A DNA stretch of 64,000 nt from contig CM055901.1 of NCBI GenBank assembly GCA_029582155.1, forward strand, positions 52,891,206 through 52,955,205. The letters run 5' to 3'. Shown piece by piece: positions 1 through 64,000 of the stretch. The stretch comes from Panopea generosa (lineage: Eukaryota; Mollusca; Bivalvia; Adapedonta; Hiatellidae). The position numbers and the translations under genes were made by a program. Positions within the stretch are counted from its first letter, which is position 1. The number at the start of each line of letters is the position of its first letter. The notes under the pieces are model-generated. The model was not told where the DNA came from. It saw nothing but the letters and a program-made list of their open reading frames with translations, and did not search any database.

Positions 1-1709
1 CTGATTGACAGCTGGGTGCAAAATTGAGGGGTGATACACATAAATATACTGCTAGTAATATATCAATCTTTTTTTCACCTGCCACTACAGTAATAACTGT
101 ATTACTGACAGATGCTATCTCATAAATACAGATTTATTTTACAGGTCTTCAGGTCCATCGGTCTTACATGCAGGTTCCAGTGGAGCTATGTACACATGTG
201 TGTGCTCTTACAGGGGACACCATTTATTAAATTTTATGAAGAGACTTTGTAAAAGCTAGAAATAACTTTCTTCTCAATTATGTTATTATGTATCACTGAA
301 TATTGAATATAATTTATGTAGATGTAATAATAATGCTGATAATAAATAAATAAATATTGTTTAAACAAAATTTTATGAAAATAAGGCAGCGAAAGACTTT
401 TTTCTCACTAGATAGACAATTGGAGCATGAACTAAGATAGAATAACATTTCTAGTATGTGCATGTAAATATTAATGAAATCTAATGGAGTAACACATAAC
501 CCAGTATTTTTTAAATATAGCTTTACTAATGTATAAATTGTTTAATATGTGTTGTTGAGGACTTCAAGGAAGATTGGACTTTGATCAAATGAGTTTCCTC
601 ATCAAATAGTCATCATCATCATTAATATTCATTTTATATCTATATACATATTTTAGACCATATTATTCTAAAGGTTAACTGGCTCATAGTCAGCATACAT
701 TTTGTTTTTGTAATATTATAGTTATCATTTGTTACATGATTACCAAAAGTCAACATTTTCATTTTTTTTTATTTACAAAGCTTTAAGAGAATTTTAATAC
801 TTTGACGATCAGATGGATACTGGTAATTTCCAACAGATCCGTTTATCACCTGGTATTCACCCTATCATAACTCCATACAATTGTATCAGAATTGACATTA
901 AATGTGACACACATTTTCAAAGAAATCAAATAAAGTCTGATTATTTGCCATCCAAACCTTGGATAAGGCAGATTTATAAACCTTGTCATAAAATTAAATT
1001 TTGATAAAACCATAAGCTTAGTGACACTGGCATGGCACAAGTACAAGGCACTTACCTATTCAATATCACCTATATCTAGTATACCATAACACAATGATGC
1101 ATTTGAAGAAATCATCCTCTAAGTATAACAATAGTCTAGACAAATAACTACTCAGTTCCAACAGTTACTATTGGTTACTATTATTTTCTATTATTTTCAG
1201 AAAGTATCCCATTTTTAATGTATTACAATAACGAGGAGTTGTCAGAATTTCCTGTTTAATTCTAGTTTATTTTCCTTTACCTACCTACAAATATAAAGAA
1301 AACTTACGAGCAAATAATTCCACAACTTTTTAACCTCATTAATTTAAACAAAGGTCAACATTCAAAGTGTGTGTGTGTGTGGGGGGGGGGGGGGGATCTT
1401 CTTAATAAAATAAACACCACATCCATACCTAACAAAAACTTAATTGCTTGGGTATGAAAAGGAAATCTTCTGTGAAGATATAGGCAAAATCATTTCCATT
1501 TAAAAAAAAAAAAATTATAATGACATGACTGTGTCCCCTAACTGAACCGTCGGGGCATGGTCATTTTTAACCCTAGGGATACCATTTGAACAAATCTAAT
1601 AAAACTAAAGTAGGTCATTATTACTACATAAACATTTGAAAATCTGTTGGGCTGTTCATGAGAATATTTTTAAAGTTTTGGATTATTTTTAGTAATGGTA
1701 GCCACCTTG
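1..1709. other. AT-rich DNA without recognisable gene
   Basis: No ORF above about 65 codons, no recognisable domain and no paired splice signals were found. It contains a compound (GT)7 plus G15 tract at 1367-1395. The last ~150 bases continue beyond the SINE at 1723-2015, so they are the host sequence into which that SINE inserted. Confidence 0.6.
1367..1395. repeat. (GT)7-G15 compound microsatellite
   Basis: Seven GT dinucleotides run straight into fifteen G. The same (TG)n-to-G(n) arrangement recurs at 45409-45455 with a much longer G run. Confidence 0.95.
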
Positions 1710-1722
1710 AATTTCAGATTGA

Positions 1723-2015
1723 TTGATTGATCGATTGATTGAATATTTAGTGTCATTTTTATGCCATCGAGGGCTAACAGACGATCAGTTAACCTAACCA
1801 CTGTTTCCTTGGATTAACCAGTACTCAAGCACACCCCATCTCCGCAAGTAACTGATAACTTTCCCACTTGAATCAGCGGTGAGAGACAAATGATAATGAG
1901 ACACAATGTCGTAAATCAATCATCACAGAGACTGTTGCCGGGCGGGGGATTCGAACTCATGACCTCTGGGTTGAAAGTCAGATGTGTAACCGACTGAGCT
2001 AATTAGGCCCGGCGA
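1723..2015 (-). mobile_element. SINE family A, full length, tRNA-derived
   Basis: Read on the minus strand the element begins with a tRNA-like head. The 7-base 5' arm GCCGGGC pairs perfectly with GCCCGGC about 70 bases later. Between them lie a box A (TTAGCTCAGTCGG) and a box B (GAGTTCGAATCC), the internal RNA polymerase III promoter. A ~200-bp unrelated body follows, ending in a (CAAT/CAATC)n tail. A 13-bp target-site duplication, AATTTCAGATTGA, sits at 1710-1722 and 2016-2028. This copy is the reference for the family here; other copies are at 5797, 10070, 23073, 24118, 24343, 25366, 31020, 36005, 38905 and 56283. The anticodon arm is degenerate, so it is not a functional tRNA gene. Confidence 0.9.
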
Positions 2016-2028
2016 AATTTCAGATTGA

Positions 2029-5000
2029 AAAAAAAAAAATCTTCTGTATAATCATCTATGCAAAAGAAACATCCATTTGAAGTTTCAGTTTTATTGGCCT
2101 TGTATTTCAGAGAAAGTGCTGCTGACAGACGACGGACAACGCACAATCGCATAAGCACTTCTGGCCTTTGGCCAGTAGAGCTAAAAACCAACTGGATTAT
2201 TATGAAGTTAAATTGTAATATCTGATAATTATTGATTGCAAAATGATCTTAATAGTATTACTTACAGCTTTATTGTCCAGTTTGCTAAATTAGCATTAAA
2301 AAATAGAAATTTCCCCTCAATTGTGCTGTTTTGTTAACAATCTCGAAGGCTTGGGCCTTTTCCCATTTTCGAGAAAAAAGGCTTTGAATTCAACATCCCA
2401 AACAACATTTATAAGGAACAGATCTAGGACCTTCATAACTCTTGTTATTTTAATAAGTAACAACAGTTTCTGAACTTAATGGAAACCAGTCCGGAAACAG
2501 CGATATTTTACTTGCTCATTTATATATACAACGTGATATATATTGGTAGTGCTCACACATTTCTAGATCAAATTATCTTGACATATATATGTTACATAAT
2601 AAATTGATTATTAAACAAATCAATGATTAATGAAAGGTTACTGTATATCATGAATAAAATGCAAGGTTGACAAGAACATGGGCATGTTATAAGGGCCGTG
2701 ATATCAAATTTTAAATGTTTTATCATATGAAGTGTGTTTAAAGTGACACAGAACCCACTTCAATAAGAAAGGATTATTTGGATTAAAAATTAGCATATGT
2801 TTGAATTAAATAACAACTTTCAAGGAAGTCATTTAATTTTTAATAAAAATCAGTGAGGAGCATTTATTAGGGGAAGTGTTTGTTCACAGATACTTTCACA
2901 AAATACTGTATATGAATACACATGTAAGGCTTATTGTCTAAACGATTGTGAACAATTTAAATTTTAACATTGCATGGTAACTTGTGCAACTTTAAACAGA
3001 TATAAGAGGACTGCAGCCAAGTTCAGGTCAGTTAATATTATAGAAGCAATGCATGAATGCAGGTAAATTGGATAAATTTGCTGACATTTTTATTGCCATT
3101 GAAGCCTGAGCACACACTGGGTGGGGTATTGGGGATTACCCATCCTACCTATAAGATATATTACCTTATCTGATCATATAGTTAACTGCTGGTTAAGATT
3201 ATCATCAGATATGACTATCAGCTTTATCAACTTGCTGTATCATTACCAGCAGTCTAATCCAATTTAAACTGACACTCACCAGTTTAAAACACTTGTTAGT
3301 CAAGATTTAACCTGACTTTGTATTAGGCCATAATAAATTAATAGCTAGATTATCATCCCTACCCACCTCCTAATTTTCATGACCTCTCGACCCCTTTATT
3401 TTTTATAAAAACAAAACAAAACAAAACAAACGCACACACATCAAAAAAGTTAACATGAATGCCATGTCTCGCCGTGTCTGCTTTGACTGTTAATACATAC
3501 ATGGGACCGGAGAGAAAATGACAAAAATGGCTGCATGTATCTGTAAAGCTAAAAAATTATTGTTTTAATCCAGTGGAAATGACATAACAACTTTCATAAT
3601 ATATTAAAGAGTGGTTATTTACAATAACTATTTGATTTGATGAATTAAGTAACAGCCACGATTTGCAATAATATGACACAAAAATTTGCATTATATTCAT
3701 ACAAGAGTTATCTCACTTGGTTAATGTAGCAGGTTGAATGACTTTTGTCATATTAATATTGTGAAATTTGGATCAAATACATTGAGCACTTTTTGAGATA
3801 TGAACTTGATGGTAGTTGCACACAAATTTTTAACCAATATTTCTAAGTAAAACATATTTAAAAAAAAACACTTTAACCAGTAAATGCAAAATACAGTGTC
3901 AAACAATGTCAATGGTCCATGAAATAAAGGTCACACTCAGCATCTGCAGTGTATAATGTGATGCAAGCGTGTTAGTTGTAACTATGATCCAAGTATGAGT
4001 GTCCTAGCACTTGTATTTGTTGAGAAATAGCGTAAAAACAAAAACTTAACGTTGGAGCTAAATATAAATGTTTCACGCTGCCGCCGTTGACGGAAAAGCA
4101 ACACCTTAATCTCACTTTCGCCCCTTTGTTGGGGCAAGACAAAAATGAAAATAAAAAGAAATCCTCCCGCCCTCCCCGTTTTTAAGAAAAATTTTGATGA
4201 TAATCTAGCAATTAATTTATAATGGCCTTACTAGGTATTTAACATTTCATTTATTATTTTAGTAAAAAAAAAAAACAGTCTTAAAACAGTATACTTTCAA
4301 AATATATTTCTAAACATATATAATATTATAAAGATTACCTAAATATGGAAGTTAATGCAACTCTGGCCCACAATAACCCTTTATACCAACAAGGTACCCA
4401 GTATATGTAACAGGACAAAAAGCATGGTGCAGGTCTAATGTACAGATACATTTTACTTTACTAGATTTTCAGAATTTTCTTACAATATTCTATGGAATTA
4501 TAAATCTATGGGTTCGAAAAAGGCTCTGAAAAGATGTCATCTAATGTAATCGCCTATTACCTCCTGGAAGTCGTGGTTAAAAACGAGTCAGCTCACTGGT
4601 CAGAACAAAAACATCACAAAAAACTGTATAGATATATCCTCTGTATAATATTTAGTAGGTGAGCACGGCATTTCATGATTCAATACACATAACCTAATAC
4701 CACTTAAAGCCACTCAATTTCTTAAGAGTCCGCCTATACATTCTTCAGCAAAAATGACCAAACTGAATGGCCAAAAATGTTGACCAAATTCTCCAACCAT
4801 GATATCGTATCGAGTTAAAATGCTTCACAGAAAATGGTGAAAGCAGTGAAAATACTTGTCAAAAACTATTATGCCTTTCTTTACTGTCAATATTTATCAC
4901 TCCTAAATCATTTTGTGTTTTATTTCACTTAATTTAATAGAATCAAATTTAACAGAGCTTATATAAATCACTCTCTGTCTACTTCCCAGGGCAGATCAAG

Positions 5001-5796
5001 ACTTACTGGTTTTGAGAGGTCACCGGGCTGAGTCTGGGATCATACCCACAACCTCTATCAACTCTTACCACTGCACCAACGCTTATACCTTATCTCTGCT
5101 CATTGATTGCATTGAATACTTGATCTATTAATTAATTAAGGAAAAAGTATCAATACTCCCCTTTGCATCGGCATGAATCACTGTGCAATTAATCACAGTG
5201 TGGATGCCAGGAAATCATCAGATGACTGTACGATCATTTGGTTAATTTGAATAAAGGAATAATAAAAATGACATTAAATTATAGATCATGTTTAACTGAA
5301 CCATTTTGTTAGAAAGCATCTAAAAATTATTCTATATAGTGTTGAACATAGGAAAAAGTACAATTTATATATTAGAGTTTTACAATAATTTCAATTAATG
5401 CTTATAATTTACTCAAAATGTATTATAAAAACAATAGTGCTTACAGTGTATACAACAGCAGCTGTACTTTACAGCCTTTCATTACATGATCAAGTTGCTC
5501 AAACGACTTTTACTTTTAATCGTTGAACTTCATAAATCTACATTATTGATCAAGGAGTTCTTTATCTTTTTCATTTACTCCTGTATGTAGGTAAACTCTC
5601 GACTTGTAGTCCAGTTTATCATACAACATGTGCAACCATGTGTTATTTATTAAACACCCCACTGAACCCTACAACAGTTTCCATTGTTTCATATATTATA
5701 TCAGAGCTGGCAAGATAAAATACATGTTTGTGAAATGCGATATCATTCTTATTCATCCATTATCTTTTATTACATATATACACGAGGTATGAAATT
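2029..5796. other. AT-rich DNA without recognisable gene
   Basis: About 3.8 kb with no ORF or domain that I recognise. It contains a short (AAAAC)n run near 3410-3430 and homopolymer A tracts. The segment just right of the first SINE (to ~2185) continues the sequence left of it, so the SINE interrupts one older unit. Nothing else is supported. Confidence 0.55.
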
Positions 5797-5945
5797 GAAT
5801 ATTTTGCCATTGAGGGATAACAGGTGATCAGTTAACCTGAACCACTCTTTTCTGAGATCCAAGAAGGTTAACCACCATCTCCGAAAAAAACTGAAAACTT
5901 TCCCACTTCAATCAGTGGTGAGAGATGAATGACAAATTGAGATTG
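5797..5945 (-). mobile_element. SINE family A, 3' fragment
   Basis: It matches the body of the reference copy: the segments around TCAGTTAACCT, CATCTCCG and TTTCCCACTT-AATCAGTGGTGAGAGA. It lacks both the tRNA head and the CAAT tail. The fragment stops within about 15 bases of the start of the 48-bp minisatellite, so the array may have expanded at its broken edge. Confidence 0.75.
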
Positions 5946-5956
5946 TATTTTATTTA

Positions 5957-7632
5957 CCCCCACCCCAGAACCACGGTGGTGGGAGGGATAGTGATTTGGG
6001 GACAGCTGGAATCCAGGACCACGGAGCAGGGAGGGACAGTGATCTGGGGACAGCTGGAATCAAGAACCAAGGAGGTTGGAGGTACAGTGATCTGGGGACA
6101 GCTGGAATCCAGAACCACTGGGGTGGGAGGGAACGTGATCTGAGGACAGCTGGAATCAAGATCCACGGAGATGGAAGGAATAGTGATCTGGGGACAGCTG
6201 AATCAAGAACCATGGGGGTGGCAGGTTTAGTGATCTGGGGACAGCTGGAATCCAGAACCATGGGGGTGGGAGGGATAGTGATCTGTGGACAGCTGGAATC
6301 CAGAACCGTGGAAGGGACAGTGATCTGGGGACAGCTGGAATTCAGAACCATTGAGGTGGGAGGGATAGTGATTTGGGGACAGCTGGAATCCAGAACCAGG
6401 GAGGTGGGAGGGACAGTGATCTTGGGACAGCTGGAATCAAGAACCAAGGAGGTGGGAGGTACAGTGATCTGGGGACAGCTGGAATCCAGAACCACTGGGG
6501 TGGGAGGGATAGTGATCTGAGGACAGCTAGAATCCAGATCCACGGAGATGGAAGGAATAGTGATCTGGGGACAGCTGAATCAAGAACCATGGGGGTGGCA
6601 GGTTTAGTGATCTGGGGACAGCTGGAATCCAGAACCATGGGATTGGGAGGGATAGTGATCTGTGGACAGCTGGAATCCAGAACCATGGAAGTGGAAGGGA
6701 CAGTGATCTGGGGACAGCTGGAATCCAGAACCATGGAGGTGGGAGGGATAGTGATCTAGGGACAGCTGGAATTCAGAACCACAGGGGTGACAGATTTAGT
6801 GTTCTGGGGACAGCTGGAATCCAGAACCACTGGGGTGGGAGGTTTCGTGATCTGGGGACAGCTGGAATCCAGAACCACTGGGGTGGGACCAATAGTGATC
6901 TGGGGACAGCTGGAATCCAAATCCACTGCGTTGGGAGGTTTAGTGATCTAGAGACAGCTAGAATCCAGAACCATGGTGGTACGGAGGACAGTGATCTTGG
7001 GACAGCTGGAATCCAGAATCATGGAAATGGAAGGGACAGTGATCTGGGGACAGCTGGAATCCAGAACCATGGAGGTGGGAGGGATAGTGATCTGGGGACA
7101 GCTGGAATACAGAACCACAGGGGTGGCAGGTTTAGTGATCTGGGGACAACTGGAATTCAGAACCACTTGGGTGGGAAGTTTCATGATCCGGGGAAAGCTG
7201 GAATCCAGAACCACTGGGGTAGGAGCAATAGTGATCTGGGGACAGCTGGAATCCAGAACCACGTAGGTGGGAGAGATAGTGATCTAGGGACAGCTGGAAT
7301 CCAGAACCACAGGAGTGGGAGGGAGAGTGATCTGGGGACAGCTGGAATCCAGAACCACAGGATGACAGGTTTAGTGATCCAGGGACAGCTATAATCCAGA
7401 ACCATGGGGGTGGGAGGAATAGTGATCTGGGGACAGCTGGAATCTAGAACCACAGCGGTGGGAGGGATAGTGATCTGAGGACAGCTGAAATCCAGATCCA
7501 TGGAGATGGGAGGGATAGTGATCTTGGAACATCAGAAATCCAGAACCATGGGGGTGGCAGGTTTAGTGATCTTGGGACAGCTTGAATCTAGAACCATGGG
7601 GGTGGGAGGGATAGTGATCTGGGGACAGCAGT
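5957..7632. repeat. 48-bp minisatellite, about 35 units
   Basis: The unit is roughly AGTGATCTGGGGACAG followed by CTGGAATCCAGAACCA and a G-rich GGGGTGGGAGGGAT segment. Nearly every unit carries CAGCTG, an E-box of the MyoD/AP-4 type. Two blocks of about eight units (around 6120 and 6500) share the same variant order and small deletions at a 377-bp offset, so there is a higher-order repeat. Both strands give ORFs of 70-200 codons because 48 is a multiple of three. These translate to simple repeats and are not taken as genes. Confidence 0.97.
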
Positions 7633-7685
7633 ACGTTAGACCACTGCCAATGCAGAGGACACAGAAGTAAGCTTTATTTTTAACT

Positions 7686-7985
7686 CTAAGACCGCAGCAT
7701 GGTCTAGTGGTAGAGCGTCTGCCACACAGACCAGGTCATACCAAAGACTTTAAAAATGGTACTAGAAGCTTCCTCTCTTGATGCTCAGCATTTAGACGAC
7801 AGTTCTGTCAATATAATGTGAATGGGTGGTATATCATACCATGTGCCTGCGGCATGATACTCCAGTGTGACAGCGCTCAGAAAACGGTCTCAAGTAGACT
7901 ATACCGCGATATGACTGAAAAATTGTTGAAAGCAACGCTAAACACCATACAACAACAACAACATAAAACTCTAAACTCTATGAAT
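7686..7985 (+). mobile_element. tRNA-derived SINE, family B tail
   Basis: A tRNA-like start carries box A TGGTCTAGTGG at 7700-7710 in a Gly/Glu-like context (GGTAGAGCGTCTGCC). Box B is eroded or deleted. The 3' end reads TGACTGAAAAATTGTTGAAAG, then CAACGCTAAACACC, and finishes in (CAA)n. The same tail, with small changes, ends the elements at 48797, 55139 and 55541, although the 5' parts differ. No target-site duplication was identified. Confidence 0.7.
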
Positions 7986-10057
7986 GGACTGTTTTTGAAT
8001 AACTTTTTATGTTTACCTGATGATGCTGTCCAGAGTATTGTTTATCATAGTTACATACTTAAATTTTTCTATAATTCTCAAAATATCAATAAAAAAAATC
8101 TAATCTGTGCAAGGTGATGAGAACTATAAAGAACCAGGGATATAAACCACATATGTGCTATAATCAGGGATTGTCAGACACAAAGCCTGGATGATAGAAC
8201 TATAAGATTAAAAGAATTATCAAGGTTGGGGCATACATTCTTTATATTTGGGATTATAGAATTAAGAGCACTAAACTGCGAATACAAAAACACACTTTAA
8301 TAACAATATACAATATTGAAACACTTTGGACAGACAATAACTATACTGTGGGATGCTCTGAAGATTAAAAAAAATATTTTACTAACTAACATTTCATTTT
8401 CAGCAAACAGAAATAGTTATGACTCACTATCTTCAGTAAAATAATTGAATTTCAAAAGCCCCCACTTGAAACCATTTGCATATTTAACATGAAGAGGGCA
8501 ATTGAACAGAAACAGAATTGCGTTAAAATGTAAATCATTTAGCAAAAATGAGAAAGGAAAAAAATAAGGCACTTAAATTTCAACATCCTCTGTACTTCCT
8601 AATAGTCCAGTCAGGTTTACTTTTTATTTGAATTTTAAACCCTCAATTAACATTTCCTTACTCTGGCATCTATACCAAATACCATTAAAATGATTTTATA
8701 TAATTTAGTTAATGTTTAATAGAAGCTAAAACATTTATTATTTTATCAGAAATTGGACACAATACTTTGATATTAACACTGTGTACACTTTTAGTTTCGT
8801 AATGAAGTTGTAGAACACTTATATTGGAAGTTTCAAATACCAAGTCCGCATATAAAATGCACATGTATGGCACACGGATATACCATGCCATATACCATAC
8901 CCACCCATCTGTCTGTCTTGAGTGTTACGTGGATATAATATAAATCAATTTTACTTAAAATGTTTTTTTTTAATTAATTGCAATCTCACTGGTTTTCTTC
9001 TCTTTCCAAGAACACTTAACCTAGTTATAATGAAATCACAACAGTATCATTATTTTTCACAAGTTCCCCAATCTTCACATTTTGTTGATATATTGCATTT
9101 TTTGAAAGCTAAGCAACTTTTAATGACCTACATTCCTTGTGTGTCTTTGTTATATACAATGTGGTATAAATCTTGTGACACCTTATCTACATAAATAATA
9201 TTTCATTTTCTCTATAAACTTGACTGGGGTCCTTCAAACCAGTTTTATAACCATAACTAAACATGAAGTGGGAATGACACACACCATTTGGAACATGAGA
9301 AGTTGTAGGCTAAATATATAGATTTCTTGATTACACAAAAAAAAATCTACCTTCAAAAGAGCAGCACGAGCAATGTCACCAACTACAGGTACCACAACAA
9401 AAGTAGAGTACAATTTTTTTTAACTAAATGCGTAACCGCTTTGGTTGGGATTTCCAGCCTCGAAATACCTTACTCTAGCTACAACAAGAATCGGACAACT
9501 TTCAAACACCAAAGATACTCTATTCATCCACAGATGACAGTTCTTCCTATAAACCATCCCTATATAAGTAACCAGCATTTATTACTGAGGCCCCCTCCTT
9601 GGTACCTTTAAGAGGGAGCTTTCCTCCACACAGATGTAATCAGGGTTTTTAGCCCAACCCAGCAAACAATAGGACATTACAATACTGGGATACTGGCACA
9701 GCTCATAACACCATTAATATCTCCCCAGAAGCCAGAACGGGCTGTCTTTGGCAGGTGAAAAGCAGCTGGGAACTCCTATCCTCTGCATCTAATATATATA
9801 TATATATATATATAGAAAGAGAGAGCGGGTGAGTCTATTTCCGGATACATAATGACAAAATATCAATACCACTTTAAGTATCCGAAAGACATGATTTTAT
9901 TTTTAAATGTTGCAAGTGAAATTTTTTGCCCGGCACTTTTATCTATACATCCGTGATTTAAACACTAAAATAACTGAAATATGCCACACTTTCCTGATTT
10001 CTGGCCTGGGGATGGGATAACAAGAGACAGGTGAAGTTCTTTAAGAACAATATTTTG
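7986..10057. other. AT-rich DNA without recognisable gene
   Basis: No supported gene. A (TA)12 microsatellite lies at 9791-9814. ORFs up to about 94 codons exist but have no domain, no codon signature and no splice context. Confidence 0.5.
9791..9814. repeat. (TA)n microsatellite
   Basis: An uninterrupted TA dinucleotide run of about 12 repeats, followed by GAAAGAGAGAG. Confidence 0.95.
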
Positions 10058-10073
10058 TCCAATAGTAGATTGA

Positions 10074-10105
<32 letters not shown>

Positions 10106-10240
10106 TTTAGCATCATTTTTATACCACTGAGGGCTAACAGATGATCAGTTAACCTAACCACTGTTAACCTGGGATCCTGAAAGGTTAACCAGTACTCGAG
10201 CACACCCCATCTCCGCAAGTTTCTGAAAGCTTTCCCACTT

Positions 10241-10441
10241 ACACATCGCCTTCTATACGGAGATGAAAGACTATCTCATGTTAGCAATCTTATTATAGTC
10301 AAAGCGGTACAATACTATATCAAAGAAACTAAACGCTTTGCAAAATCTCATTTATGTTTTCCTGTCTTGTTTTTAACTGTACTATATTACTTCAATCTTG
10401 TGAATTATTTAACTATTTTGCCCATTTTATATAAATGTTAA
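10241..10441 (+). pseudogene. C-terminal end of a LINE reverse transcriptase ORF
   Basis: An open frame of 66 codons ends in TAA and has no start because the insertion is 5'-truncated. It reads THRLLYGDERLSHVSN, then IIVKAVQYYIKETKRF and a hydrophobic C-terminus. The pattern 'LL(F/Y)G(D/N)...L......I...(V/I)..YI..TKRF' is typical of the last ~60 residues of CR1/L2/Jockey-like reverse transcriptase proteins in molluscs. This family assignment is from memory of the pattern. The fragment has no catalytic residues and cannot act alone. Confidence 0.65.
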
Positions 10442-10769
10442 GTTGCATAGCTTTGTTTTTATTTTTGTGCTTTCTTATTTACTAATCTGACTTTCTCGCT
10501 GGGGTGCTACCGAAATGTGGACACAGGACGCATGCGTATGGACAACATAAAGAAGAAATGATATGTGTTTATTTTACTATGTTTTACTTTCTTTCCTTTC
10601 CTACCTTTTTCTATTCTCAAATTATTGGTTAAGAATTTTTTTTTGAAATATGTCATTTTGATATTTAATGTAAACATTGTAAAAAATGTAGGGGACGGGC
10701 CAAACCTAATGTTGAAAGAACTTGTGGCCCAACCCCATTTCATGTTGAAATAAAATATGTTTAAACAAA
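10241..10769 (+). mobile_element. 5'-truncated LINE inserted in a SINE
   Basis: A 529-bp segment is flanked by an 11-bp duplication of SINE sequence, CTTTCCCACTT, at 10230-10240 and 10770-10780. That is the footprint of target-primed reverse transcription. It starts inside a reading frame (10241-10441) and continues with a ~330-bp 3' UTR. It ends GAAATAAAATATGTTTAAACAAA-like, with an AATAAA polyadenylation signal close to its 3' end. Only the 3' end of the parent element was copied. The order of events is clear: the SINE came first, the LINE second. Confidence 0.85.
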
Positions 10770-10922
10770 CTTTCCCACTTGAATCAGTAGCGAGTCGGAC
10801 ATAATGTTGTATATCAATCATCACAGAGACTGTTGCCAGACGGGGATACAAGCTTACGACCCCTGGATTGATAGTCAGACGTGTAACCGACTGAGCTAAT
10901 CGGGCCTGGCTCCAATAGTAGA

Positions 10923-12104
10923 ATACAAATATATATATAATTAACTTTGTTTGAGAAAGAGCGGAAAGACAACTAAAATTGGAGAGAAAAGAAAATAAGG
11001 GAGAAGGAAATAGGAGCAAAACATACATATATAAAAAATATTAAACAAACAAAACACCTGACCAAGACTTAAATCTAGATTAAATAGTATACAATGACCA
11101 ACAGTGCGCTTAATTGGTCCAGACAGGTGGTTACGTAATTACTGTTGATTTTACCAAGCACCATTTGGTCACTAACGGGCTTTATCCTCTAATTTACGTC
11201 TAAACATCCTGGGGGTATAAAATTCAATATTGGTGCAATGTGTACACAAACTGATAAGAAACTTAAATAGTTTATAAATAATTAAATATAAAGATCTTCA
11301 TGCAGTGGTCATGTAGATTTAAATAAAAACAATTACAACAGAATTTCCCTTTTTAATCAAATATCAGTTAATTTTAGACAGAATTCTAGCAGACGACAGT
11401 CGGAAAGTGTAAAGTGTCGTCTGATATTGGCTGATTTTCTTTTTCACACCTGCAAAACTTACCTGATATTGTCGTAGGTATATATTCCAAAACAAAAACT
11501 ACAAGCAGAACTCTCCGAATAAAATCCATTTTCAGCTATTTTTTTCTGACTGTATCCATTAAAAACAATCAGAAACACACAATTGTTCCCGTGCACTGTT
11601 ACAAAAATTAAAATACGGAATACCGTATTTCCCGAAGACCGTATTTCCCGGCAGAGATCAAACAGCGTGTATTTGTTGATACTCTGTCTCTCAACAGGTG
11701 GCGCTCGCTATAGTTTGTTTCAACATTCTGTTTCAACGCCCACCATGTGCAATGGGTGCAGTAACCGTTGTATCAGTTTTTTTCGAAAACGTGTGTCACA
11801 GTGACAGTGTATTTGTACTTTTAGCTTTTTAAAAGACGTTTTTTTTATCAAATTATCTCTCTCTCTATCCTGAGCGTTATATTAGTGACTTATTAACTAA
11901 TAACACACTAGATATGTCACTAGTTAAAACAAAGGGTTACATACAACCTTGTTCATTGAGATCCTTGGTTCATTGAGATCCTTGGTTATAATATAATATA
12001 TTGGCCAAGTGGTCAAAGGGTTTTATAGCCCCCACCAAATAGCTTACAGCCCAGCCCTCCACAAATAACCAAGGGTATGGAGGAGACAGAAGTGTTGTCT
12101 GCAT
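10923..12104. other. AT-rich DNA without recognisable gene
   Basis: No supported gene. ORFs at 11583-11804 and similar have no recognisable domain. A duplicated GTTCATTGAGATCCTTG phrase lies near 11950-11980. The region ends at the left copy of the 193-bp direct repeat. Confidence 0.5.
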
Positions 12105-12297
12105 TAGTGGCCTATTAAAATATCATAACTTTTATATAACAACATGCAAATAATACTTCCGGAACCTTAGTACTGGAGTCCGGTTTCCTTTCCAGTCGTC
12201 AAATTTTAGATGAAGTTCATGATAGATCAGTTCACTGGTAGTGAGACAGCGATACTTCAAAGTATTGGTGTACCGAGTAATACAAGGGGCACATCAT
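12105..12297 (+). repeat. 193-bp direct repeat, left copy
   Basis: Starting at TAGTGGCC-TATTAAAATATC and ending at ACAAGGGGCACATCAT, this segment matches 20214-20406 over the same 193-base length with no gaps and only about ten substitutions by eye. It lies directly left of the first satellite array. The two copies are in the same orientation, 8,109 bp apart. Confidence 0.92.
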
Positions 12298-12344
12298 GGT
12301 TGGGTTGTAAAATGTATACTATCCCCCGTTTGTTTCCGTTGTCT

Positions 12345-14215
12345 CACCACAACAGGCACTGTCTAGCAGAAACGTGTATAATAACAAAATAATCGGTACT
12401 TGTTACCAGCGAAGCACTGCAATAGGCACTGTCTAGTCGAAACCTGTATAACAACAAATTATTCGCTGATTGTTACCAGCGAAGCACCGCAACAGGCACT
12501 GTCTAGTCGAAACGTGTACAGCAACAAACTATTCGCTGATTGTTACCAACGAAGTACAGCAACAGGCACTGTCTGATTGAAACGTGTATAACAACAACAA
12601 ACTATTCGCTGATTGTTACCAGCGAAGCACAGCAACAGGCACTGTCTAGTCGAAACGTGTAGTACAACAACAAACTATTCACTGATTGTTACCAGCATAG
12701 CACCGCAATAGGCACTGTCTAGTCGAAACGTGTAGTACAACAAACTAATCGATGATTGTTACCAGCATAGCACAGCAACAGGCACTGTCTGATTGAAACG
12801 TGTATAACAACAACAAACTATTCGCTGATTGTTACCAGCGAAGCACAGCAACAGGCACTGTCTGATTGAAACTTGTATAACAACAACAAACTATTCGCTG
12901 ATTGTTACCAGCGAAGCACAGCAACAGGCACTGTATAGTTGAAACGTGTAGTACAACAACAAACTATTCGCTGATTGTTACCAGCAAAGCAACACAACAG
13001 GCACTGTCTAGTTGAAACGTGTAGTACAATAAACTATTCGCTGATTGTTGCCAGCGAAGCACAGCAAGAGGCACTGTCTAGTCGAAACGTGTAGTACAAC
13101 AAACTATTCGCTGATTGTTACCAGCATAGCACAGCAACAGGCACTGTCTGATTGAAACGTGTATAACAACAACAAACTATTCGCTACTTTTCACCAGCGA
13201 AGCACCGCAACAGGCACTATCTAGTTGAAACGTGTATAATTGCATATTATTATCTGCTTGTTATCAGCGAGGCATTGCAATTGGCACTGTCTAGTCGAAA
13301 CGTGTATAACAACAAACTATTCGCTGATTGTTACCAGCGAAGCACAGCAACAGGCACTGTCTGATTGAAACATGTATAACAACAACAAACTATTCGCTGA
13401 TTGTTACCAGCGAAGCACAGCAACAGGCACTGTCTAGTCGAAACGTATAGTACAACAACAAACTATTCGCTGATTGTTACCAGCGAAGCAACACAACAGG
13501 CACTGTCTAGTCGAAACGTGTAGTACAACAAACTGTTCGCTAATTGTTACCAGCGAAGCGCAGCAACAGACACTGTCTAGTCGAAACGTGTAGTACAACA
13601 AACTATTAGCTGATTGTTGCCAACGAAGCACAGCAAGAGGCACTGTCTAGTCGAAACGTGTAGTACAACAAACTATCCGCTGATTGTTACCAGCATAGCA
13701 CCGCAATAGGCACTGTCTAGTCGAAACGTGTAGTACAACAAACTATTCGAAGATTGTTACCAGCATAGCACAGCAACAGGCACTGTCTGATTGAAACGGG
13801 TATAACAACAACAAACTATTCGCTGATTGTTACCAGCGAAGCAACACAACAGGCACTGTCTAGTTGAAACGCGTATAACAACAAAATATTCGCTACTTGT
13901 CACCATCGAAGCACCGCAACAGGCACTATCTAGTTGAAACGTGTATAATTGCATATTATTATCTGCTTGTTATCAGCGAGGCATTGCAATTGGCACTGTC
14001 TAGTTGAAACGCGTATAAAAACAAAATATTCGCTACTTGTCACCATCGAAGCACCGCAACAGGCACTATCTAGTTGAAACGCGTATAATTGCATATTATT
14101 ATCTGCTTGTTATCAGCGAGGCATTGCAATTGGCACTGTCTAGTTGAAACGCGTATAATAACATATCACTTGTTACCAGCGAAGCACCACATTTGGCCCA
14201 GTTGAAACGCGTATA
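12345..14215. repeat. Satellite 1, 70-76-bp units, about 26 copies
   Basis: The unit contains TTGTTACCAGCGAAGCA, then CAGCAACAGGCACTGTCT, AGTCGAAACGTGTA and CAACAACAAACTATTC. Successive GGCACTGTCTAG marks are 70 bp apart at first (12355, 12425, 12495, 12565) and then 73-76, through gain or loss of CAA and TAGTA. The last four or five units form an alternating pair with a GCATATTATTATCTG variant (13230-14140), a local higher-order pattern. The minus-strand ORFs rich in Cys and Leu around 13434-13954 are artefacts of this array. Confidence 0.96.
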
Positions 14216-14884
14216 TAACAACAACGCAGCCTATGGTGCGAAGTCGAAGCTAGAAAATCGTTTGTAATTTTAGCATCTTTGTTTCAACGTTTCTTTACCA
14301 TAGTAGTTTTGTTGGTTCTCTAGTTTGTCACTTCCCCTCCCCCCCCCCCTCTTTTTTTGGGTTCTGATTTTTCACCATCACTGTTTTGACGTTTCTCTAT
14401 ATTTGCTTCATCTTTTCAATATATATTTATGTTTTGTACTTTGGTTGTTTGAGTTTTACATACATGTAGGTCTATAGTCCCTCCACCATTCCCTGTTATT
14501 TGCCATATTTTTTTTGTTAGTTGCTGGAGGCCCATGATCCAGCCAATGACTATTAACAGCAGTGACTCTATTATAAATTAATGTAAATCAACATCATTGT
14601 GTGATGAGTAGTGAACGGTCATTACAGCCGTGAATGTCTCTACATTGATGACTGGTGGATACATCTGTTTCGCATATCATAGGTTTTATGCTTTTAAAGT
14701 GACCCAAGAAAGGAGTGTTTATTTCGACGCAATGATTATGCAGCAGACCAACAAACAAAGATACAATAAATGGCATATTCACGGCTAAACGACGGGACGG
14801 GAACCTTTCTACTAGAATCGACATAACCAACTATCTACAACTACAAGAACCGATGACTTCAACAAACCGGCTTGGAAAATAATC
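14216..14884. other. Unique spacer between two satellites
   Basis: About 670 bp of non-repetitive DNA with a C-rich run near 14338 and no supported gene. CTACAACTAC at 14835-14844 is the exact inverse of GTAGTTGTAG at 19286-19295, just beyond the other end of satellite 2. Confidence 0.6.
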
Positions 14885-17800
14885 GTCTTATCCAGCCAGT
14901 GGTGCAGCAGCGGGAGTAGTAGCGATCCTGGCGATGATGTCCAAGGGCTACATAAACGTCTTATCCAGCCAGTGGTGCAGCACTGGGAGTAGTAGCAATA
15001 CTGTCGATGATGTCCAAGGGCTACATAATCGTCTTATCCAGCCAGTGGTGCAGCACTGGGAGTAGTAGCAATACTGGCGATGATGTCCAAGAGCTACATA
15101 ATCGTCTTATCCAGCCAGTGGTGCAGCAACGGGAGTAGTAGCGATCCTGCCGATGCTGTCCAAGGGCTACATAAACGTCTTATCCAGTCAGTGGTGCAGC
15201 AACGGGAGAAGTAGCGATCCTGGCGATGCTGTCCAAGGGCTACATAATCGTCTTATCCAGCCAGTGGTGCAGCAGCAGGAGTAGTAGCGATCCTGTCGAT
15301 GCTGTCCAAGGGCTACATAATCGTCTTATCCAGCCAGTGGTGCAGCAGCGGGAGTAGTAGCGATCCTGGCGATGCTGTCCAATGGCTACATAAACGTCTT
15401 GTCCAGCCAGTGGTGCAGCAGCGGAAGTAGTAGCGATCCTGGCGATGCTGTCCAAGGGCTATATAAACGTCTTATCCAGCCAGCGATGCAGCACCGGGAG
15501 AAGTAGCGATCCTGCCGATGCTGTCCAAGAGCTACATAATCGTCTTATCCAGCAAGTGGTGCAGCATCGGGAGTAGTAGCGATCCTGTCGATGCTGTCCA
15601 AGGGCTACATAATCGTCTTATCCAGCCAGTGGTGCAGCAGCGGGAGTAGTAGCGATTCTGGCGATGCTGTCCAATGGCTACATAAACGTCTTGTCCAGCC
15701 AGTGGTGCAGCAGCGGAAGTAGTAGCGATCCTTGCGATGCTGTCCAAGGGCTACATAATCGTCTTATCCAGCCAGTGGTGCAGCACCGGGAGAAGTAGCG
15801 ATCCTGCCGATGCTGTCCAAGAGCTACATAATCGTCTTATCCAGCCAGTGGTGCAGCAGCGGAAGAAGTAGCGAGCCTGGCGATGCTGTCCAAGGGCTAC
15901 ATAATCGTCTTATCCAGCAAGTGGTGCAGCAGCGGGAGAAGTAGCGAGCCTGGCGATGCTGTCCAAGGGCTATATAATCGTCTTATCCAGCCAGTGGTGC
16001 AGCACCGGGAGAAGTAGCGATCCTGTCGATGCTGTCCAAGTGCTACATAATCGTCTTATCCAGCAAGTGGTGCAGCACCGGGAGAAGTAGCGATCCTGTC
16101 GATGCTGTCCAATTGCTACATAATCGTCTTGTCCAGCAAGTGGTGCAGCACCGGGAGAAGTAGCGATCCTGTCGATGCTGTCCAAGGGCTACATAATCGC
16201 CTTATCCAGCCAGTGGTGCAGCACCGGGAGAAGTAGCGATCCTGTCGATGCTGTCCAAGTGCTACATAATCGTCTTATCCAGCAAGTGGTGCAGCACCGG
16301 GAGAAGTAGCGATCCTGGCGATGATGTCCAAGGGCAACATAATCGTCTTATCCAGCCAGTGGTGCAGCACCGGGAGAAGTAGCGAACCTGCCGATGCTGT
16401 CCAAGGGCTACATAATCGTCTTATACAGCCAGTGGTGCAGCAGCGGGAGAAGTAGCGATCCTGTCGATGCTGTCCAAGTGCTACATAATCGTCTTATCCA
16501 GCCAGTGGTGCAGCACCGGGAGAAGAAGCGAACCTGCCGATGCTGTCCAAGGGCTACATAATCGTCTTATACAGCAAGTGGTGCAGCAGCGGGAGAAGTA
16601 GCGATCCTGTCGATGCTGTCCAAGTGCTACATAATCGTCTTATCCAGCCAGTGGTGCAGCACCGGGAGAAGAAGCGAACCTGCCGATGCTGTCCAAGGGC
16701 TACATAATCGTCTTATACAGCAAGTGGTGCAGCAGCGGGAGTAGTTGCGATCCTGCCGATGCTGTACAAGGACTACATAATCGTCTTATACAGCAAGTGG
16801 AGTAGCACCGGGAGTAGTAGCGATCCTGGCGATGATGACCAAGGGCTACATAATCGTCTTATCCAGCCAGTGGTGCAGCAGCAGGAGAAGTAGCGATCCT
16901 GCCGATGCTGTACAAGGGCTACATAATCGTCTTATCCAGCCAGAGGTGCAGCACCGGGAGAAGTAGCGATCCTGTCGATGCTGTCCAAGTGCTACATAAT
17001 CGTCTTATCCAGCCAGTGGAGTAGCACCGGGAGTAGTAGTGATCCTGGCGATGATGTCCAAGTGCTACATAATCGTCTTATCCAGCCAGTGGTGCAGCAC
17101 CGGGAGTAGTAGTGATCCTGGCGATGATGTCCAAGGGCTACATAATCGTCGTATCCAGCAAGTGGTGCAGCACCGGGAGTAGTAGTGATCCTGGCGATGA
17201 TGTCCAAGTGCTACATAATCGTCTTATCCAGCCAGTGGTGCAGCACCGGGAGTAGTAGTGATCCTGGCGATGATGTCCAAGGGCTACATAATCGTCGTAT
17301 CCAGCAAGTGGTGCAGCACCGGGAGTAGTAGCGATCCTGTCGATGATGTCCAAGTGCTACATAAACGTCTTATCCAGCAAGTGGTGCAGCACCGGGAGTA
17401 GTAGTGATCCTGGCGATGATGTCCAAGGGCTACATAATCGTCGTATCCAGCAAGTGGAGTAGCACCGGGAGTAGTAACGATCTTGTCGATGATGTCCAAG
17501 TGCTACATAAACGTCTTATCCAGCAAGTGGTGCAGCAGCGGGAGAAGTAGCGATCCTGTCGATGCTGTCCAAGGGCTACATAATCGTCTTATCCAGCCAG
17601 TGGTGCAGCAGCGGGAGTAGTAGCGATCCTGTCGATGCTGTCCAAGGGCAACATAATCGTCTTATCCAGCCAGTGGTGCAGCAGCGGGAGAAGTAGCGAT
17701 CCTGCCGATGATGTCCAAGAGCTACATAATCGTCTTATCCAGCCAGTGGTGCAGCAGCGGGAGTAGTAGCGATCCTGCCGATGCTGTCCAAGGGCAACAT

Positions 17801-19276
17801 AATCGTCTTATCCAGCAAGTGGTGCAGCAGCGGGAGTAGTAGCGATCCTGCCGATGATGTCCAAGAGCTACATAATCGTCTTATCCAGCCAGTGGTGCAG
17901 CAGCGGGAGTAGGAGCGATCCTGGCGATGATGTCCAAGTGCTACATAATCGTCTTATCCAGCCAGTGGTGCAGCAGCGGGAGAAGTAGCGATCCTGCCGA
18001 TGCTGTCCAAGGGCAACATAATCGTCTTATCCAGCCAGTAGTGCAGCAGCGGGAGTAGTAGCACTCATGCCGATGATGTCCAAGTGCTACATAAACGTCT
18101 TATCCCGCCAGTGGTGCAGCAGCGGGAGTAGTAGCGATCCTGGCGATGCTGTCCAAGGGCTACATAAACGTCTTATCCAACCAGTGGTGCAGTACCGGGA
18201 GAAGTAGCGAGCCTGCCGATGATGTCCAAGTGCTACATAAACGTCTTATCCAGCCAGTGGTGCAGCAGCGGGAGTAGTAGCGATCCTGGCGATGCTGTCC
18301 AAGGGCTACATAAACGTCTTATCCAGCCAGTGGTGCAGCAGCGGGAGTAGTAGCGATCCTGCCGATGATGTCCAAGGGCTACATAATCGTCTTATCCAGG
18401 AAGTGGTGCAGCAGCGGGAGTAGTAGCGATCCTGCCGATGATGTCCAAGGGCTACATAAACGTCTTATCCAGCCAGTGGTGCAGCAGCGGGAGAAGTAGC
18501 GATCCTGCCGATGCTGTCCAAGGGCTACATAATCGTCTTATCCAGCAAGTGGTGCAGCAGCGGGAGAAGTAGCGATCCTGCCGATGCTGTCCAAGTGCTA
18601 CATAATCGTCTTATCCAGCCAGTGATGCAGCAGCGGGAGTAGTAGCGATCCTGCCGATGCTGTCCAAGGGCTACGTAATCGTCTTATCCAGCCAGTGATG
18701 CAGCAGCGGGAGTAGTAGCGATCCTGTCGATGCTGTCCAAGGGCTACATGATCGTCTTATCCAGCCAGTGGTGCAGCACCAGGAGAAGTAGCGATGCTGC
18801 CGATGCTGTCCAAGTGCTACATAAACGTCTTATCCAGCCAGTGGTGCAGCAGCGGGAGTAGTAGCGATCCTGCCGATGCTGTCCAAGGGCTACGTAATCG
18901 TCTTATCCAGCCAGTGATGCAGCAGCGGGAGTAGTAGCGATCCTGTCGATGCTGTCCAAGGGCTACATAATCGTCTTATCCAGCCAGTGGTGCAGCACCA
19001 GGAGAAGTAGCGATCCTGCCGATGCTGTCCAAGTGCTACATAAACGTCTTATCCAGCCAGTGGTGCAGCACCAGGAGAAGTAGCGATCCTGCCGATGATG
19101 TCCAAGTGCTACATAATCGTCTTATCCAGCCAGTGATGCAGCAGCGGGAGTAGTAGCGATCCTGTCGATGCTGTCCAAGGGCTACATAATCGTCTTATCC
19201 AGCCAGTGGTGCAGCACCGGAAGAAGTAGCGAACATGCCGATGATGTCCAAAAGCTACATAATCGTCTTATCCAAC
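14885..19276. repeat. Satellite 2, 73-bp unit, about 60 copies
   Basis: The unit reads CGTCTTATCCAGCCAGTGG, TGCAGCAGCGGGAGTAGTAG, CGATCCTGCCGATGCTGTCC and AAGGGCTACATAAT. Array length divided by unit length gives about 60. Length is very constant; variation is by substitution at fixed places (GCC/GCA before AGTGG, AGCGG/ACCGG, AGTAG/AGAAG, CTG/ATG before TCC, GGG/GTG/GAG). Runs of units share the same variant set, for example alternating GTCGTATCC and GTCTTATCC units at 17000-17500. That indicates local homogenisation and dimer spread. Minus-strand ORFs of 71 codons recurring every 146 bp are by-products. Confidence 0.98.
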
Positions 19277-19717
19277 CCCTGTACAGTAGTTGTAGGTGTG
19301 TATGCGATGATATGAAAAGCTGGTAAATCTAAATTGTGAAGCAACAAAAGTACGGTGGCGAAAGTCGAAACAGCGATTGGCAAACGTAGTTTCGGATATT
19401 TGGTCACCGTTGTAACGACCAGTACCATATTTGTTTTGACTTTTCACCTTTTCATCCTCATTGCATTTTCATTATTTGGCCTGCGAAGGGCTCGAAACGC
19501 ATGCATTACAAAATATAAAGTTAGGGAGGTAACTGTAGGAAAGCAATATCAGTAGTAGTACGAGAATTATCTCGTAGTGTTCATTTTCGAATAAATGTAT
19601 AATAATGATATACCACACTTTATCCTTAAATACATACATATTTTGCATGCAGAATGTAAGTTTTATGCATGCTTTCTAAAAACATTTTGTGTATATTGCA
19701 TAGCGTACTTAAATACT
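19277..19717. other. Unique DNA right of satellite 2
   Basis: It contains GTAGTTGTAG at 19286-19295, the inverse partner of the motif left of satellite 2. It also holds an unsupported 66-codon ORF (19355-19555) with a hydrophobic stretch but no homology that I recognise. Confidence 0.5.
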
Positions 19718-19966
<249 letters not shown>

Positions 19967-20213
19967 GTATTAGCACAATGCTTTACCGACTATTGGAATA
20001 TTTAGACAAAACGCACCAGGAACACAATTGCATGTTCAGTTTACAATTCGATTAAGAACTGGCACCTAGTTGACATTTTTAAGTTTGCAGTTCATATTTT
20101 GAAAACTTGCAAGTACCAGTGTAATTCGGTCGTGGGGGATCATGTTTGTACCAGTCCGTCCGTCCGTCCGTCCTTCCGCATGTATGTCTGTCCACAAAAT
20201 CGGAATGCACCGT

Positions 20214-20406
20214 TAGCGGTCGATTAAAATATCATAACTTTTATATAACAACGTGCAAATAATACTTCCGGAACCTTAGTACTGGAGTCCGGATTCCTTT
20301 CCAGTCGTCAAATTTTAGATGAAGTTCATGATAGATCAGTTCACTGGTAGTGAGACAGCGATACTTCAAAGTATTGTTGTACGGAATAACACAAGGGGCA
20401 CAGCAT
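20214..20406 (+). repeat. 193-bp direct repeat, right copy
   Basis: It matches 12105-12297 without gaps. The matching stops within a few bases of GGGGCACAGCAT here and GGGGCACATCAT in the left copy, and both sides diverge completely after that. On the left it is preceded by a (GTCC)n run at about 20158-20178. Confidence 0.92.
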
Positions 20407-21019
20407 ATACTAAATATATTTTTATGAAACTTGGTATTTAATAGATGGCAATGAGAATTTTCGCTGACATTACCGAAATTGTGGTCGGTTAAGTAAACGG
20501 CAATGATAACTTGTGCACATTATTGTTTTTGCTGGTTTTACCGAACCATGGCGGTAGGGCAAAGGATGTACAATGAGGTAAATGTGGTAAATATTTTAAA
20601 AGTAAAAGCTTTGATGTTGGATCCTAATGTGCGAATTCGGGGTGGGACTTTGGGAATAATACATGTATCCCCATGAGTATGAAATTAAAAAAAAGTATTA
20701 TACACATTGAGATCTGAAGCATCATCTAGTCATAGCAAACTTGATTTGGGATTTAATTGCAATAAGAGGCCAAGTGAGTCCCCGAAACGGTAAACAATTA
20801 AAATTTTCAGAAAGATTGTCAGCAACAGGAAAGTCAAATATTTGTATATAATAGGCATAAGGATCGTGGTGGGGGAGGGGCGCTCTCCTCGAGCCCAATA
20901 TTACAGTTGTGGAGGGCTGCGTATACGTTGTCCCATCCCAGAATAATTTTATAAAATCGTCACAAAGTATCAATCGTTGGAAGTAACCGTCACAACAATA
21001 ATTTTATTCGCGCACTTGC

Positions 21020-21064
<45 letters not shown>

Positions 21065-21979
21065 TGTGTGCATTCGTGCGTGAGTTATGCGGTGCGGCGC
21101 AGTGCGTCTTCGTCTCAGTGTGTTTAAAAATCGATTAAAAGTTTCAAAATATTACAAAAGATAACAAACATATTTTAGTCTGAAAACTAAAAAAATGCAG
21201 CATTTGTCTTTGATTTCTGATTCCTTGAACTCCGCCCCGTCTTGGTTCCCAGCTCATGTGTCACTGGTTTAAACACCTTTTAAACAAATCTTAAAGTTTC
21301 CTATTAGTTCATGTATTATTATTATTCTCATCCCACCATCACGTATTCCTTGACTCCTAGTACATGCGGGAGTGGGTGTAAAACAAGGTGAACTTTTTTA
21401 AATAATGTTTTTATTTCTGAAAAAAAAAAGTTTATAATTCACAAAAATGGAACAACCAACAATCATACTTTTATCCTTAAAACTCGCCAGACAGCAGCAT
21501 TTGGTGTTTAAGATATCATTATTTTCTGGAGAAGCCCCAACCCCTAACGGGGATGAGAGAAACCCCATTCAACTCTCCCTGCAAGGTCCCCCACACACTA
21601 TATTTTTAACACTCCTATGCTTATGTTTATATAATATGCAAATGATCTTATGTGAATGTATACATTACGAACCTTGTTGCCAACACAGACTTACCTGTTT
21701 TAGTGTATCCCTCAAACTTGTGTTGTTTGTATTAATTAAAATGCTACTGAAACTTTGAGATTTTCCCCGACTATCATTATTTACGTATCATCATTACTTT
21801 GAATATGTTGATGTAATTAGATCAGCATGTTCTCACAAATAGCTATTTGAACGCTGCATTATTTATCCTTTAAACGATTCAGTACAAGGCATCATTAAGT
21901 AATCACGTAGCTTTGTTATATTTTAGCACCTATTTTATATTTAGACATGTCAAAAATCAACTCAAACTCAAGCACTTGC
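20407..21979. other. DNA without recognisable gene
   Basis: No supported gene. A (TGCG)n microsatellite lies at 21021-21066. ORFs at 20722-20973 (minus) and 21447-21758 (plus) have no recognised domain and no start or splice context that I trust. Confidence 0.5.
21021..21066. repeat. (TGCG)n microsatellite
   Basis: About eleven TGCG/GCGT repeats followed by TGTGTGC. The high CpG content in an otherwise AT-rich area is notable. Confidence 0.95.
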
Positions 21980-21981
21980 AT

Positions 21982-22091
21982 CACGTGATACTTTTCGCGG
22001 GAAATAGTTTGACCAATAGAAAACCCTCGTCTTTTCCCGGCTAGCCTTTCATTGGTCTAAAGTCACATGACAGTAGGACCGACGTTTGGCG
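21982..22091 (+). promoter_or_regulatory. Promoter-like cluster: E-box, E2F, two CCAAT boxes
   Basis: In order: CACGTG E-box at 21982-21987; TTTTCGCGGGAAA at 21992-22004, a palindromic E2F-type site; ACCAAT at 22012-22017; TTTTCCCGG near 22032; inverted CCAAT (ATTGGT) at 22051-22056; and TTTGGCG at 22085-22091. Two CCAAT boxes about 35-40 bp apart next to an E2F site is the layout of many cell-cycle-regulated animal promoters bound by NF-Y and E2F. No TATA box is evident. A second E2F-like site, GCGCGGGAAA, lies at about 22515-22524. The cluster lies just upstream of the exon-like segments at 22124 and 22678. Function is inferred from motifs only. Confidence 0.5.
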
Positions 22092-22123
22092 AGAATAAAG
22101 CAGCCCACTGCCTTCCTCATTTC

Positions 22124-22179
22124 ATGTTGTGCAATCTAAGTGGAAGGACGTATTTTATTTTTGGACATAGGATGGTGGC
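22124..22179 (+). CDS. Possible first exon of an unrecognised gene
   Basis: Two in-frame ATGs (22124 and 22172) lead into a GTGAGT donor at 22180. With the nearer ATG the exon codes for Met-Val and leaves two bases (GC) for the next exon. The first base of the candidate exon at 22678 completes GCG (Ala) and keeps that exon open for all 33 codons. The protein is not recognised. The promoter-like cluster lies about 40-140 bp upstream. The exon could equally be non-coding. Confidence 0.3.
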
Positions 22180-22677
22180 GTGAGTTAAACTGTGTTGTAT
22201 TGTCTATTTATGTCATATATTATTCTAATTTGTATAATTTTCATTCAATTTAATAATGTTTTTAAAATTTTCCCCACCTTTGTGTACATGGACGGAAGTG
22301 TACACTGTTGATTCTCGTTTCGAACTTGTATGCTTCAGCGGCCATTGTTTCAACACTAGCTTCCATTTATATTCGTGCACACTCTTCTAGTCATTTGTGG
22401 TACTATTATTGAACTGCTACTAGCAATTGAATTACCGTTGAACATATTAAGATTAAAAAACAATTTTTAATGATTGAAAACTTGGTTTTTAAATAAGCAA
22501 TGCCGAAAGCCATCGCGCGGGAAACTCCATTGCGCGCACATGTACATCCATTTATTGAAACCATTTATTGAATTAATAAGATAAAAACTGCAACACAGTC
22601 AAATAGTATTGATAAACGTAAATCGAACTTTTGAATCAAATATACGAATGTTTTTTAATAATACTATTCATTAGCAG

Positions 22678-22777
22678 GTCGCCATTTGCACGTGTATCCT
22701 TGGTTATGTCGACTGTGAGGCTGAAGTTGTGTGATTGCCCAAGAAGACGCTCGAAGTTGCAGCTTAATAATGTACAC
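22678..22777 (+). CDS. Possible second exon of an unrecognised gene
   Basis: This 100-base exon is bounded by a clear acceptor (TTCATTAGCAG, ending 22677) and a strong donor (GTAAGT at 22778-22783). In the frame supplied by the first candidate exon it encodes 33 residues, including VRLKLCDCPRRRSKLQLNN, with a basic CPRRR patch. The exon ends in phase 0. I recognise no family. Next partners in phase 0 would be the exon-like segments at 23916 or 25161. The downstream TTTGCAG acceptor at about 23455 would give an immediate stop. Confidence 0.4.
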
Positions 22778-23072
22778 GTAAGTCAGATATTTTTATGTTA
22801 CCATGTTTGGCGTATATAGAACACATATTGGTACATGTACGGATTGGACAATATGTCGACCGTCTTTAGTTTGATGACGTTTGAATAATTGATCTTTATA
22901 CGTAAACTTGCATGGCTGCATCCATGTTGTATGGTAACTTTAACACCTGTATATCGACTGTGTGTGTAAGTGTACAGCATATATATCAATGAAGATGAAA
23001 TGTTTTATCAAACGGGTGCCCAGTCTGAAAGGGATTTAACATTGGTTGAAAAGTACTTTATTTGTAAAAAAA

Positions 23073-23358
23073 TTGATTGATTGATTGAATATTTAGCGTC
23101 ATTTTTATGCCATGGAGGGCTGACAGACGATCAGATAATCTAACCACCGTTTCCTGGGATTAACCAGTACTCGAGCACACCCCATCTCCGCAAGTAACTG
23201 ATAACTTTCCCACTTGAATCAGTGTAAGAGGTGAATGATAATGAGACACAATGTCATATATCAATCATCACAGAGACTGTTGCCGGGCGGAGGATCCAAA
23301 CTCACTACCCCTGGATTGATAGTCAGACGCGTAACTGACTGGGCTAATCGGACCCGGC
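23073..23358 (-). mobile_element. SINE family A, full length
   Basis: A complete element with (CAAT)n tail, body and tRNA-like head. Box B is damaged here (GATCCAAACTC on the plus strand instead of GATTCGAACTC), and box A has CTGACTGGGCTAATCGG. A 12-bp target-site duplication, TTTGTAAAAAAA, lies at 23061-23072 and 23359-23370. The paralogous position in duplication copy 2 (around 24600) is an empty site reading TATTTGTAAAAATACC. That confirms the boundaries without any database. Confidence 0.93.
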
Positions 23359-23915
23359 TTTGTAAAAAAAAAAAACATTAAAAATTAAAACGTTTCATTA
23401 TAGGAGCTGATTTCAGACAGATGTGTGCTTGGTTGTGTTGTTTGGTTTGCAGTAAAACAGATATGGTTACAGAACAGAACTTCACTTAGATGGTGAGTAT
23501 TATAATTTCCTGTTCTCTACTCAGTCTTATTTGTATTAGACGTTAAACAACTGCCTGTTGTCACTCGAGTTTCATAATATACTAGCCTGATAGTCAATGA
23601 CCTTGTATATAAAGTAAAACAATGAATGAAGTTCCATCATCATCATAGTAATCGCACCCCCCTGAAGAGTACTTTGCGATGTGTTTAACCTAATCGTAAT
23701 GTGCTACTTTGTTGCCGATCGGTGATCTCTTGTAAAACAGATTTTTCAATTTCCTTGTACCATTATGAAATGATTATGTTCAGAATGCAGATTGCATAAC
23801 TCTTACTTTTTGATATGTCCTTTCTTTCATTGTCCTTATTTTTACATGCTTAAACTCTTAGCACTGTCGATTCGAGTTTGTTACAGAACACTTAATGATA
23901 ATTCAATTTTAACAG

Positions 23916-23974
23916 GTTGGTACCCAGGCGCTTGGTAATTTGAGATTGGTTCCCAGTAGTAATGTGACTGATAG
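23916..23974 (+). CDS. Possible third exon, duplicated copy a
   Basis: A TTTTAACAG acceptor ends at 23915 and an AG|GTATCA donor-like site follows 23974. In phase 0 it reads VGTQALGNLRLVPSSNVTD. The same segment is present in duplication copy 2 (25161-25219), where the donor is weaker (TG|GTATCG). Neighbouring intronic sequence is equally conserved between the copies, so the conservation is not evidence for coding. Assignment as an exon is speculative. Confidence 0.2.
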
Positions 23975-24117
23975 GTATCATGCAGATGGTTGTTGTATTA
24001 GATGTACAGACCAGAGATGAGAGTTAAGTACAGAGTGCTTGTGTTATTTATAATATTCTTGAATTATGCTTTTTGTTGGTTATCCTGATTAATTTCTTTA
24101 AATATTTGTCATTGGAA

Positions 24118-24342
24118 GGTTAACCAGTACTAGAGCTCAACCATCTCTGCAAGTAACTGATAGCTTTCCCACTTGAATCATTGGTGAGATACGTATGACA
24201 ATTATACCCAATAAAAATACTAAATCAATCATCACACAGTCTGTGGCTGGACAGGGATTCAAACTCACGGCCCCTGGTTTGATAGTCATTATGTGTATTA
24301 TATTCTTGGCTCACCAATGTGAGCTTTGTTTTTATTTTAAGC
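24118..24342 (-). mobile_element. SINE family A-related variant, partial
   Basis: It matches the family A body (GGTTAACCAGTACT, CATCTCTGCAAGTAACTGATA, TTTCCCACTTGAATCA) and box B region (GATTCAAACTC). The terminal tRNA 5' arm is replaced by a segment leading to CTCACCAATGTGAGCTTTG. The same variant ends duplication copy 2 and occurs at 31020. Confidence 0.7.
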
Positions 24343-24513
24343 TCGAGCTCACCTGTCTCCGCAAATAACTGGTAACTTTCCTTTTTGAATCAGCGAGAGT
24401 ATGGTAATGATACGCAATGTCCTATATCAATCATAATGAAAAATGCGACCGGGCGGGGATTCGAACTCACGGCCCCTGGTTTGATAGTCATTATGTGTAT
24501 TATGTTTTTAGCT
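24343..24513 (-). mobile_element. SINE family A-related variant between duplication copies
   Basis: This second partial copy lies directly after the one at 24118-24342. It contains CTCCGCAAATAACTGG, the body remnant, and GGGATTCGAACTCACGG with the box B motif. It occupies the exact junction between the two ~1.06-kb duplicate copies, which suggests that recombination between SINE-like repeats made the duplication. Confidence 0.7.
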
Positions 24514-25575
24514 CACAGCGTATATATCCATGAAGATGAACATTTTATCAAACAGGTGCCCAGCCTGAAACGGATTTAAAATTGGTTGAAAAGTACTATA
24601 TTTGTAAAAATACCAAAATTAATAATATCATTTCAGGAGTTGATTTCAGACAGCTCTGCACTTTGTTGTGTTGTTTGGTTTACAGTAAAACAGATATGGT
24701 TACAGTACAAAACTTCATTTAAATGGTGAGTATTATAAAGTCCTACTCTCTGCTCAGTCTTATTTGTAATAGATGTTAAACAGCTGCCTGTTGTCATTGA
24801 GTTTCATAATATACTAGCCCACTAGCCCGATAGTCAATGACTTGTATGTAAAGTAAAACAATGAAAGACATTCCATCATCATCATCTCTAGTAATCACAT
24901 CCCCCTGTAAGAGTAGTCTCGCGATGTGTTTAACCTAATCGTAATGTGCTACTTTGTTGCCGATCGGTGATCTCTTGTAAAACAGATTTTTCAATTTCCC
25001 TGTACCATTACGAAATAATTATGTTCAGAATGCAGATTGCATAACTCTTACTTTTTGATATGTCCTTTCTCTCATTGTCCTTGTTTTTACTTGCTTCAAC
25101 TCTTAGCACTGTCCATTCGAGTTTGTTACAGAACACTTAATGATAATTCAATTTTAACAGGTTGGTACCCAGGCGCTTGGTAATTTGAGATTGGTTCCCA
25201 GTAGTAATGTGACTGATTGGTATCGTGCAGATGGTTGTCGTATAAGATGTACAGACCAGAAGATGAAAGTTAAGTACAATGTGCTCGTGTAATTTGTAAT
25301 ATGTTTGAATTATGCTTTTTGTTGGTTATCCTGATTTATTTGTTTAGATATTTATTGTCATTGGAAGGTTAACCAGTACTCTAGCTCGCCCATCTCCGCA
25401 AGTAACTGATAACTTCCCACTTAACTATTCGGTGAGATACGAATGACAATGTTACGCAATACCAATACAATATCAATCATCACGAAGACTGTGACTGGCC
25501 GGGGATTCGAACTCACAGCCCCTGGTGTGATAGTTATTATATGTATTATGTTCTTAGCTCAATGGAGCCAAAAGC
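24514..25575 (+). repeat. Tandem duplication, copy 2 (empty SINE site)
   Basis: It is collinear with copy 1 from TATATATCCATGAAGATG through the GTTGGTACCCAGGCGCTTGG segment to the terminal SINE-like repeat (25366-25575). There is no SINE at the position matching 23073. The duplicate of the exon-like segment lies at 25161-25219. Confidence 0.9.
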
Positions 25576-25600
25576 CCAATGTGAGCTTTGTTTTTATTTT
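25366..25600 (-). mobile_element. SINE family A-related variant at end of copy 2
   Basis: It has the same layout as 24118-24342: body remnants, GGGATTCGAACTCAC (box B on the minus strand), then a region ending CTTAGCTCAATGG-AGCC and TGTGAGCTTTG. It runs into the 34-base hairpin at 25602-25635. Confidence 0.7.
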
Positions 25601-25601
25601 T

Positions 25602-25635
25602 AGCTCACCTGGGAGCATAATGCTCTAGGTGAGCT
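25602..25635. repeat. 34-base near-perfect palindrome, hairpin module
   Basis: AGCTCACCT and AGGTGAGCT bracket GGGAGCATAATGCTCT, so the whole stretch can fold as one stem with almost no loop. The same module at 31212-31245 is also followed by TTTGTGATC and a GT-rich region. Both follow the SINE variant described above. Confidence 0.9.
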
Positions 25636-25639
25636 TTTG

Positions 25640-26075
25640 TGATCTATCTATGTTTGTTGTCTATCTGATTTTTCAACACATCTAAACCAAACTAAGACAT
25701 TAGTTATAGAAATCATAGGATACAAACTGGCTTGTGAAATACTTATACTCTCAGTACATGTTTCTGTTCTACTGTAATGTGTACTGGAGCACAGGCTTGT
25801 TAAAGGCTGGTACTGACCCGTTTCAGGGGGTTTTACTGGTTGGTTTCGTATAATATAAGTCAAAATCAAAATTGTCGCTATTAATGTTATTTCTTTAAGT
25901 TATGCCCTTTGTATTATTCAGAATGTAAAAAATATAAATATTTAATGCATTTTAAACTGGAAATAAAACATATACATTAAGAGCAATGTCAATAGTTTGT
26001 AAATAAGTTTTCTTGTAATGAAATAGTTTTAAAAAAATTTATCAAATATTCGTTAAATTGATGATGACCCAAATA
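25640..26075. other. AT-rich DNA without recognisable gene
   Basis: Contains the sequence downstream of the hairpin module. No ORF is supported. Confidence 0.5.
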
Positions 26076-26079
26076 ATTA

Positions 26080-27190
26080 GGTTAAATACCACAAAAAATA
26101 AGTTAAAGGCAATTAAAACATGAAATGATATAGTAAATAAACTAGATAGGGTAAATTAAACATGATTAGTAAGGGTAAAACTAATACAGACACTTAAAAC
26201 AATAAATTGAGAGCAAATGAAATATTCAGTATAATATATGAAATATACAAAAAGGGCAATTAACACATAAAATAAGGCAATTAAACCATATTTAGTGAAT
26301 AGGATAAACAACAGATAAAATCAAGGAAATTAACACACTAAAATATGTACAGCAATTAAATGATTAAATAATCAAAACAGATGCAATCAGGACAATTAAA
26401 ACATATACAAATAAGTATGGCAATTAAAATTTATGAATTAATTATTAAGTATTTAAAACAGATACAACCAGGACAAGTAAAACATAAACAAATAGGAATG
26501 GCAATTAAGATATATAAATAAATTATCAAATTATTAAATAATTAAAACCAATACACAGGACAATTATAACATAAACAAATGGGAATGGCAATTAAGATAT
26601 ATAAATAAATTATCAAAAAATTATATAATTAAAACCAATACAACTAGGACAATTAAATTATAAACAAATAAGAATGGCAATTAAGATATATAAATTAATT
26701 ATTAAATAATTAAAACCAATACAACCAGGACAATTTAAACATAAACAAATAAGTAAGTTGATTAAAAAATATAAATTCGATAGAAATAATAAAATAATTA
26801 AAACAGATATGACCAGGACAATTTAAACATAAACAAATAAGAATGGCAATTAAGATATATAAATTAATTATTAAATAATTAAAACCAATACAATAAGGAC
26901 AATTAAAACATAAACAAATAAGTATGTTGATTAATATATATAAATTAGATGTTAATAATAAAATAATTAAAACAAATACGACCAGGACAGTTAAAACATA
27001 CACAAATACAAAAATAAGTATGACTATATATTATAATTAATATATATAAATTAAATGATTAAATAATTAAAACAGATGCAATCAGGACAGTTAAAACATA
27101 CAAATAAGTATGGCAATTAAAATGTATAATTGATTAAACATATACAATCAGGGCAATTAATACATAAAACATTTAGAACAATAAAAATAT
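26080..27190. repeat. Diverged AT-rich tandem repeat, about 85-bp unit
   Basis: Recurring phrases in fixed order are AATTAAAACCAATACAACCA, GGACAATT-AAACATAAACAAAT, AAGTATGGCAATTAA and GATATATAAATTAATTATTA. Spacing is roughly 84-86 bp in the best-preserved middle part (26500-26900) and less regular at the edges. The only GC-richer words, CCAGGACA and ATGGCA, mark each unit. The minus-strand ORF at 26710-27003 is a by-product. Confidence 0.8.
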
Positions 27191-28374
27191 ATTAAGTGAT
27201 TAAGATTTAAGTTAATAAAACACAAAATAATGGTATTATTATAAATATTAATATTTTATTATATTTTTATTATAATATATTATGTGATTAGGATAAATTT
27301 AACAGAAACACAACATTTTATATTAGATTAGAATCAATTAGGGCTAGTTACGTGCATAGATTCAAACATTATATAAATATTAATATTTTATTATATTAGT
27401 ATTGTAATGTTTATATTATATGATAGTTTTGTGTGTCTGTTAGTGTAATAGTATATGCATTGAATAGACTTCATATTTAATTGAAATTGTATACCATGGG
27501 GTTTATTGTTTGATAAATTTAGACCTGAATCACAGAAAGGCTTCTTGAAATGACCTGCTGCTTATGCAAACTAACATGCATTTAACAAATTAACCATTTA
27601 ACAAATTAACTGTTAACTACTTTGTGGAACTCTTAAACATTTCTGATTTTAAAGAACTAAGCACAAAAATATTCTTTGGTTATGTAAGGATAATGTTTTT
27701 AAGATATTTTATATTTAATATTTTCATTTAAGTCAATACACATTTGTTGTGTATTTAATTTGTGTGCATTGAGTATAGTTAACACATTGCATGATGGGAA
27801 AAGTTTTGAGCCATCTGTAGCAATATTTGTTGCTACATTCTGCTCATATAAAACAGTCCTTTGCAATTGTTGGCACCACTTATCTATTATAGGTTACAGT
27901 AGAAGAATAAACATTATTTTGTACAGACGTAAATACTGATTACGTTTGTATGTCATTTATTCTCCTTCGTTAACCAGACAGTTTACCCTAGATGCATACT
28001 GAAGTTAAATAACCAACTGTTGTATTGAATTGAATAATATTAGATTAAAATCATTATTTAAAACATTATTCTTATGATAATACAACTCTTACAGAGTTAT
28101 AATACAGAAAAAAGTAGTATTTCATTTTAAATTTATATCGGAAATGTTTGGAGTACCACATTCATTATGTATAATTATTAACATGCAATTTTAAGAAGCC
28201 TTTTTCATGTAAAAATAGTAAAATATTGTAAAGATGGGTTGTCTATTCATGCAAGTATTACTTGTGTAGCTTAGTTACTGTAAAATAGTTACGTATATAC
28301 TTTTAAGTTATATCATATATATTTTATAATTACATACACATATATGATAATATACACAACACAAGAATGTGTTT
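27191..28374. other. AT-rich DNA without recognisable gene
   Basis: A short repeated ATATTAATATTTTATTATAT phrase occurs near 27245 and 27380. No supported gene or exon signals. Confidence 0.5.
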
Positions 28375-30030
28375 TTAATTATAAAATGAGTCATTACTCA
28401 TATAACACTCGTGATTATATAAAACAGGTACACATATAATCATATATAAACAGATACTCGTAAAATCATATAAAATAAATACTAATATAATCATTAAAAA
28501 ATATACTCATATAAATCATAAACTCATATAAATGCACATAAAATAGATTTATAAAATACTGTTGTTTTAATTGCAAACATCATAAACCATATAAAACAGA
28601 TATTCTTATAAAAAGATGATAAACTCATATAGAAACAGATGCACATATAAAATATATAAAAATAAACTAAAATACATAAAAATATAGTATATACAGATGC
28701 TCGTATAAAGTAAAACACACTTCAAAGTTGTACTTAAAGAAATCGCAATATAAAATATAAATCTAAATAAACCAAATGAATGCTATAAAACACAAATATA
28801 TAGTATTGGCATAAAATTAGTTCAAATTAAACTTCATATTGTAAAAACCTATCTAAATGATAATAAACATTATAAATAACATAAAACAGATTTTCATATA
28901 AATTGCACATAAAACATAATCACAAAATATATTCACATAAATGGTACACATATGAAATATAAGCATATTAAAAATACTCATAAAAAATAAAAATTAAATA
29001 GAAACTCATATAAATTGCACATATATAAAATAAAATCTATTAAAAGGTATTTTTGTAAACTGCATACATAATAAACCAATATTAAATATATAGCCATGAA
29101 TAGTCTGTAAAATGTACACTATAAAATCATGATAATAGTTATTCATATGATTATCATTTATAATGGAATAATAAAATATTATATAAAAATGCATGCATAA
29201 TATAATCCAATAAAACTGATATGCATATTGGTTGCACAGATAAAATCAAATTAAAGGAATTTTTTCTTATATAAATAGCATATAAAATAAAATTATATAT
29301 TTATACTCATATAAAATGCACATATAAAGTTAAATCTATTAAAATATACTCATTTTAATAACTCATCTACAATCATTAAAATAAACTTATGTAAGTTACA
29401 TAATACATTCATATAAAATATATACTCATATAAATTACATATAATTGAAAAATATATAATAATAAACATAATATAATCATAAAAATAAATATTTATGTAT
29501 ATATGATAAATTATAAGTTCTTACATACAAGTTGTACATATAATAAAATAAAAAAAAAATAGATACTCATATAAATTGCACATATAAGTCTAGTCATATA
29601 AATTCTTCTTTTCATAAATAGCATACAAAATAATATTGTATAAATTGCACCTATAAATAAAAAAAAAAATGTATCATAAATTACATGCATAATAAATCGT
29701 AAAAAAGTAGGTACGTGTATAAATTGCACAACTTATAAAAATATATAAAAACATAATCATATAACTTGTATACATGATAAAACCATGCTAAAATTATACT
29801 CATGACACATAGGTGTTTCTATAAAACCATAAACAATTGGGTTACAAAGATTCTCATATGATTTGCTCCTATAAAAGCTATAAATTGATTAGATCTTAAA
29901 ATCATTATAAAACAGATATTCCTATAAAACAAACATAACATTGAACTCGTAATACACACAATTAGATAATAATAATAAATAAATAATCCATGAAATTCTT
30001 CAAATATAAGCACAAACATATCACTTTAAA
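28375..30030. repeat. Irregular AT-rich repeat region
   Basis: Many diverged copies of ACTCATATAAATTGCACAT and ATATAAAATAAAATC-type phrases recur at irregular spacing of roughly 40-60 bp. The 'CATATAAA' and 'TGCACATATAAA' words are the markers. No constant unit length can be read by eye, so this is either an old decayed array or several overlapping ones. The short minus-strand ORFs rich in Phe, Tyr and Ile are by-products. Confidence 0.65.
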
Positions 30031-30794
30031 TATAAATTGAAAATATCGCGTATCACGAAATCACCTTAAATATAAAAAAACCCTGATTAAAAACTAGAAT
30101 CAAGTTAACATCAAAATATGGTCAGAATCATCTATTTCATTTCTTTATTTCTTTAAAACACTTATGAAATGCTAAAAGTATTAAAGGACGAAACAAAATC
30201 ATTGTTTCAAGAATTGACGTTGCTCGACACTTATATTCAACACATTATTAGGCTTTTTATGAACCTATCTTTCGGCCTGCTTTATTATAAATATGTTATA
30301 CAAGAGGCACTCTTTTCAAAAAGAGCTGCGTCTTGTAAATGTACGTGGTCTTTAAACATATACATTGTATATGTATTATAAACGTACAAACGTATCCCCT
30401 CATACATGCATAGCTTCGATACATGTCTTGGTTTGGCAGTTGAATTAAAACAAATATATATATTGATGTTGTTTACAAATAAATTAAGTTGAATTTTAGA
30501 AAATCGAAGCTATGTATAAAGTCCCTTTATGTATTACGATCCATTACGCACACATGCACAGCACATACAGGCACGAGTGTTTATGAGTATATGTTTGATT
30601 TCCAGTTGACACTAAATGTATTGAACTTCTTTGGCAATCATTTTATGTTTGTCAAAAGATCAAAAATAAATCTAAATAAACCAAAAAGCATTTGAAAGAA
30701 GATTCAACGGCAAACAGTTTCTAAGGGGCATCACTATTTAATGTTCAATAAATATTTTTGTCACTTGTGCACAAGAATTTGTTGTTTTTTTCAG
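30031..30794. other. AT-rich DNA before an exon-like segment
   Basis: ORFs at 30169-30381 and 30489-30695 have no recognisable domain. The final bases form the pyrimidine-rich acceptor TTGTTTTTTTCAG, ending 30794. Confidence 0.5.
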
Positions 30795-30878
30795 AGCAAC
30801 TATGTACCTATGGAACCTGTACAAGACCTCTCCTGTAGAGTTGAAGATGAAAGACTGCAGTTTTTCAACATATACCAG
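30795..30878 (+). CDS. Possible internal exon of an unrecognised gene
   Basis: The segment is 84 bases between a strong acceptor (GTTTTTTTCAG) and an AG|GTAAAT donor at 30879. The length is a multiple of three and two frames are open. One reads ATMYLWNLYKTSPVELKMKD and fits phase 2 from the candidate exon at 23916; the other reads SNYVPMEPVQDLSCRVEDER. No match to a known family. GC content is clearly higher than the AT-rich surroundings, which supports an exon more than the codons do. Confidence 0.4.
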
Positions 30879-31014
30879 GTAAATTAATCCATTAGACCAG
30901 TTATTTCAACACACCACGTTTAGGTCCGTGTGGCATCTGGTTATATTGGCTGAGGAAGACGTGAACTATATCCACCATTGTTGTAATGCAAGTAACTGAC
31001 AAGAATCTTTCTCT

Positions 31015-31300
31015 CTAAACTGATATCATCCCACTTGAATTAGTGGTGAGATACGAATGGCAGTGATAATTAATGTCTTATATCAATCATCACAGAGACA
31101 ATGGCTGGGCGGGGATTCAAACTCGTGGTCCCTGGTTTGATATTTGTTATGTCTATTATGTTCTTAACTCACTGGAGCCAAAGGCTCAATGTGAGCTTTA
31201 TTTTTATTTTAAGCTCACCTTAGAGCATAATGCTCTAGGTGAGCTTTTGTGATCAGTCGATGTCTGTTGTCCATCTACTTTTTCAACACATCCCAACTTA
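31015..31300 (-). mobile_element. SINE family A-related variant with hairpin module
   Basis: It holds the family A body (CCCACTTGAATTAGTGGTGAGA, ATCAATCATCACAGAGAC), a GGGATTCAAACTCGTGG box B region, then CTTAACTCACTGGAGCC, TGTGAGCTTTA and the 34-base palindrome at 31212-31245. It has the same organisation as 25366-25635, so body and hairpin module travel together. Confidence 0.7.
31212..31245. repeat. 34-base palindrome, second hairpin module
   Basis: AGCTCACCT, TAGAGCATAATGCTCT and AGGTGAGCT overlap to give a stem that is complementary apart from one unpaired T. It is identical in length and near-identical in sequence to 25602-25635. Confidence 0.9.
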
Positions 31301-31607
31301 GACATTAGTTGTAGTTATCACAAGAGCAAATGGACAAGAATCTCTCTCTAAAGTCATGTGACCACACAGGGCTCGAACACGCACTAATCATTTGTGTTAT
31401 TCTTATAGCAAGTTCTTTGTTGTCATTGTCTCAACATGTATTTGTTTTAGTGTGACATCTCTGAAACTACTTCACGTTTGTCAAACATAAGTGAGTACCA
31501 TTAAGAATAAGATGAAAGTAATAATTGATAATAATAATAATTTTAATAAGTAATAATAATTACCATAATATATGATGATAATCGATAATCACAAAAAGGA
31601 TTTTCTG

Positions 31608-33470
31608 ATGAGACCCTCAATATAAATAAATGTAAAATATCAACAAAGACTTAAATAAATCTTCCTTGATGCCTTCGACTTAAATAATTGTAATAATCAT
31701 ACCAACAAAAACCTCTATTAACCTTCCATAAGGCCCTCAACATAAATAATTGTAAAATATCAACACAGACTTTAATAAACCTTCCATGAGCCCCTCAACA
31801 TAAATAAATGTAAAATATCAACAAAGACTTTAATAAACCTTCCATGAGGCCCTCAATATAAATAAATGTAAAATATCAACAAAGACTTAAATAAATCTTA
31901 CTTGATGCCTTTGACATAAATATTTGTAATAATCATACCAACAAAAACCTCTATTAACCTTCCATGAGGCCCTCAACATAAATACTTGTAAAATATCAAC
32001 AAAGACTTTAATAAACCTTCCATGAGCCCTCAACATAAATAATTGTAAAATACCAACAAAAACTTTAATAAACCTTCCACGAGGCCCTCAACATAAATAA
32101 TTGTAAAAATCATACCAACAAAGACCTATATTAACCTTCCTTGATGCCCTCAACATAAATAATTGTATAAATCATACCAACTAAGACCTCTATTAACCTT
32201 CCATGAGGCCCTCAACATAAATAAATGTAAATATCAACAAAGACTTTAATAAATCTTCCATGAGGCTCTCAACATAAATAATTGTAAAATATCAACAAAG
32301 ACCTCAATTAACCTTCCATGATGCCCTCAACATAAATAATTGTAAAATATCAACAAAGACCTCAATTAACCTTCCATGATGCCCTCAACATAAATAATTG
32401 TAAAAATCATACCAACTAAGACCTCTATTAACCTTCCATGAGGCCCTCAACATAAATAAATGTAAAATATCAACAAAGACTTTAATAAATCGTCCATGAG
32501 GCCCTCAACATAAATAAATGTAAAATATCAACAAAGACTTTAATAAATCGTCCATGAGGCCCTCAACATAAATAATTGTAAAATATCAACAAAGACCTCA
32601 ATTAACCTTCCATGATGTCCTCAACATAAATAATTGTAAAAAACATACCAACAAAGACCTGTTAACTTTCTATGAGGCCCTCAACATAAATAATTGTAAA
32701 AATCATACTGACAAAGACCTCTATTAACCTAACATGAGGCCCTCAACATAAATAATTGTAAAAATCATACCAACTAAGACCTATTAATCTTCCATGAGGC
32801 CCTCAACATAAATAAATGTAAAATATAGACAAAGACTTTAATAAATCTTCCATGAGGCCCTCAATATTAAGATTTGTAAAATATCAACAAAGACTTCTGT
32901 TAACCTTCCATGATGCCCTCAACATAAATAATTGTAAAATATCAACAAAGACCAATTAATCTTCCATGAAGCGCTCAACATAAATAATTGTAAAATATCA
33001 ACAAAGACCTCTATTAACCTTCCATGAGGCCCTCAACATAAATAATTGTAAAAATAATACCTTCCATGAGGCTCTCAACGTAAATAATTGTAAAAATCAT
33101 ACCAACAAAGACCTCTGTTAATCTTCCATGAGGCCCTCAACATAAATAATTGTAAAAATCATACCAACAAAGACCTCTGTTAGCCTTCTATGAGGCCCTA
33201 AACGTAAATAATTGTAATATTAACAAAGACTTTAATAAATCTTCCATGATGCCCTCAGCATAAATAATTGTAAAAATCATACCAACAAAGACCTCTATTA
33301 ACCTTCCATGATGCCCTCAACATAAATAATTGTAAAAATCATACCAACAAAGACCTCTATTAACCTTCCATGAGGCCCTCAAAATAATTGTAATAATAAT
33401 AACAACGGAGATTTTTATTAATTTTCCATGAGGCCCTCCACATAAATAATTAAAATTGATATCAGCAAAA
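31608..33470. repeat. 58-62-bp minisatellite, about 30 units, two variants
   Basis: The unit has GAGGCCCTCAACATAAATAA and TTGTAAAA, then either ATCATACCAACAAAGACCTC (about 62 bp) or ATATCAACAAAGACTTTAAT (about 58 bp), and ends TTAACCTTCCAT. The two variants are mixed in short runs along the array. Outlying decayed units appear at 33855-34050, 34700, 35440 and 35620, so the ancestral array was longer. Confidence 0.95.
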
Positions 33471-35992
33471 CATTAATCTTCCTCAATGTCTTGCACCACT
33501 TTTACATTTCCCATGGGGCTCCATTGTAACATTTTTATGTCCAAAACACAGTGAAAAAAATAAAATCTGTAGCATTTGTCTGGGCTCGAATTCTTAACTG
33601 GTTCAAGGAAAAAAAGCATACCTTGACAGTTTTTTTTTTCTGAAATGACACGGAATTGTCCAGAAAGCTGGTATCAGCAAAAAATTTTAAGTGGTGATTT
33701 CTAAAGTACTGACCATATTATTCATGCTAGGAAAAAATAAATCACTGCAGTACAAAGCCCTGAAAAAAGAAGAAAAGAGAACTTAAGTTTTATTTCTACC
33801 TACTTCATCTGTAAGGTCCCGAGTACTCGGGGAGATAATAGTGGTGTGAGTCCAGGAGGCCCTCAGCATAAATTATTGTAAAAATATCAACAAAGGCTTT
33901 AATTAATCTTCCATGAGGCCCTCAACATAAATAATTAAAAAAAAGTTATCAACAAAGATTTTATCAATCTTCTATGAGGCCCTCAACATTAACAATATTA
34001 AAAATGATATCAACAAAAATTTTATTAATCTCTAAAACAATATTAATTGTACAAATATTAAAATAAAACTTTTTCAGATAGTGTAGGAATTGTAATCCAA
34101 TCAATAAAACAAGCAGTGTTGAGATTTATATTGAACGTTACCAATTATAACCTTAGAAATATCAATAGCACTCTTTTGTGGTGGTTGTCCACTTAAAGAG
34201 TTGAGCTAAATTTTTCAAAATGGAAACTAAATACCAAGAGATCTGCACTGGTAATGGTGTAACCTTGTTTCATATATAAAGCAGATATTAATCCAAATTG
34301 CTGTTTTCATTCAATAAAATACAAATATAATGCTTTAATTCACTCTCAGTTGCACTGATAATGACGGACATTATAAAGCCTGAGAACCCATTAAAAGTAA
34401 ATGACGATCATTGATATATCTTTTACCCCTTTATGGTAGCTTTTTTCAATAATAAACAATTTCATTAAGGTTAAGTTACCATTTTTATATAACTACTATT
34501 AATAATGATAATATAATAATTATATAAAGTTACTAATAATAATAATTTAATATAAAGATAATAATATAGTAAATATAGTAATAATAAAACAAAATAATAA
34601 TAAAGAGAATAATGATGAAAATAATAATAATGAAAATAAATTGATAATCACAATAAGGACGGCTACAACAATAACTACAATTAAAACAAATACTTCTATA
34701 AATAGTCCCTGAGGCCCTCCACATACATGGAGATAGAACTAAAGTACATCAATAAAACAATTATGCAAAGATGAGAAACTCTATATATATTGATGATTGA
34801 AATGATTTAAAGACAGAAAACTTAACCATGTAAACATGTACTTATATAAGCAACTGAACTTCATTTACATGTAATATGGTATAAAATAAATCAATAATTA
34901 TCAATACACTTATATAAGGAAGAAAATATTGCAAGGTGCTTTGAAATATACCTCCATCCCATGTCTGTCTGTCTTTCTCTCTTTCTCTCTGTATGACTTC
35001 CATGTATATTGTAAATAAAATATTGTTTAAACTAATAAGCATACATCATCTAAGAATGTTGAAATTGATTTTGAACATTACTGGTTATCTCCAAATATCT
35101 GCAAAACTATTCAAAGGGATTTTGTTGAATCTTCACACAATTTTGTGTTTAACTCTGGTTTGAATTTTTATTTATTTTTTTATTTTATTTTTTCAGTAAT
35201 ACTACCCTGCTGCCCATATTTTTTTTTTAAATTCGTTTTGCATTTAATTAAATACTCTGCCCCTTTTCAACATTATTACTGACCCAAAGACCTAATTTTT
35301 TGTCCCTTTAAAGTATCAAATAGTTAAAAATAATAATAAAATTGATAACCATAATTAAAATAATTAAGACATAAATGAATATTTCCTGACACCTTTAACC
35401 TAAATTAAAACTTGAAAACATGAAATAATATTCACGGAGGCCAAAATGATAAATATAAAAAAAAGTGCTTTTTATTAATCTTTCATTAGGTCCTCAAATA
35501 AATTTAAACATAATTAAAAAATGCAGCATCATTTTAAACAATTTAAGTAAATGAAACAATAAGAAACAAGCTAAAATAATTCCATAAACATTAATTGTAC
35601 TGTTGCTGATTGATAATAAATCTTCCCCAAGGTCCTCAACAATATTTAATACATATAATACATTATAATGATAACATCAATTTAACACTTTTCTAGTTTT
35701 GGAAAGGGGCACAACTTGTGAATGGTTAAAAGTGCCATAGGGTTATGTGGTCATATGAAATCAAGTCCTTAATTTAATGGTATCCATTTATTTTGGTGAA
35801 CTAATAATAATAAAAGATTTCATACAGTTTGAAATTAAAAAACATGTTTTAATGACCTTGAAATAAATTGAACATTGGCATTACTGTGTCCTAAATATTT
35901 GAGTAGCCATTTGAAGATGCAACTATACTCAAGTTTGACATTCATGAATGTGTTCCTGGGCCAAATTCCTTTTCCTGCATAAATGCAGCTTT
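33471..35992. other. AT-rich DNA with array remnants
   Basis: Holds isolated, decayed units of the flanking minisatellite, (AAT)n low-complexity DNA at 34500-34640, and the palindrome CCCGAGTACTCGGG at about 33817-33830. No gene supported. Confidence 0.5.
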
Positions 35993-36004
35993 TCAAATAC
36001 TATA

Positions 36005-36221
36005 TAGATATATAAGGAAACTGGTGTCCGTGATATATACGACATTGTGTCATTATCATTCGTCTCTCACCACTGATTCAAGTGGGAAAGTTATCAGTTA
36101 CTTGTGGAGATGAGGTGTGCTTGAATACTGGTTAACCTTTCAGGATCCCAGTGGTTAGGTTAACTGATCATCTGTTAGCACTCGATGGCATAAAAATGAT
36201 GCTAAATATTCAATCAATCAA
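36005..36221 (+). mobile_element. SINE family A, head missing, with target-site duplication
   Basis: On the plus strand it holds the family A body from ACGACATTGTGTCATTATC through the CACCACTGATTCAAGTGGG segment to a (CAAT)n tail. The tRNA head is absent. A 12-bp duplication, TCAAATACTATA, lies at 35993-36004 and 36222-36233, so the headless form inserted as such. That is 5' truncation at insertion, not later loss. Confidence 0.88.
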
Positions 36222-36286
36222 TCAAATACTATAACACATCCATTTTGTATAAGCAAAGGAGTAATAATAGTGTTTTCACTTTGCAG

Positions 36287-36410
36287 GGTCGGATTGATGG
36301 TATCGGGCGAAAATAGAGACATCCATCAAAGCGACATAGTAGATTGTAGATATTTTATTAAATATATTCAAATGTATGCTTGGATAAGTGTTTCCACTAC
36401 TTTAAAATAA
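36287..36410 (+). CDS. Possible terminal exon of an unrecognised gene
   Basis: A TTTTCACTTTGCAG acceptor ends at 36286. In phase 2 from the candidate exon at 30795 the frame stays open through VGLMVSGENRDIHQSDIVDC and ends TAA near 36410. In phase 0 it reads GRIDGIGRK and stops at once. AATAAA-type signals follow in the AT-rich DNA (for example near 36853). No family recognised; linkage to the earlier exons is inferred only from phase. Confidence 0.2.
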
Positions 36411-38904
36411 CATTTGAAGTGGCACTCATTTTATTAAAAAGCTTGAAGAAGAATATATTTGTTTCTAGAAATAGATTTTAAGTGTGTTTTTTTTCTTTCT
36501 TTTTCTGAATTATCTCCTTTTTAATTATTATTTTTCTTTTAGATTAATTGCAATAAAATTTTGGATTGGATTTTTAATCTTGAGCTTTTAAAGTTGGGGT
36601 TCCTTGAAGGAACTGTTATTTTGAGATTATTTTTACCAGTTTCACTATTTTAATTTTGTTCTGTTATTCTTCTATTTTTTGTTTAATTGTATACTAAATT
36701 ACATTTAAAAGTAAATCTGTACTATTTTAATTTAATTTATAAAGGCAAGTTAAAAATCAAATTATTTCCCTTTATTGATTAAAAAAAAAAATGAAATTCT
36801 ATTCAGTATTTGGTATTTATAGCACAAAAAAAGTGTTGAAAAATTGTTTCCCAATAAATAATTATATTTTAAATCCACTGAACTGTGTTTCTGAACAAAT
36901 TGTTTAACTAAATTTTTTTCAATATATTTGAAGAAATTTCAGTAAATTTTGATTTTTAAAGAAAACAGTTTTTCTACATTTTACTCATTGTTGAAAACAG
37001 AACTAAAGATCATTGTTTTAACTTTCGTATCTATTTTGAATATTTTTTATGATATTTCTGAGGTTAGCTATTTTTATCAAGTAAGATCTTAGTATCATTT
37101 TTCGACATTTAACAAATATTTTTCAATGACTGTGAACAACTTTATTCATGACAATTGTTTGAAATTAAAAACAATGTTTTTTTCTAAAATCTAAAAGTAA
37201 AACAAATATAATATGTGTATACATATAGTATGTGGAAGCACTTAGTTTATTAGTTGTTTGCAAATATCTTGACTACATATGACAACACGAATGTTTTTAT
37301 TATGTGCAGATGCCAGTATATTTATGGTCATAAAAGTCAACATACCACGAAAGACCATCTCAATTCGAAAGTTTAAAAAAAAAATGCCAAAATTTCCAAA
37401 TATTCAGATCTTTCGATTTTTGGAAACCTCAAGAAAGACTTTAATTGATAGATATATTAAAAAAAAACAATTGACATGATTTAAGTATAAATTATAAAAT
37501 TTGATATTAATGAAGATGCATTTAATACACTGATGAAAATTTATTTAAAATGGGCTCTGCTTTAATAAAAAAATATTCTGTTTATTCTTTTTATCGAACT
37601 GCAAATTATATATTTCTTTTTTTAAAATTTATGGTTTCGAACCAAGGTCTTTTTAATATATTATATAAGAATATTATTATAAATGCTAAGTTTGTTACAA
37701 GTGAATGTTTGGTTCTTTGTCAGACATGGTTGCACTGTTGAACTTCTATTGACGTTATGGCGCCTAAACGTCGATCGTTGTACAATGATGCCGTTTCGAT
37801 TGATGATTGAAATAAATGAATAAGTCTGAAATTTTGAAATTTTGAGTTATTTATAGAAACAAATTTCTTCAAAAGAGTTTATTTCAGTTGATAATAGTTT
37901 TGATATGTAGATATGACCTTTGGATAACATGACCTTTGGATAACACAATATCATACTTATTTTTTGTATTTATTTTTAAAATTATCACATCAAAAATTAT
38001 ACATATAATTTACATCATTATCCTGCATTAGGATTTGATTGTTAAATGTTTCATCATTATTATTAAAATAAATTTGTTTAGATTAAGTTTGAAAATTTGG
38101 GAACAATTTTTAAAGAAATTGAAGATATTTCTGAATATTATTCATGAAAGATCAGTCAACTTTCCTTACTGCTAATAAAAACACAGCTTACCCTTGTAAC
38201 ACATGCATCTAACATGCGTAATATAACACAGATCTAACATGCAAGCTTGCGTTGCTAGGTGCGGATTCAGAATCTATATGACCTACATATAAACTATATG
38301 ACCTATATGAACATATCGACTTATATGACCTATATATACATATCGACTTATGTGACCTATATATACAAATTACTTCTATAAATCATATATACAGATAGAC
38401 ATCTGACCTATATTTAAAGACGAATCTATTTGACTTGCGACCTTTGTACTTTTAAAGACTGCATGCTCTGATTCCAAACCTCTTCTCACTTAATTATTAA
38501 TTAACCAAAGGAAAGTTGACAGATGATTTAACATTCAAAATACAATACTCATGAAAACAATTATTTTAATGGAACTGGAAAACAATTTAAATAATGTAAA
38601 ATAAATAAATATGTATTTTTGATATACATGGAATTTTTTTATTATCAAATTATAAAGAAATGCCCATGTGCATACAAAATGTTTTATGATTGTAATAAAG
38701 AAACTGGTTTAAGTTTTGCATAGTTTTTTGTATTTTTTATATTAAAAAAATTGTTTGTATATTTTGAAAATAATCTAAAATCTTTTTGCTTTTGAGAAAG
38801 TAAAACAATACTTTTATTTGGAAATGATACAGATTAATACTGAAGAATTTTGAATATTATTGAATTTTGGACACATATATCAAGTATTTTTTTTCTTAAG
38901 TTTC
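36411..38904. other. AT-rich DNA, possible LINE 3' end near 37740-37830
   Basis: Very AT-rich with no supported gene. At 37740-37830 the phrase GACGTTATGGCGCCTAAACG, then TCGTTGTACAATGATGCCG and an AATAAATGAATAA end, looks like the 3' end of a non-LTR element. A weaker relative (GTGTACAATACCGTTTCGACG ... AATAAATG) occurs near 44700-44760. Both are tentative. ORFs at 37279 and 37550 are not recognised. Confidence 0.35.
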
Positions 38905-39072
38905 ATTATGTCTCATTATCATTTGTCGCTCACAGCTGATTCAAGTGGGAAAGTTATCAGTTACTTGCATTGGGTGTGGTCGAGTACTGGTTAACCTTTC
39001 AGGATCCCAGAAAACTGGTTATGTTAACTCCTTGATGCAATAAAAATGATGCTAAATATTCAATCAATCATT
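38905..39072 (+). mobile_element. SINE family A, head missing
   Basis: Plus-strand family A body (CATTATGTCTCATTATCATT, CTGATTCAAGTGGGAAAG, GGTTAACCTTTCAGGATCCC) ending AAATATTCAATCAATCA. A short internal deletion removes part of the GGTTAGGTTAACTGATC segment. No clear target-site duplication was found. Confidence 0.8.
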
Positions 39073-39667
39073 TTGAAAGAAGTCCAGTCAAAAATGCATA
39101 TAAATAGTAGTCTCAATTTGACAATGAGGCTGTATTTGACCTTGACCTTTGTTATTCATTTACTCTTCAATATAGAGTTAATTTTAGCCACTACATTTAT
39201 TTGGAATTAACATATATAGTTGTCTAATATATTGGTGATGTTTGCAATAAAGTATTGAATATGGATAAAATATTGTTTTGATTATTTATTTATTGGGAAT
39301 TATTCTATCATTGCTTTGTGTTTTATTTATCCTGATTATTATGTCTTGGTTTTATTTGAAATAAAATGGAATGTTGTTTGTTTGTTTTTCTTTCCATCCT
39401 GTAAATATGAATGTTCTGAGAATTATTTTTTGTTTTATATAATTATTTTTTTTTAATTTCATAAAATTTGAGTTGTCTTTTTAGTCTGATAATAATAAAT
39501 TAGATAATCATTTATTTATTTTTTGTACTTGTATTATTTTATTCTATTAAATTTATTATGACATTAAATTATTTTTTTAATTCTATTTTTTATATTTAAT
39601 ATCCATCATACACAAAGTTTAATATTTTTATATTAAATTATTTTATTTATAATTTAATAATTAATCA
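39073..39667. other. AT-rich DNA before tandem arrays
   Basis: Highly AT-rich with poly-T and TTTATTT runs, and no ORF. It borders the C/T-rich array without a transitional element. Confidence 0.5.
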
Positions 39668-41700
39668 TCACTCTACCCAACCCTATCTTACCATACCCTG
39701 CCCTTCCCTATCCTATCCCACTCCACACCACATCAACCTACTATACTACTTACTCTGCCAATGCCACCCTACTCTACTACTTGCTCTACCCACCCATCCT
39801 ACTCTGATTCTTACTCTACCCACCCACCCTACTCTACTACTTGCTCTACCCACCCACCCTACACTCATACTTACTCTACCCACCCATCCTACTCTGCTAC
39901 TTACTCTACCCACCTACCCTACTCTGCTACTTACTCTACTCACCCACCCTACTCTACTATTTGCTCTACCCACCCACCCTACTCTACTATTTGCTCTACC
40001 CACCCATCCTACTCTGATTCTTACTCTACCCACCCACCCTACTCTACTACTTGCTCTACCCACCCACCCTACTCTCATACTCACTCTACCCACCCATCCT
40101 ATTCTGCTACTTACTCTACCCACCTACCCTACTCTGCTACTTACACTACCCAGCCATCCTATTCTGCTACTTGCTCTACCCACCTACCCTACTCTGCTAC
40201 TTACTCTACTCACCCACCCTACTCTACTATTTGCTCTACCCACCCACCCTACTCTACTATTTGCTCTACCCACCCATCCTACTCTGATTCTTACTCTACC
40301 CACCCACCCTACTCTACTACTTGCTCTACCCACCCACCCTACTCTCATACTTACTCTACCCACCCATCCTATTCTGCTACTTACTCTACCCACCTACCCT
40401 ACTCTGCTACTTACTCTACCCACCCATCCTACACTCCTTACTCTACCCAACCACCTTTAGTTCTTACTCTACCCATCCATCCTTCTCTGCTTCTACCCAC
40501 CAATCCTACTCTGCTACTAACTTTACCCACCACCCTACTCTGCTACTTACTCTACCCACCCATCCCCCACCCTACTTTACTACTTGCTCTACCCATCCAA
40601 CCATCCTACTCTGCTATTTACTTTACCCACGCACCCTACTCTGATACTTATCCTACTCACGCACCCTACTCTGCTACTTAATCTACCCACCCACCCTACT
40701 CTGCTACTTACTCTACCCATCCACCCTACACTCATACTTAATCTACCTACCCACCCTACTCTGATACTTACTCTACCCACGCACCCTACTCTGCTACTTA
40801 CTATACCCACCCACCCTACTCTGATACTTACTCTACCGACGCACCCTACTCTGCTACTTACTCTACCACCCACCCTACTCTGCTACTTACTCTACCCACC
40901 CATCCTACTCTGCTTCTACCTACCCATCCTACTCTGTTACTTATTCTACCCACCCTCTACTCTGCTACTTACTCTACCCACCCTCTACTCTGCTACTTAC
41001 TCTACCCACCACCCTACTCTGCTACTTACTCTACCCACCACCCTACTCTGCTGCTTACTCTACCCACCACCCTACTCTGCTACTTACACTACCCAGCCAT
41101 CCCCCACCCTACACTACTACTTACTCTACCCACGCACCCTACTCTGCTACTTACTCTACCCACCCATCCTACTCTGCTTCTACCTACCCATCCTACTCTG
41201 TTACTTACTCTACCCACCCTCTACTCTGCTACTTACTCTACCCACCACCCTACTCTGCTACTTACACTACCCAGCCATCCTCACCCTACTCTATACTTGC
41301 TCTACCCACCCTACTCTGATACTTACTCTATCCACCCATCCTACTCTACCCACCCACCCAACTCCACTTCTTGCTCTACCCATCCACCCTACTCTACTAC
41401 TTGCTCTACCCACCCACCATACTCTACTACTTACACTACCGACCCATCCTACTCTGTTACTTTCTCAACCCACCCACCCAGCCTACAACCCTTCTTACTT
41501 TACCCACCAACCTACTCTGCTACTTTACCTACCCACCCTACTCTGCTACTTACTCTACCCACCCCACCTTACACTCCTACTTTCTCTACCCACCCATCTT
41601 ACTCTACCCACCCATCCTCCTGTTAATTACTTTACCAACCCACCCTACACCTACTTTGTCCACCCACCATACTCCGCTACTACCCTCCCCATCCCATCTC
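39668..41700. repeat. 30-bp C/T-rich minisatellite with 270-bp higher-order unit
   Basis: The unit is approximately CTACTTACTCTACCCACCC plus ACCCTACTCTG. In the left half a block of nine units (270 bp) repeats exactly in its variant order: the ORFs at 39914-40123 and 40184-40393 translate identically. The right half (from ~40430) is less regular, with 25-33-bp units. Because 30 is a multiple of three, both strands show ORFs of up to 387 codons (Tyr-Ser-Thr-His-Pro-Pro type). They lack any non-repeat domain and are not called as genes. Confidence 0.97.
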
Positions 41701-41709
41701 CTAATTTAA

Positions 41710-43690
41710 TAAACAAAAATCTAAACATCTTTAATCTCAAAAATTAAAAATCTCAAATTAAAAATATCAAAAAGGAAATATCAAATTAAACATCTGAAAT
41801 AAAATCTCAAATCTATTAACTAAAAAACTCAAAAATGAAATCTCAAAAATAAAATATCAAATTAAAATCTCAAAAATGAAATCTCAAAAATGAAAATAAA
41901 AATAAAAAAAAATCGATGTAAAAAATTTTCAAAAATGAAATCTCAAATTCCAAATCGCAAATTAAACATCTTTAATCTCAAAAATTAAAAATCTCAAATT
42001 AAAAATATCAAAAAGGAAATATCAAATTAAACATCTGAAATAAAATCTCAAATCTATTAACTAAAAAACTCAAAAATGAAATCTCAAAAATAAAATATCA
42101 AATTAAAATCTCAAAAATGAAATCTCAAAAATGAAATCTCAAAAATATAATCTCAAAAATGAAATCTCAAAAATATAATCTCAAAAACAATATCTCAAAA
42201 ATGAAATCTCAAAAATGAAATCTCAAAAATATAATCTCAAAAATAAAATCTCAATTTAAAATCTCAATGAAATCTCAAAAAGAAAAATCTCAAAAATAAA
42301 ATATCAAATTAAAATCTCAAAAATATAATCTAAAAAATGAAATCTCAAAAATACAATCTCAAAAACAATATCTCAAAAATGAAATCTCAAAAATGAAATC
42401 TCAAAAACAAAATCTCAAAAATATAATCTCAAAAACAATATCTCAAAAATATTATCTCAAAAAACAATATTTCAATAACAATATCTCAAAAATGAAATCT
42501 CAAAAATGAAATCTCAAAAATATAATCTCAAAAACAATATCTCAATAACAATATCTCAAAAATGAAATCTCAAAAATGAAATCTCAAAAATATAATCTCA
42601 AAAATAAAATCTCAATTTAAAATCTCAATGAAATCTCAAAAAGAAAAATCTCAAAAATAAAATATCAAATTAAAATCTCAAAAATATAATCTAAAAAATG
42701 AAATCTCAAAAATGAAATCTCAAAAACAAAATCTCAAAAATATAATCTCAAAAACAATATCTCAAAAACAATATCTCAATAACAATATCTCAAAAATGAA
42801 ATCTCAAAAACAAAATCTCAAAAATATAATCTCAAAAACAATATCTCAATAACAATATCTCAAAAATGAAATCTCAAAAATGAAATCTCAAAAACAAAAT
42901 CTCAAAAATATAATCTCAAAAACAATATCTCAAAAATGAAATCTCAAAAATAAAATCTCAAATTATAAAAAATCTCGAAAATGAAATCTCAAAAACAAAA
43001 TCTCAAAAATATAATCTCAAAAACAATATCTCAATAACAATATCTCAAAAATGAAATCTCAAAAACAAAATCTCAAAAATATAATCTCAAAAACAATATC
43101 TCAATAACAATATCTCAAAAATGAAATCTCAAAAATGAAATCTCAAAAACAAAATCTCAAAAATATAATCTCAAAAACAATATCTCAAAAATGAAATCTC
43201 AAAAGTAAAATCTCAAATTATAAAAAATCTCGAAAATGAAATCTCAAAAATGAAATCTCAAAAACAAAATCTCAAAAATATAATCTCAAAAACAATATCT
43301 CAATAACAATATCTCAAAAATGAAATCTCAAAAACAAAATCTCAAAAATATAATCTCAAAAACAATATCTCAATAACAATATCTCAAAAATGAAATCTCA
43401 AAAATGAAATCTCAAAAACAAAATCTCAAAAATATAATCTCAAAAACAATATCTCAAAAATGAAATCTCAAAAATAAAATCTCAAATTATAAAAAATCTC
43501 GAAAATGAAATCTCAAAATTAAAAATCTCAAAAATAAAATATCAAATTATAAAAAATCTCGAAAATGAAATCTCAAAATTAAAAATCTCAAAAATAAAAT
43601 ATCAAATTAAAATCTCAAATTAAAAATCTCAAAAATGAAATCTCAAAAATATGAAATCTCAAAAAATATGAAATCTCAAAAATGAAAATG
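41710..43690. repeat. 14-15-bp A-rich minisatellite with nested higher-order repeats
   Basis: The unit is ATCTCAAAAATGAA with variants ending AAAATATA, AAAACAA or AATTAAA. A block of about 240 bp at 41720 recurs at 41960. The rare phrase CTCAAATTATAAAAAATCTCG occurs near 42958, 43211, 43481 and 43541, showing further 253-270-bp blocks. It begins within ~20 bp of the end of the C/T-rich array. Confidence 0.96.
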
Positions 43691-43909
43691 AAAAAAAAAA
43701 ATCCAAATAAAGTTGTGAAATAAGCATCAATAAAAAGGGAAAAAAATGAAATCTGAAAATTAAGAATATGCATTAAAATGGGGCAAAAATTGAAAAAAAT
43801 AATGATGAGAAATGAGGAGACAACCCAACATAATGCTACAGTAACACATTAAGATTCCAATGGTGATTGTAAGACAGCTCCGGCGTTCCATAGAAAACAT
43901 TTAAGCAAG
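43691..43909. other. Short spacer between arrays
   Basis: A-rich sequence with remnants of the previous array. No gene. Confidence 0.5.
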
Positions 43910-44165
43910 CGGTACTCTCCAAAATAAGGTGTGAACACATACGGGTGATCATTACTCTCCAAATAAAATGGGTGAAAACATCCGAGTGAACATTACTCAC
44001 AAAAAAGATGCGTAAACATTCGAGTGAACATTACTCACAAAAAAGATGCGTAAACATTCGAATGAACATAACTCACAAAAAGGTGTGAACACATCGCAGT
44101 GAACATTACTCACAAAATAAAGTTGTGAACATAACTCGTCAAATAAAGGTGTGAATGTTACTCAC
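43910..44165. repeat. Short array, about 35-40-bp units
   Basis: Six or seven diverged copies of GTGAACATTACTCACAAAA followed by AGATGCGTAAACATTCGA or a GGTGTGAACACATC variant. Confidence 0.88.
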
Positions 44166-44363
44166 TAAAAATACAGCTTCCCAAATAATTTCTTTAAATT
44201 TATCTATAATATTAAATCTTTAGTATTCTTACAATGATCAATCATTTGCATCGTAAACATCAGTGATTTGTATTGCAAATGAACAGCCTACTGTTGTACG
44301 TAATGTCGTTGGTATTTGCGATTTAGAAGCTTTGCATGAGGGTCGTGGCCATTGATCTTTAAT

Positions 44364-44500
44364 ATTATAAGATTGAATTCATTTCTTGTTTTTATGCATG
44401 TGTAAAGAATGTCGAATCACGCACAAATCTGACATAAAGTCTTTTAGACTTTATTTGACATGCATAAAAAACAGAAAAAAATGAATTTACTCCTTATAAT
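44364..44500. mobile_element. 137-bp foldback (MITE-like) element
   Basis: The ends are inverted copies about 38-43 bases long. The left arm starts ATTATAAG, contains GAATTCATTT and ends TTTTTATGCATGT. The right arm is its complement, with ACATGCATAAAAAACAG and AATGAATT, and ends CTTATAAT. Between the arms is a ~55-bp loop with an inner palindrome AAGTCTTTTAGACTT. This is the form of a small non-autonomous DNA transposon. A miRNA-like hairpin is the other possibility but the arms have several bulges. No clear target-site duplication is visible apart from flanking AT-rich sequence. Confidence 0.65.
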
Positions 44501-44984
44501 TCCAATTCTGACGATTATATTTAATTTGAAAAGTGAATGAAAAAAATACGATATATAACACGTGTGGTACCGGAATGTTGTTTGTTGGAATTGCCTTTCG
44601 TAAGTGTTGTTTCATAAGTTAAGAATGCGATGAAGCATTATGATTCATACATCAACTTCTGTATTGGCCTCCGTGTAAGTGGTTATTTATATGATTTATC
44701 GGACTCGTGTACAATACCGTTTCGACGATGTTTAATTTTGCTAAGCATAATAAATGTGTATAAAAAATAAATCAATTTTTGAAAAGCGAATTATGTCATT
44801 CCCAGACGTCGAACCCGATATCAAAGCCAGCAATTTTTGTTTATTACAAACACAAAAACCAGAGTCAACAAAGTCAAATCCCCGATATTTGCCTTTTTGT
44901 ATACATATAAGGTTATAAAGAATCGTGTTATAAGGAATTGTCAGATATAGGCATGTTTGGATAGATTGTTGGTGGTGATAGCAG
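44501..44984. other. DNA without recognisable gene
   Basis: Contains a possible LINE-like 3' end around 44700-44760 (see the entry at 36411-38904). Nothing else supported. Confidence 0.45.
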
Positions 44985-45408
44985 GGATTTGTTAGTAAAT
45001 ATGATAGCGGGGATAGTAGGTTAGTGATGATGAAAGCAGGGATATGTTAGTGAAGATATAGCGGGGCTAGATTGTTGGTGGTGATAGCAGGGATTTGTTA
45101 GTGATGATGATAGCTGGTATATGTCATTGATGATAATAGCGGGGATATGTTGTTGATGATAGCGGGAATATGCTGTTGATGATGATAGCATAATTTTGTT
45201 AGTTATGATGATAGCACGGATATGTTAGTGATGATGATAACGGGGATAGGCTAGTGATGATGATAGTAGGGATATGTTGATGATGGTGATGGCGGGGGAT
45301 ATGTTAGTGATGATGATAGCGGGAATATGCTGTTGATGATGAAAGTGGGGATATGTTAGTGATGATAATAACGGGGACATGTTGTTGATGATGATAGCTG
45401 GTTTATGC
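44985..45408. repeat. 27-30-bp minisatellite
   Basis: Units of the type GTTAGTGATGATGATAGCGG plus GGATAT, with GTTGTTGATGATGATAGC variants and internal (GAT)n expansion. About fifteen units. Ends at the TG/G run. Confidence 0.92.
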
Positions 45409-45409
45409 T

Positions 45410-45455
<46 letters not shown>
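45409..45455. repeat. (TG)n followed by a 32-base G run
   Basis: About seven TG repeats (to 45423), then 32 consecutive G (45424-45455), then AGAGAGGGGGCGG. A run this long can form quadruplex structures and is prone to miscounting by any sequencing method. Confidence 0.95.
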
Positions 45456-45456
<1 letters not shown>

Positions 45457-46316
45457 GAGAGGGGGCGGTGGACATGGAGTTACAATTTGGCTCGTAGTGC
45501 ATGATGATTTGATGACGCTACAAATGATTTATAATTGGTCTTTGTGAATAACGTTTACTTATTTGACGTTTTTTTATGACATTTGTTAAATCGCAAGTTT
45601 TACATTTGTAACAACAATTTTTCAAATATGTGGAATGGCTTTATATATGTTATAGTCTGCTCTCCCGAATTGGTTTTGAATGACGTCACAGTTTAGTTAA
45701 GCGTTCAATTGCTATGATTTGTGGGACAGGTTTAGAATTCCATGTTTTTTTCATTGGTGGTTAACAGACCTGATTCGGGGCGTATCAGGATCTGGCATAG
45801 ACTACATTTGTGACAATTTTTACGTATGTATTTTCACAATTGTGTTTTGCTTCGTTTTTAAAAATGTTTCTGCCACATCAATTTTGTTAGCTTGAGATAT
45901 TAGTCCAAACGCTGCCACAATGGAATATCATACCGCTATTGTATTTATTAAATGTTATACCAACACCCAGGCACACTGAACTGACAACGGGCCGACTGGA
46001 CATGTTTTTAAATGCTGAGCGCCAAGTAAGGAATATTCAAATGCCATTATTGAAGTCTTTGAAATGACCCGATCGGTGAACAGACCCCCGACCATTCGCA
46101 TCAGAGGCGAACGTTTAACCTCTAGACATTGACAAAGAATACGGAATTGTAAAAGAAGAGAATTTCTATAAAAGCATCCATTATTATATTATATATGCTG
46201 AAAATAACCTTAGGACATAAAAATCCCCGGTTCTTATTAACAGTTCCCATAAGCTCTGAGCTTACTTTCCAGTCATGTTAAACTAAGTTAATATAAACCG
46301 TACGACCAGATACATT

Positions 46317-46317
<1 letters not shown>
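45456..46317. other. Unique segment between G32 and C41 runs
   Basis: 862 bp without an ORF above 60 codons. Base composition is closer to balanced than the flanks. It is bounded on the left by 32 G and on the right by 41 C, which are inverted complements of each other. No gene or element recognised. Confidence 0.55.

Positions 46318-46358
<41 letters not shown>
46318..46358. repeat. 41-base C run
   Basis: Forty-one consecutive C, the complement of the G run 0.86 kb to the left. Its true length is uncertain. Confidence 0.9.
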
Positions 46359-46360
<2 letters not shown>

Positions 46361-46520
46361 ATAGTAAGACTATCTTTTGTAAAAGCAAAGTGGTCTTAAT
46401 AGTGGCTAGGTGTTATTGTATTGTTAAATCCCAATCTTTAAAAGTTGTTCTCAATAAATAGCTTACTAATGTCATGCTATAATGGACATTCTCACATAAC
46501 ATACTGGTTAAAGTGTAAGC

Positions 46521-46705
46521 AGGGAGGTAGTCTAATGGATAGAGTGTTGGCCACTCACGCCAGATGTTATGGGTTCGATCCCCCTGTCTACCCGGTGCCT
46601 CTCATAAAACAACACTCAGTACTGGTTCTACCCAGGAAGCGGACTCGAGAGCGGTTCATATAAGCTCTGATCGCAATCGAGCTAAAATGAATAAGTATAA
46701 ACCAA
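46521..46705 (+). mobile_element. SINE family C, tRNA-derived
   Basis: The head carries box A TAGTCTAATGGATAGAG and an exact box B GGTTCGATCCCCC, in tRNA-like spacing, with GGGAGG...CTACCC partial arm pairing. The body reads ACTCAGTACTGGTTCTACCC, AGGAAGCGGACTCGAGAG and ends GAGCTAAAATGAATAAGTAT. It shares no sequence with families A or B. No clear target-site duplication seen. Overlapping ORFs at 46445-46746 are by-products. Confidence 0.75.
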
Positions 46706-48683
46706 AAGCGTGGTCTGTTATAAAATGTGATAGGATCCATTGCTGAGCTAAATAAAAACATCAGCGTAAAACTAAGCTGAACTAAATCAAAACATCAGCT
46801 TAAAACTAGTTGATATACCGTCTTTCTCTATATTAAGTTAGCTCTCGCATTAACGACTCTCGAGCGTAATTGCTTTCAAACGGAAATAGTGTTATTAATG
46901 TTATTTTTGCTGAAAATCAAAATAACTGGATATAATTGTCATGACTATGGGGCATGATCACTAATCAAACTGTAGAATGCTTCAACTAATGCGGGCAATG
47001 AAGCAAAAACTTACTCTTGGAAAAGTGTTTATCACAAAATTATTTTACCTAAAAATTACCATTGATATGAATTAACAACACTTCGTGTGGCATTTAAGGT
47101 TATTTTATAGAATTAAGATATTCACTTGTGAGATTAAAATGGATATTATGTCTCGAAGAGAAAAAAATGTGTAATTACTCAAACTTGTTCTATAAGTGAC
47201 AACCAAAAATGATTGCACTGCTGAAATAACTATCACCAGATCGTGCTCTTACGCCTGTAACTTTAAGTTTTTAAACATTATAAAAACACTAACAGACAAA
47301 ATTAGCTCATATCAAAACAGGATTTAAATGTTAATGTTAATGTGTAGTCGAAAATAGTTCTAAGCATAAAAATATTATCTGAAGAAAGGTTTATGGTATG
47401 TTGCATGCGTAATAGATTTGATCACTAAATCAAGTTATTTCTCTCTGTGCATGGGCAAGCGTAACATCAAATATGAAAATACTTTTCGTTTTTATACGAT
47501 TTTTAAGGACGCACGCACATAACAAACACGAGACTTTATGTATGCAAACACACACATATTCACAAAACGTCATTCGGAAGTAAGCCCACAAGCACACGTA
47601 AACAGAATAATAAAGCCCATATATTCACAAAAATAAAACAGTCTTTTAGTTTTTAAGCAACATTTCCGAACCAAATGCTTGTCACAAACAATTAGCTAAA
47701 TATATTTTATTTATTGTATTTTATGAGGTCACAAAACACCCTATTCGCCACTGAAGATTGAGGTTTGCACGGTAACCAGAAACATATTTCAGCTTACAGT
47801 ACACACATAACAGAAACTAAGTGTAACTTAGAAATGTTCATTGGATCATAAACTAAATACAGCTTATAAATGTATACATGAGCATTAAACAGACACTTAG
47901 TTGCGAATCCTCATCCACAACGCAACGCCGTTACAGATTCATTTGATCTCACCCCTGGAGCCGCCGAGATTACATGGTCGCACTGTGATTCATTGTATAT
48001 TCTGCAGCATGTAAAAACGAACAGCGTTTGCAGTGTTTTCCCTGTTGTCTTTGTTGCGTATTTGTTTGGCCTGAAAACAATGGCCTCCTCTGAAAGCAGG
48101 ACATTATGTATATTTTGACTCGTAGCTTTCATGTAAATTCGGGATACTTAAACCAGAAGCGAATGCACCATTCCATTATTCGACAGAAAGGAACGTCTTT
48201 AAAGAGGTTGAAGTGACGGCAGAAGATCCGGTATAAGGAAATATTTTGACCCCACAGAATAATGACCACCGGTCGTTATTTTATAGAAAAAAACAAACTC
48301 CCCGGTCAACATTTTATATAGTATAATGACTCCCCAGTCATAATATTATGACCCCACCCACATGAATTAAAATAACCACAATTGCAATATATATTTATTT
48401 GCTGATAATACAGCAACGTCCTGCCAGGTAACGTTACATTAAATTTTATAACAAAGTACAAAACAAAACTGTTGGCGATTGAGCTGTACATGCATCGTAT
48501 TTACCTACTCTGTATTTACGGTTTCTTTTGTATCGTAGTGTCACTTGCCTTAAAATACATGTTTTGCTATCTTCCATAAATATGCTTAACATAACTATAT
48601 AAATGCACAATTAAATACATAAAGTCACAGTGTGGTTATCGATTGCTGTGTACGCTATTAAAGTAAAATTGACACGAAAAAGT
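46706..48683. other. DNA without recognisable gene
   Basis: No supported gene. Near 48260-48350 the phrase AATGACC...GGTCATAATATTATGACCCC recurs in short form, probably part of a dispersed repeat. The minus-strand ORF at 47911-48132 has no recognised domain. Confidence 0.45.
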
Positions 48684-48760
48684 TGCGGTGGTGTAGCGGT
48701 GAGCATAGTGGAATGGTAATCAAAAGCTCAGTGTCCGATCCCCGGATGCGCCAGACTTTA
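48684..48760 (+). mobile_element. tRNA-like sequence (SINE head or tRNA pseudogene)
   Basis: Box A TGGTGTAGCGGTGAGC fits the consensus. A degenerate box B, GTCCGATCCCCGG, lies at the right distance. The acceptor arms do not pair and the anticodon arm is weak, so a working tRNA gene is unlikely. Confidence 0.45.
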
Positions 48761-48796
48761 TATTCGTGCTTTACAGTTTTAACTTTAAATAATAAA

Positions 48797-48990
48797 TTAT
48801 GGTTTGTTCGAGCCCCGTGGGGACTTCGACCATATAGCTCTTAAACGTGATAAAGTTGGCAATTTCTTACGGAGGAAAGGGGTCTGATTCTGGTAAGAAA
48901 CCCAGAAACGATGGTTAGGCAAACTGCTCGCTTGTATATGACTGAAAGATTGTTGACAAACGGGCGTTAAACTCCTCACAAACAAATAAA
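48797..48990 (+). mobile_element. SINE family B, 5'-truncated
   Basis: Starts in box B (TTGTTCGAGCCCCGTGGGG). It continues with CGACCATATAGCTC, AAGTTGGCAATTTCTTACGG and AACGATGGTTAGGCAAACTG, then the shared tail TATGACTGAAAGATTGTTGA-CAAACGGGCGTTAAACTCC, and finishes in (AAACAAA)n. The full-length relative is at 55541-55714. Confidence 0.82.
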
Positions 48991-49738
48991 CAAACAATAA
49001 ATGATGCCCCCACTGTAGTGAAGAAGACTTCCATATTTGTTTGCTCCTGTCCGTCCGTCCTAGCATCTGATCGGATTTTTTTGCCTTACTTATCTTGACC
49101 AGTTTCGTCACAGAATCCAAACACTTTACAGAAATCTTGGTCATCGTGGGAAGTTATGTATTCGTGTTTTTGACACCTTGCAATCTGTACGGGGAAAGTT
49201 ATACCACTTTAATAGAAATGCTATACAGGGTTTTAGAGATGAAGCCCGGACAAGCTAAAGGTAGACGGACAGACCGATGGACGGACCGACGGACAGACGA
49301 CACTGCCAATACTAATATGCGAGTTTTACGCTCTGTAATTCTTCTCATTAATATCTATCTGTTTCAATGTTTCATTGAAATCCCTGGAGTTATTCTCCGG
49401 GCAAAGGTGCGACGGACGGACCAATAGAGAGACGGACGGACAGACAAAGCGGAAACTTAATTATTAAGTAAATTTGTGTTTTATTACAAAACGTATAACA
49501 ATCATTTCTTTTATTGACAGCTTTTTGCCTGTTACAATGCAACGGCTTTTTGTACGAAACACCTTATAAAAGTTTTATCAACGAAACATAGAGAAAAAAA
49601 TATATGTTTAAACATTGCCTTGAAACAAGATTAAAAATGTTCTCGTCTACGTCAAGAGACTTTCCTTCCAAACCATCAACCCTGTATCCCTTGTTTGTGA
49701 ATTCTATGACATAGCCACTCGTTGTCTCTTTCCCTCAA
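48991..49738. other. GGAC/GTCC-rich dispersed repeat region and 3' flank of the Ginger1-like gene
   Basis: It contains TCCGTCCGTCC, ACGGACAGACCGATGGACGG and GACGGACGGACAGAC phrases that recur in other dispersed modules of this window. On the minus strand an AATAAA (plus-strand TTTATT near 49510) lies about 230 bp downstream of the OTU stop codon and could be its polyadenylation signal. Confidence 0.45.
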
Positions 49739-50400
49739 CTATTCTTCGTTCCTATGGCTATTGACCGAAGCTCCGTCCAAGATGTCGTCGCTAAAGAACC
49801 TGAAGTAATTTGCTGGGATGATTTTCCGAATTCGAGTATACGGCGGTCTTGAAAACTCCTCGCCCTCCTCATCTAGAACTGTGACGAAATGGTCGCCTGT
49901 GTTCCGGATGAAAACTGCACTGGAGTTGACACCCTCATCAGACAATGGTTTATATTCTAACCACTTCCAGCTATCTCCGCATCTCGAATACACATAAACG
50001 ATGGTTCGGGTTATTGTTGCAAATGCGAAAATCTCAACTTCAGTTCCCAATGTATCATCAGTGGCCACCATTGACTGGTCGAGATAACGATCTGCTGGAT
50101 CACGCATAACACTTCATTAAATTCTCATTTTCTTTCATGAACTCAACAAGGACATGTCGGAGTAATCTATGCATTGTTTGCACACCAAACACGTTGTCGC
50201 TGAATGTTCTAAACAGACAATTACCATCTCTACGCATGGAAACAGTACGTGTTGGTTTTGTGCCGCGCGATATATACCAGTATTGTATGAATTCTTCACC
50301 TTCGCATGAAATACGTTGGATATTTGTTCTTGCCAATCCTTATCCACAGATTGGAACGATTCATTGGCACTTTCATTAATAACAGTAACATCACCGGCAT
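49739..50400 (-). pseudogene. OTU cysteine-protease domain, frame-broken
   Basis: Two overlapping open frames together cover an OTU fold. Around 50250-50200 is the nucleophile motif RRDGNCLFRTFSDNVFG (Asp, Gly-Asn-Cys). After a frame change near 50100-50107 come GTEVEIFAFATI and, near the end, GDHFVTVL, which supplies the catalytic His position. The C-terminus runs past the OTU fold to a TAG/TAA near 49739. A second break lies near 50260-50300, between a Lys-rich linker with KDWQEQISNVF and the OTU start. In Ginger1 transposases this domain follows the integrase on the same polypeptide, as here. Its role in transposition is not established. It could alternatively be an unrelated OTU gene, but the order, strand and spacing argue against that. 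Confidence 0.75.
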
Positions 50401-50467
50401 CAGAAACCTTTTTCTTTTTAAGAGGGAATTGACGCTCGTCCTTACTTTCTGTATTAACATTTTACTC

Positions 50468-50940
50468 TTAACATCCTACATCATGCTTCGTTTCCGTCAT
50501 AAACACTTTCTGAGAATCTCCTTCTGCTGCACTTGTATCATCTTCATCCTCGCCTGTCCTGTAAATTGTAAGTCTGCTTCCATTTAAGTATATCTTAAGC
50601 CCTTCTAAGAAGTATGCCCTTTCCCACTTACTTTTGTTATGCGATATGGTCCTTTCCACTTTGTTTTAAGCTTCCCTCCTTTTCGAGTTGTCTTTCGAGT
50701 GTTATGCACTAGGACCTGGTCGCCGATACAAAACGTGTTCTCCGATATGGAAGAGTCATGATACTGTTTCTGTTTTGACTTTGCCGTTTTTATGTTTGAT
50801 GATACCTTTTCTCTTCCACACGCTAACTCTATGGAAGATTCACATCTTTGCCTGAGTAATGTTTCATGGTTCTGACTTTCACCTCCTTCCGTTTGTGGAA
50901 TGTTTAATTCAATGGGAAGCAGAGCTTGTCTACCATACAC
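50468..50940 (-). pseudogene. Integrase C-terminal (GPY/F-like) region and linker
   Basis: The open frame 50605-50940 starts at YGRQALLPIELN, a universal Gypsy-type integrase motif. It runs through an SH3-like stretch, FCIGDQVLVHN, and ends with KWKGPYRITKVSGKG, which is the GPY/F signature. The frame then stops. The adjoining frame (50468-50659) continues AYFLEGLKIYLNGS and an acidic linker, so one base is gained or lost near 50610-50620, next to a GGG. Upstream, the frame differs from that of the catalytic core by a break near 50955-50960. DNA-binding and multimer contacts are the known role of this region in integrases. Confidence 0.8.
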
Positions 50941-51328
50941 ATGATAAAAGGGTGTTTGCTTTGTGGACGCATGTTTCTGTATGCAAATAATACATAGGGT
51001 AACTTCACATCCCAGTCATTATGGGCTGAGTTAATGTAGTTGATAAGCATGCTACATTTAGTTCTATTAAAACGTTCTGTGTGACCCCAAGTCTGTGGAT
51101 GATACGAGGCTGCTATTCGGTGATCTATCCCAAATTGTTGGCATATTCGGTTGTTCAGATCGGTGCAAAATTCCCTTCCTTGGTCTGTTATCAGAACAGT
51201 CGGGCATCCATGAGTAGCCATACATTTTGTGAAGACACTCATAACCTGTTCAGCTGATTTGTCCTGAATTGCCTCTGCTTCTACCCATTTCGTGAAATAG
51301 TCTGTAATAACCACGACGAACTTGTTAC
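50904..51328 (-). pseudogene. Integrase/transposase catalytic core (DDE)
   Basis: The exon starts at an AG|GT boundary (51328). It encodes an RNase H-like core with the three acidic residues in place: Asp in VITDYFTKW, Asp in VLITDQGREF, Glu in GHTERFNRT. The surrounding motifs YHPQT and VLFAYRN also fit Gypsy-type integrases. A Trp replaces the usual Asn in PQTNG. The frame runs off near 50955, where a shift is needed to reach YGRQALLP. The first two bases complete a split Gly codon with the preceding exon at 53248. The frame matches over 140 codons, so the core is recent or was under selection. Confidence 0.85.
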
Positions 51329-51479
51329 CTGAAAAGCAGATTAGAAAGTTTTCAACTTTACACCAACCTTTACCAACAACATTTGTTTCATTATTATGCG
51401 CAGGATTCGTTCTTGCTTATGTGTGCTAGATTTCATATCCACAGTCAACATCACATTGATCTTCAAACGGAAATACAAC

Positions 51480-51514
51480 CAACCATACAACCATACATGC
51501 AACCATACATACAA

Positions 51515-51553
<39 letters not shown>

Positions 51554-51720
51554 TCTAGCCATACACACATACATGCATGCATTCATTCAGGCATACATAC
51601 ATGCGTTAATGCATGCATATAGTCAGCCAGCCAGCCTGTCAGCCAGTCGGCCCGGCCCGGCCCCACCCGCCCGCCCGCCAGCCAGTCAGCCAGCCAGCAA
51701 GCCAGTCATGCGTACATGCA
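51480..51720. repeat. CAGC/CATA-rich simple repeat
   Basis: Alternating (CAGC)n, CATACATGCAT and CCGCCCGC phrases. Overlapping Gln/Pro/Ala/Ser ORFs on the plus strand (51383-51725) are by-products. Confidence 0.88.
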
Positions 51721-51924
51721 TATAACCATGCATGTAACCATGCATGCGTATACATTGAATATACGTATATCAAATGTATTGTATATAAAATCTACATTAT
51801 TATTGTATACATATTTTTGGTGGCGGCGGCGACGTAATGCTAAGGCACAAGTAACTAAAAGTGTTGGGGTATTGGAGGTTAATGTGGGGGTTGGAGGGGA
51901 GGGGATTGGAGTATTTTGGATTGT

Positions 51925-52375
51925 TGCACTCTACACATCGTCTCATCACCACTTACATATATTCTAAGTTTCAAGTCAATACCTTGAATAGTTTATGAGT
52001 TGTGCTCCGGACACAAAATATGACAGACAGATTTAACATTTGAAATCTATTTGTGACCTTGACCTCCGACCTACCCACCAGTTCATGTGCACGCACATCG
52101 TCCCATCGCCACCTACATATATCCTTAGTTTAAAGTCAATACCTTGAATCGTTATTAAGTTATTCTCCGGACACGAAATATGACGGACATATTTGACATT
52201 TGAGCTCAATTTGTGACCTTGACCTTTAACCTACGGACCCGGTTCACGTGCTCTGCGTATCGTCTCATCGCCACCTACCGTTATGCCAAGTTTGAAGTCA
52301 TTACCTTGAATGGTTGTTAAGTTATGCTCCGGACACGGAATATGACGGACGGACAGACGCACGCGCCGTCACATA
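51925..52375 (+). repeat. 161-bp tandem unit, nearly three copies
   Basis: The marker CGTCTCATC/CGTCCCATCG occurs at 51939, 52099 and 52261, spaced 160-162 bp. Each copy holds AAGTCAATACCTTGAAT, GTTATGCTCCGGACACGAA, ATATGACGGAC and GTGACCTTGACC. The last copy ends in GGACGGACAGACGCACGCGC. This looks like a dispersed module widespread in bivalve genomes, judging by its phrases. No coding capacity. Confidence 0.85.
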
Positions 52376-53247
52376 ATACGTCCCGTTTTTCCAAAAATGC
52401 GCGTATAAAAAGGAAATTACATTGAGATAACATGTTAATATTAACAAATCTGTACGCTTTAATATTCATAATGGGTGCACTTGGGACAACTTTGATTGTT
52501 TCTTGATGTATTAAACATTCTCAGAATTAATCTGCTTATTATAAGAAAATGAGTGGTTTTCATAATGGAGAAGGGCAACACAAAATGTAAAAGTAATTAC
52601 ATGTTATGAAGCCGATTCAACAAGGAAGTCATACTTCCAAAGTTTAGACATGTTTATTTTTTGGAGTGTATTAAGGATTTGGATCGGATCACATAGCATT
52701 CAGTCGTAATTCAAATGGATCATTATCAAAATTATGCACACCCACCCTGAAGTCGATGTTTTTGTCACCCAGCGACTTTTGATTGTTTCGAAACACAAAA
52801 TTATGCTTAAACGGGCACCGGTTTAGATCTTCTGTGCGAGCAGAAGTGTTTCTTGCCAGAATGTAATCAGTATATATATCCAAACAAGGATTTCGATTGG
52901 CATTCTATGCTTGAAAACATGTGTACCGCTTACAAAGAATACATTGAATGACTGCACTACAGTTTGAGACAGAGATAAAACCGTGCTACTGTTGCCACTA
53001 CTTTTTCAAATATCCCACGTACCAGTTACGTCCGTTAAATTTCGTTGAATTGAACAGAAGTCCCATGTATTTGGCTTCTTCGCCTGTCCGTTTGTATTAC
53101 CTTGATTTCTTCTTTATTTAAACCTATAGCCCAGTTTCGACGAAACTTTACATAGTTAATCAGTACGGTGCTTAGTTGTGCATACGAATTGTCGACAAGA
53201 TATTTTTGGCGTTATGCCCTTAATTTTTAACATATTTATTTACATAC

Positions 53248-53428
53248 CAGTTGGCATGGTTTCTAAGGGGCCAATGAGATCCATGTCCACTTGTTTAAAG
53301 GCATCCGAAGGAACTGGTACCGACTGTAGTGGTTTCTTTGCTTTTTTTCAAGTCAGCTTTCCGATCAAATGTCTTAACCTCCTCATAGCAGCCTTTCCAG
53401 TAAAACCTTTCGGCAATTTTTCCCCCAT
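53248..53428 (-). pseudogene. Integrase middle exon, degenerate zinc-finger to LIGPL segment
   Basis: An acceptor TTACTTCTTTCAG ends at 53429. The exon encodes GGKIAERFYWKGCYEEVKTF in one frame. After a break in a seven-A run it continues with LQSVPVPSDAFKQVDMDLIG and LETMPT in another, ending at the GTATGT donor (53247). The KIAERFYWKG and DLIGPL blocks are typical of this integrase family. The CxxC that should follow 'VKTF' is missing, about ten residues short, so the zinc finger lacks its two cysteines. The five-G run near the start is a second likely frame break. Confidence 0.75.
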
Positions 53429-54249
53429 CTGAAAGAAGTAAAACTAAAATTTCTTGATCAAACACTACGCATTCTTATGAATTCAAATCTCATTCTCATA
53501 TGTGCATACAATTATGGGTTCTTGTGTGCGCGCAAGTTTTATTTAAGTGGAATAGAAGAACTTTAACCTAAACAAAAACCTAATAATTTGCGACAGATGG
53601 ACCGACAGTCTGTTCTGCGATGTGATCATAGTAATCTTATACCCAGTAGCCATGTACATTATCTTATTTCTCATACACACATGCAGAGTATAAAATGGAT
53701 GGAAATGAAATATACTGACGCAAAAATAATCCATGCACTTTAACTGACAGAGCTGCACCACGCAATCTTTGCACGTGTATGTCAAGCGAAGTGTTTTACA
53801 CGCTTTATTTGTTAAAGTTCCATAAGACTTTTAATTACAGGTAAAAACAGGTAAAACAGTTGTCCAAATAGAAAATATGCATAATTAAATGATAAGAAAA
53901 ACACTGATTTTAATATTACACATGAACTTATACAGTTAGTACCATAAAGGGAGGTAATCAAAATAATGGATTCAGTAATACTTTCTACAATGTTAATCAA
54001 ATATTCAAACCTATGACAAATATATCAGAGAACAATTATTGAAAATAAGATTTTACAAGAAAAGAATGTATTTTATGTTCATAAAAAAAATGTTGCAGCC
54101 ACATTCAAAACAAAGGCATTATGAGCCTTTAAACATACTGGACGATTTACTAAACGATGCGGTCATTTGAATTGTTGATTTGACTTAAATGAGAGTTGGG
54201 CATACTCAGCTTTGACTGACAAGACGCCCACGAGGGCCTGAATCGCTCT

Positions 54250-55130
54250 AACGGGTTTCAAGCTTGACACATAAATAGGGGTAGCATCATTTTTAAAATG
54301 AAAACAAACTCGATGAGGATCAGGCCAAAATTGTTAGTTACCTAGTTTTTAACCCATTCTGACCCGGTTTCAAACATGGCTTAGATTTTATTTAGACAAA
54401 CGTTCTCTCAAAGTTTCATGACGATCAAGCAAAAAAGTGTGGCCTCTAGAGTGCTCACAAGATTTTGACTATTATTTAACCTAGATTTTGACCCCAGCTG
54501 GCCCACTTTAAAATGAGGCCAATAACTTATGGTAATACACATTATATCCAAATTTCATAAAAATAGGTTAAGTATTACAGATTCAATTGCATAAATAAAG
54601 CAAAATAAAAAAATGCATTGTTTTGCTATGTCAAGGGCCACAACTCTAGTGGGTAATGGTCTGATCAAGACCATTATCAATCTCATCCAAGATCTAAATG
54701 GTCATACACATTCTAAGCAAGTTTGGTTAGTTCGGTAAAGAAATAAACAATACATCAAGAGCTTTTTGCAAAATAAAGCATTTTTGCTTATTAAGAGGCC
54801 ATAACATTTGTGTTCCTAGTCCGATCTGGTCCGTCGAACTTGTCCGAGGTATTGTTGCTGTACACATTATGTCCAAGGTTGGGCAAGATCGGGGAAGAAT
54901 TAAAGACTTTATCGCGTAAACAAGGCAAATAAAGCTTTTTTTGCTTTTTAAGGGGCCATTACTCTGAATATCCTGGTCCGATCTGATCCGTTATCAAACT
55001 CATCCGAGATATTGTAGTTATAAACATCTGACCAAGTTTGGTTGAGATTGCATCAAAACTGTGGACTTAATCGCGTAAACAATAAAAGTTTACCGACGGA
55101 CGGACGGACAATGAACGATCCACCACGACA
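54250..55130 (+). repeat. Modular dispersed repeat, about 170-200-bp units
   Basis: Recurring phrases in order are GGGGCCATAACTCT or AGAGGCCATAAC, GGTCCGATCTGATCCG, AACTCATCCGAGATATTG, GACCAAGTTTGGTTGAGAT and GACTTAATCGCGTAAACAA. They occur in at least three diverged cycles (54500-54690, 54790-54900, 54950-55080). The region ends GACGGACGGACGGACAATGA and runs directly into the family B SINE body at ~55139. No coding capacity. Confidence 0.75.
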
Positions 55131-55138
55131 ATAGCCCT

Positions 55139-55312
55139 ACTGGTTCGATGGACCTCGACAATATAGCTCTTTATCTGAGTAAGTTGGCAGTTTTATTACG
55201 GAGGATAGGGGTCTGGTAGTGGTAAATAACCAAGGAACGATGGTTAACCTGTATATGACTTAAAGATTGTTGAAAAACGGGCGTTAAATTCCTAACAAAA
55301 CCAAACCAGAAA
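55139..55312 (+). mobile_element. SINE family B, 5'-truncated
   Basis: Starts ACTGGTTCGATGGACCTCGAC and follows the family body (CAATATAGCTC, GTAAGTTGGCAGTTTTATTACGG, GAACGATGGTTAACCTG). The end is TATGACTTAAAGATTGTTGA, CGGGCGTTAAATTCCTAACA. It is joined to the preceding modular repeat without a gap. Confidence 0.8.
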
Positions 55313-55540
55313 ATAGCCACGTGATAACTGTAAAATACAATGCTCCACCTCTTAGACAGGAGGTAGGCGGTATCCACATTGAATGAACTTAACTGCAAAT
55401 ATATGAGAATGTTGAAAAAACCCCTGACTTATTCGATTGTTATGCGATTATTTTTTGATTAGTGAAAAAAATTAAACAAGTTATTTGGCTAGTACTAGTA
55501 GGACAAACGGTGAATCATTAAACAATAGCTGCTTAAAAAT

Positions 55541-55714
55541 GAGTTTAGCCTCCGTTCTTCAACAATCTATCAGTCATATACAGGCGGGCAATTTACTTAA
55601 CCATCGTTCCTGGATTTATTTCCAGTACCAGACCATATGGTCGGTCGAGGTACACCGTGGGGCTCGAACCATCAACCCCCAGAGGTGACCTTATCCACTC
55701 AAGGAGGCGGGCAA
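55541..55714 (-). mobile_element. SINE family B, near full length
   Basis: On the minus strand it has a tRNA-like head GCCCGCCTCCTTGAGTGGAT with box A and, 35 bases on, box B GATGGTTCGAGCCCCACGG. Then come CTCGACCGACCATATGGTCT, GGAACGATGGTTAAGTAAAT, TATGACTGATAGATTGTTGA and AACGGAGGCTAAACTC. This copy shows what the 5' part of the family looks like. Confidence 0.82.
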
Positions 55715-56282
55715 CTTAAAGGAGTAATACCCATTTGCATATTTTCTTTTGCGTAAGTTGTTTTCAGGCCAAAGGAATCAGGACATGTACACATATAAAA
55801 CGCACACGAACTGTCCGGTGGAAAATGTTAATATTCTCCTTATATTTTCTTCAAACCAACTGAAAAATACGATCGTGTTTTTGGCTGGATGGTTAACCCG
55901 ATTGGGGTGAGTTGGGGGCAAGTAGAAATTAAGAACCTTAAAACAACAAGGTCACGTTTCATCATCATTCTTACGAGATTCGCATTTATAAATTCATAAT
56001 AATTATTAATCAATTAAAACTGTTGAATAAATACAAATTATCATAAATAAAAAAAGACCTCCATAAATGTCAACTTTGATTGTTAAAGATGCACGCCTCC
56101 AGATTTATGTATAATTTTTCGAAATTTACAAAAATACTTTTTTTATCAAATAAAACAAATCTAACCATAATTTTTTCTTTTCTTAAAAATAGTTTTTGCT
56201 TGTTTAACCTATATAAAACTGATATTGAAATAAAGAACTGACATAAAAATGAACATTGATTCGTATCTCTTTTATATCAGAG

Positions 56283-56396
56283 ACGAATGATAATGAGATG
56301 CAATATGTATACCAACCATCACGGAGATTGTGACCGGTGGGGACCCATGGATTAATATTCAGACGCGCTTACGACAGAGCTAATCGGGCCCGGCAG
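56283..56396 (-). mobile_element. SINE family A, head half only
   Basis: Minus-strand GGCTGCCGGGCCCGATTAGC start with box A, a damaged box B (GGACCCATGG on the plus strand has lost the TTCGAAC core), and body to the CATTATCATTCGTCTC segment, where it stops. Confidence 0.8.
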
Positions 56397-58822
56397 CCAT
56401 TACAAAAGCAAGCATGATTGAATTTGTAAAATATGAAACTAACCCTCCGCTTGATAACGAAAAATTAATATTGCGGTTAGTGTCGATGTAGACCCAGATC
56501 AGCCTGCACAATCAAGGTATGCACTGTTTGCCTCGCAGTCAGTAAATTATCAAATTCAACATTTCTAATCAGGAATGGAATTAAAGCAAAAAATGGTCCA
56601 TGATATATATTCAACGGGCTCATAGAGAATAATAAATAAAACTTTATTTAGCGAAAAAAAAGAGAAATCGTATTTGACAGCTTTTTTATTCATCATCATG
56701 TTAAATTGGTGCATCCATTGATGTCTGATAATACCATTTTAAAGTAAATTTAGATGAAGCGTTGTTGAGTAGTATTTTTAATATTTGCATAACTTGTTTT
56801 TTTGTTTTATCATAGTGTTTATTTTACCTATAACTAGCCCATATGACATCATAACCTAGTCTACTAGTTACCTGGACAAATATGATTTTTTAACCTTTGA
56901 TGGATAGTGTTATACGGAATATATTTGCCTACAGGCATATTGCACAAAATATATGGTACTGTCCAGTTACTGGCATCCTGCTGAGCTTTCATAATCCACT
57001 AACACTACAGTCACACCATGTGGTAATGAAAAAAAACCATGCATATTGTACCCCAATTTGCATAATTCACCTTAGATTTTATGACCCCAGGGTTCAAGAT
57101 AGGATGTATGTTATATTGCATAGTATTATGGACAATTACTTTCAGTTATTTAGGGGTTCAATACCAATGGAAAGAAATTATGTTACGTCGGTCCACTTTT
57201 TGTAACGTTCATCCTCTATATTAGAGTGACATTAAACAAAATCTCTAAATTTTTGTTCATTTTTGGGGGGATAAATTATTCATATCTTAGTTGCACTCTG
57301 CAAACATAAAATACTTCATACATTGAAAAAAAGTGAAATTGATTCTATAAATTAAAAGAAAGAAAGAATGTATATGCAAGTAGGGGAGTGGGAGGCGAAC
57401 GTCACGAGGACGGACGTTCCATTTCCGTGTATATCTTTCCAAAATAACCATTTTTTTTACATTTTATATAGTACCTCGGTATAACAGCAGGTGAATGTAT
57501 ATCATTCTATTTATCTTCTTGGAAGAATATATACCAGGGATGCAGACGTTACAGTTTTTTTGTCACAAATTAAAATTTTCTTATTTTATGTATTATTTCA
57601 CAAATAAACTATAATTAAAGCAAATATATCTCCTCGGAGTCATGCATTACAATGTGATACACGAACATGTTGTAAATATGATAAAATCAAAATTGTATGT
57701 ATATTATTTTGTGTGATATTTGTCCGTAGTAAATGGTATAAATTTATAATGAATATATCCAATTTCTCTTTAATACAATGAATGTATAAACAAAATAAAA
57801 TGTATTTTAGTTACGTTTCAACCCCAAATAATAACAATCCAATACTATCACACACTAATTAAAAACAAAAACCGTAAGTTATGATTGTGACACATAATCA
57901 TGGTGTGAAACACTATAAAGTTTATGCATTAACCTATTAGCCTTGTACGAAACCTCAGTTTGGTGATACGAAACGTCTGTAATTCATCCAAAGCTCTCTT
58001 AAATAAAAGAAAATCATAGTTTTTTTTGCAAAAAAACTACATTTAGGTTATATTGATATGTTATAGTAATAATGTTTTTTTTTAAAAATCATTTACCTAC
58101 GTTTTAAACAAAAAAGGCCCATTAACTGTGCAACATGCATGTCTTCTGTTTGGTCCGAAATGTGGTAGATAATACATCTATAAAAAGACAAGAATTATTA
58201 ATAAAGTCCGTCATGTCGCATGAACTATTTAACAAACAAAATATAACCATTCCCTATTTGTAAATGATAGTAGGGATATTGATAAAAAAATTAATAGTTA
58301 ACTTCTCTAGTTTACAAATTACCCCACCAATCACCAGAAATCAAGCATTTATTAAAGTATACAAACACGCACAAAACGATAAAAAGTAATTTTATTTTAT
58401 CATGAGAAACTTATTTTTTTTTATTTTCTTTCATATCTTGTATTGTTTTCTTTCTTTTCATGGCTGTTTGTTGTAATTAACTACTGTCAGAAACACCACT
58501 GCGGTTTGTTATGGTGTGACGCGATTCTCCTGAGCTCAAGTCACGCACAGATCTCGTCACGCACGAAAGTGAGATTTCACCTTTTCGAATTTGAGAATAT
58601 AATATATATAATAATACTTGTTTATCATTTTCAATATCTATTATCTTAGTATCAATTGCTATCTGTTTTAAAAGTTTTGAAATTTTGATGTTGATTTGGA
58701 GGCATGTCTCTTTAACATATTCCCACATTTAACATCAACGGTTGACCAGCGAATAATTATCGAGCACATTATGACATATATTGTACACTAAAAAAGGAAG
58801 TAAAACAAACTAATTTACTCAC

Positions 58823-59086
58823 GTCTTTAGAACTCCGAGGTGACCGCCATGCTGGTGAGAATGAATACTTTCTATTATCTCTCTTGTGTTTCCTTTCCCT
58901 TCTTTATGACTTTAAGTCGCGACCCTTTCTTTCCGGAGTTGTAAAACAACACGTCTTCTTCAATAACAAATGCTGCACATTTGCGTCGAAAATTCCCTTT
59001 TCTTGACTTACTTTTTATAATGTTTTCGGGATAAATCTTATGTTTTAAAAAAACACTTCAATTTCGACGTACACTGAGTGGTCCAT
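58823..59086 (-). pseudogene. Integrase N-terminal exon with His-rich zinc-finger start
   Basis: From an ATG at 59086 the minus strand reads MDHSVYVEIEVF. After a break in a seven-T run it continues YPENIIKSKSRKGNFRRKCA, FVIEEDVLFYNSGKKGSRLK and KGKETQEIIESIHSHQHGGH, then LGVLK, and ends at AC|GTGAGT (58822). 'YPxx...FRRKC' corresponds to the conserved N-terminal block of Ginger1/Gypsy integrases. 'H..H..GGHLG..K' is the start of the HHCC zinc finger. The ATG fits as the true start because nothing recognisable precedes it. The break is a single base in a homopolymer. Confidence 0.8.
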
Positions 59087-60009
59087 TTTGGGAGTTTAAT
59101 CACATGTCTACGAACTACCCCTTATGTAGACAAGACGAAAGCTTTGATCTTGCCGAAAAGTTGGTTTGGCATCACAGCCTTTGATCCTGGAAGAACGTGA
59201 CACTAGTTGCACGTGGTTGCATTCTTCTACAAATCAAGAGAAGCGGTATCTTCTGCGCCGAACTTAACACCTAATCAAAGAGGTCGAAGACACATTTTTT
59301 TCCATTTGAATTAAATGATTTTTGCCGATTAGCTTTGTTCAAATCGGTGTATTTACATCATAAATATTTTTCTGACAGGGTGGTTGAACAAGCAAAGAAA
59401 TCTGTCAAATGTATATTAAAATAAAAAAGATGAATATTTTTGCTGAAACAGTTCATAAAAGCTCCATCAGACCCATTACAAACATGGCTAAACCGGTCCC
59501 GTCTTTAAACAAATCGAGTGATGTAAGTCTGGGTGTGCGCTAGCCATATTTAATTTTCCTTCACTTTTTTAAGGCATAGTACCACCATTGCAAAAAGGAA
59601 GTGCTTCGCATAATGGCGGTTATAAATAATCCTCATTTCTTCTTCTTTAAAAATGCATTTTCCTTACTTTAATGCTCATTTTTTTATTTGAATGGCATTA
59701 TTGATGTATTTTGAACATTTTGATAGCATTGTCATGTTTGAATTGTGAATTTAAAAAAAAAATTGATGCTTGGAAATTGGGGTATGAATACATGATTTCG
59801 GAAGTCTTCTTTCACTTTGTCACCAGTGTACACACTGAGCAGAAAAAAATCTCTTATATGACACATGAACCCTACTTTTCTCATCATATTTTGAAAGTGC
59901 AGAGGTTGACAAATAGTAAAATGTAGGTTTCACTTCTTTCATTTGGGTTTCTTTATGAATGACAAGCCTTCAAACTTTATTCTATGGGACACAAAATACT
60001 TCCTTACAC
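59087..60009. other. 5' flank of the Ginger1-like gene, no gene recognised
   Basis: No ORF with recognised domain (59711-59926 unsupported). I looked here for a terminal inverted repeat matching the region near 49440-49700 and did not see one. Confidence 0.45.
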
Positions 60010-60475
60010 CCTACTCGAGATTGTTGCGAGAAAACAATAACAACTCGGTCTTTGAAGGATTGAATCTTCGCCCGTTCTGATATTTTTGAAAGGTCTTCAA
60101 TGTATTAGCGGTAGTAATAGGGTCATCAAAAAAATGAATAAGCCGTTGTCATCTGCGAATAAACGCATATTTGAGTTGATATCAGCAACAATATCATTAA
60201 TGTATAATACTGTCACAGATATAGAGAATGACACCACCGTGGCTATCATTACGATCTTTTCTCTCAGGTGATGCAAATGATTCAAATACTAATGCGGAAT
60301 TTGGTATCGAACTGTTCAACCAAGTTTCGGAGAAAGGAAGGATATCAAATTCAGTTAATTCGGTTGGTAAATTATCGAGGTTTTGGAATATACTTTGGAC
60401 GTGGTAATGAACAAAAAACAAATGACCATATTCATTTACAGATTCATATATAGATTCATATTGGGTTAATAACAA
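60010..60475 (-). mobile_element. Collapsed LINE fragment: endonuclease joined to reverse transcriptase
   Basis: On the minus strand, 60475-60215 encodes an AP-endonuclease segment: YHVQSIFQNLDNL, EFDILPFSETWLN and DRNDSHGGVILYI, matching the 'NvqSi...L...fDIl.l.ETWL....dr.gGGva.Y' pattern. At about 60215 it changes frame and becomes reverse transcriptase: YINDIVADINSNMRLFADDN, with the catalytic DD. After one more break in a seven-T run it reads TLKTFQKYQNGRRFNPSKTE, then LLLFSRN. Everything between the endonuclease middle and the RT catalytic motif, roughly 1 kb in an intact element, is missing. The CR1/L2/Jockey-like group fits; the exact clade is not determined. Confidence 0.8.
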
Positions 60476-60479
60476 ACTT

Positions 60480-62410
60480 GAGTTGGATGCATAAATAAAG
60501 TGTGTTCTGATTAAATATATTATCAGAAGATGACATATTTCGAATTACAAATATTTAATATGATTCCTATTTATTATTTCAGTGAAAACCTCTAGACAAT
60601 TTAAAAACTTTTATAGATAAGTTATTTCAAGTAGCGCCAGTAAAAAGTCTTTTACTTTCAGAGACAACATGCAAAGGAATGAAAACTTATGTCTGATTTT
60701 GTTAAGAAAAAAATTGCCTGATTTGATAGAAGAGAGGAAGTCGAGGGCACTGTACAATCATTATTGACACTTTCAGAAGATACTTTTATATCTGTCATGT
60801 TCATATGTCTTGTAAGGGATACGTCGATTTGAGTCACAATGTGTTAACCATCCAGCGTACCTCGTTGACATTGGTCTGCACCAAGCTCATTATCTCGGTA
60901 TTCATGGCAGCAGTCATTGAGGCTGTTAGCTGTTGAAATTAATGCTGTCTGAATGCTCATTGTTTATAGATATACCTGGCTTAGCAGCATTGTCCATATG
61001 AGAAGGGTAACCGTATTGATGTAGTAAAAGTTGTAAAATATACTGGTATTTCACCAAATATGGTGAAGGTCCCTTTTGCAAGCATGTTGAAACAAGGTCT
61101 CGCGGTTTTTACTCATCATTTCATTTTGAAGCAGTAGTGGTAATAAAAGCTTTGGGACGTGAAAAACGTAGCGGTGCTTAAGCATGAATGCGCACGGAAA
61201 CAAACTAAACATGTGAAATCCGAAATTCTCACGGAAGCAAAGTATGCACACAAACTTCCTACACTAATGACGATAAGCTTACGCAACCTGCAAGTACTAG
61301 TTTGTGATACTGATGAAGTAAATTAAAATATTTATCAAATATGTTTGGAATACAAGAAAACAATCCTGGCTTTTTCGGTTCTGATGGGAAATTGAAAGAG
61401 ACTCGTTCCCGCCAAAACAGTCATCCCTCTATACGGAATTTCCTGTCAGAACATCAAACTCATGTAATATTCTTATATTCTTGGACGCTTTATGTGCTTC
61501 CAAGTGATCCATCATTATAAAGGATATTACTAACGTAAAGCGGTTCTAGTGCTGCTACATATGTGAAGATTATAGTTTAAACCGTTTTTATCTGTTATGC
61601 TACTTGATAAATTATTTTCATACTTATATACGCATGTTCTGTAAAGTAATAGTTTTCAAAGTATAAACACATTGTATTATTCTTCTAGAATGAGATATAA
61701 TTTTGTAGCAATAGTGGTGGAATTAAAATAGGTTAATATTAACGTGAACAGAGTAAGGCTAGTTTAATTTAAAATTGCACTTGGTGATATTGCTACTGGC
61801 CACGTTCTTTGAAGTTAGTTTCTTACATTTTATACTATCTGATGTACTTCTTAAATTCTATATATGTTATGTGTATACTGTTGTGGTGACTGCTGGACAC
61901 ATATTTTCTTCATACCCGAGGCTAATTAATACTTATTTAATACAAAATTTAGTTACCAGTCAAGTATACTCTGTTTAACGCCTTGTTTTCACACTGTATC
62001 CATCTACCTCGTTTGCTAATTGGCTTCCAGCAGGTTTTATCGGAATCAATTAAGTTTGGTGTTATGCTGTATTGTTGTGTTGCGGTGAAGTACTTTTATA
62101 TGCATAATGCATATCGTTTTCCTCCATATAGCTGCTTTATTCAAACAGAAAACGACACTTACTTACTGACTAGCGTTATAATGTCTATAGGATGTTACAT
62201 TATATGACACAGACAGATTTATTGGTGGAATTAGCTTTACTGGCTCGCGTGCTCATGCCAAGCACAAAGTAGCACGTGTGTCAGATCAATGGCATATTCA
62301 GGATAAGAATGAAATGTATTTTTGTTATGTTAAGCAAGGTTAAAAGTCACCGAGTACGCATGTCTTTGTAATCTGTAATAATGTCTCTGAAAACTTGTAC
62401 ATTATTATAA
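60480..62410. other. AT-rich DNA without recognisable gene
   Basis: ORFs at 61051-61251 (minus), 61775-61978 and 61983-62207 (plus) have no recognised domain. A pyrimidine-rich CTTTATTTTAG ends at 62421, just before the 36-bp array. Confidence 0.45.
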
Positions 62411-62434
62411 CTTTATTTTAGACATAAAATAATA

Positions 62435-63318
62435 TCGTCGACTAGTTATCCTGACATAGTTGACGTGATTTCGTCGACTATTATTCCGGACATAGTTGAC
62501 GTGATGTCGTCGACTAGTTATCCTGACATAGTTGACGTGATGTCGTCGACTATTATTTCTGACATAGTTGACGTGATGTCGTCGTCGACTATTAATCCTG
62601 ACATAGTTGATGTGATGTCGTCGACTATTAATCCTGACATAGTTGACGTGATGTCGTCGTCTATTAATCCTGACATAGTTGACGTGATGTCGTCGACTAT
62701 TATTCCTGACATAGTTGACGTGATGTCGTCGTCGACTATTAATCCTGACATAGTTGACGTGATGTCGTCGACTATTAATCCTGACATAGTTGACGTGATG
62801 TCGTCGACTATTATTCCTGACATAGTTGACGTGATGTCGTCAACTATTAATCCTGACATAGTTGACGTGATGTCGTCGACTATTAATCCTGACATAGTTG
62901 ACGTGATGTCGTCGACTAGTTATCCTGACATAGTTGACGTGATGTCGTCGACTATTATTCCTGACATAGTTGACGTGATGTCGTCGTCGACTATTAATCC
63001 TGACATAGTTGACGTGATGTCGTCGACTATTAATCCTGACATAGTTGACGTGATGTCGTCGTCGACTATTAATCCTGACATAGTTGACGTGATGTCGTCG
63101 ACTATTATTCCTGACATAGTTGACGTGATGTCGTCGTCGACTATTAATCCTGACATAGTTGACGTGATGTCGTCGACTATTAATCCTGACATAGTTGACG
63201 TGATGTCGTCGACTATTATTCCTGACATAGTTGGCGTGATGTTGTCGTCGGCTATTAATCCTGACATAGTTGACGTGATGTCGTCGAAAATTAATTCTGA
63301 CATAGTTGACGTGATATC
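62435..63318 (+). repeat. 36/39-bp minisatellite, 24 units, open in one frame
   Basis: Reading the positions of GACATAGTTGACGTGAT gives 24 units from 62453 to 63299. Seventeen intervals are 36 bp and six are 39 bp; the extra three bases are always one more GTC/TCG in the GTCGTCGAC segment. One plus-strand frame is open from 62411 to TGA at 63331: repeats of MSSTINPDIVDV with I/N/Y and T/S changes. The complementary strand is also open (MSGLIVDDITST repeats). A splice-acceptor-like TTTATTTTAG ends at 62421 in an open frame, so an exon is possible. Coding is unproven, since any 36-bp satellite keeps a frame. Each unit carries TGACGTGA, a CRE/ATF-like word, and most carry GTCGAC. Confidence 0.97.
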
Positions 63319-63331
63319 CAGAATGTATTGA

Positions 63332-64000
63332 TTAGAGCAATACGGATATAAATATTGAGAAAAAATAAGTTGAAGGAATTCCACATAGAGTTTCATATTT
63401 ACTTAATGTAAGTATTTGGTTCAAGGGATCCTTCTATTATATATTATTTATTTGCTGTGCCTTCAGGAGATGTATTTTCATAGTATTGCATTATATCATT
63501 TGTCAACCCTTTTGGGCTCACCTAGTCTGATAAACTTTAGCAAGTAACATTTTTGAATAACGTCTGATTCAAGATAAAAATAAATTATAATAATTTAGAA
63601 CCGATGAGCACAAAGAGTTCTTCCCCTTGAAAACAGTAACCAGCCATTTTGTTCTCCGGTGTATATGGTTGACATTGTAGTACTATATTATTGCTGTACT
63701 CGAATAAACACTGTTGCAATACTCGTCTTTATACTTAAACAATTCAGTTGTTGAAGGAAGACAATATGTAGCCTTTCTATAAGTAGAACCTATCTGAAGA
63801 TTGAATTTAGACTCAAATATACTCCTTAAAAGCAACCAAGAAATCTAATTTTAAAAATCTCGCGGGCAGAAAACAGCACTGTGGAATGTTTGACTATATA
63901 TATTACCAAGTCTGTTAAATCGGCACCATTTTAAATTCAAAATAGCAACAAATGAAGATATTAAGACATATAAAGCAAAAACACACATTTATTACTTACT
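63332..64000. other. AT-rich DNA to window end
   Basis: No ORF or element recognised. Confidence 0.5.

Follow-up and report, generated by a model that had tools for sequence, protein, structure and literature searches.

The window, the 64,000-nucleotide stretch of Panopea generosa DNA that was analyzed, carries on its minus strand, in succession, a zinc finger, a DDE core, a GPY/F motif, and an OTU domain. They belong to a gene of three exons whose product is a Gypsy-integrase-like transposase carrying OTU at its C-terminus. The five sequence blocks listed in the initial annotation, including their strand and order, were all borne out, but the extent given there (49739-59086) is too small; the mobile unit is 48232-60008. 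Its features, and those adjoining it, are the following:

48228..48231, no strand assigned: CCGG adjoining the 3' end, the expected 3' target-site duplication (5' counterpart, AGGG)
48232..48355, minus: 3' terminal inverted repeat (95 identical of 128 columns against the 5' end of copy c10)
48356..49738, minus: 3' non-coding part (family copies align down to 48228)
49739..51328, minus: exon 3, with the DDE core in D35E spacing, the GPY/F motif, and the OTU domain (Pfam rve and OTU; several frame breaks)
51329..53247, minus: intron 2, GT-AG (aligned in 10/10 copies, over more than 500 bases in 9)
51934-52350: tandem array with a 160-bp unit, inside intron 2
53248..53428, minus: exon 2, with the remaining zinc-finger region and DLIGPL (weak H2C2 match, 0.062; frame broken)
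53429..58822, minus: intron 1, GT-AG (nested insert within about 2.9 kb of family sequence)
56146..58597, minus: nested repeat of 2,452 bp in intron 1 (dispersed matches and near-absence in most copies)
58823..59086, minus: exon 1, with the candidate start, YP...FY, and the first half of H2C2 (6.5e-4 on 58822-58911; frame broken)
59087..59571, minus: 5' non-coding part (homology to three copies stops at 59570-59571)
59572..59978, minus: young high-copy repeat interrupting the 5' end (93-97% identity to other places)
59978..60008, minus: what is left of the 5' terminal inverted repeat, with TGTAAGG as its start (matched by c10 and c06 at their 5' ends)

The integrase core of the window copy matches Pfam rve at 1.1e-9, above the cut-off, as the initial annotation had proposed. 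Read by eye in the translation, the D-D-35-E catalytic residues are present, the GPY/F motif is KWKGPYRI near 50.65 kb, and exon 1, upstream of the zinc finger, has YP and then, farther along, FY. Both halves of H2C2 (6.5e-4 and 0.062) score below the Pfam cut-off, and the Cys-Cys half is not readable in the window copy. OTU reaches 7.4e-8, above the cut-off, only when two pieces in different frames are scanned together with an X between them; one single-frame piece gives 0.0036, below the cut-off, and the other piece alone gives no match. A distant relative, L065, possesses rve (2.1e-13) and OTU (8e-12) within one open frame of 546 codons, and its GPY/F motif is KWTGPYKI (by eye). The single-frame pieces alone are modest evidence; a chance origin of the block order is excluded because the same order recurs in the copies and in L065.

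Exon 3 matches 39 other listed places in the genome (best 40 of 83 candidates scored), and the main matches are 85-91% identical. Together with the window copy, these matches make at least 40 dispersed places. At 21 other places among those best 40 of 83, at least 1,538 of the 1,589 exon 3 bases are matched, and the integrase and OTU domains remain together. The element measures about 6.7-14.4 kb between its ends (8 copies), and 18 of the 40 copies listed have a doubled 3' end. In viral contigs, four stretches fit a pattern, none of them coding for a relative.

All eight copies examined at both ends start with TGT, and seven fit TGTNR. CCGG is observed at both sides in five of the eight, and the remaining three have CCGG at one side and TCGG or TTGG at the other; the end-search queries contained CCGG, which is a mild bias. 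Inverted repeats are found between copies, with 66/72 identical for the 5' end of c10 against the 3' end of c02 and 98/128 for c10 against c04. In the window, the 3' outer end is mutated (minus-strand TATA versus TACA in 6/8 examined relatives). The 5' repeat remnant is only 31 nt long; it gives 34-nt matches with c10 and c06 at their 5' ends (88 and 91%) and is identical to the window's own 3' end at 25 of 30 positions. These ends were missed by an inverted-repeat search within the window alone and were obtained by comparison with the copies. The window copy is flanked by CCGG at its 3' end and AGGG at its 5' end. Of the terminal inverted repeats and CCGG duplication to be looked for outside the gene, the repeats are present in both family and window; the duplication is seen in relatives, and in the window copy CCGG stands on the 3' side. 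A search for the empty site using the joined flanks returned no match spanning the join, and the right flank is itself repeated.

That segmental duplication of a single host locus, and not transposition, spread the copies is very improbable. One pair of copies, c06 and c12, shares a 2.6-kb flank at 93% identity, and these two look like segmental duplicates. Against such an origin for the family, the 10 fetched copies lose their homology to the window at the element edges, 48228 and 59571, and the eight both-ended copies sit at CCGG (three with TCGG or TTGG at one side) in flanks that look unrelated.

Both introns of the window copy have GT-AG ends, and the Gly codon split between 53248 and 51328 is restored as first described. 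The splice ends are largely kept across copies: the GT of donor 1 and of donor 2 in 7/7 readable copies each, the AG of acceptor 2 in 10/10, and the AG of acceptor 1 in 7/9, with loss in 2/9. The initial annotation suggested looking for paralogues with the same introns, and these exist. Intron 2 aligns in 10/10 fetched copies. For intron 1, the aligned length exceeds 900 bases in 8/10; the other two, c02 and c08, are without a real intron 1 alignment. Kilobase introns are common to dispersed copies and therefore belong to the mobile unit. The initial annotation took introns of 5.4 and 1.9 kb as unusual for a mobile element; Ginger1 introns have been published since 2010, with 0-4 introns per element and two in the Aplysia OTU family according to the account in PMC2836005. 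Three intron positions are conserved according to Figure 3b of that paper.

None of the three exons keeps an intact reading frame, as seen from the frames and from indels relative to the copies. Differences from the 10 copies amount to 10.0, 8.4, and 9.7% by codon position, without a third-position excess, and are close to the intron differences. Because these differences are flat and close to those of the introns, the divergence of the window copy looks like neutral decay. Judging from its sequence, the window copy can no longer give a full transposase.

These observations bear on whether the gene is a domesticated, Ginger1-derived host gene that still works, like Gin-1, Gin-2, or Imagin. Such genes exist (as described in PMC2836005 and PMC12863088), and the largely kept splice ends, the long introns, and the slightly smaller difference at the second codon position would fit one. 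Opposed to this are the breaks in each exon, the missing third-position excess, the occurrence at 40 or more dispersed places, and the D-D-35-E residues, which are still present here, whereas Imagin has lost them (per the description in PMC12863088). Given the frame breaks and the flat codon-position divergence, the host-gene reading was rejected and is highly unlikely to be correct. Of the two options in the initial annotation, a Ginger1 copy or a gene captured from one, the transposon stands; the long-resident, host-like gene fails on the shared introns, broken frame, and neutral-looking divergence. The window copy is no functioning host gene but an ordinary genomic fossil.

The window element almost certainly belongs to a multi-copy Ginger1 DNA transposon family, of which it is a dead copy. 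The assignment is supported by the domains, the inverted repeats, the TGT termini, the CCGG duplications of the relatives, the integrase tree, and the absent reverse transcriptase. It follows the published definition (PMC2836005), with features compared with descriptions and not with reference proteins. As given there, Ginger1 has inverted repeats of about 40-270 bp, TGTNR ends, CCGG/CCGT target sites, YPYY upstream of the zinc finger, and a C-terminal OTU or Ulp1. The family is new, and its kind is already known; a literature search, with Repbase outside its scope, recognized no description of it. For 2022, PMC10045372 gives 23 Ginger1 entries in Repbase.

Of the 26 frames of at least 80 codons at 46000-64000, the Pfam scan covered 21, among them all those inside the element, and none contained a reverse transcriptase family; the other five lie in a tandem array at 62.4-63.4 kb, and below 80 codons the scan covered the exon pieces. 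Additional scans of nine new frames and one repeated frame (sub-threshold match, 0.041) and of eight further frames (0.093 and 0.058, sub-threshold) gave no transposon family. The best solved-structure match (Ty3) and the 31-41% identical integrase matches in the same genome (among them L075, whose open frame also includes reverse transcriptase, as read by eye) might point to part of a Gypsy-type LTR retrotransposon. That reading has next to no chance of being the answer and was rejected on the inverted-repeat termini with CCGG, the shared introns, the tree, which splits the window element from Gypsy-like rows with support of 100/99, and the frame scans, with the integrase and OTU pairing at the 21 other exon 3 places also against it.

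The closest described element is Ginger1-1_AC of Aplysia californica (Table 1 of PMC2836005), likewise a mollusc Ginger1 with OTU and two introns, and with inverted repeats of 140 bp. Compared by description only, it is 4,336 bp long versus about 6.7-14.4 kb here, and its first intron is given as GT-TG versus GT-AG. The Hydra elements Ginger1-1, -2, -3, and -11_HM (PMC2836005) are also of the OTU type and differ in being cnidarian, 2.6-4.6 kb long, with one intron each. Gin-1, Gin-2, and Imagin, Ginger1-derived integrase-like host genes, have introns as well (PMC2836005, PMC12863088). Imagin is described in PMC12863088 as single-copy, without inverted repeats, under purifying selection, and with its DDE triad lost; in contrast, the present family has many copies, inverted repeats, DDE residues, and neutral-looking decay.

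The Ginger1 family described here adds a large, intron-bearing, OTU-type member from a 1.47-Gb genome, with CCGG duplications and shared introns directly seen. It is also a warning for annotation: an integrase-like frame with introns and splice sites need not be a host gene, because the transposon here carries its own introns.

Ancestral active copies would have spliced the transposase transcript, and the transposase, binding the inverted repeats, would have inserted the element into CCGG by 4-bp staggered cuts. Movement was presumably via DNA and not an RNA intermediate, since copies retain their introns. A possible role for the OTU domain is deubiquitination of proteins where transposition takes place, which Bao et al. 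(PMC2836005) suggest without a test. It is unlikely that the kilobase introns with tandem arrays are a kept regulatory part for transposase expression and that the doubled-3'-end lineage mobilized from the outermost end.

The window copy also contains two inserted repeats. The nested repeat, at 2.45 kb, makes up almost half of intron 1. In the main rows its dispersed matches are 85-91% identical, and three other places match it throughout its 2,452 bases. Its place holds 13-283 bp in six of the seven fetched copies spanning it; in the remaining one, c03, about 2.9 kb occupies the place, and within it part of the repeat has a relative that is diverged (68.5%) and runs in the opposite orientation. 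The repeat at 59572..59978 is 93-97% identical to 39 other listed places (best 40 of 2,547 first-look candidates scored). About 500 bp of 5' family sequence present in relatives is missing at the window's 5' end, which this younger repeat has damaged.

The minus strand of the window carries, in order, a zinc-finger start, DLIGPL, the DDE integrase core (D-D-35-E), KGPYRI, and an OTU domain with DGNC. These five blocks, read in the initial annotation as a Ginger1-type transposase, were recovered from the translation. Pfam backs the integrase core (1.1e-9) and the OTU domain when both of its pieces are scanned together (7.4e-8). A single OTU piece (0.0036) and the first half of the H2C2 finger (6.5e-4) fall under their cut-offs, and the second OTU piece scanned alone has no Pfam match. 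The two introns are bounded by GT and AG, and the split glycine codon agrees with the original description. A nearby reverse transcriptase had been named as evidence against this reading; Pfam found no reverse transcriptase family in 21 of the 26 listed frames of at least 80 codons, including those inside the element.

The genome containing the window is 1.474 Gb in 39 contigs, and the following core-protein, exon 3, and 3'-end counts are lower bounds. The core protein has at least 151 matches (150 of 1,452 candidates scored), and the 20 best other places are 73-86% identical to the window core. Among the matches at 31-41% identity, some are Gypsy-like and lie in long open frames. Exon 3 DNA matches at least 52 pieces at 40 or more places including the window (hand count; 40 of 83 candidates scored). 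Pieces outside the window are each 81-94% identical, the window's own being 100%. Among the same scored candidates, at least 1,538 of the 1,589 bases of exon 3 are covered at no fewer than 21 other places, at 85-90% identity. The 3' end of the element is matched at 40 places or more, including the window (40 of 171 candidates scored).

Ten family copies, 20 kb each, were aligned in the same orientation to positions 40000-64000 of the window, at E values no higher than 1e-8. Alignments of at least 120 bases are confined to 48228-59571, with 48228 reached exactly by three copies and the edge at 59570-59571 by three. Comparison with paralogues for the same introns, a check proposed in the initial annotation, was positive: with the order of pieces not enforced, intron 2 aligns in all 10 copies (more than 500 bases in nine, 183 bases in c04) and intron 1 over more than 900 bases in eight. 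For this reason, the introns are part of the mobile unit. Intron 1 aligns over 11 bases in c02 and 147 bases in c08, the latter probably a repeat match from elsewhere in the element. Where copies are readable, splice dinucleotides are kept at donor 1 (7/7), acceptor 1 (7/9), donor 2 (7/7), and acceptor 2 (10/10).

All three exons of the window copy show a shift or a stop in the reading frame. Frame-breaking differences at about 50.98, 50.62, 50.28, and 50.11 kb in exon 3 set it apart from most copies covering them. The window copy is incapable of encoding a full transposase. Pooled differences against the 10 copies at codon positions 1, 2, and 3 are 441/4,420, 370/4,410, and 429/4,407 (10.0, 8.4, and 9.7%), with no third-position excess. 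Introns differ by 8.9-12.7%, with one exception (intron 1, 13.6% over 147 bases). This is the pattern that would be expected for copies decaying neutrally after a burst, and the slightly lower second-position value hints at some old constraint.

The long introns had been taken to fit a long-resident, host-like gene. Bao et al. (2010; PMC2836005) list Ginger1 with 0-4 introns, the Aplysia element having two introns and an OTU domain, so introns are no mark of a host gene here. Together with the introns common to dispersed copies, the broken frames and the neutral-looking divergence, this leaves the host-gene reading unsupported.

Eight family copies with both ends were picked by eye, and at least three others were left out (C1:67.5, C2:29.8, and C12:45.6 Mb). 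They are about 6.7-14.4 kb long. The 5' side of other copies extends beyond the window homology and ends TGTAAGGAAGTATTTTG..., matching the 3' end in inverted orientation. The inverted repeats match across copies at 66/72 (c10 vs c02) and 98/128 (c10 vs c04). All eight copies start with TGT, seven fit TGTNR, and six end with ACA. CCGG lies on both sides in five; in the other three it flanks one end only, opposite TCGG or TTGG. The end-search queries contained CCGG (a mild bias). The anticipated inverted repeats are present among the relatives, and the CCGG duplication in five of the eight, but the 5' flank of the window copy is AGGG. In 18 of 40 listed copies, the 3' terminus adjoins a second, partial 3'-end match, as if tandemly doubled. 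Among four such copies, the outermost end has CCGG at C10:33.5, C5:86.1, and C16:50.4 and TCGG at C3:55.6. Copies c06 and c12 (C6 73.47-73.91 Mb) share flanks at 93% identity, probably through segmental duplication.

Ends and nested repeats of the window copy
48228-48231, no strand: CCGG preceding the 3' end
60008-59978, minus: 5' inverted-repeat remnant (31 nt), flanked by AGGG
between 59571 and the 5' remnant, minus: high-copy repeat, 93-97% identical to at least 39 other places
56146-58597, minus: nested repeat in intron 1, main matches elsewhere 85-91%

Relatives carry about 500 bp of family sequence where the window copy has the high-copy repeat. Of the 5.4 kb of intron 1, 2.45 kb is due to the nested repeat. 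In seven spanning copies, its site holds 13-283 bp in six and about 2.9 kb in c03. The c03 gap (L024/L023) contains a diverged (68.5%) relative of part of the window's insert in opposite orientation, which suggests that the site received related repeats on more than one occasion.

An integrase tree was built from 27 cores (the window, six of 19 family loci, and 20 other places). A branch with support 100/99 separates the window, family copies, six OTU-linked relatives, and three unlabelled cores from 11 others. These 11 are called Gypsy-like, putatively, with a reverse transcriptase read by eye in one, L075. The OTU label is not a clean clade (four changes) because the three unlabelled cores sit among labelled ones. 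By eye, at least 13 listed integrase matches are followed on their own strand, some 1 kb downstream, by a listed OTU match. Another locus, L065, encodes integrase and OTU in a single open frame of 546 codons (714-2351). L065 represents a second Ginger1-like lineage, its core about 45% identical. L075, also by eye, has integrase and then reverse transcriptase in a single frame, an order we take to be Gmr1-like.

Ginger1 is described as encoding an H2C2 finger, DDE, GPY/F and YPYY together with OTU or Ulp1, and as having TGTNR termini, CCGG/CCGT target sites and inverted repeats some 40-270 bp long (PMC2836005). The window family is classed as a new Ginger1 family by these described features rather than by comparison with Ginger1 sequences. 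Families in Table 1 of that paper span 2.6-7.1 kb, placing the Panopea family on the long side. Its many dispersed copies have CCGG target sites and retain introns. Judging from the family, transposition would be carried out by the DDE enzyme through cut-and-paste or a related DNA route. A role for OTU in Ginger1 is only suggested in print (PMC2836005).

The window holds other features. A minus-strand open frame at 60197-60544, with adjoining flank repeated in the genome, has no Pfam match. By eye it resembles a non-LTR retrotransposon at the beginning of its endonuclease. A long tandem array at 62411-63331 has open frames on both strands that consist of short repeated peptides. GC skew is -0.73 across the 4 kb at 40001-44000, far from the remainder of the window.
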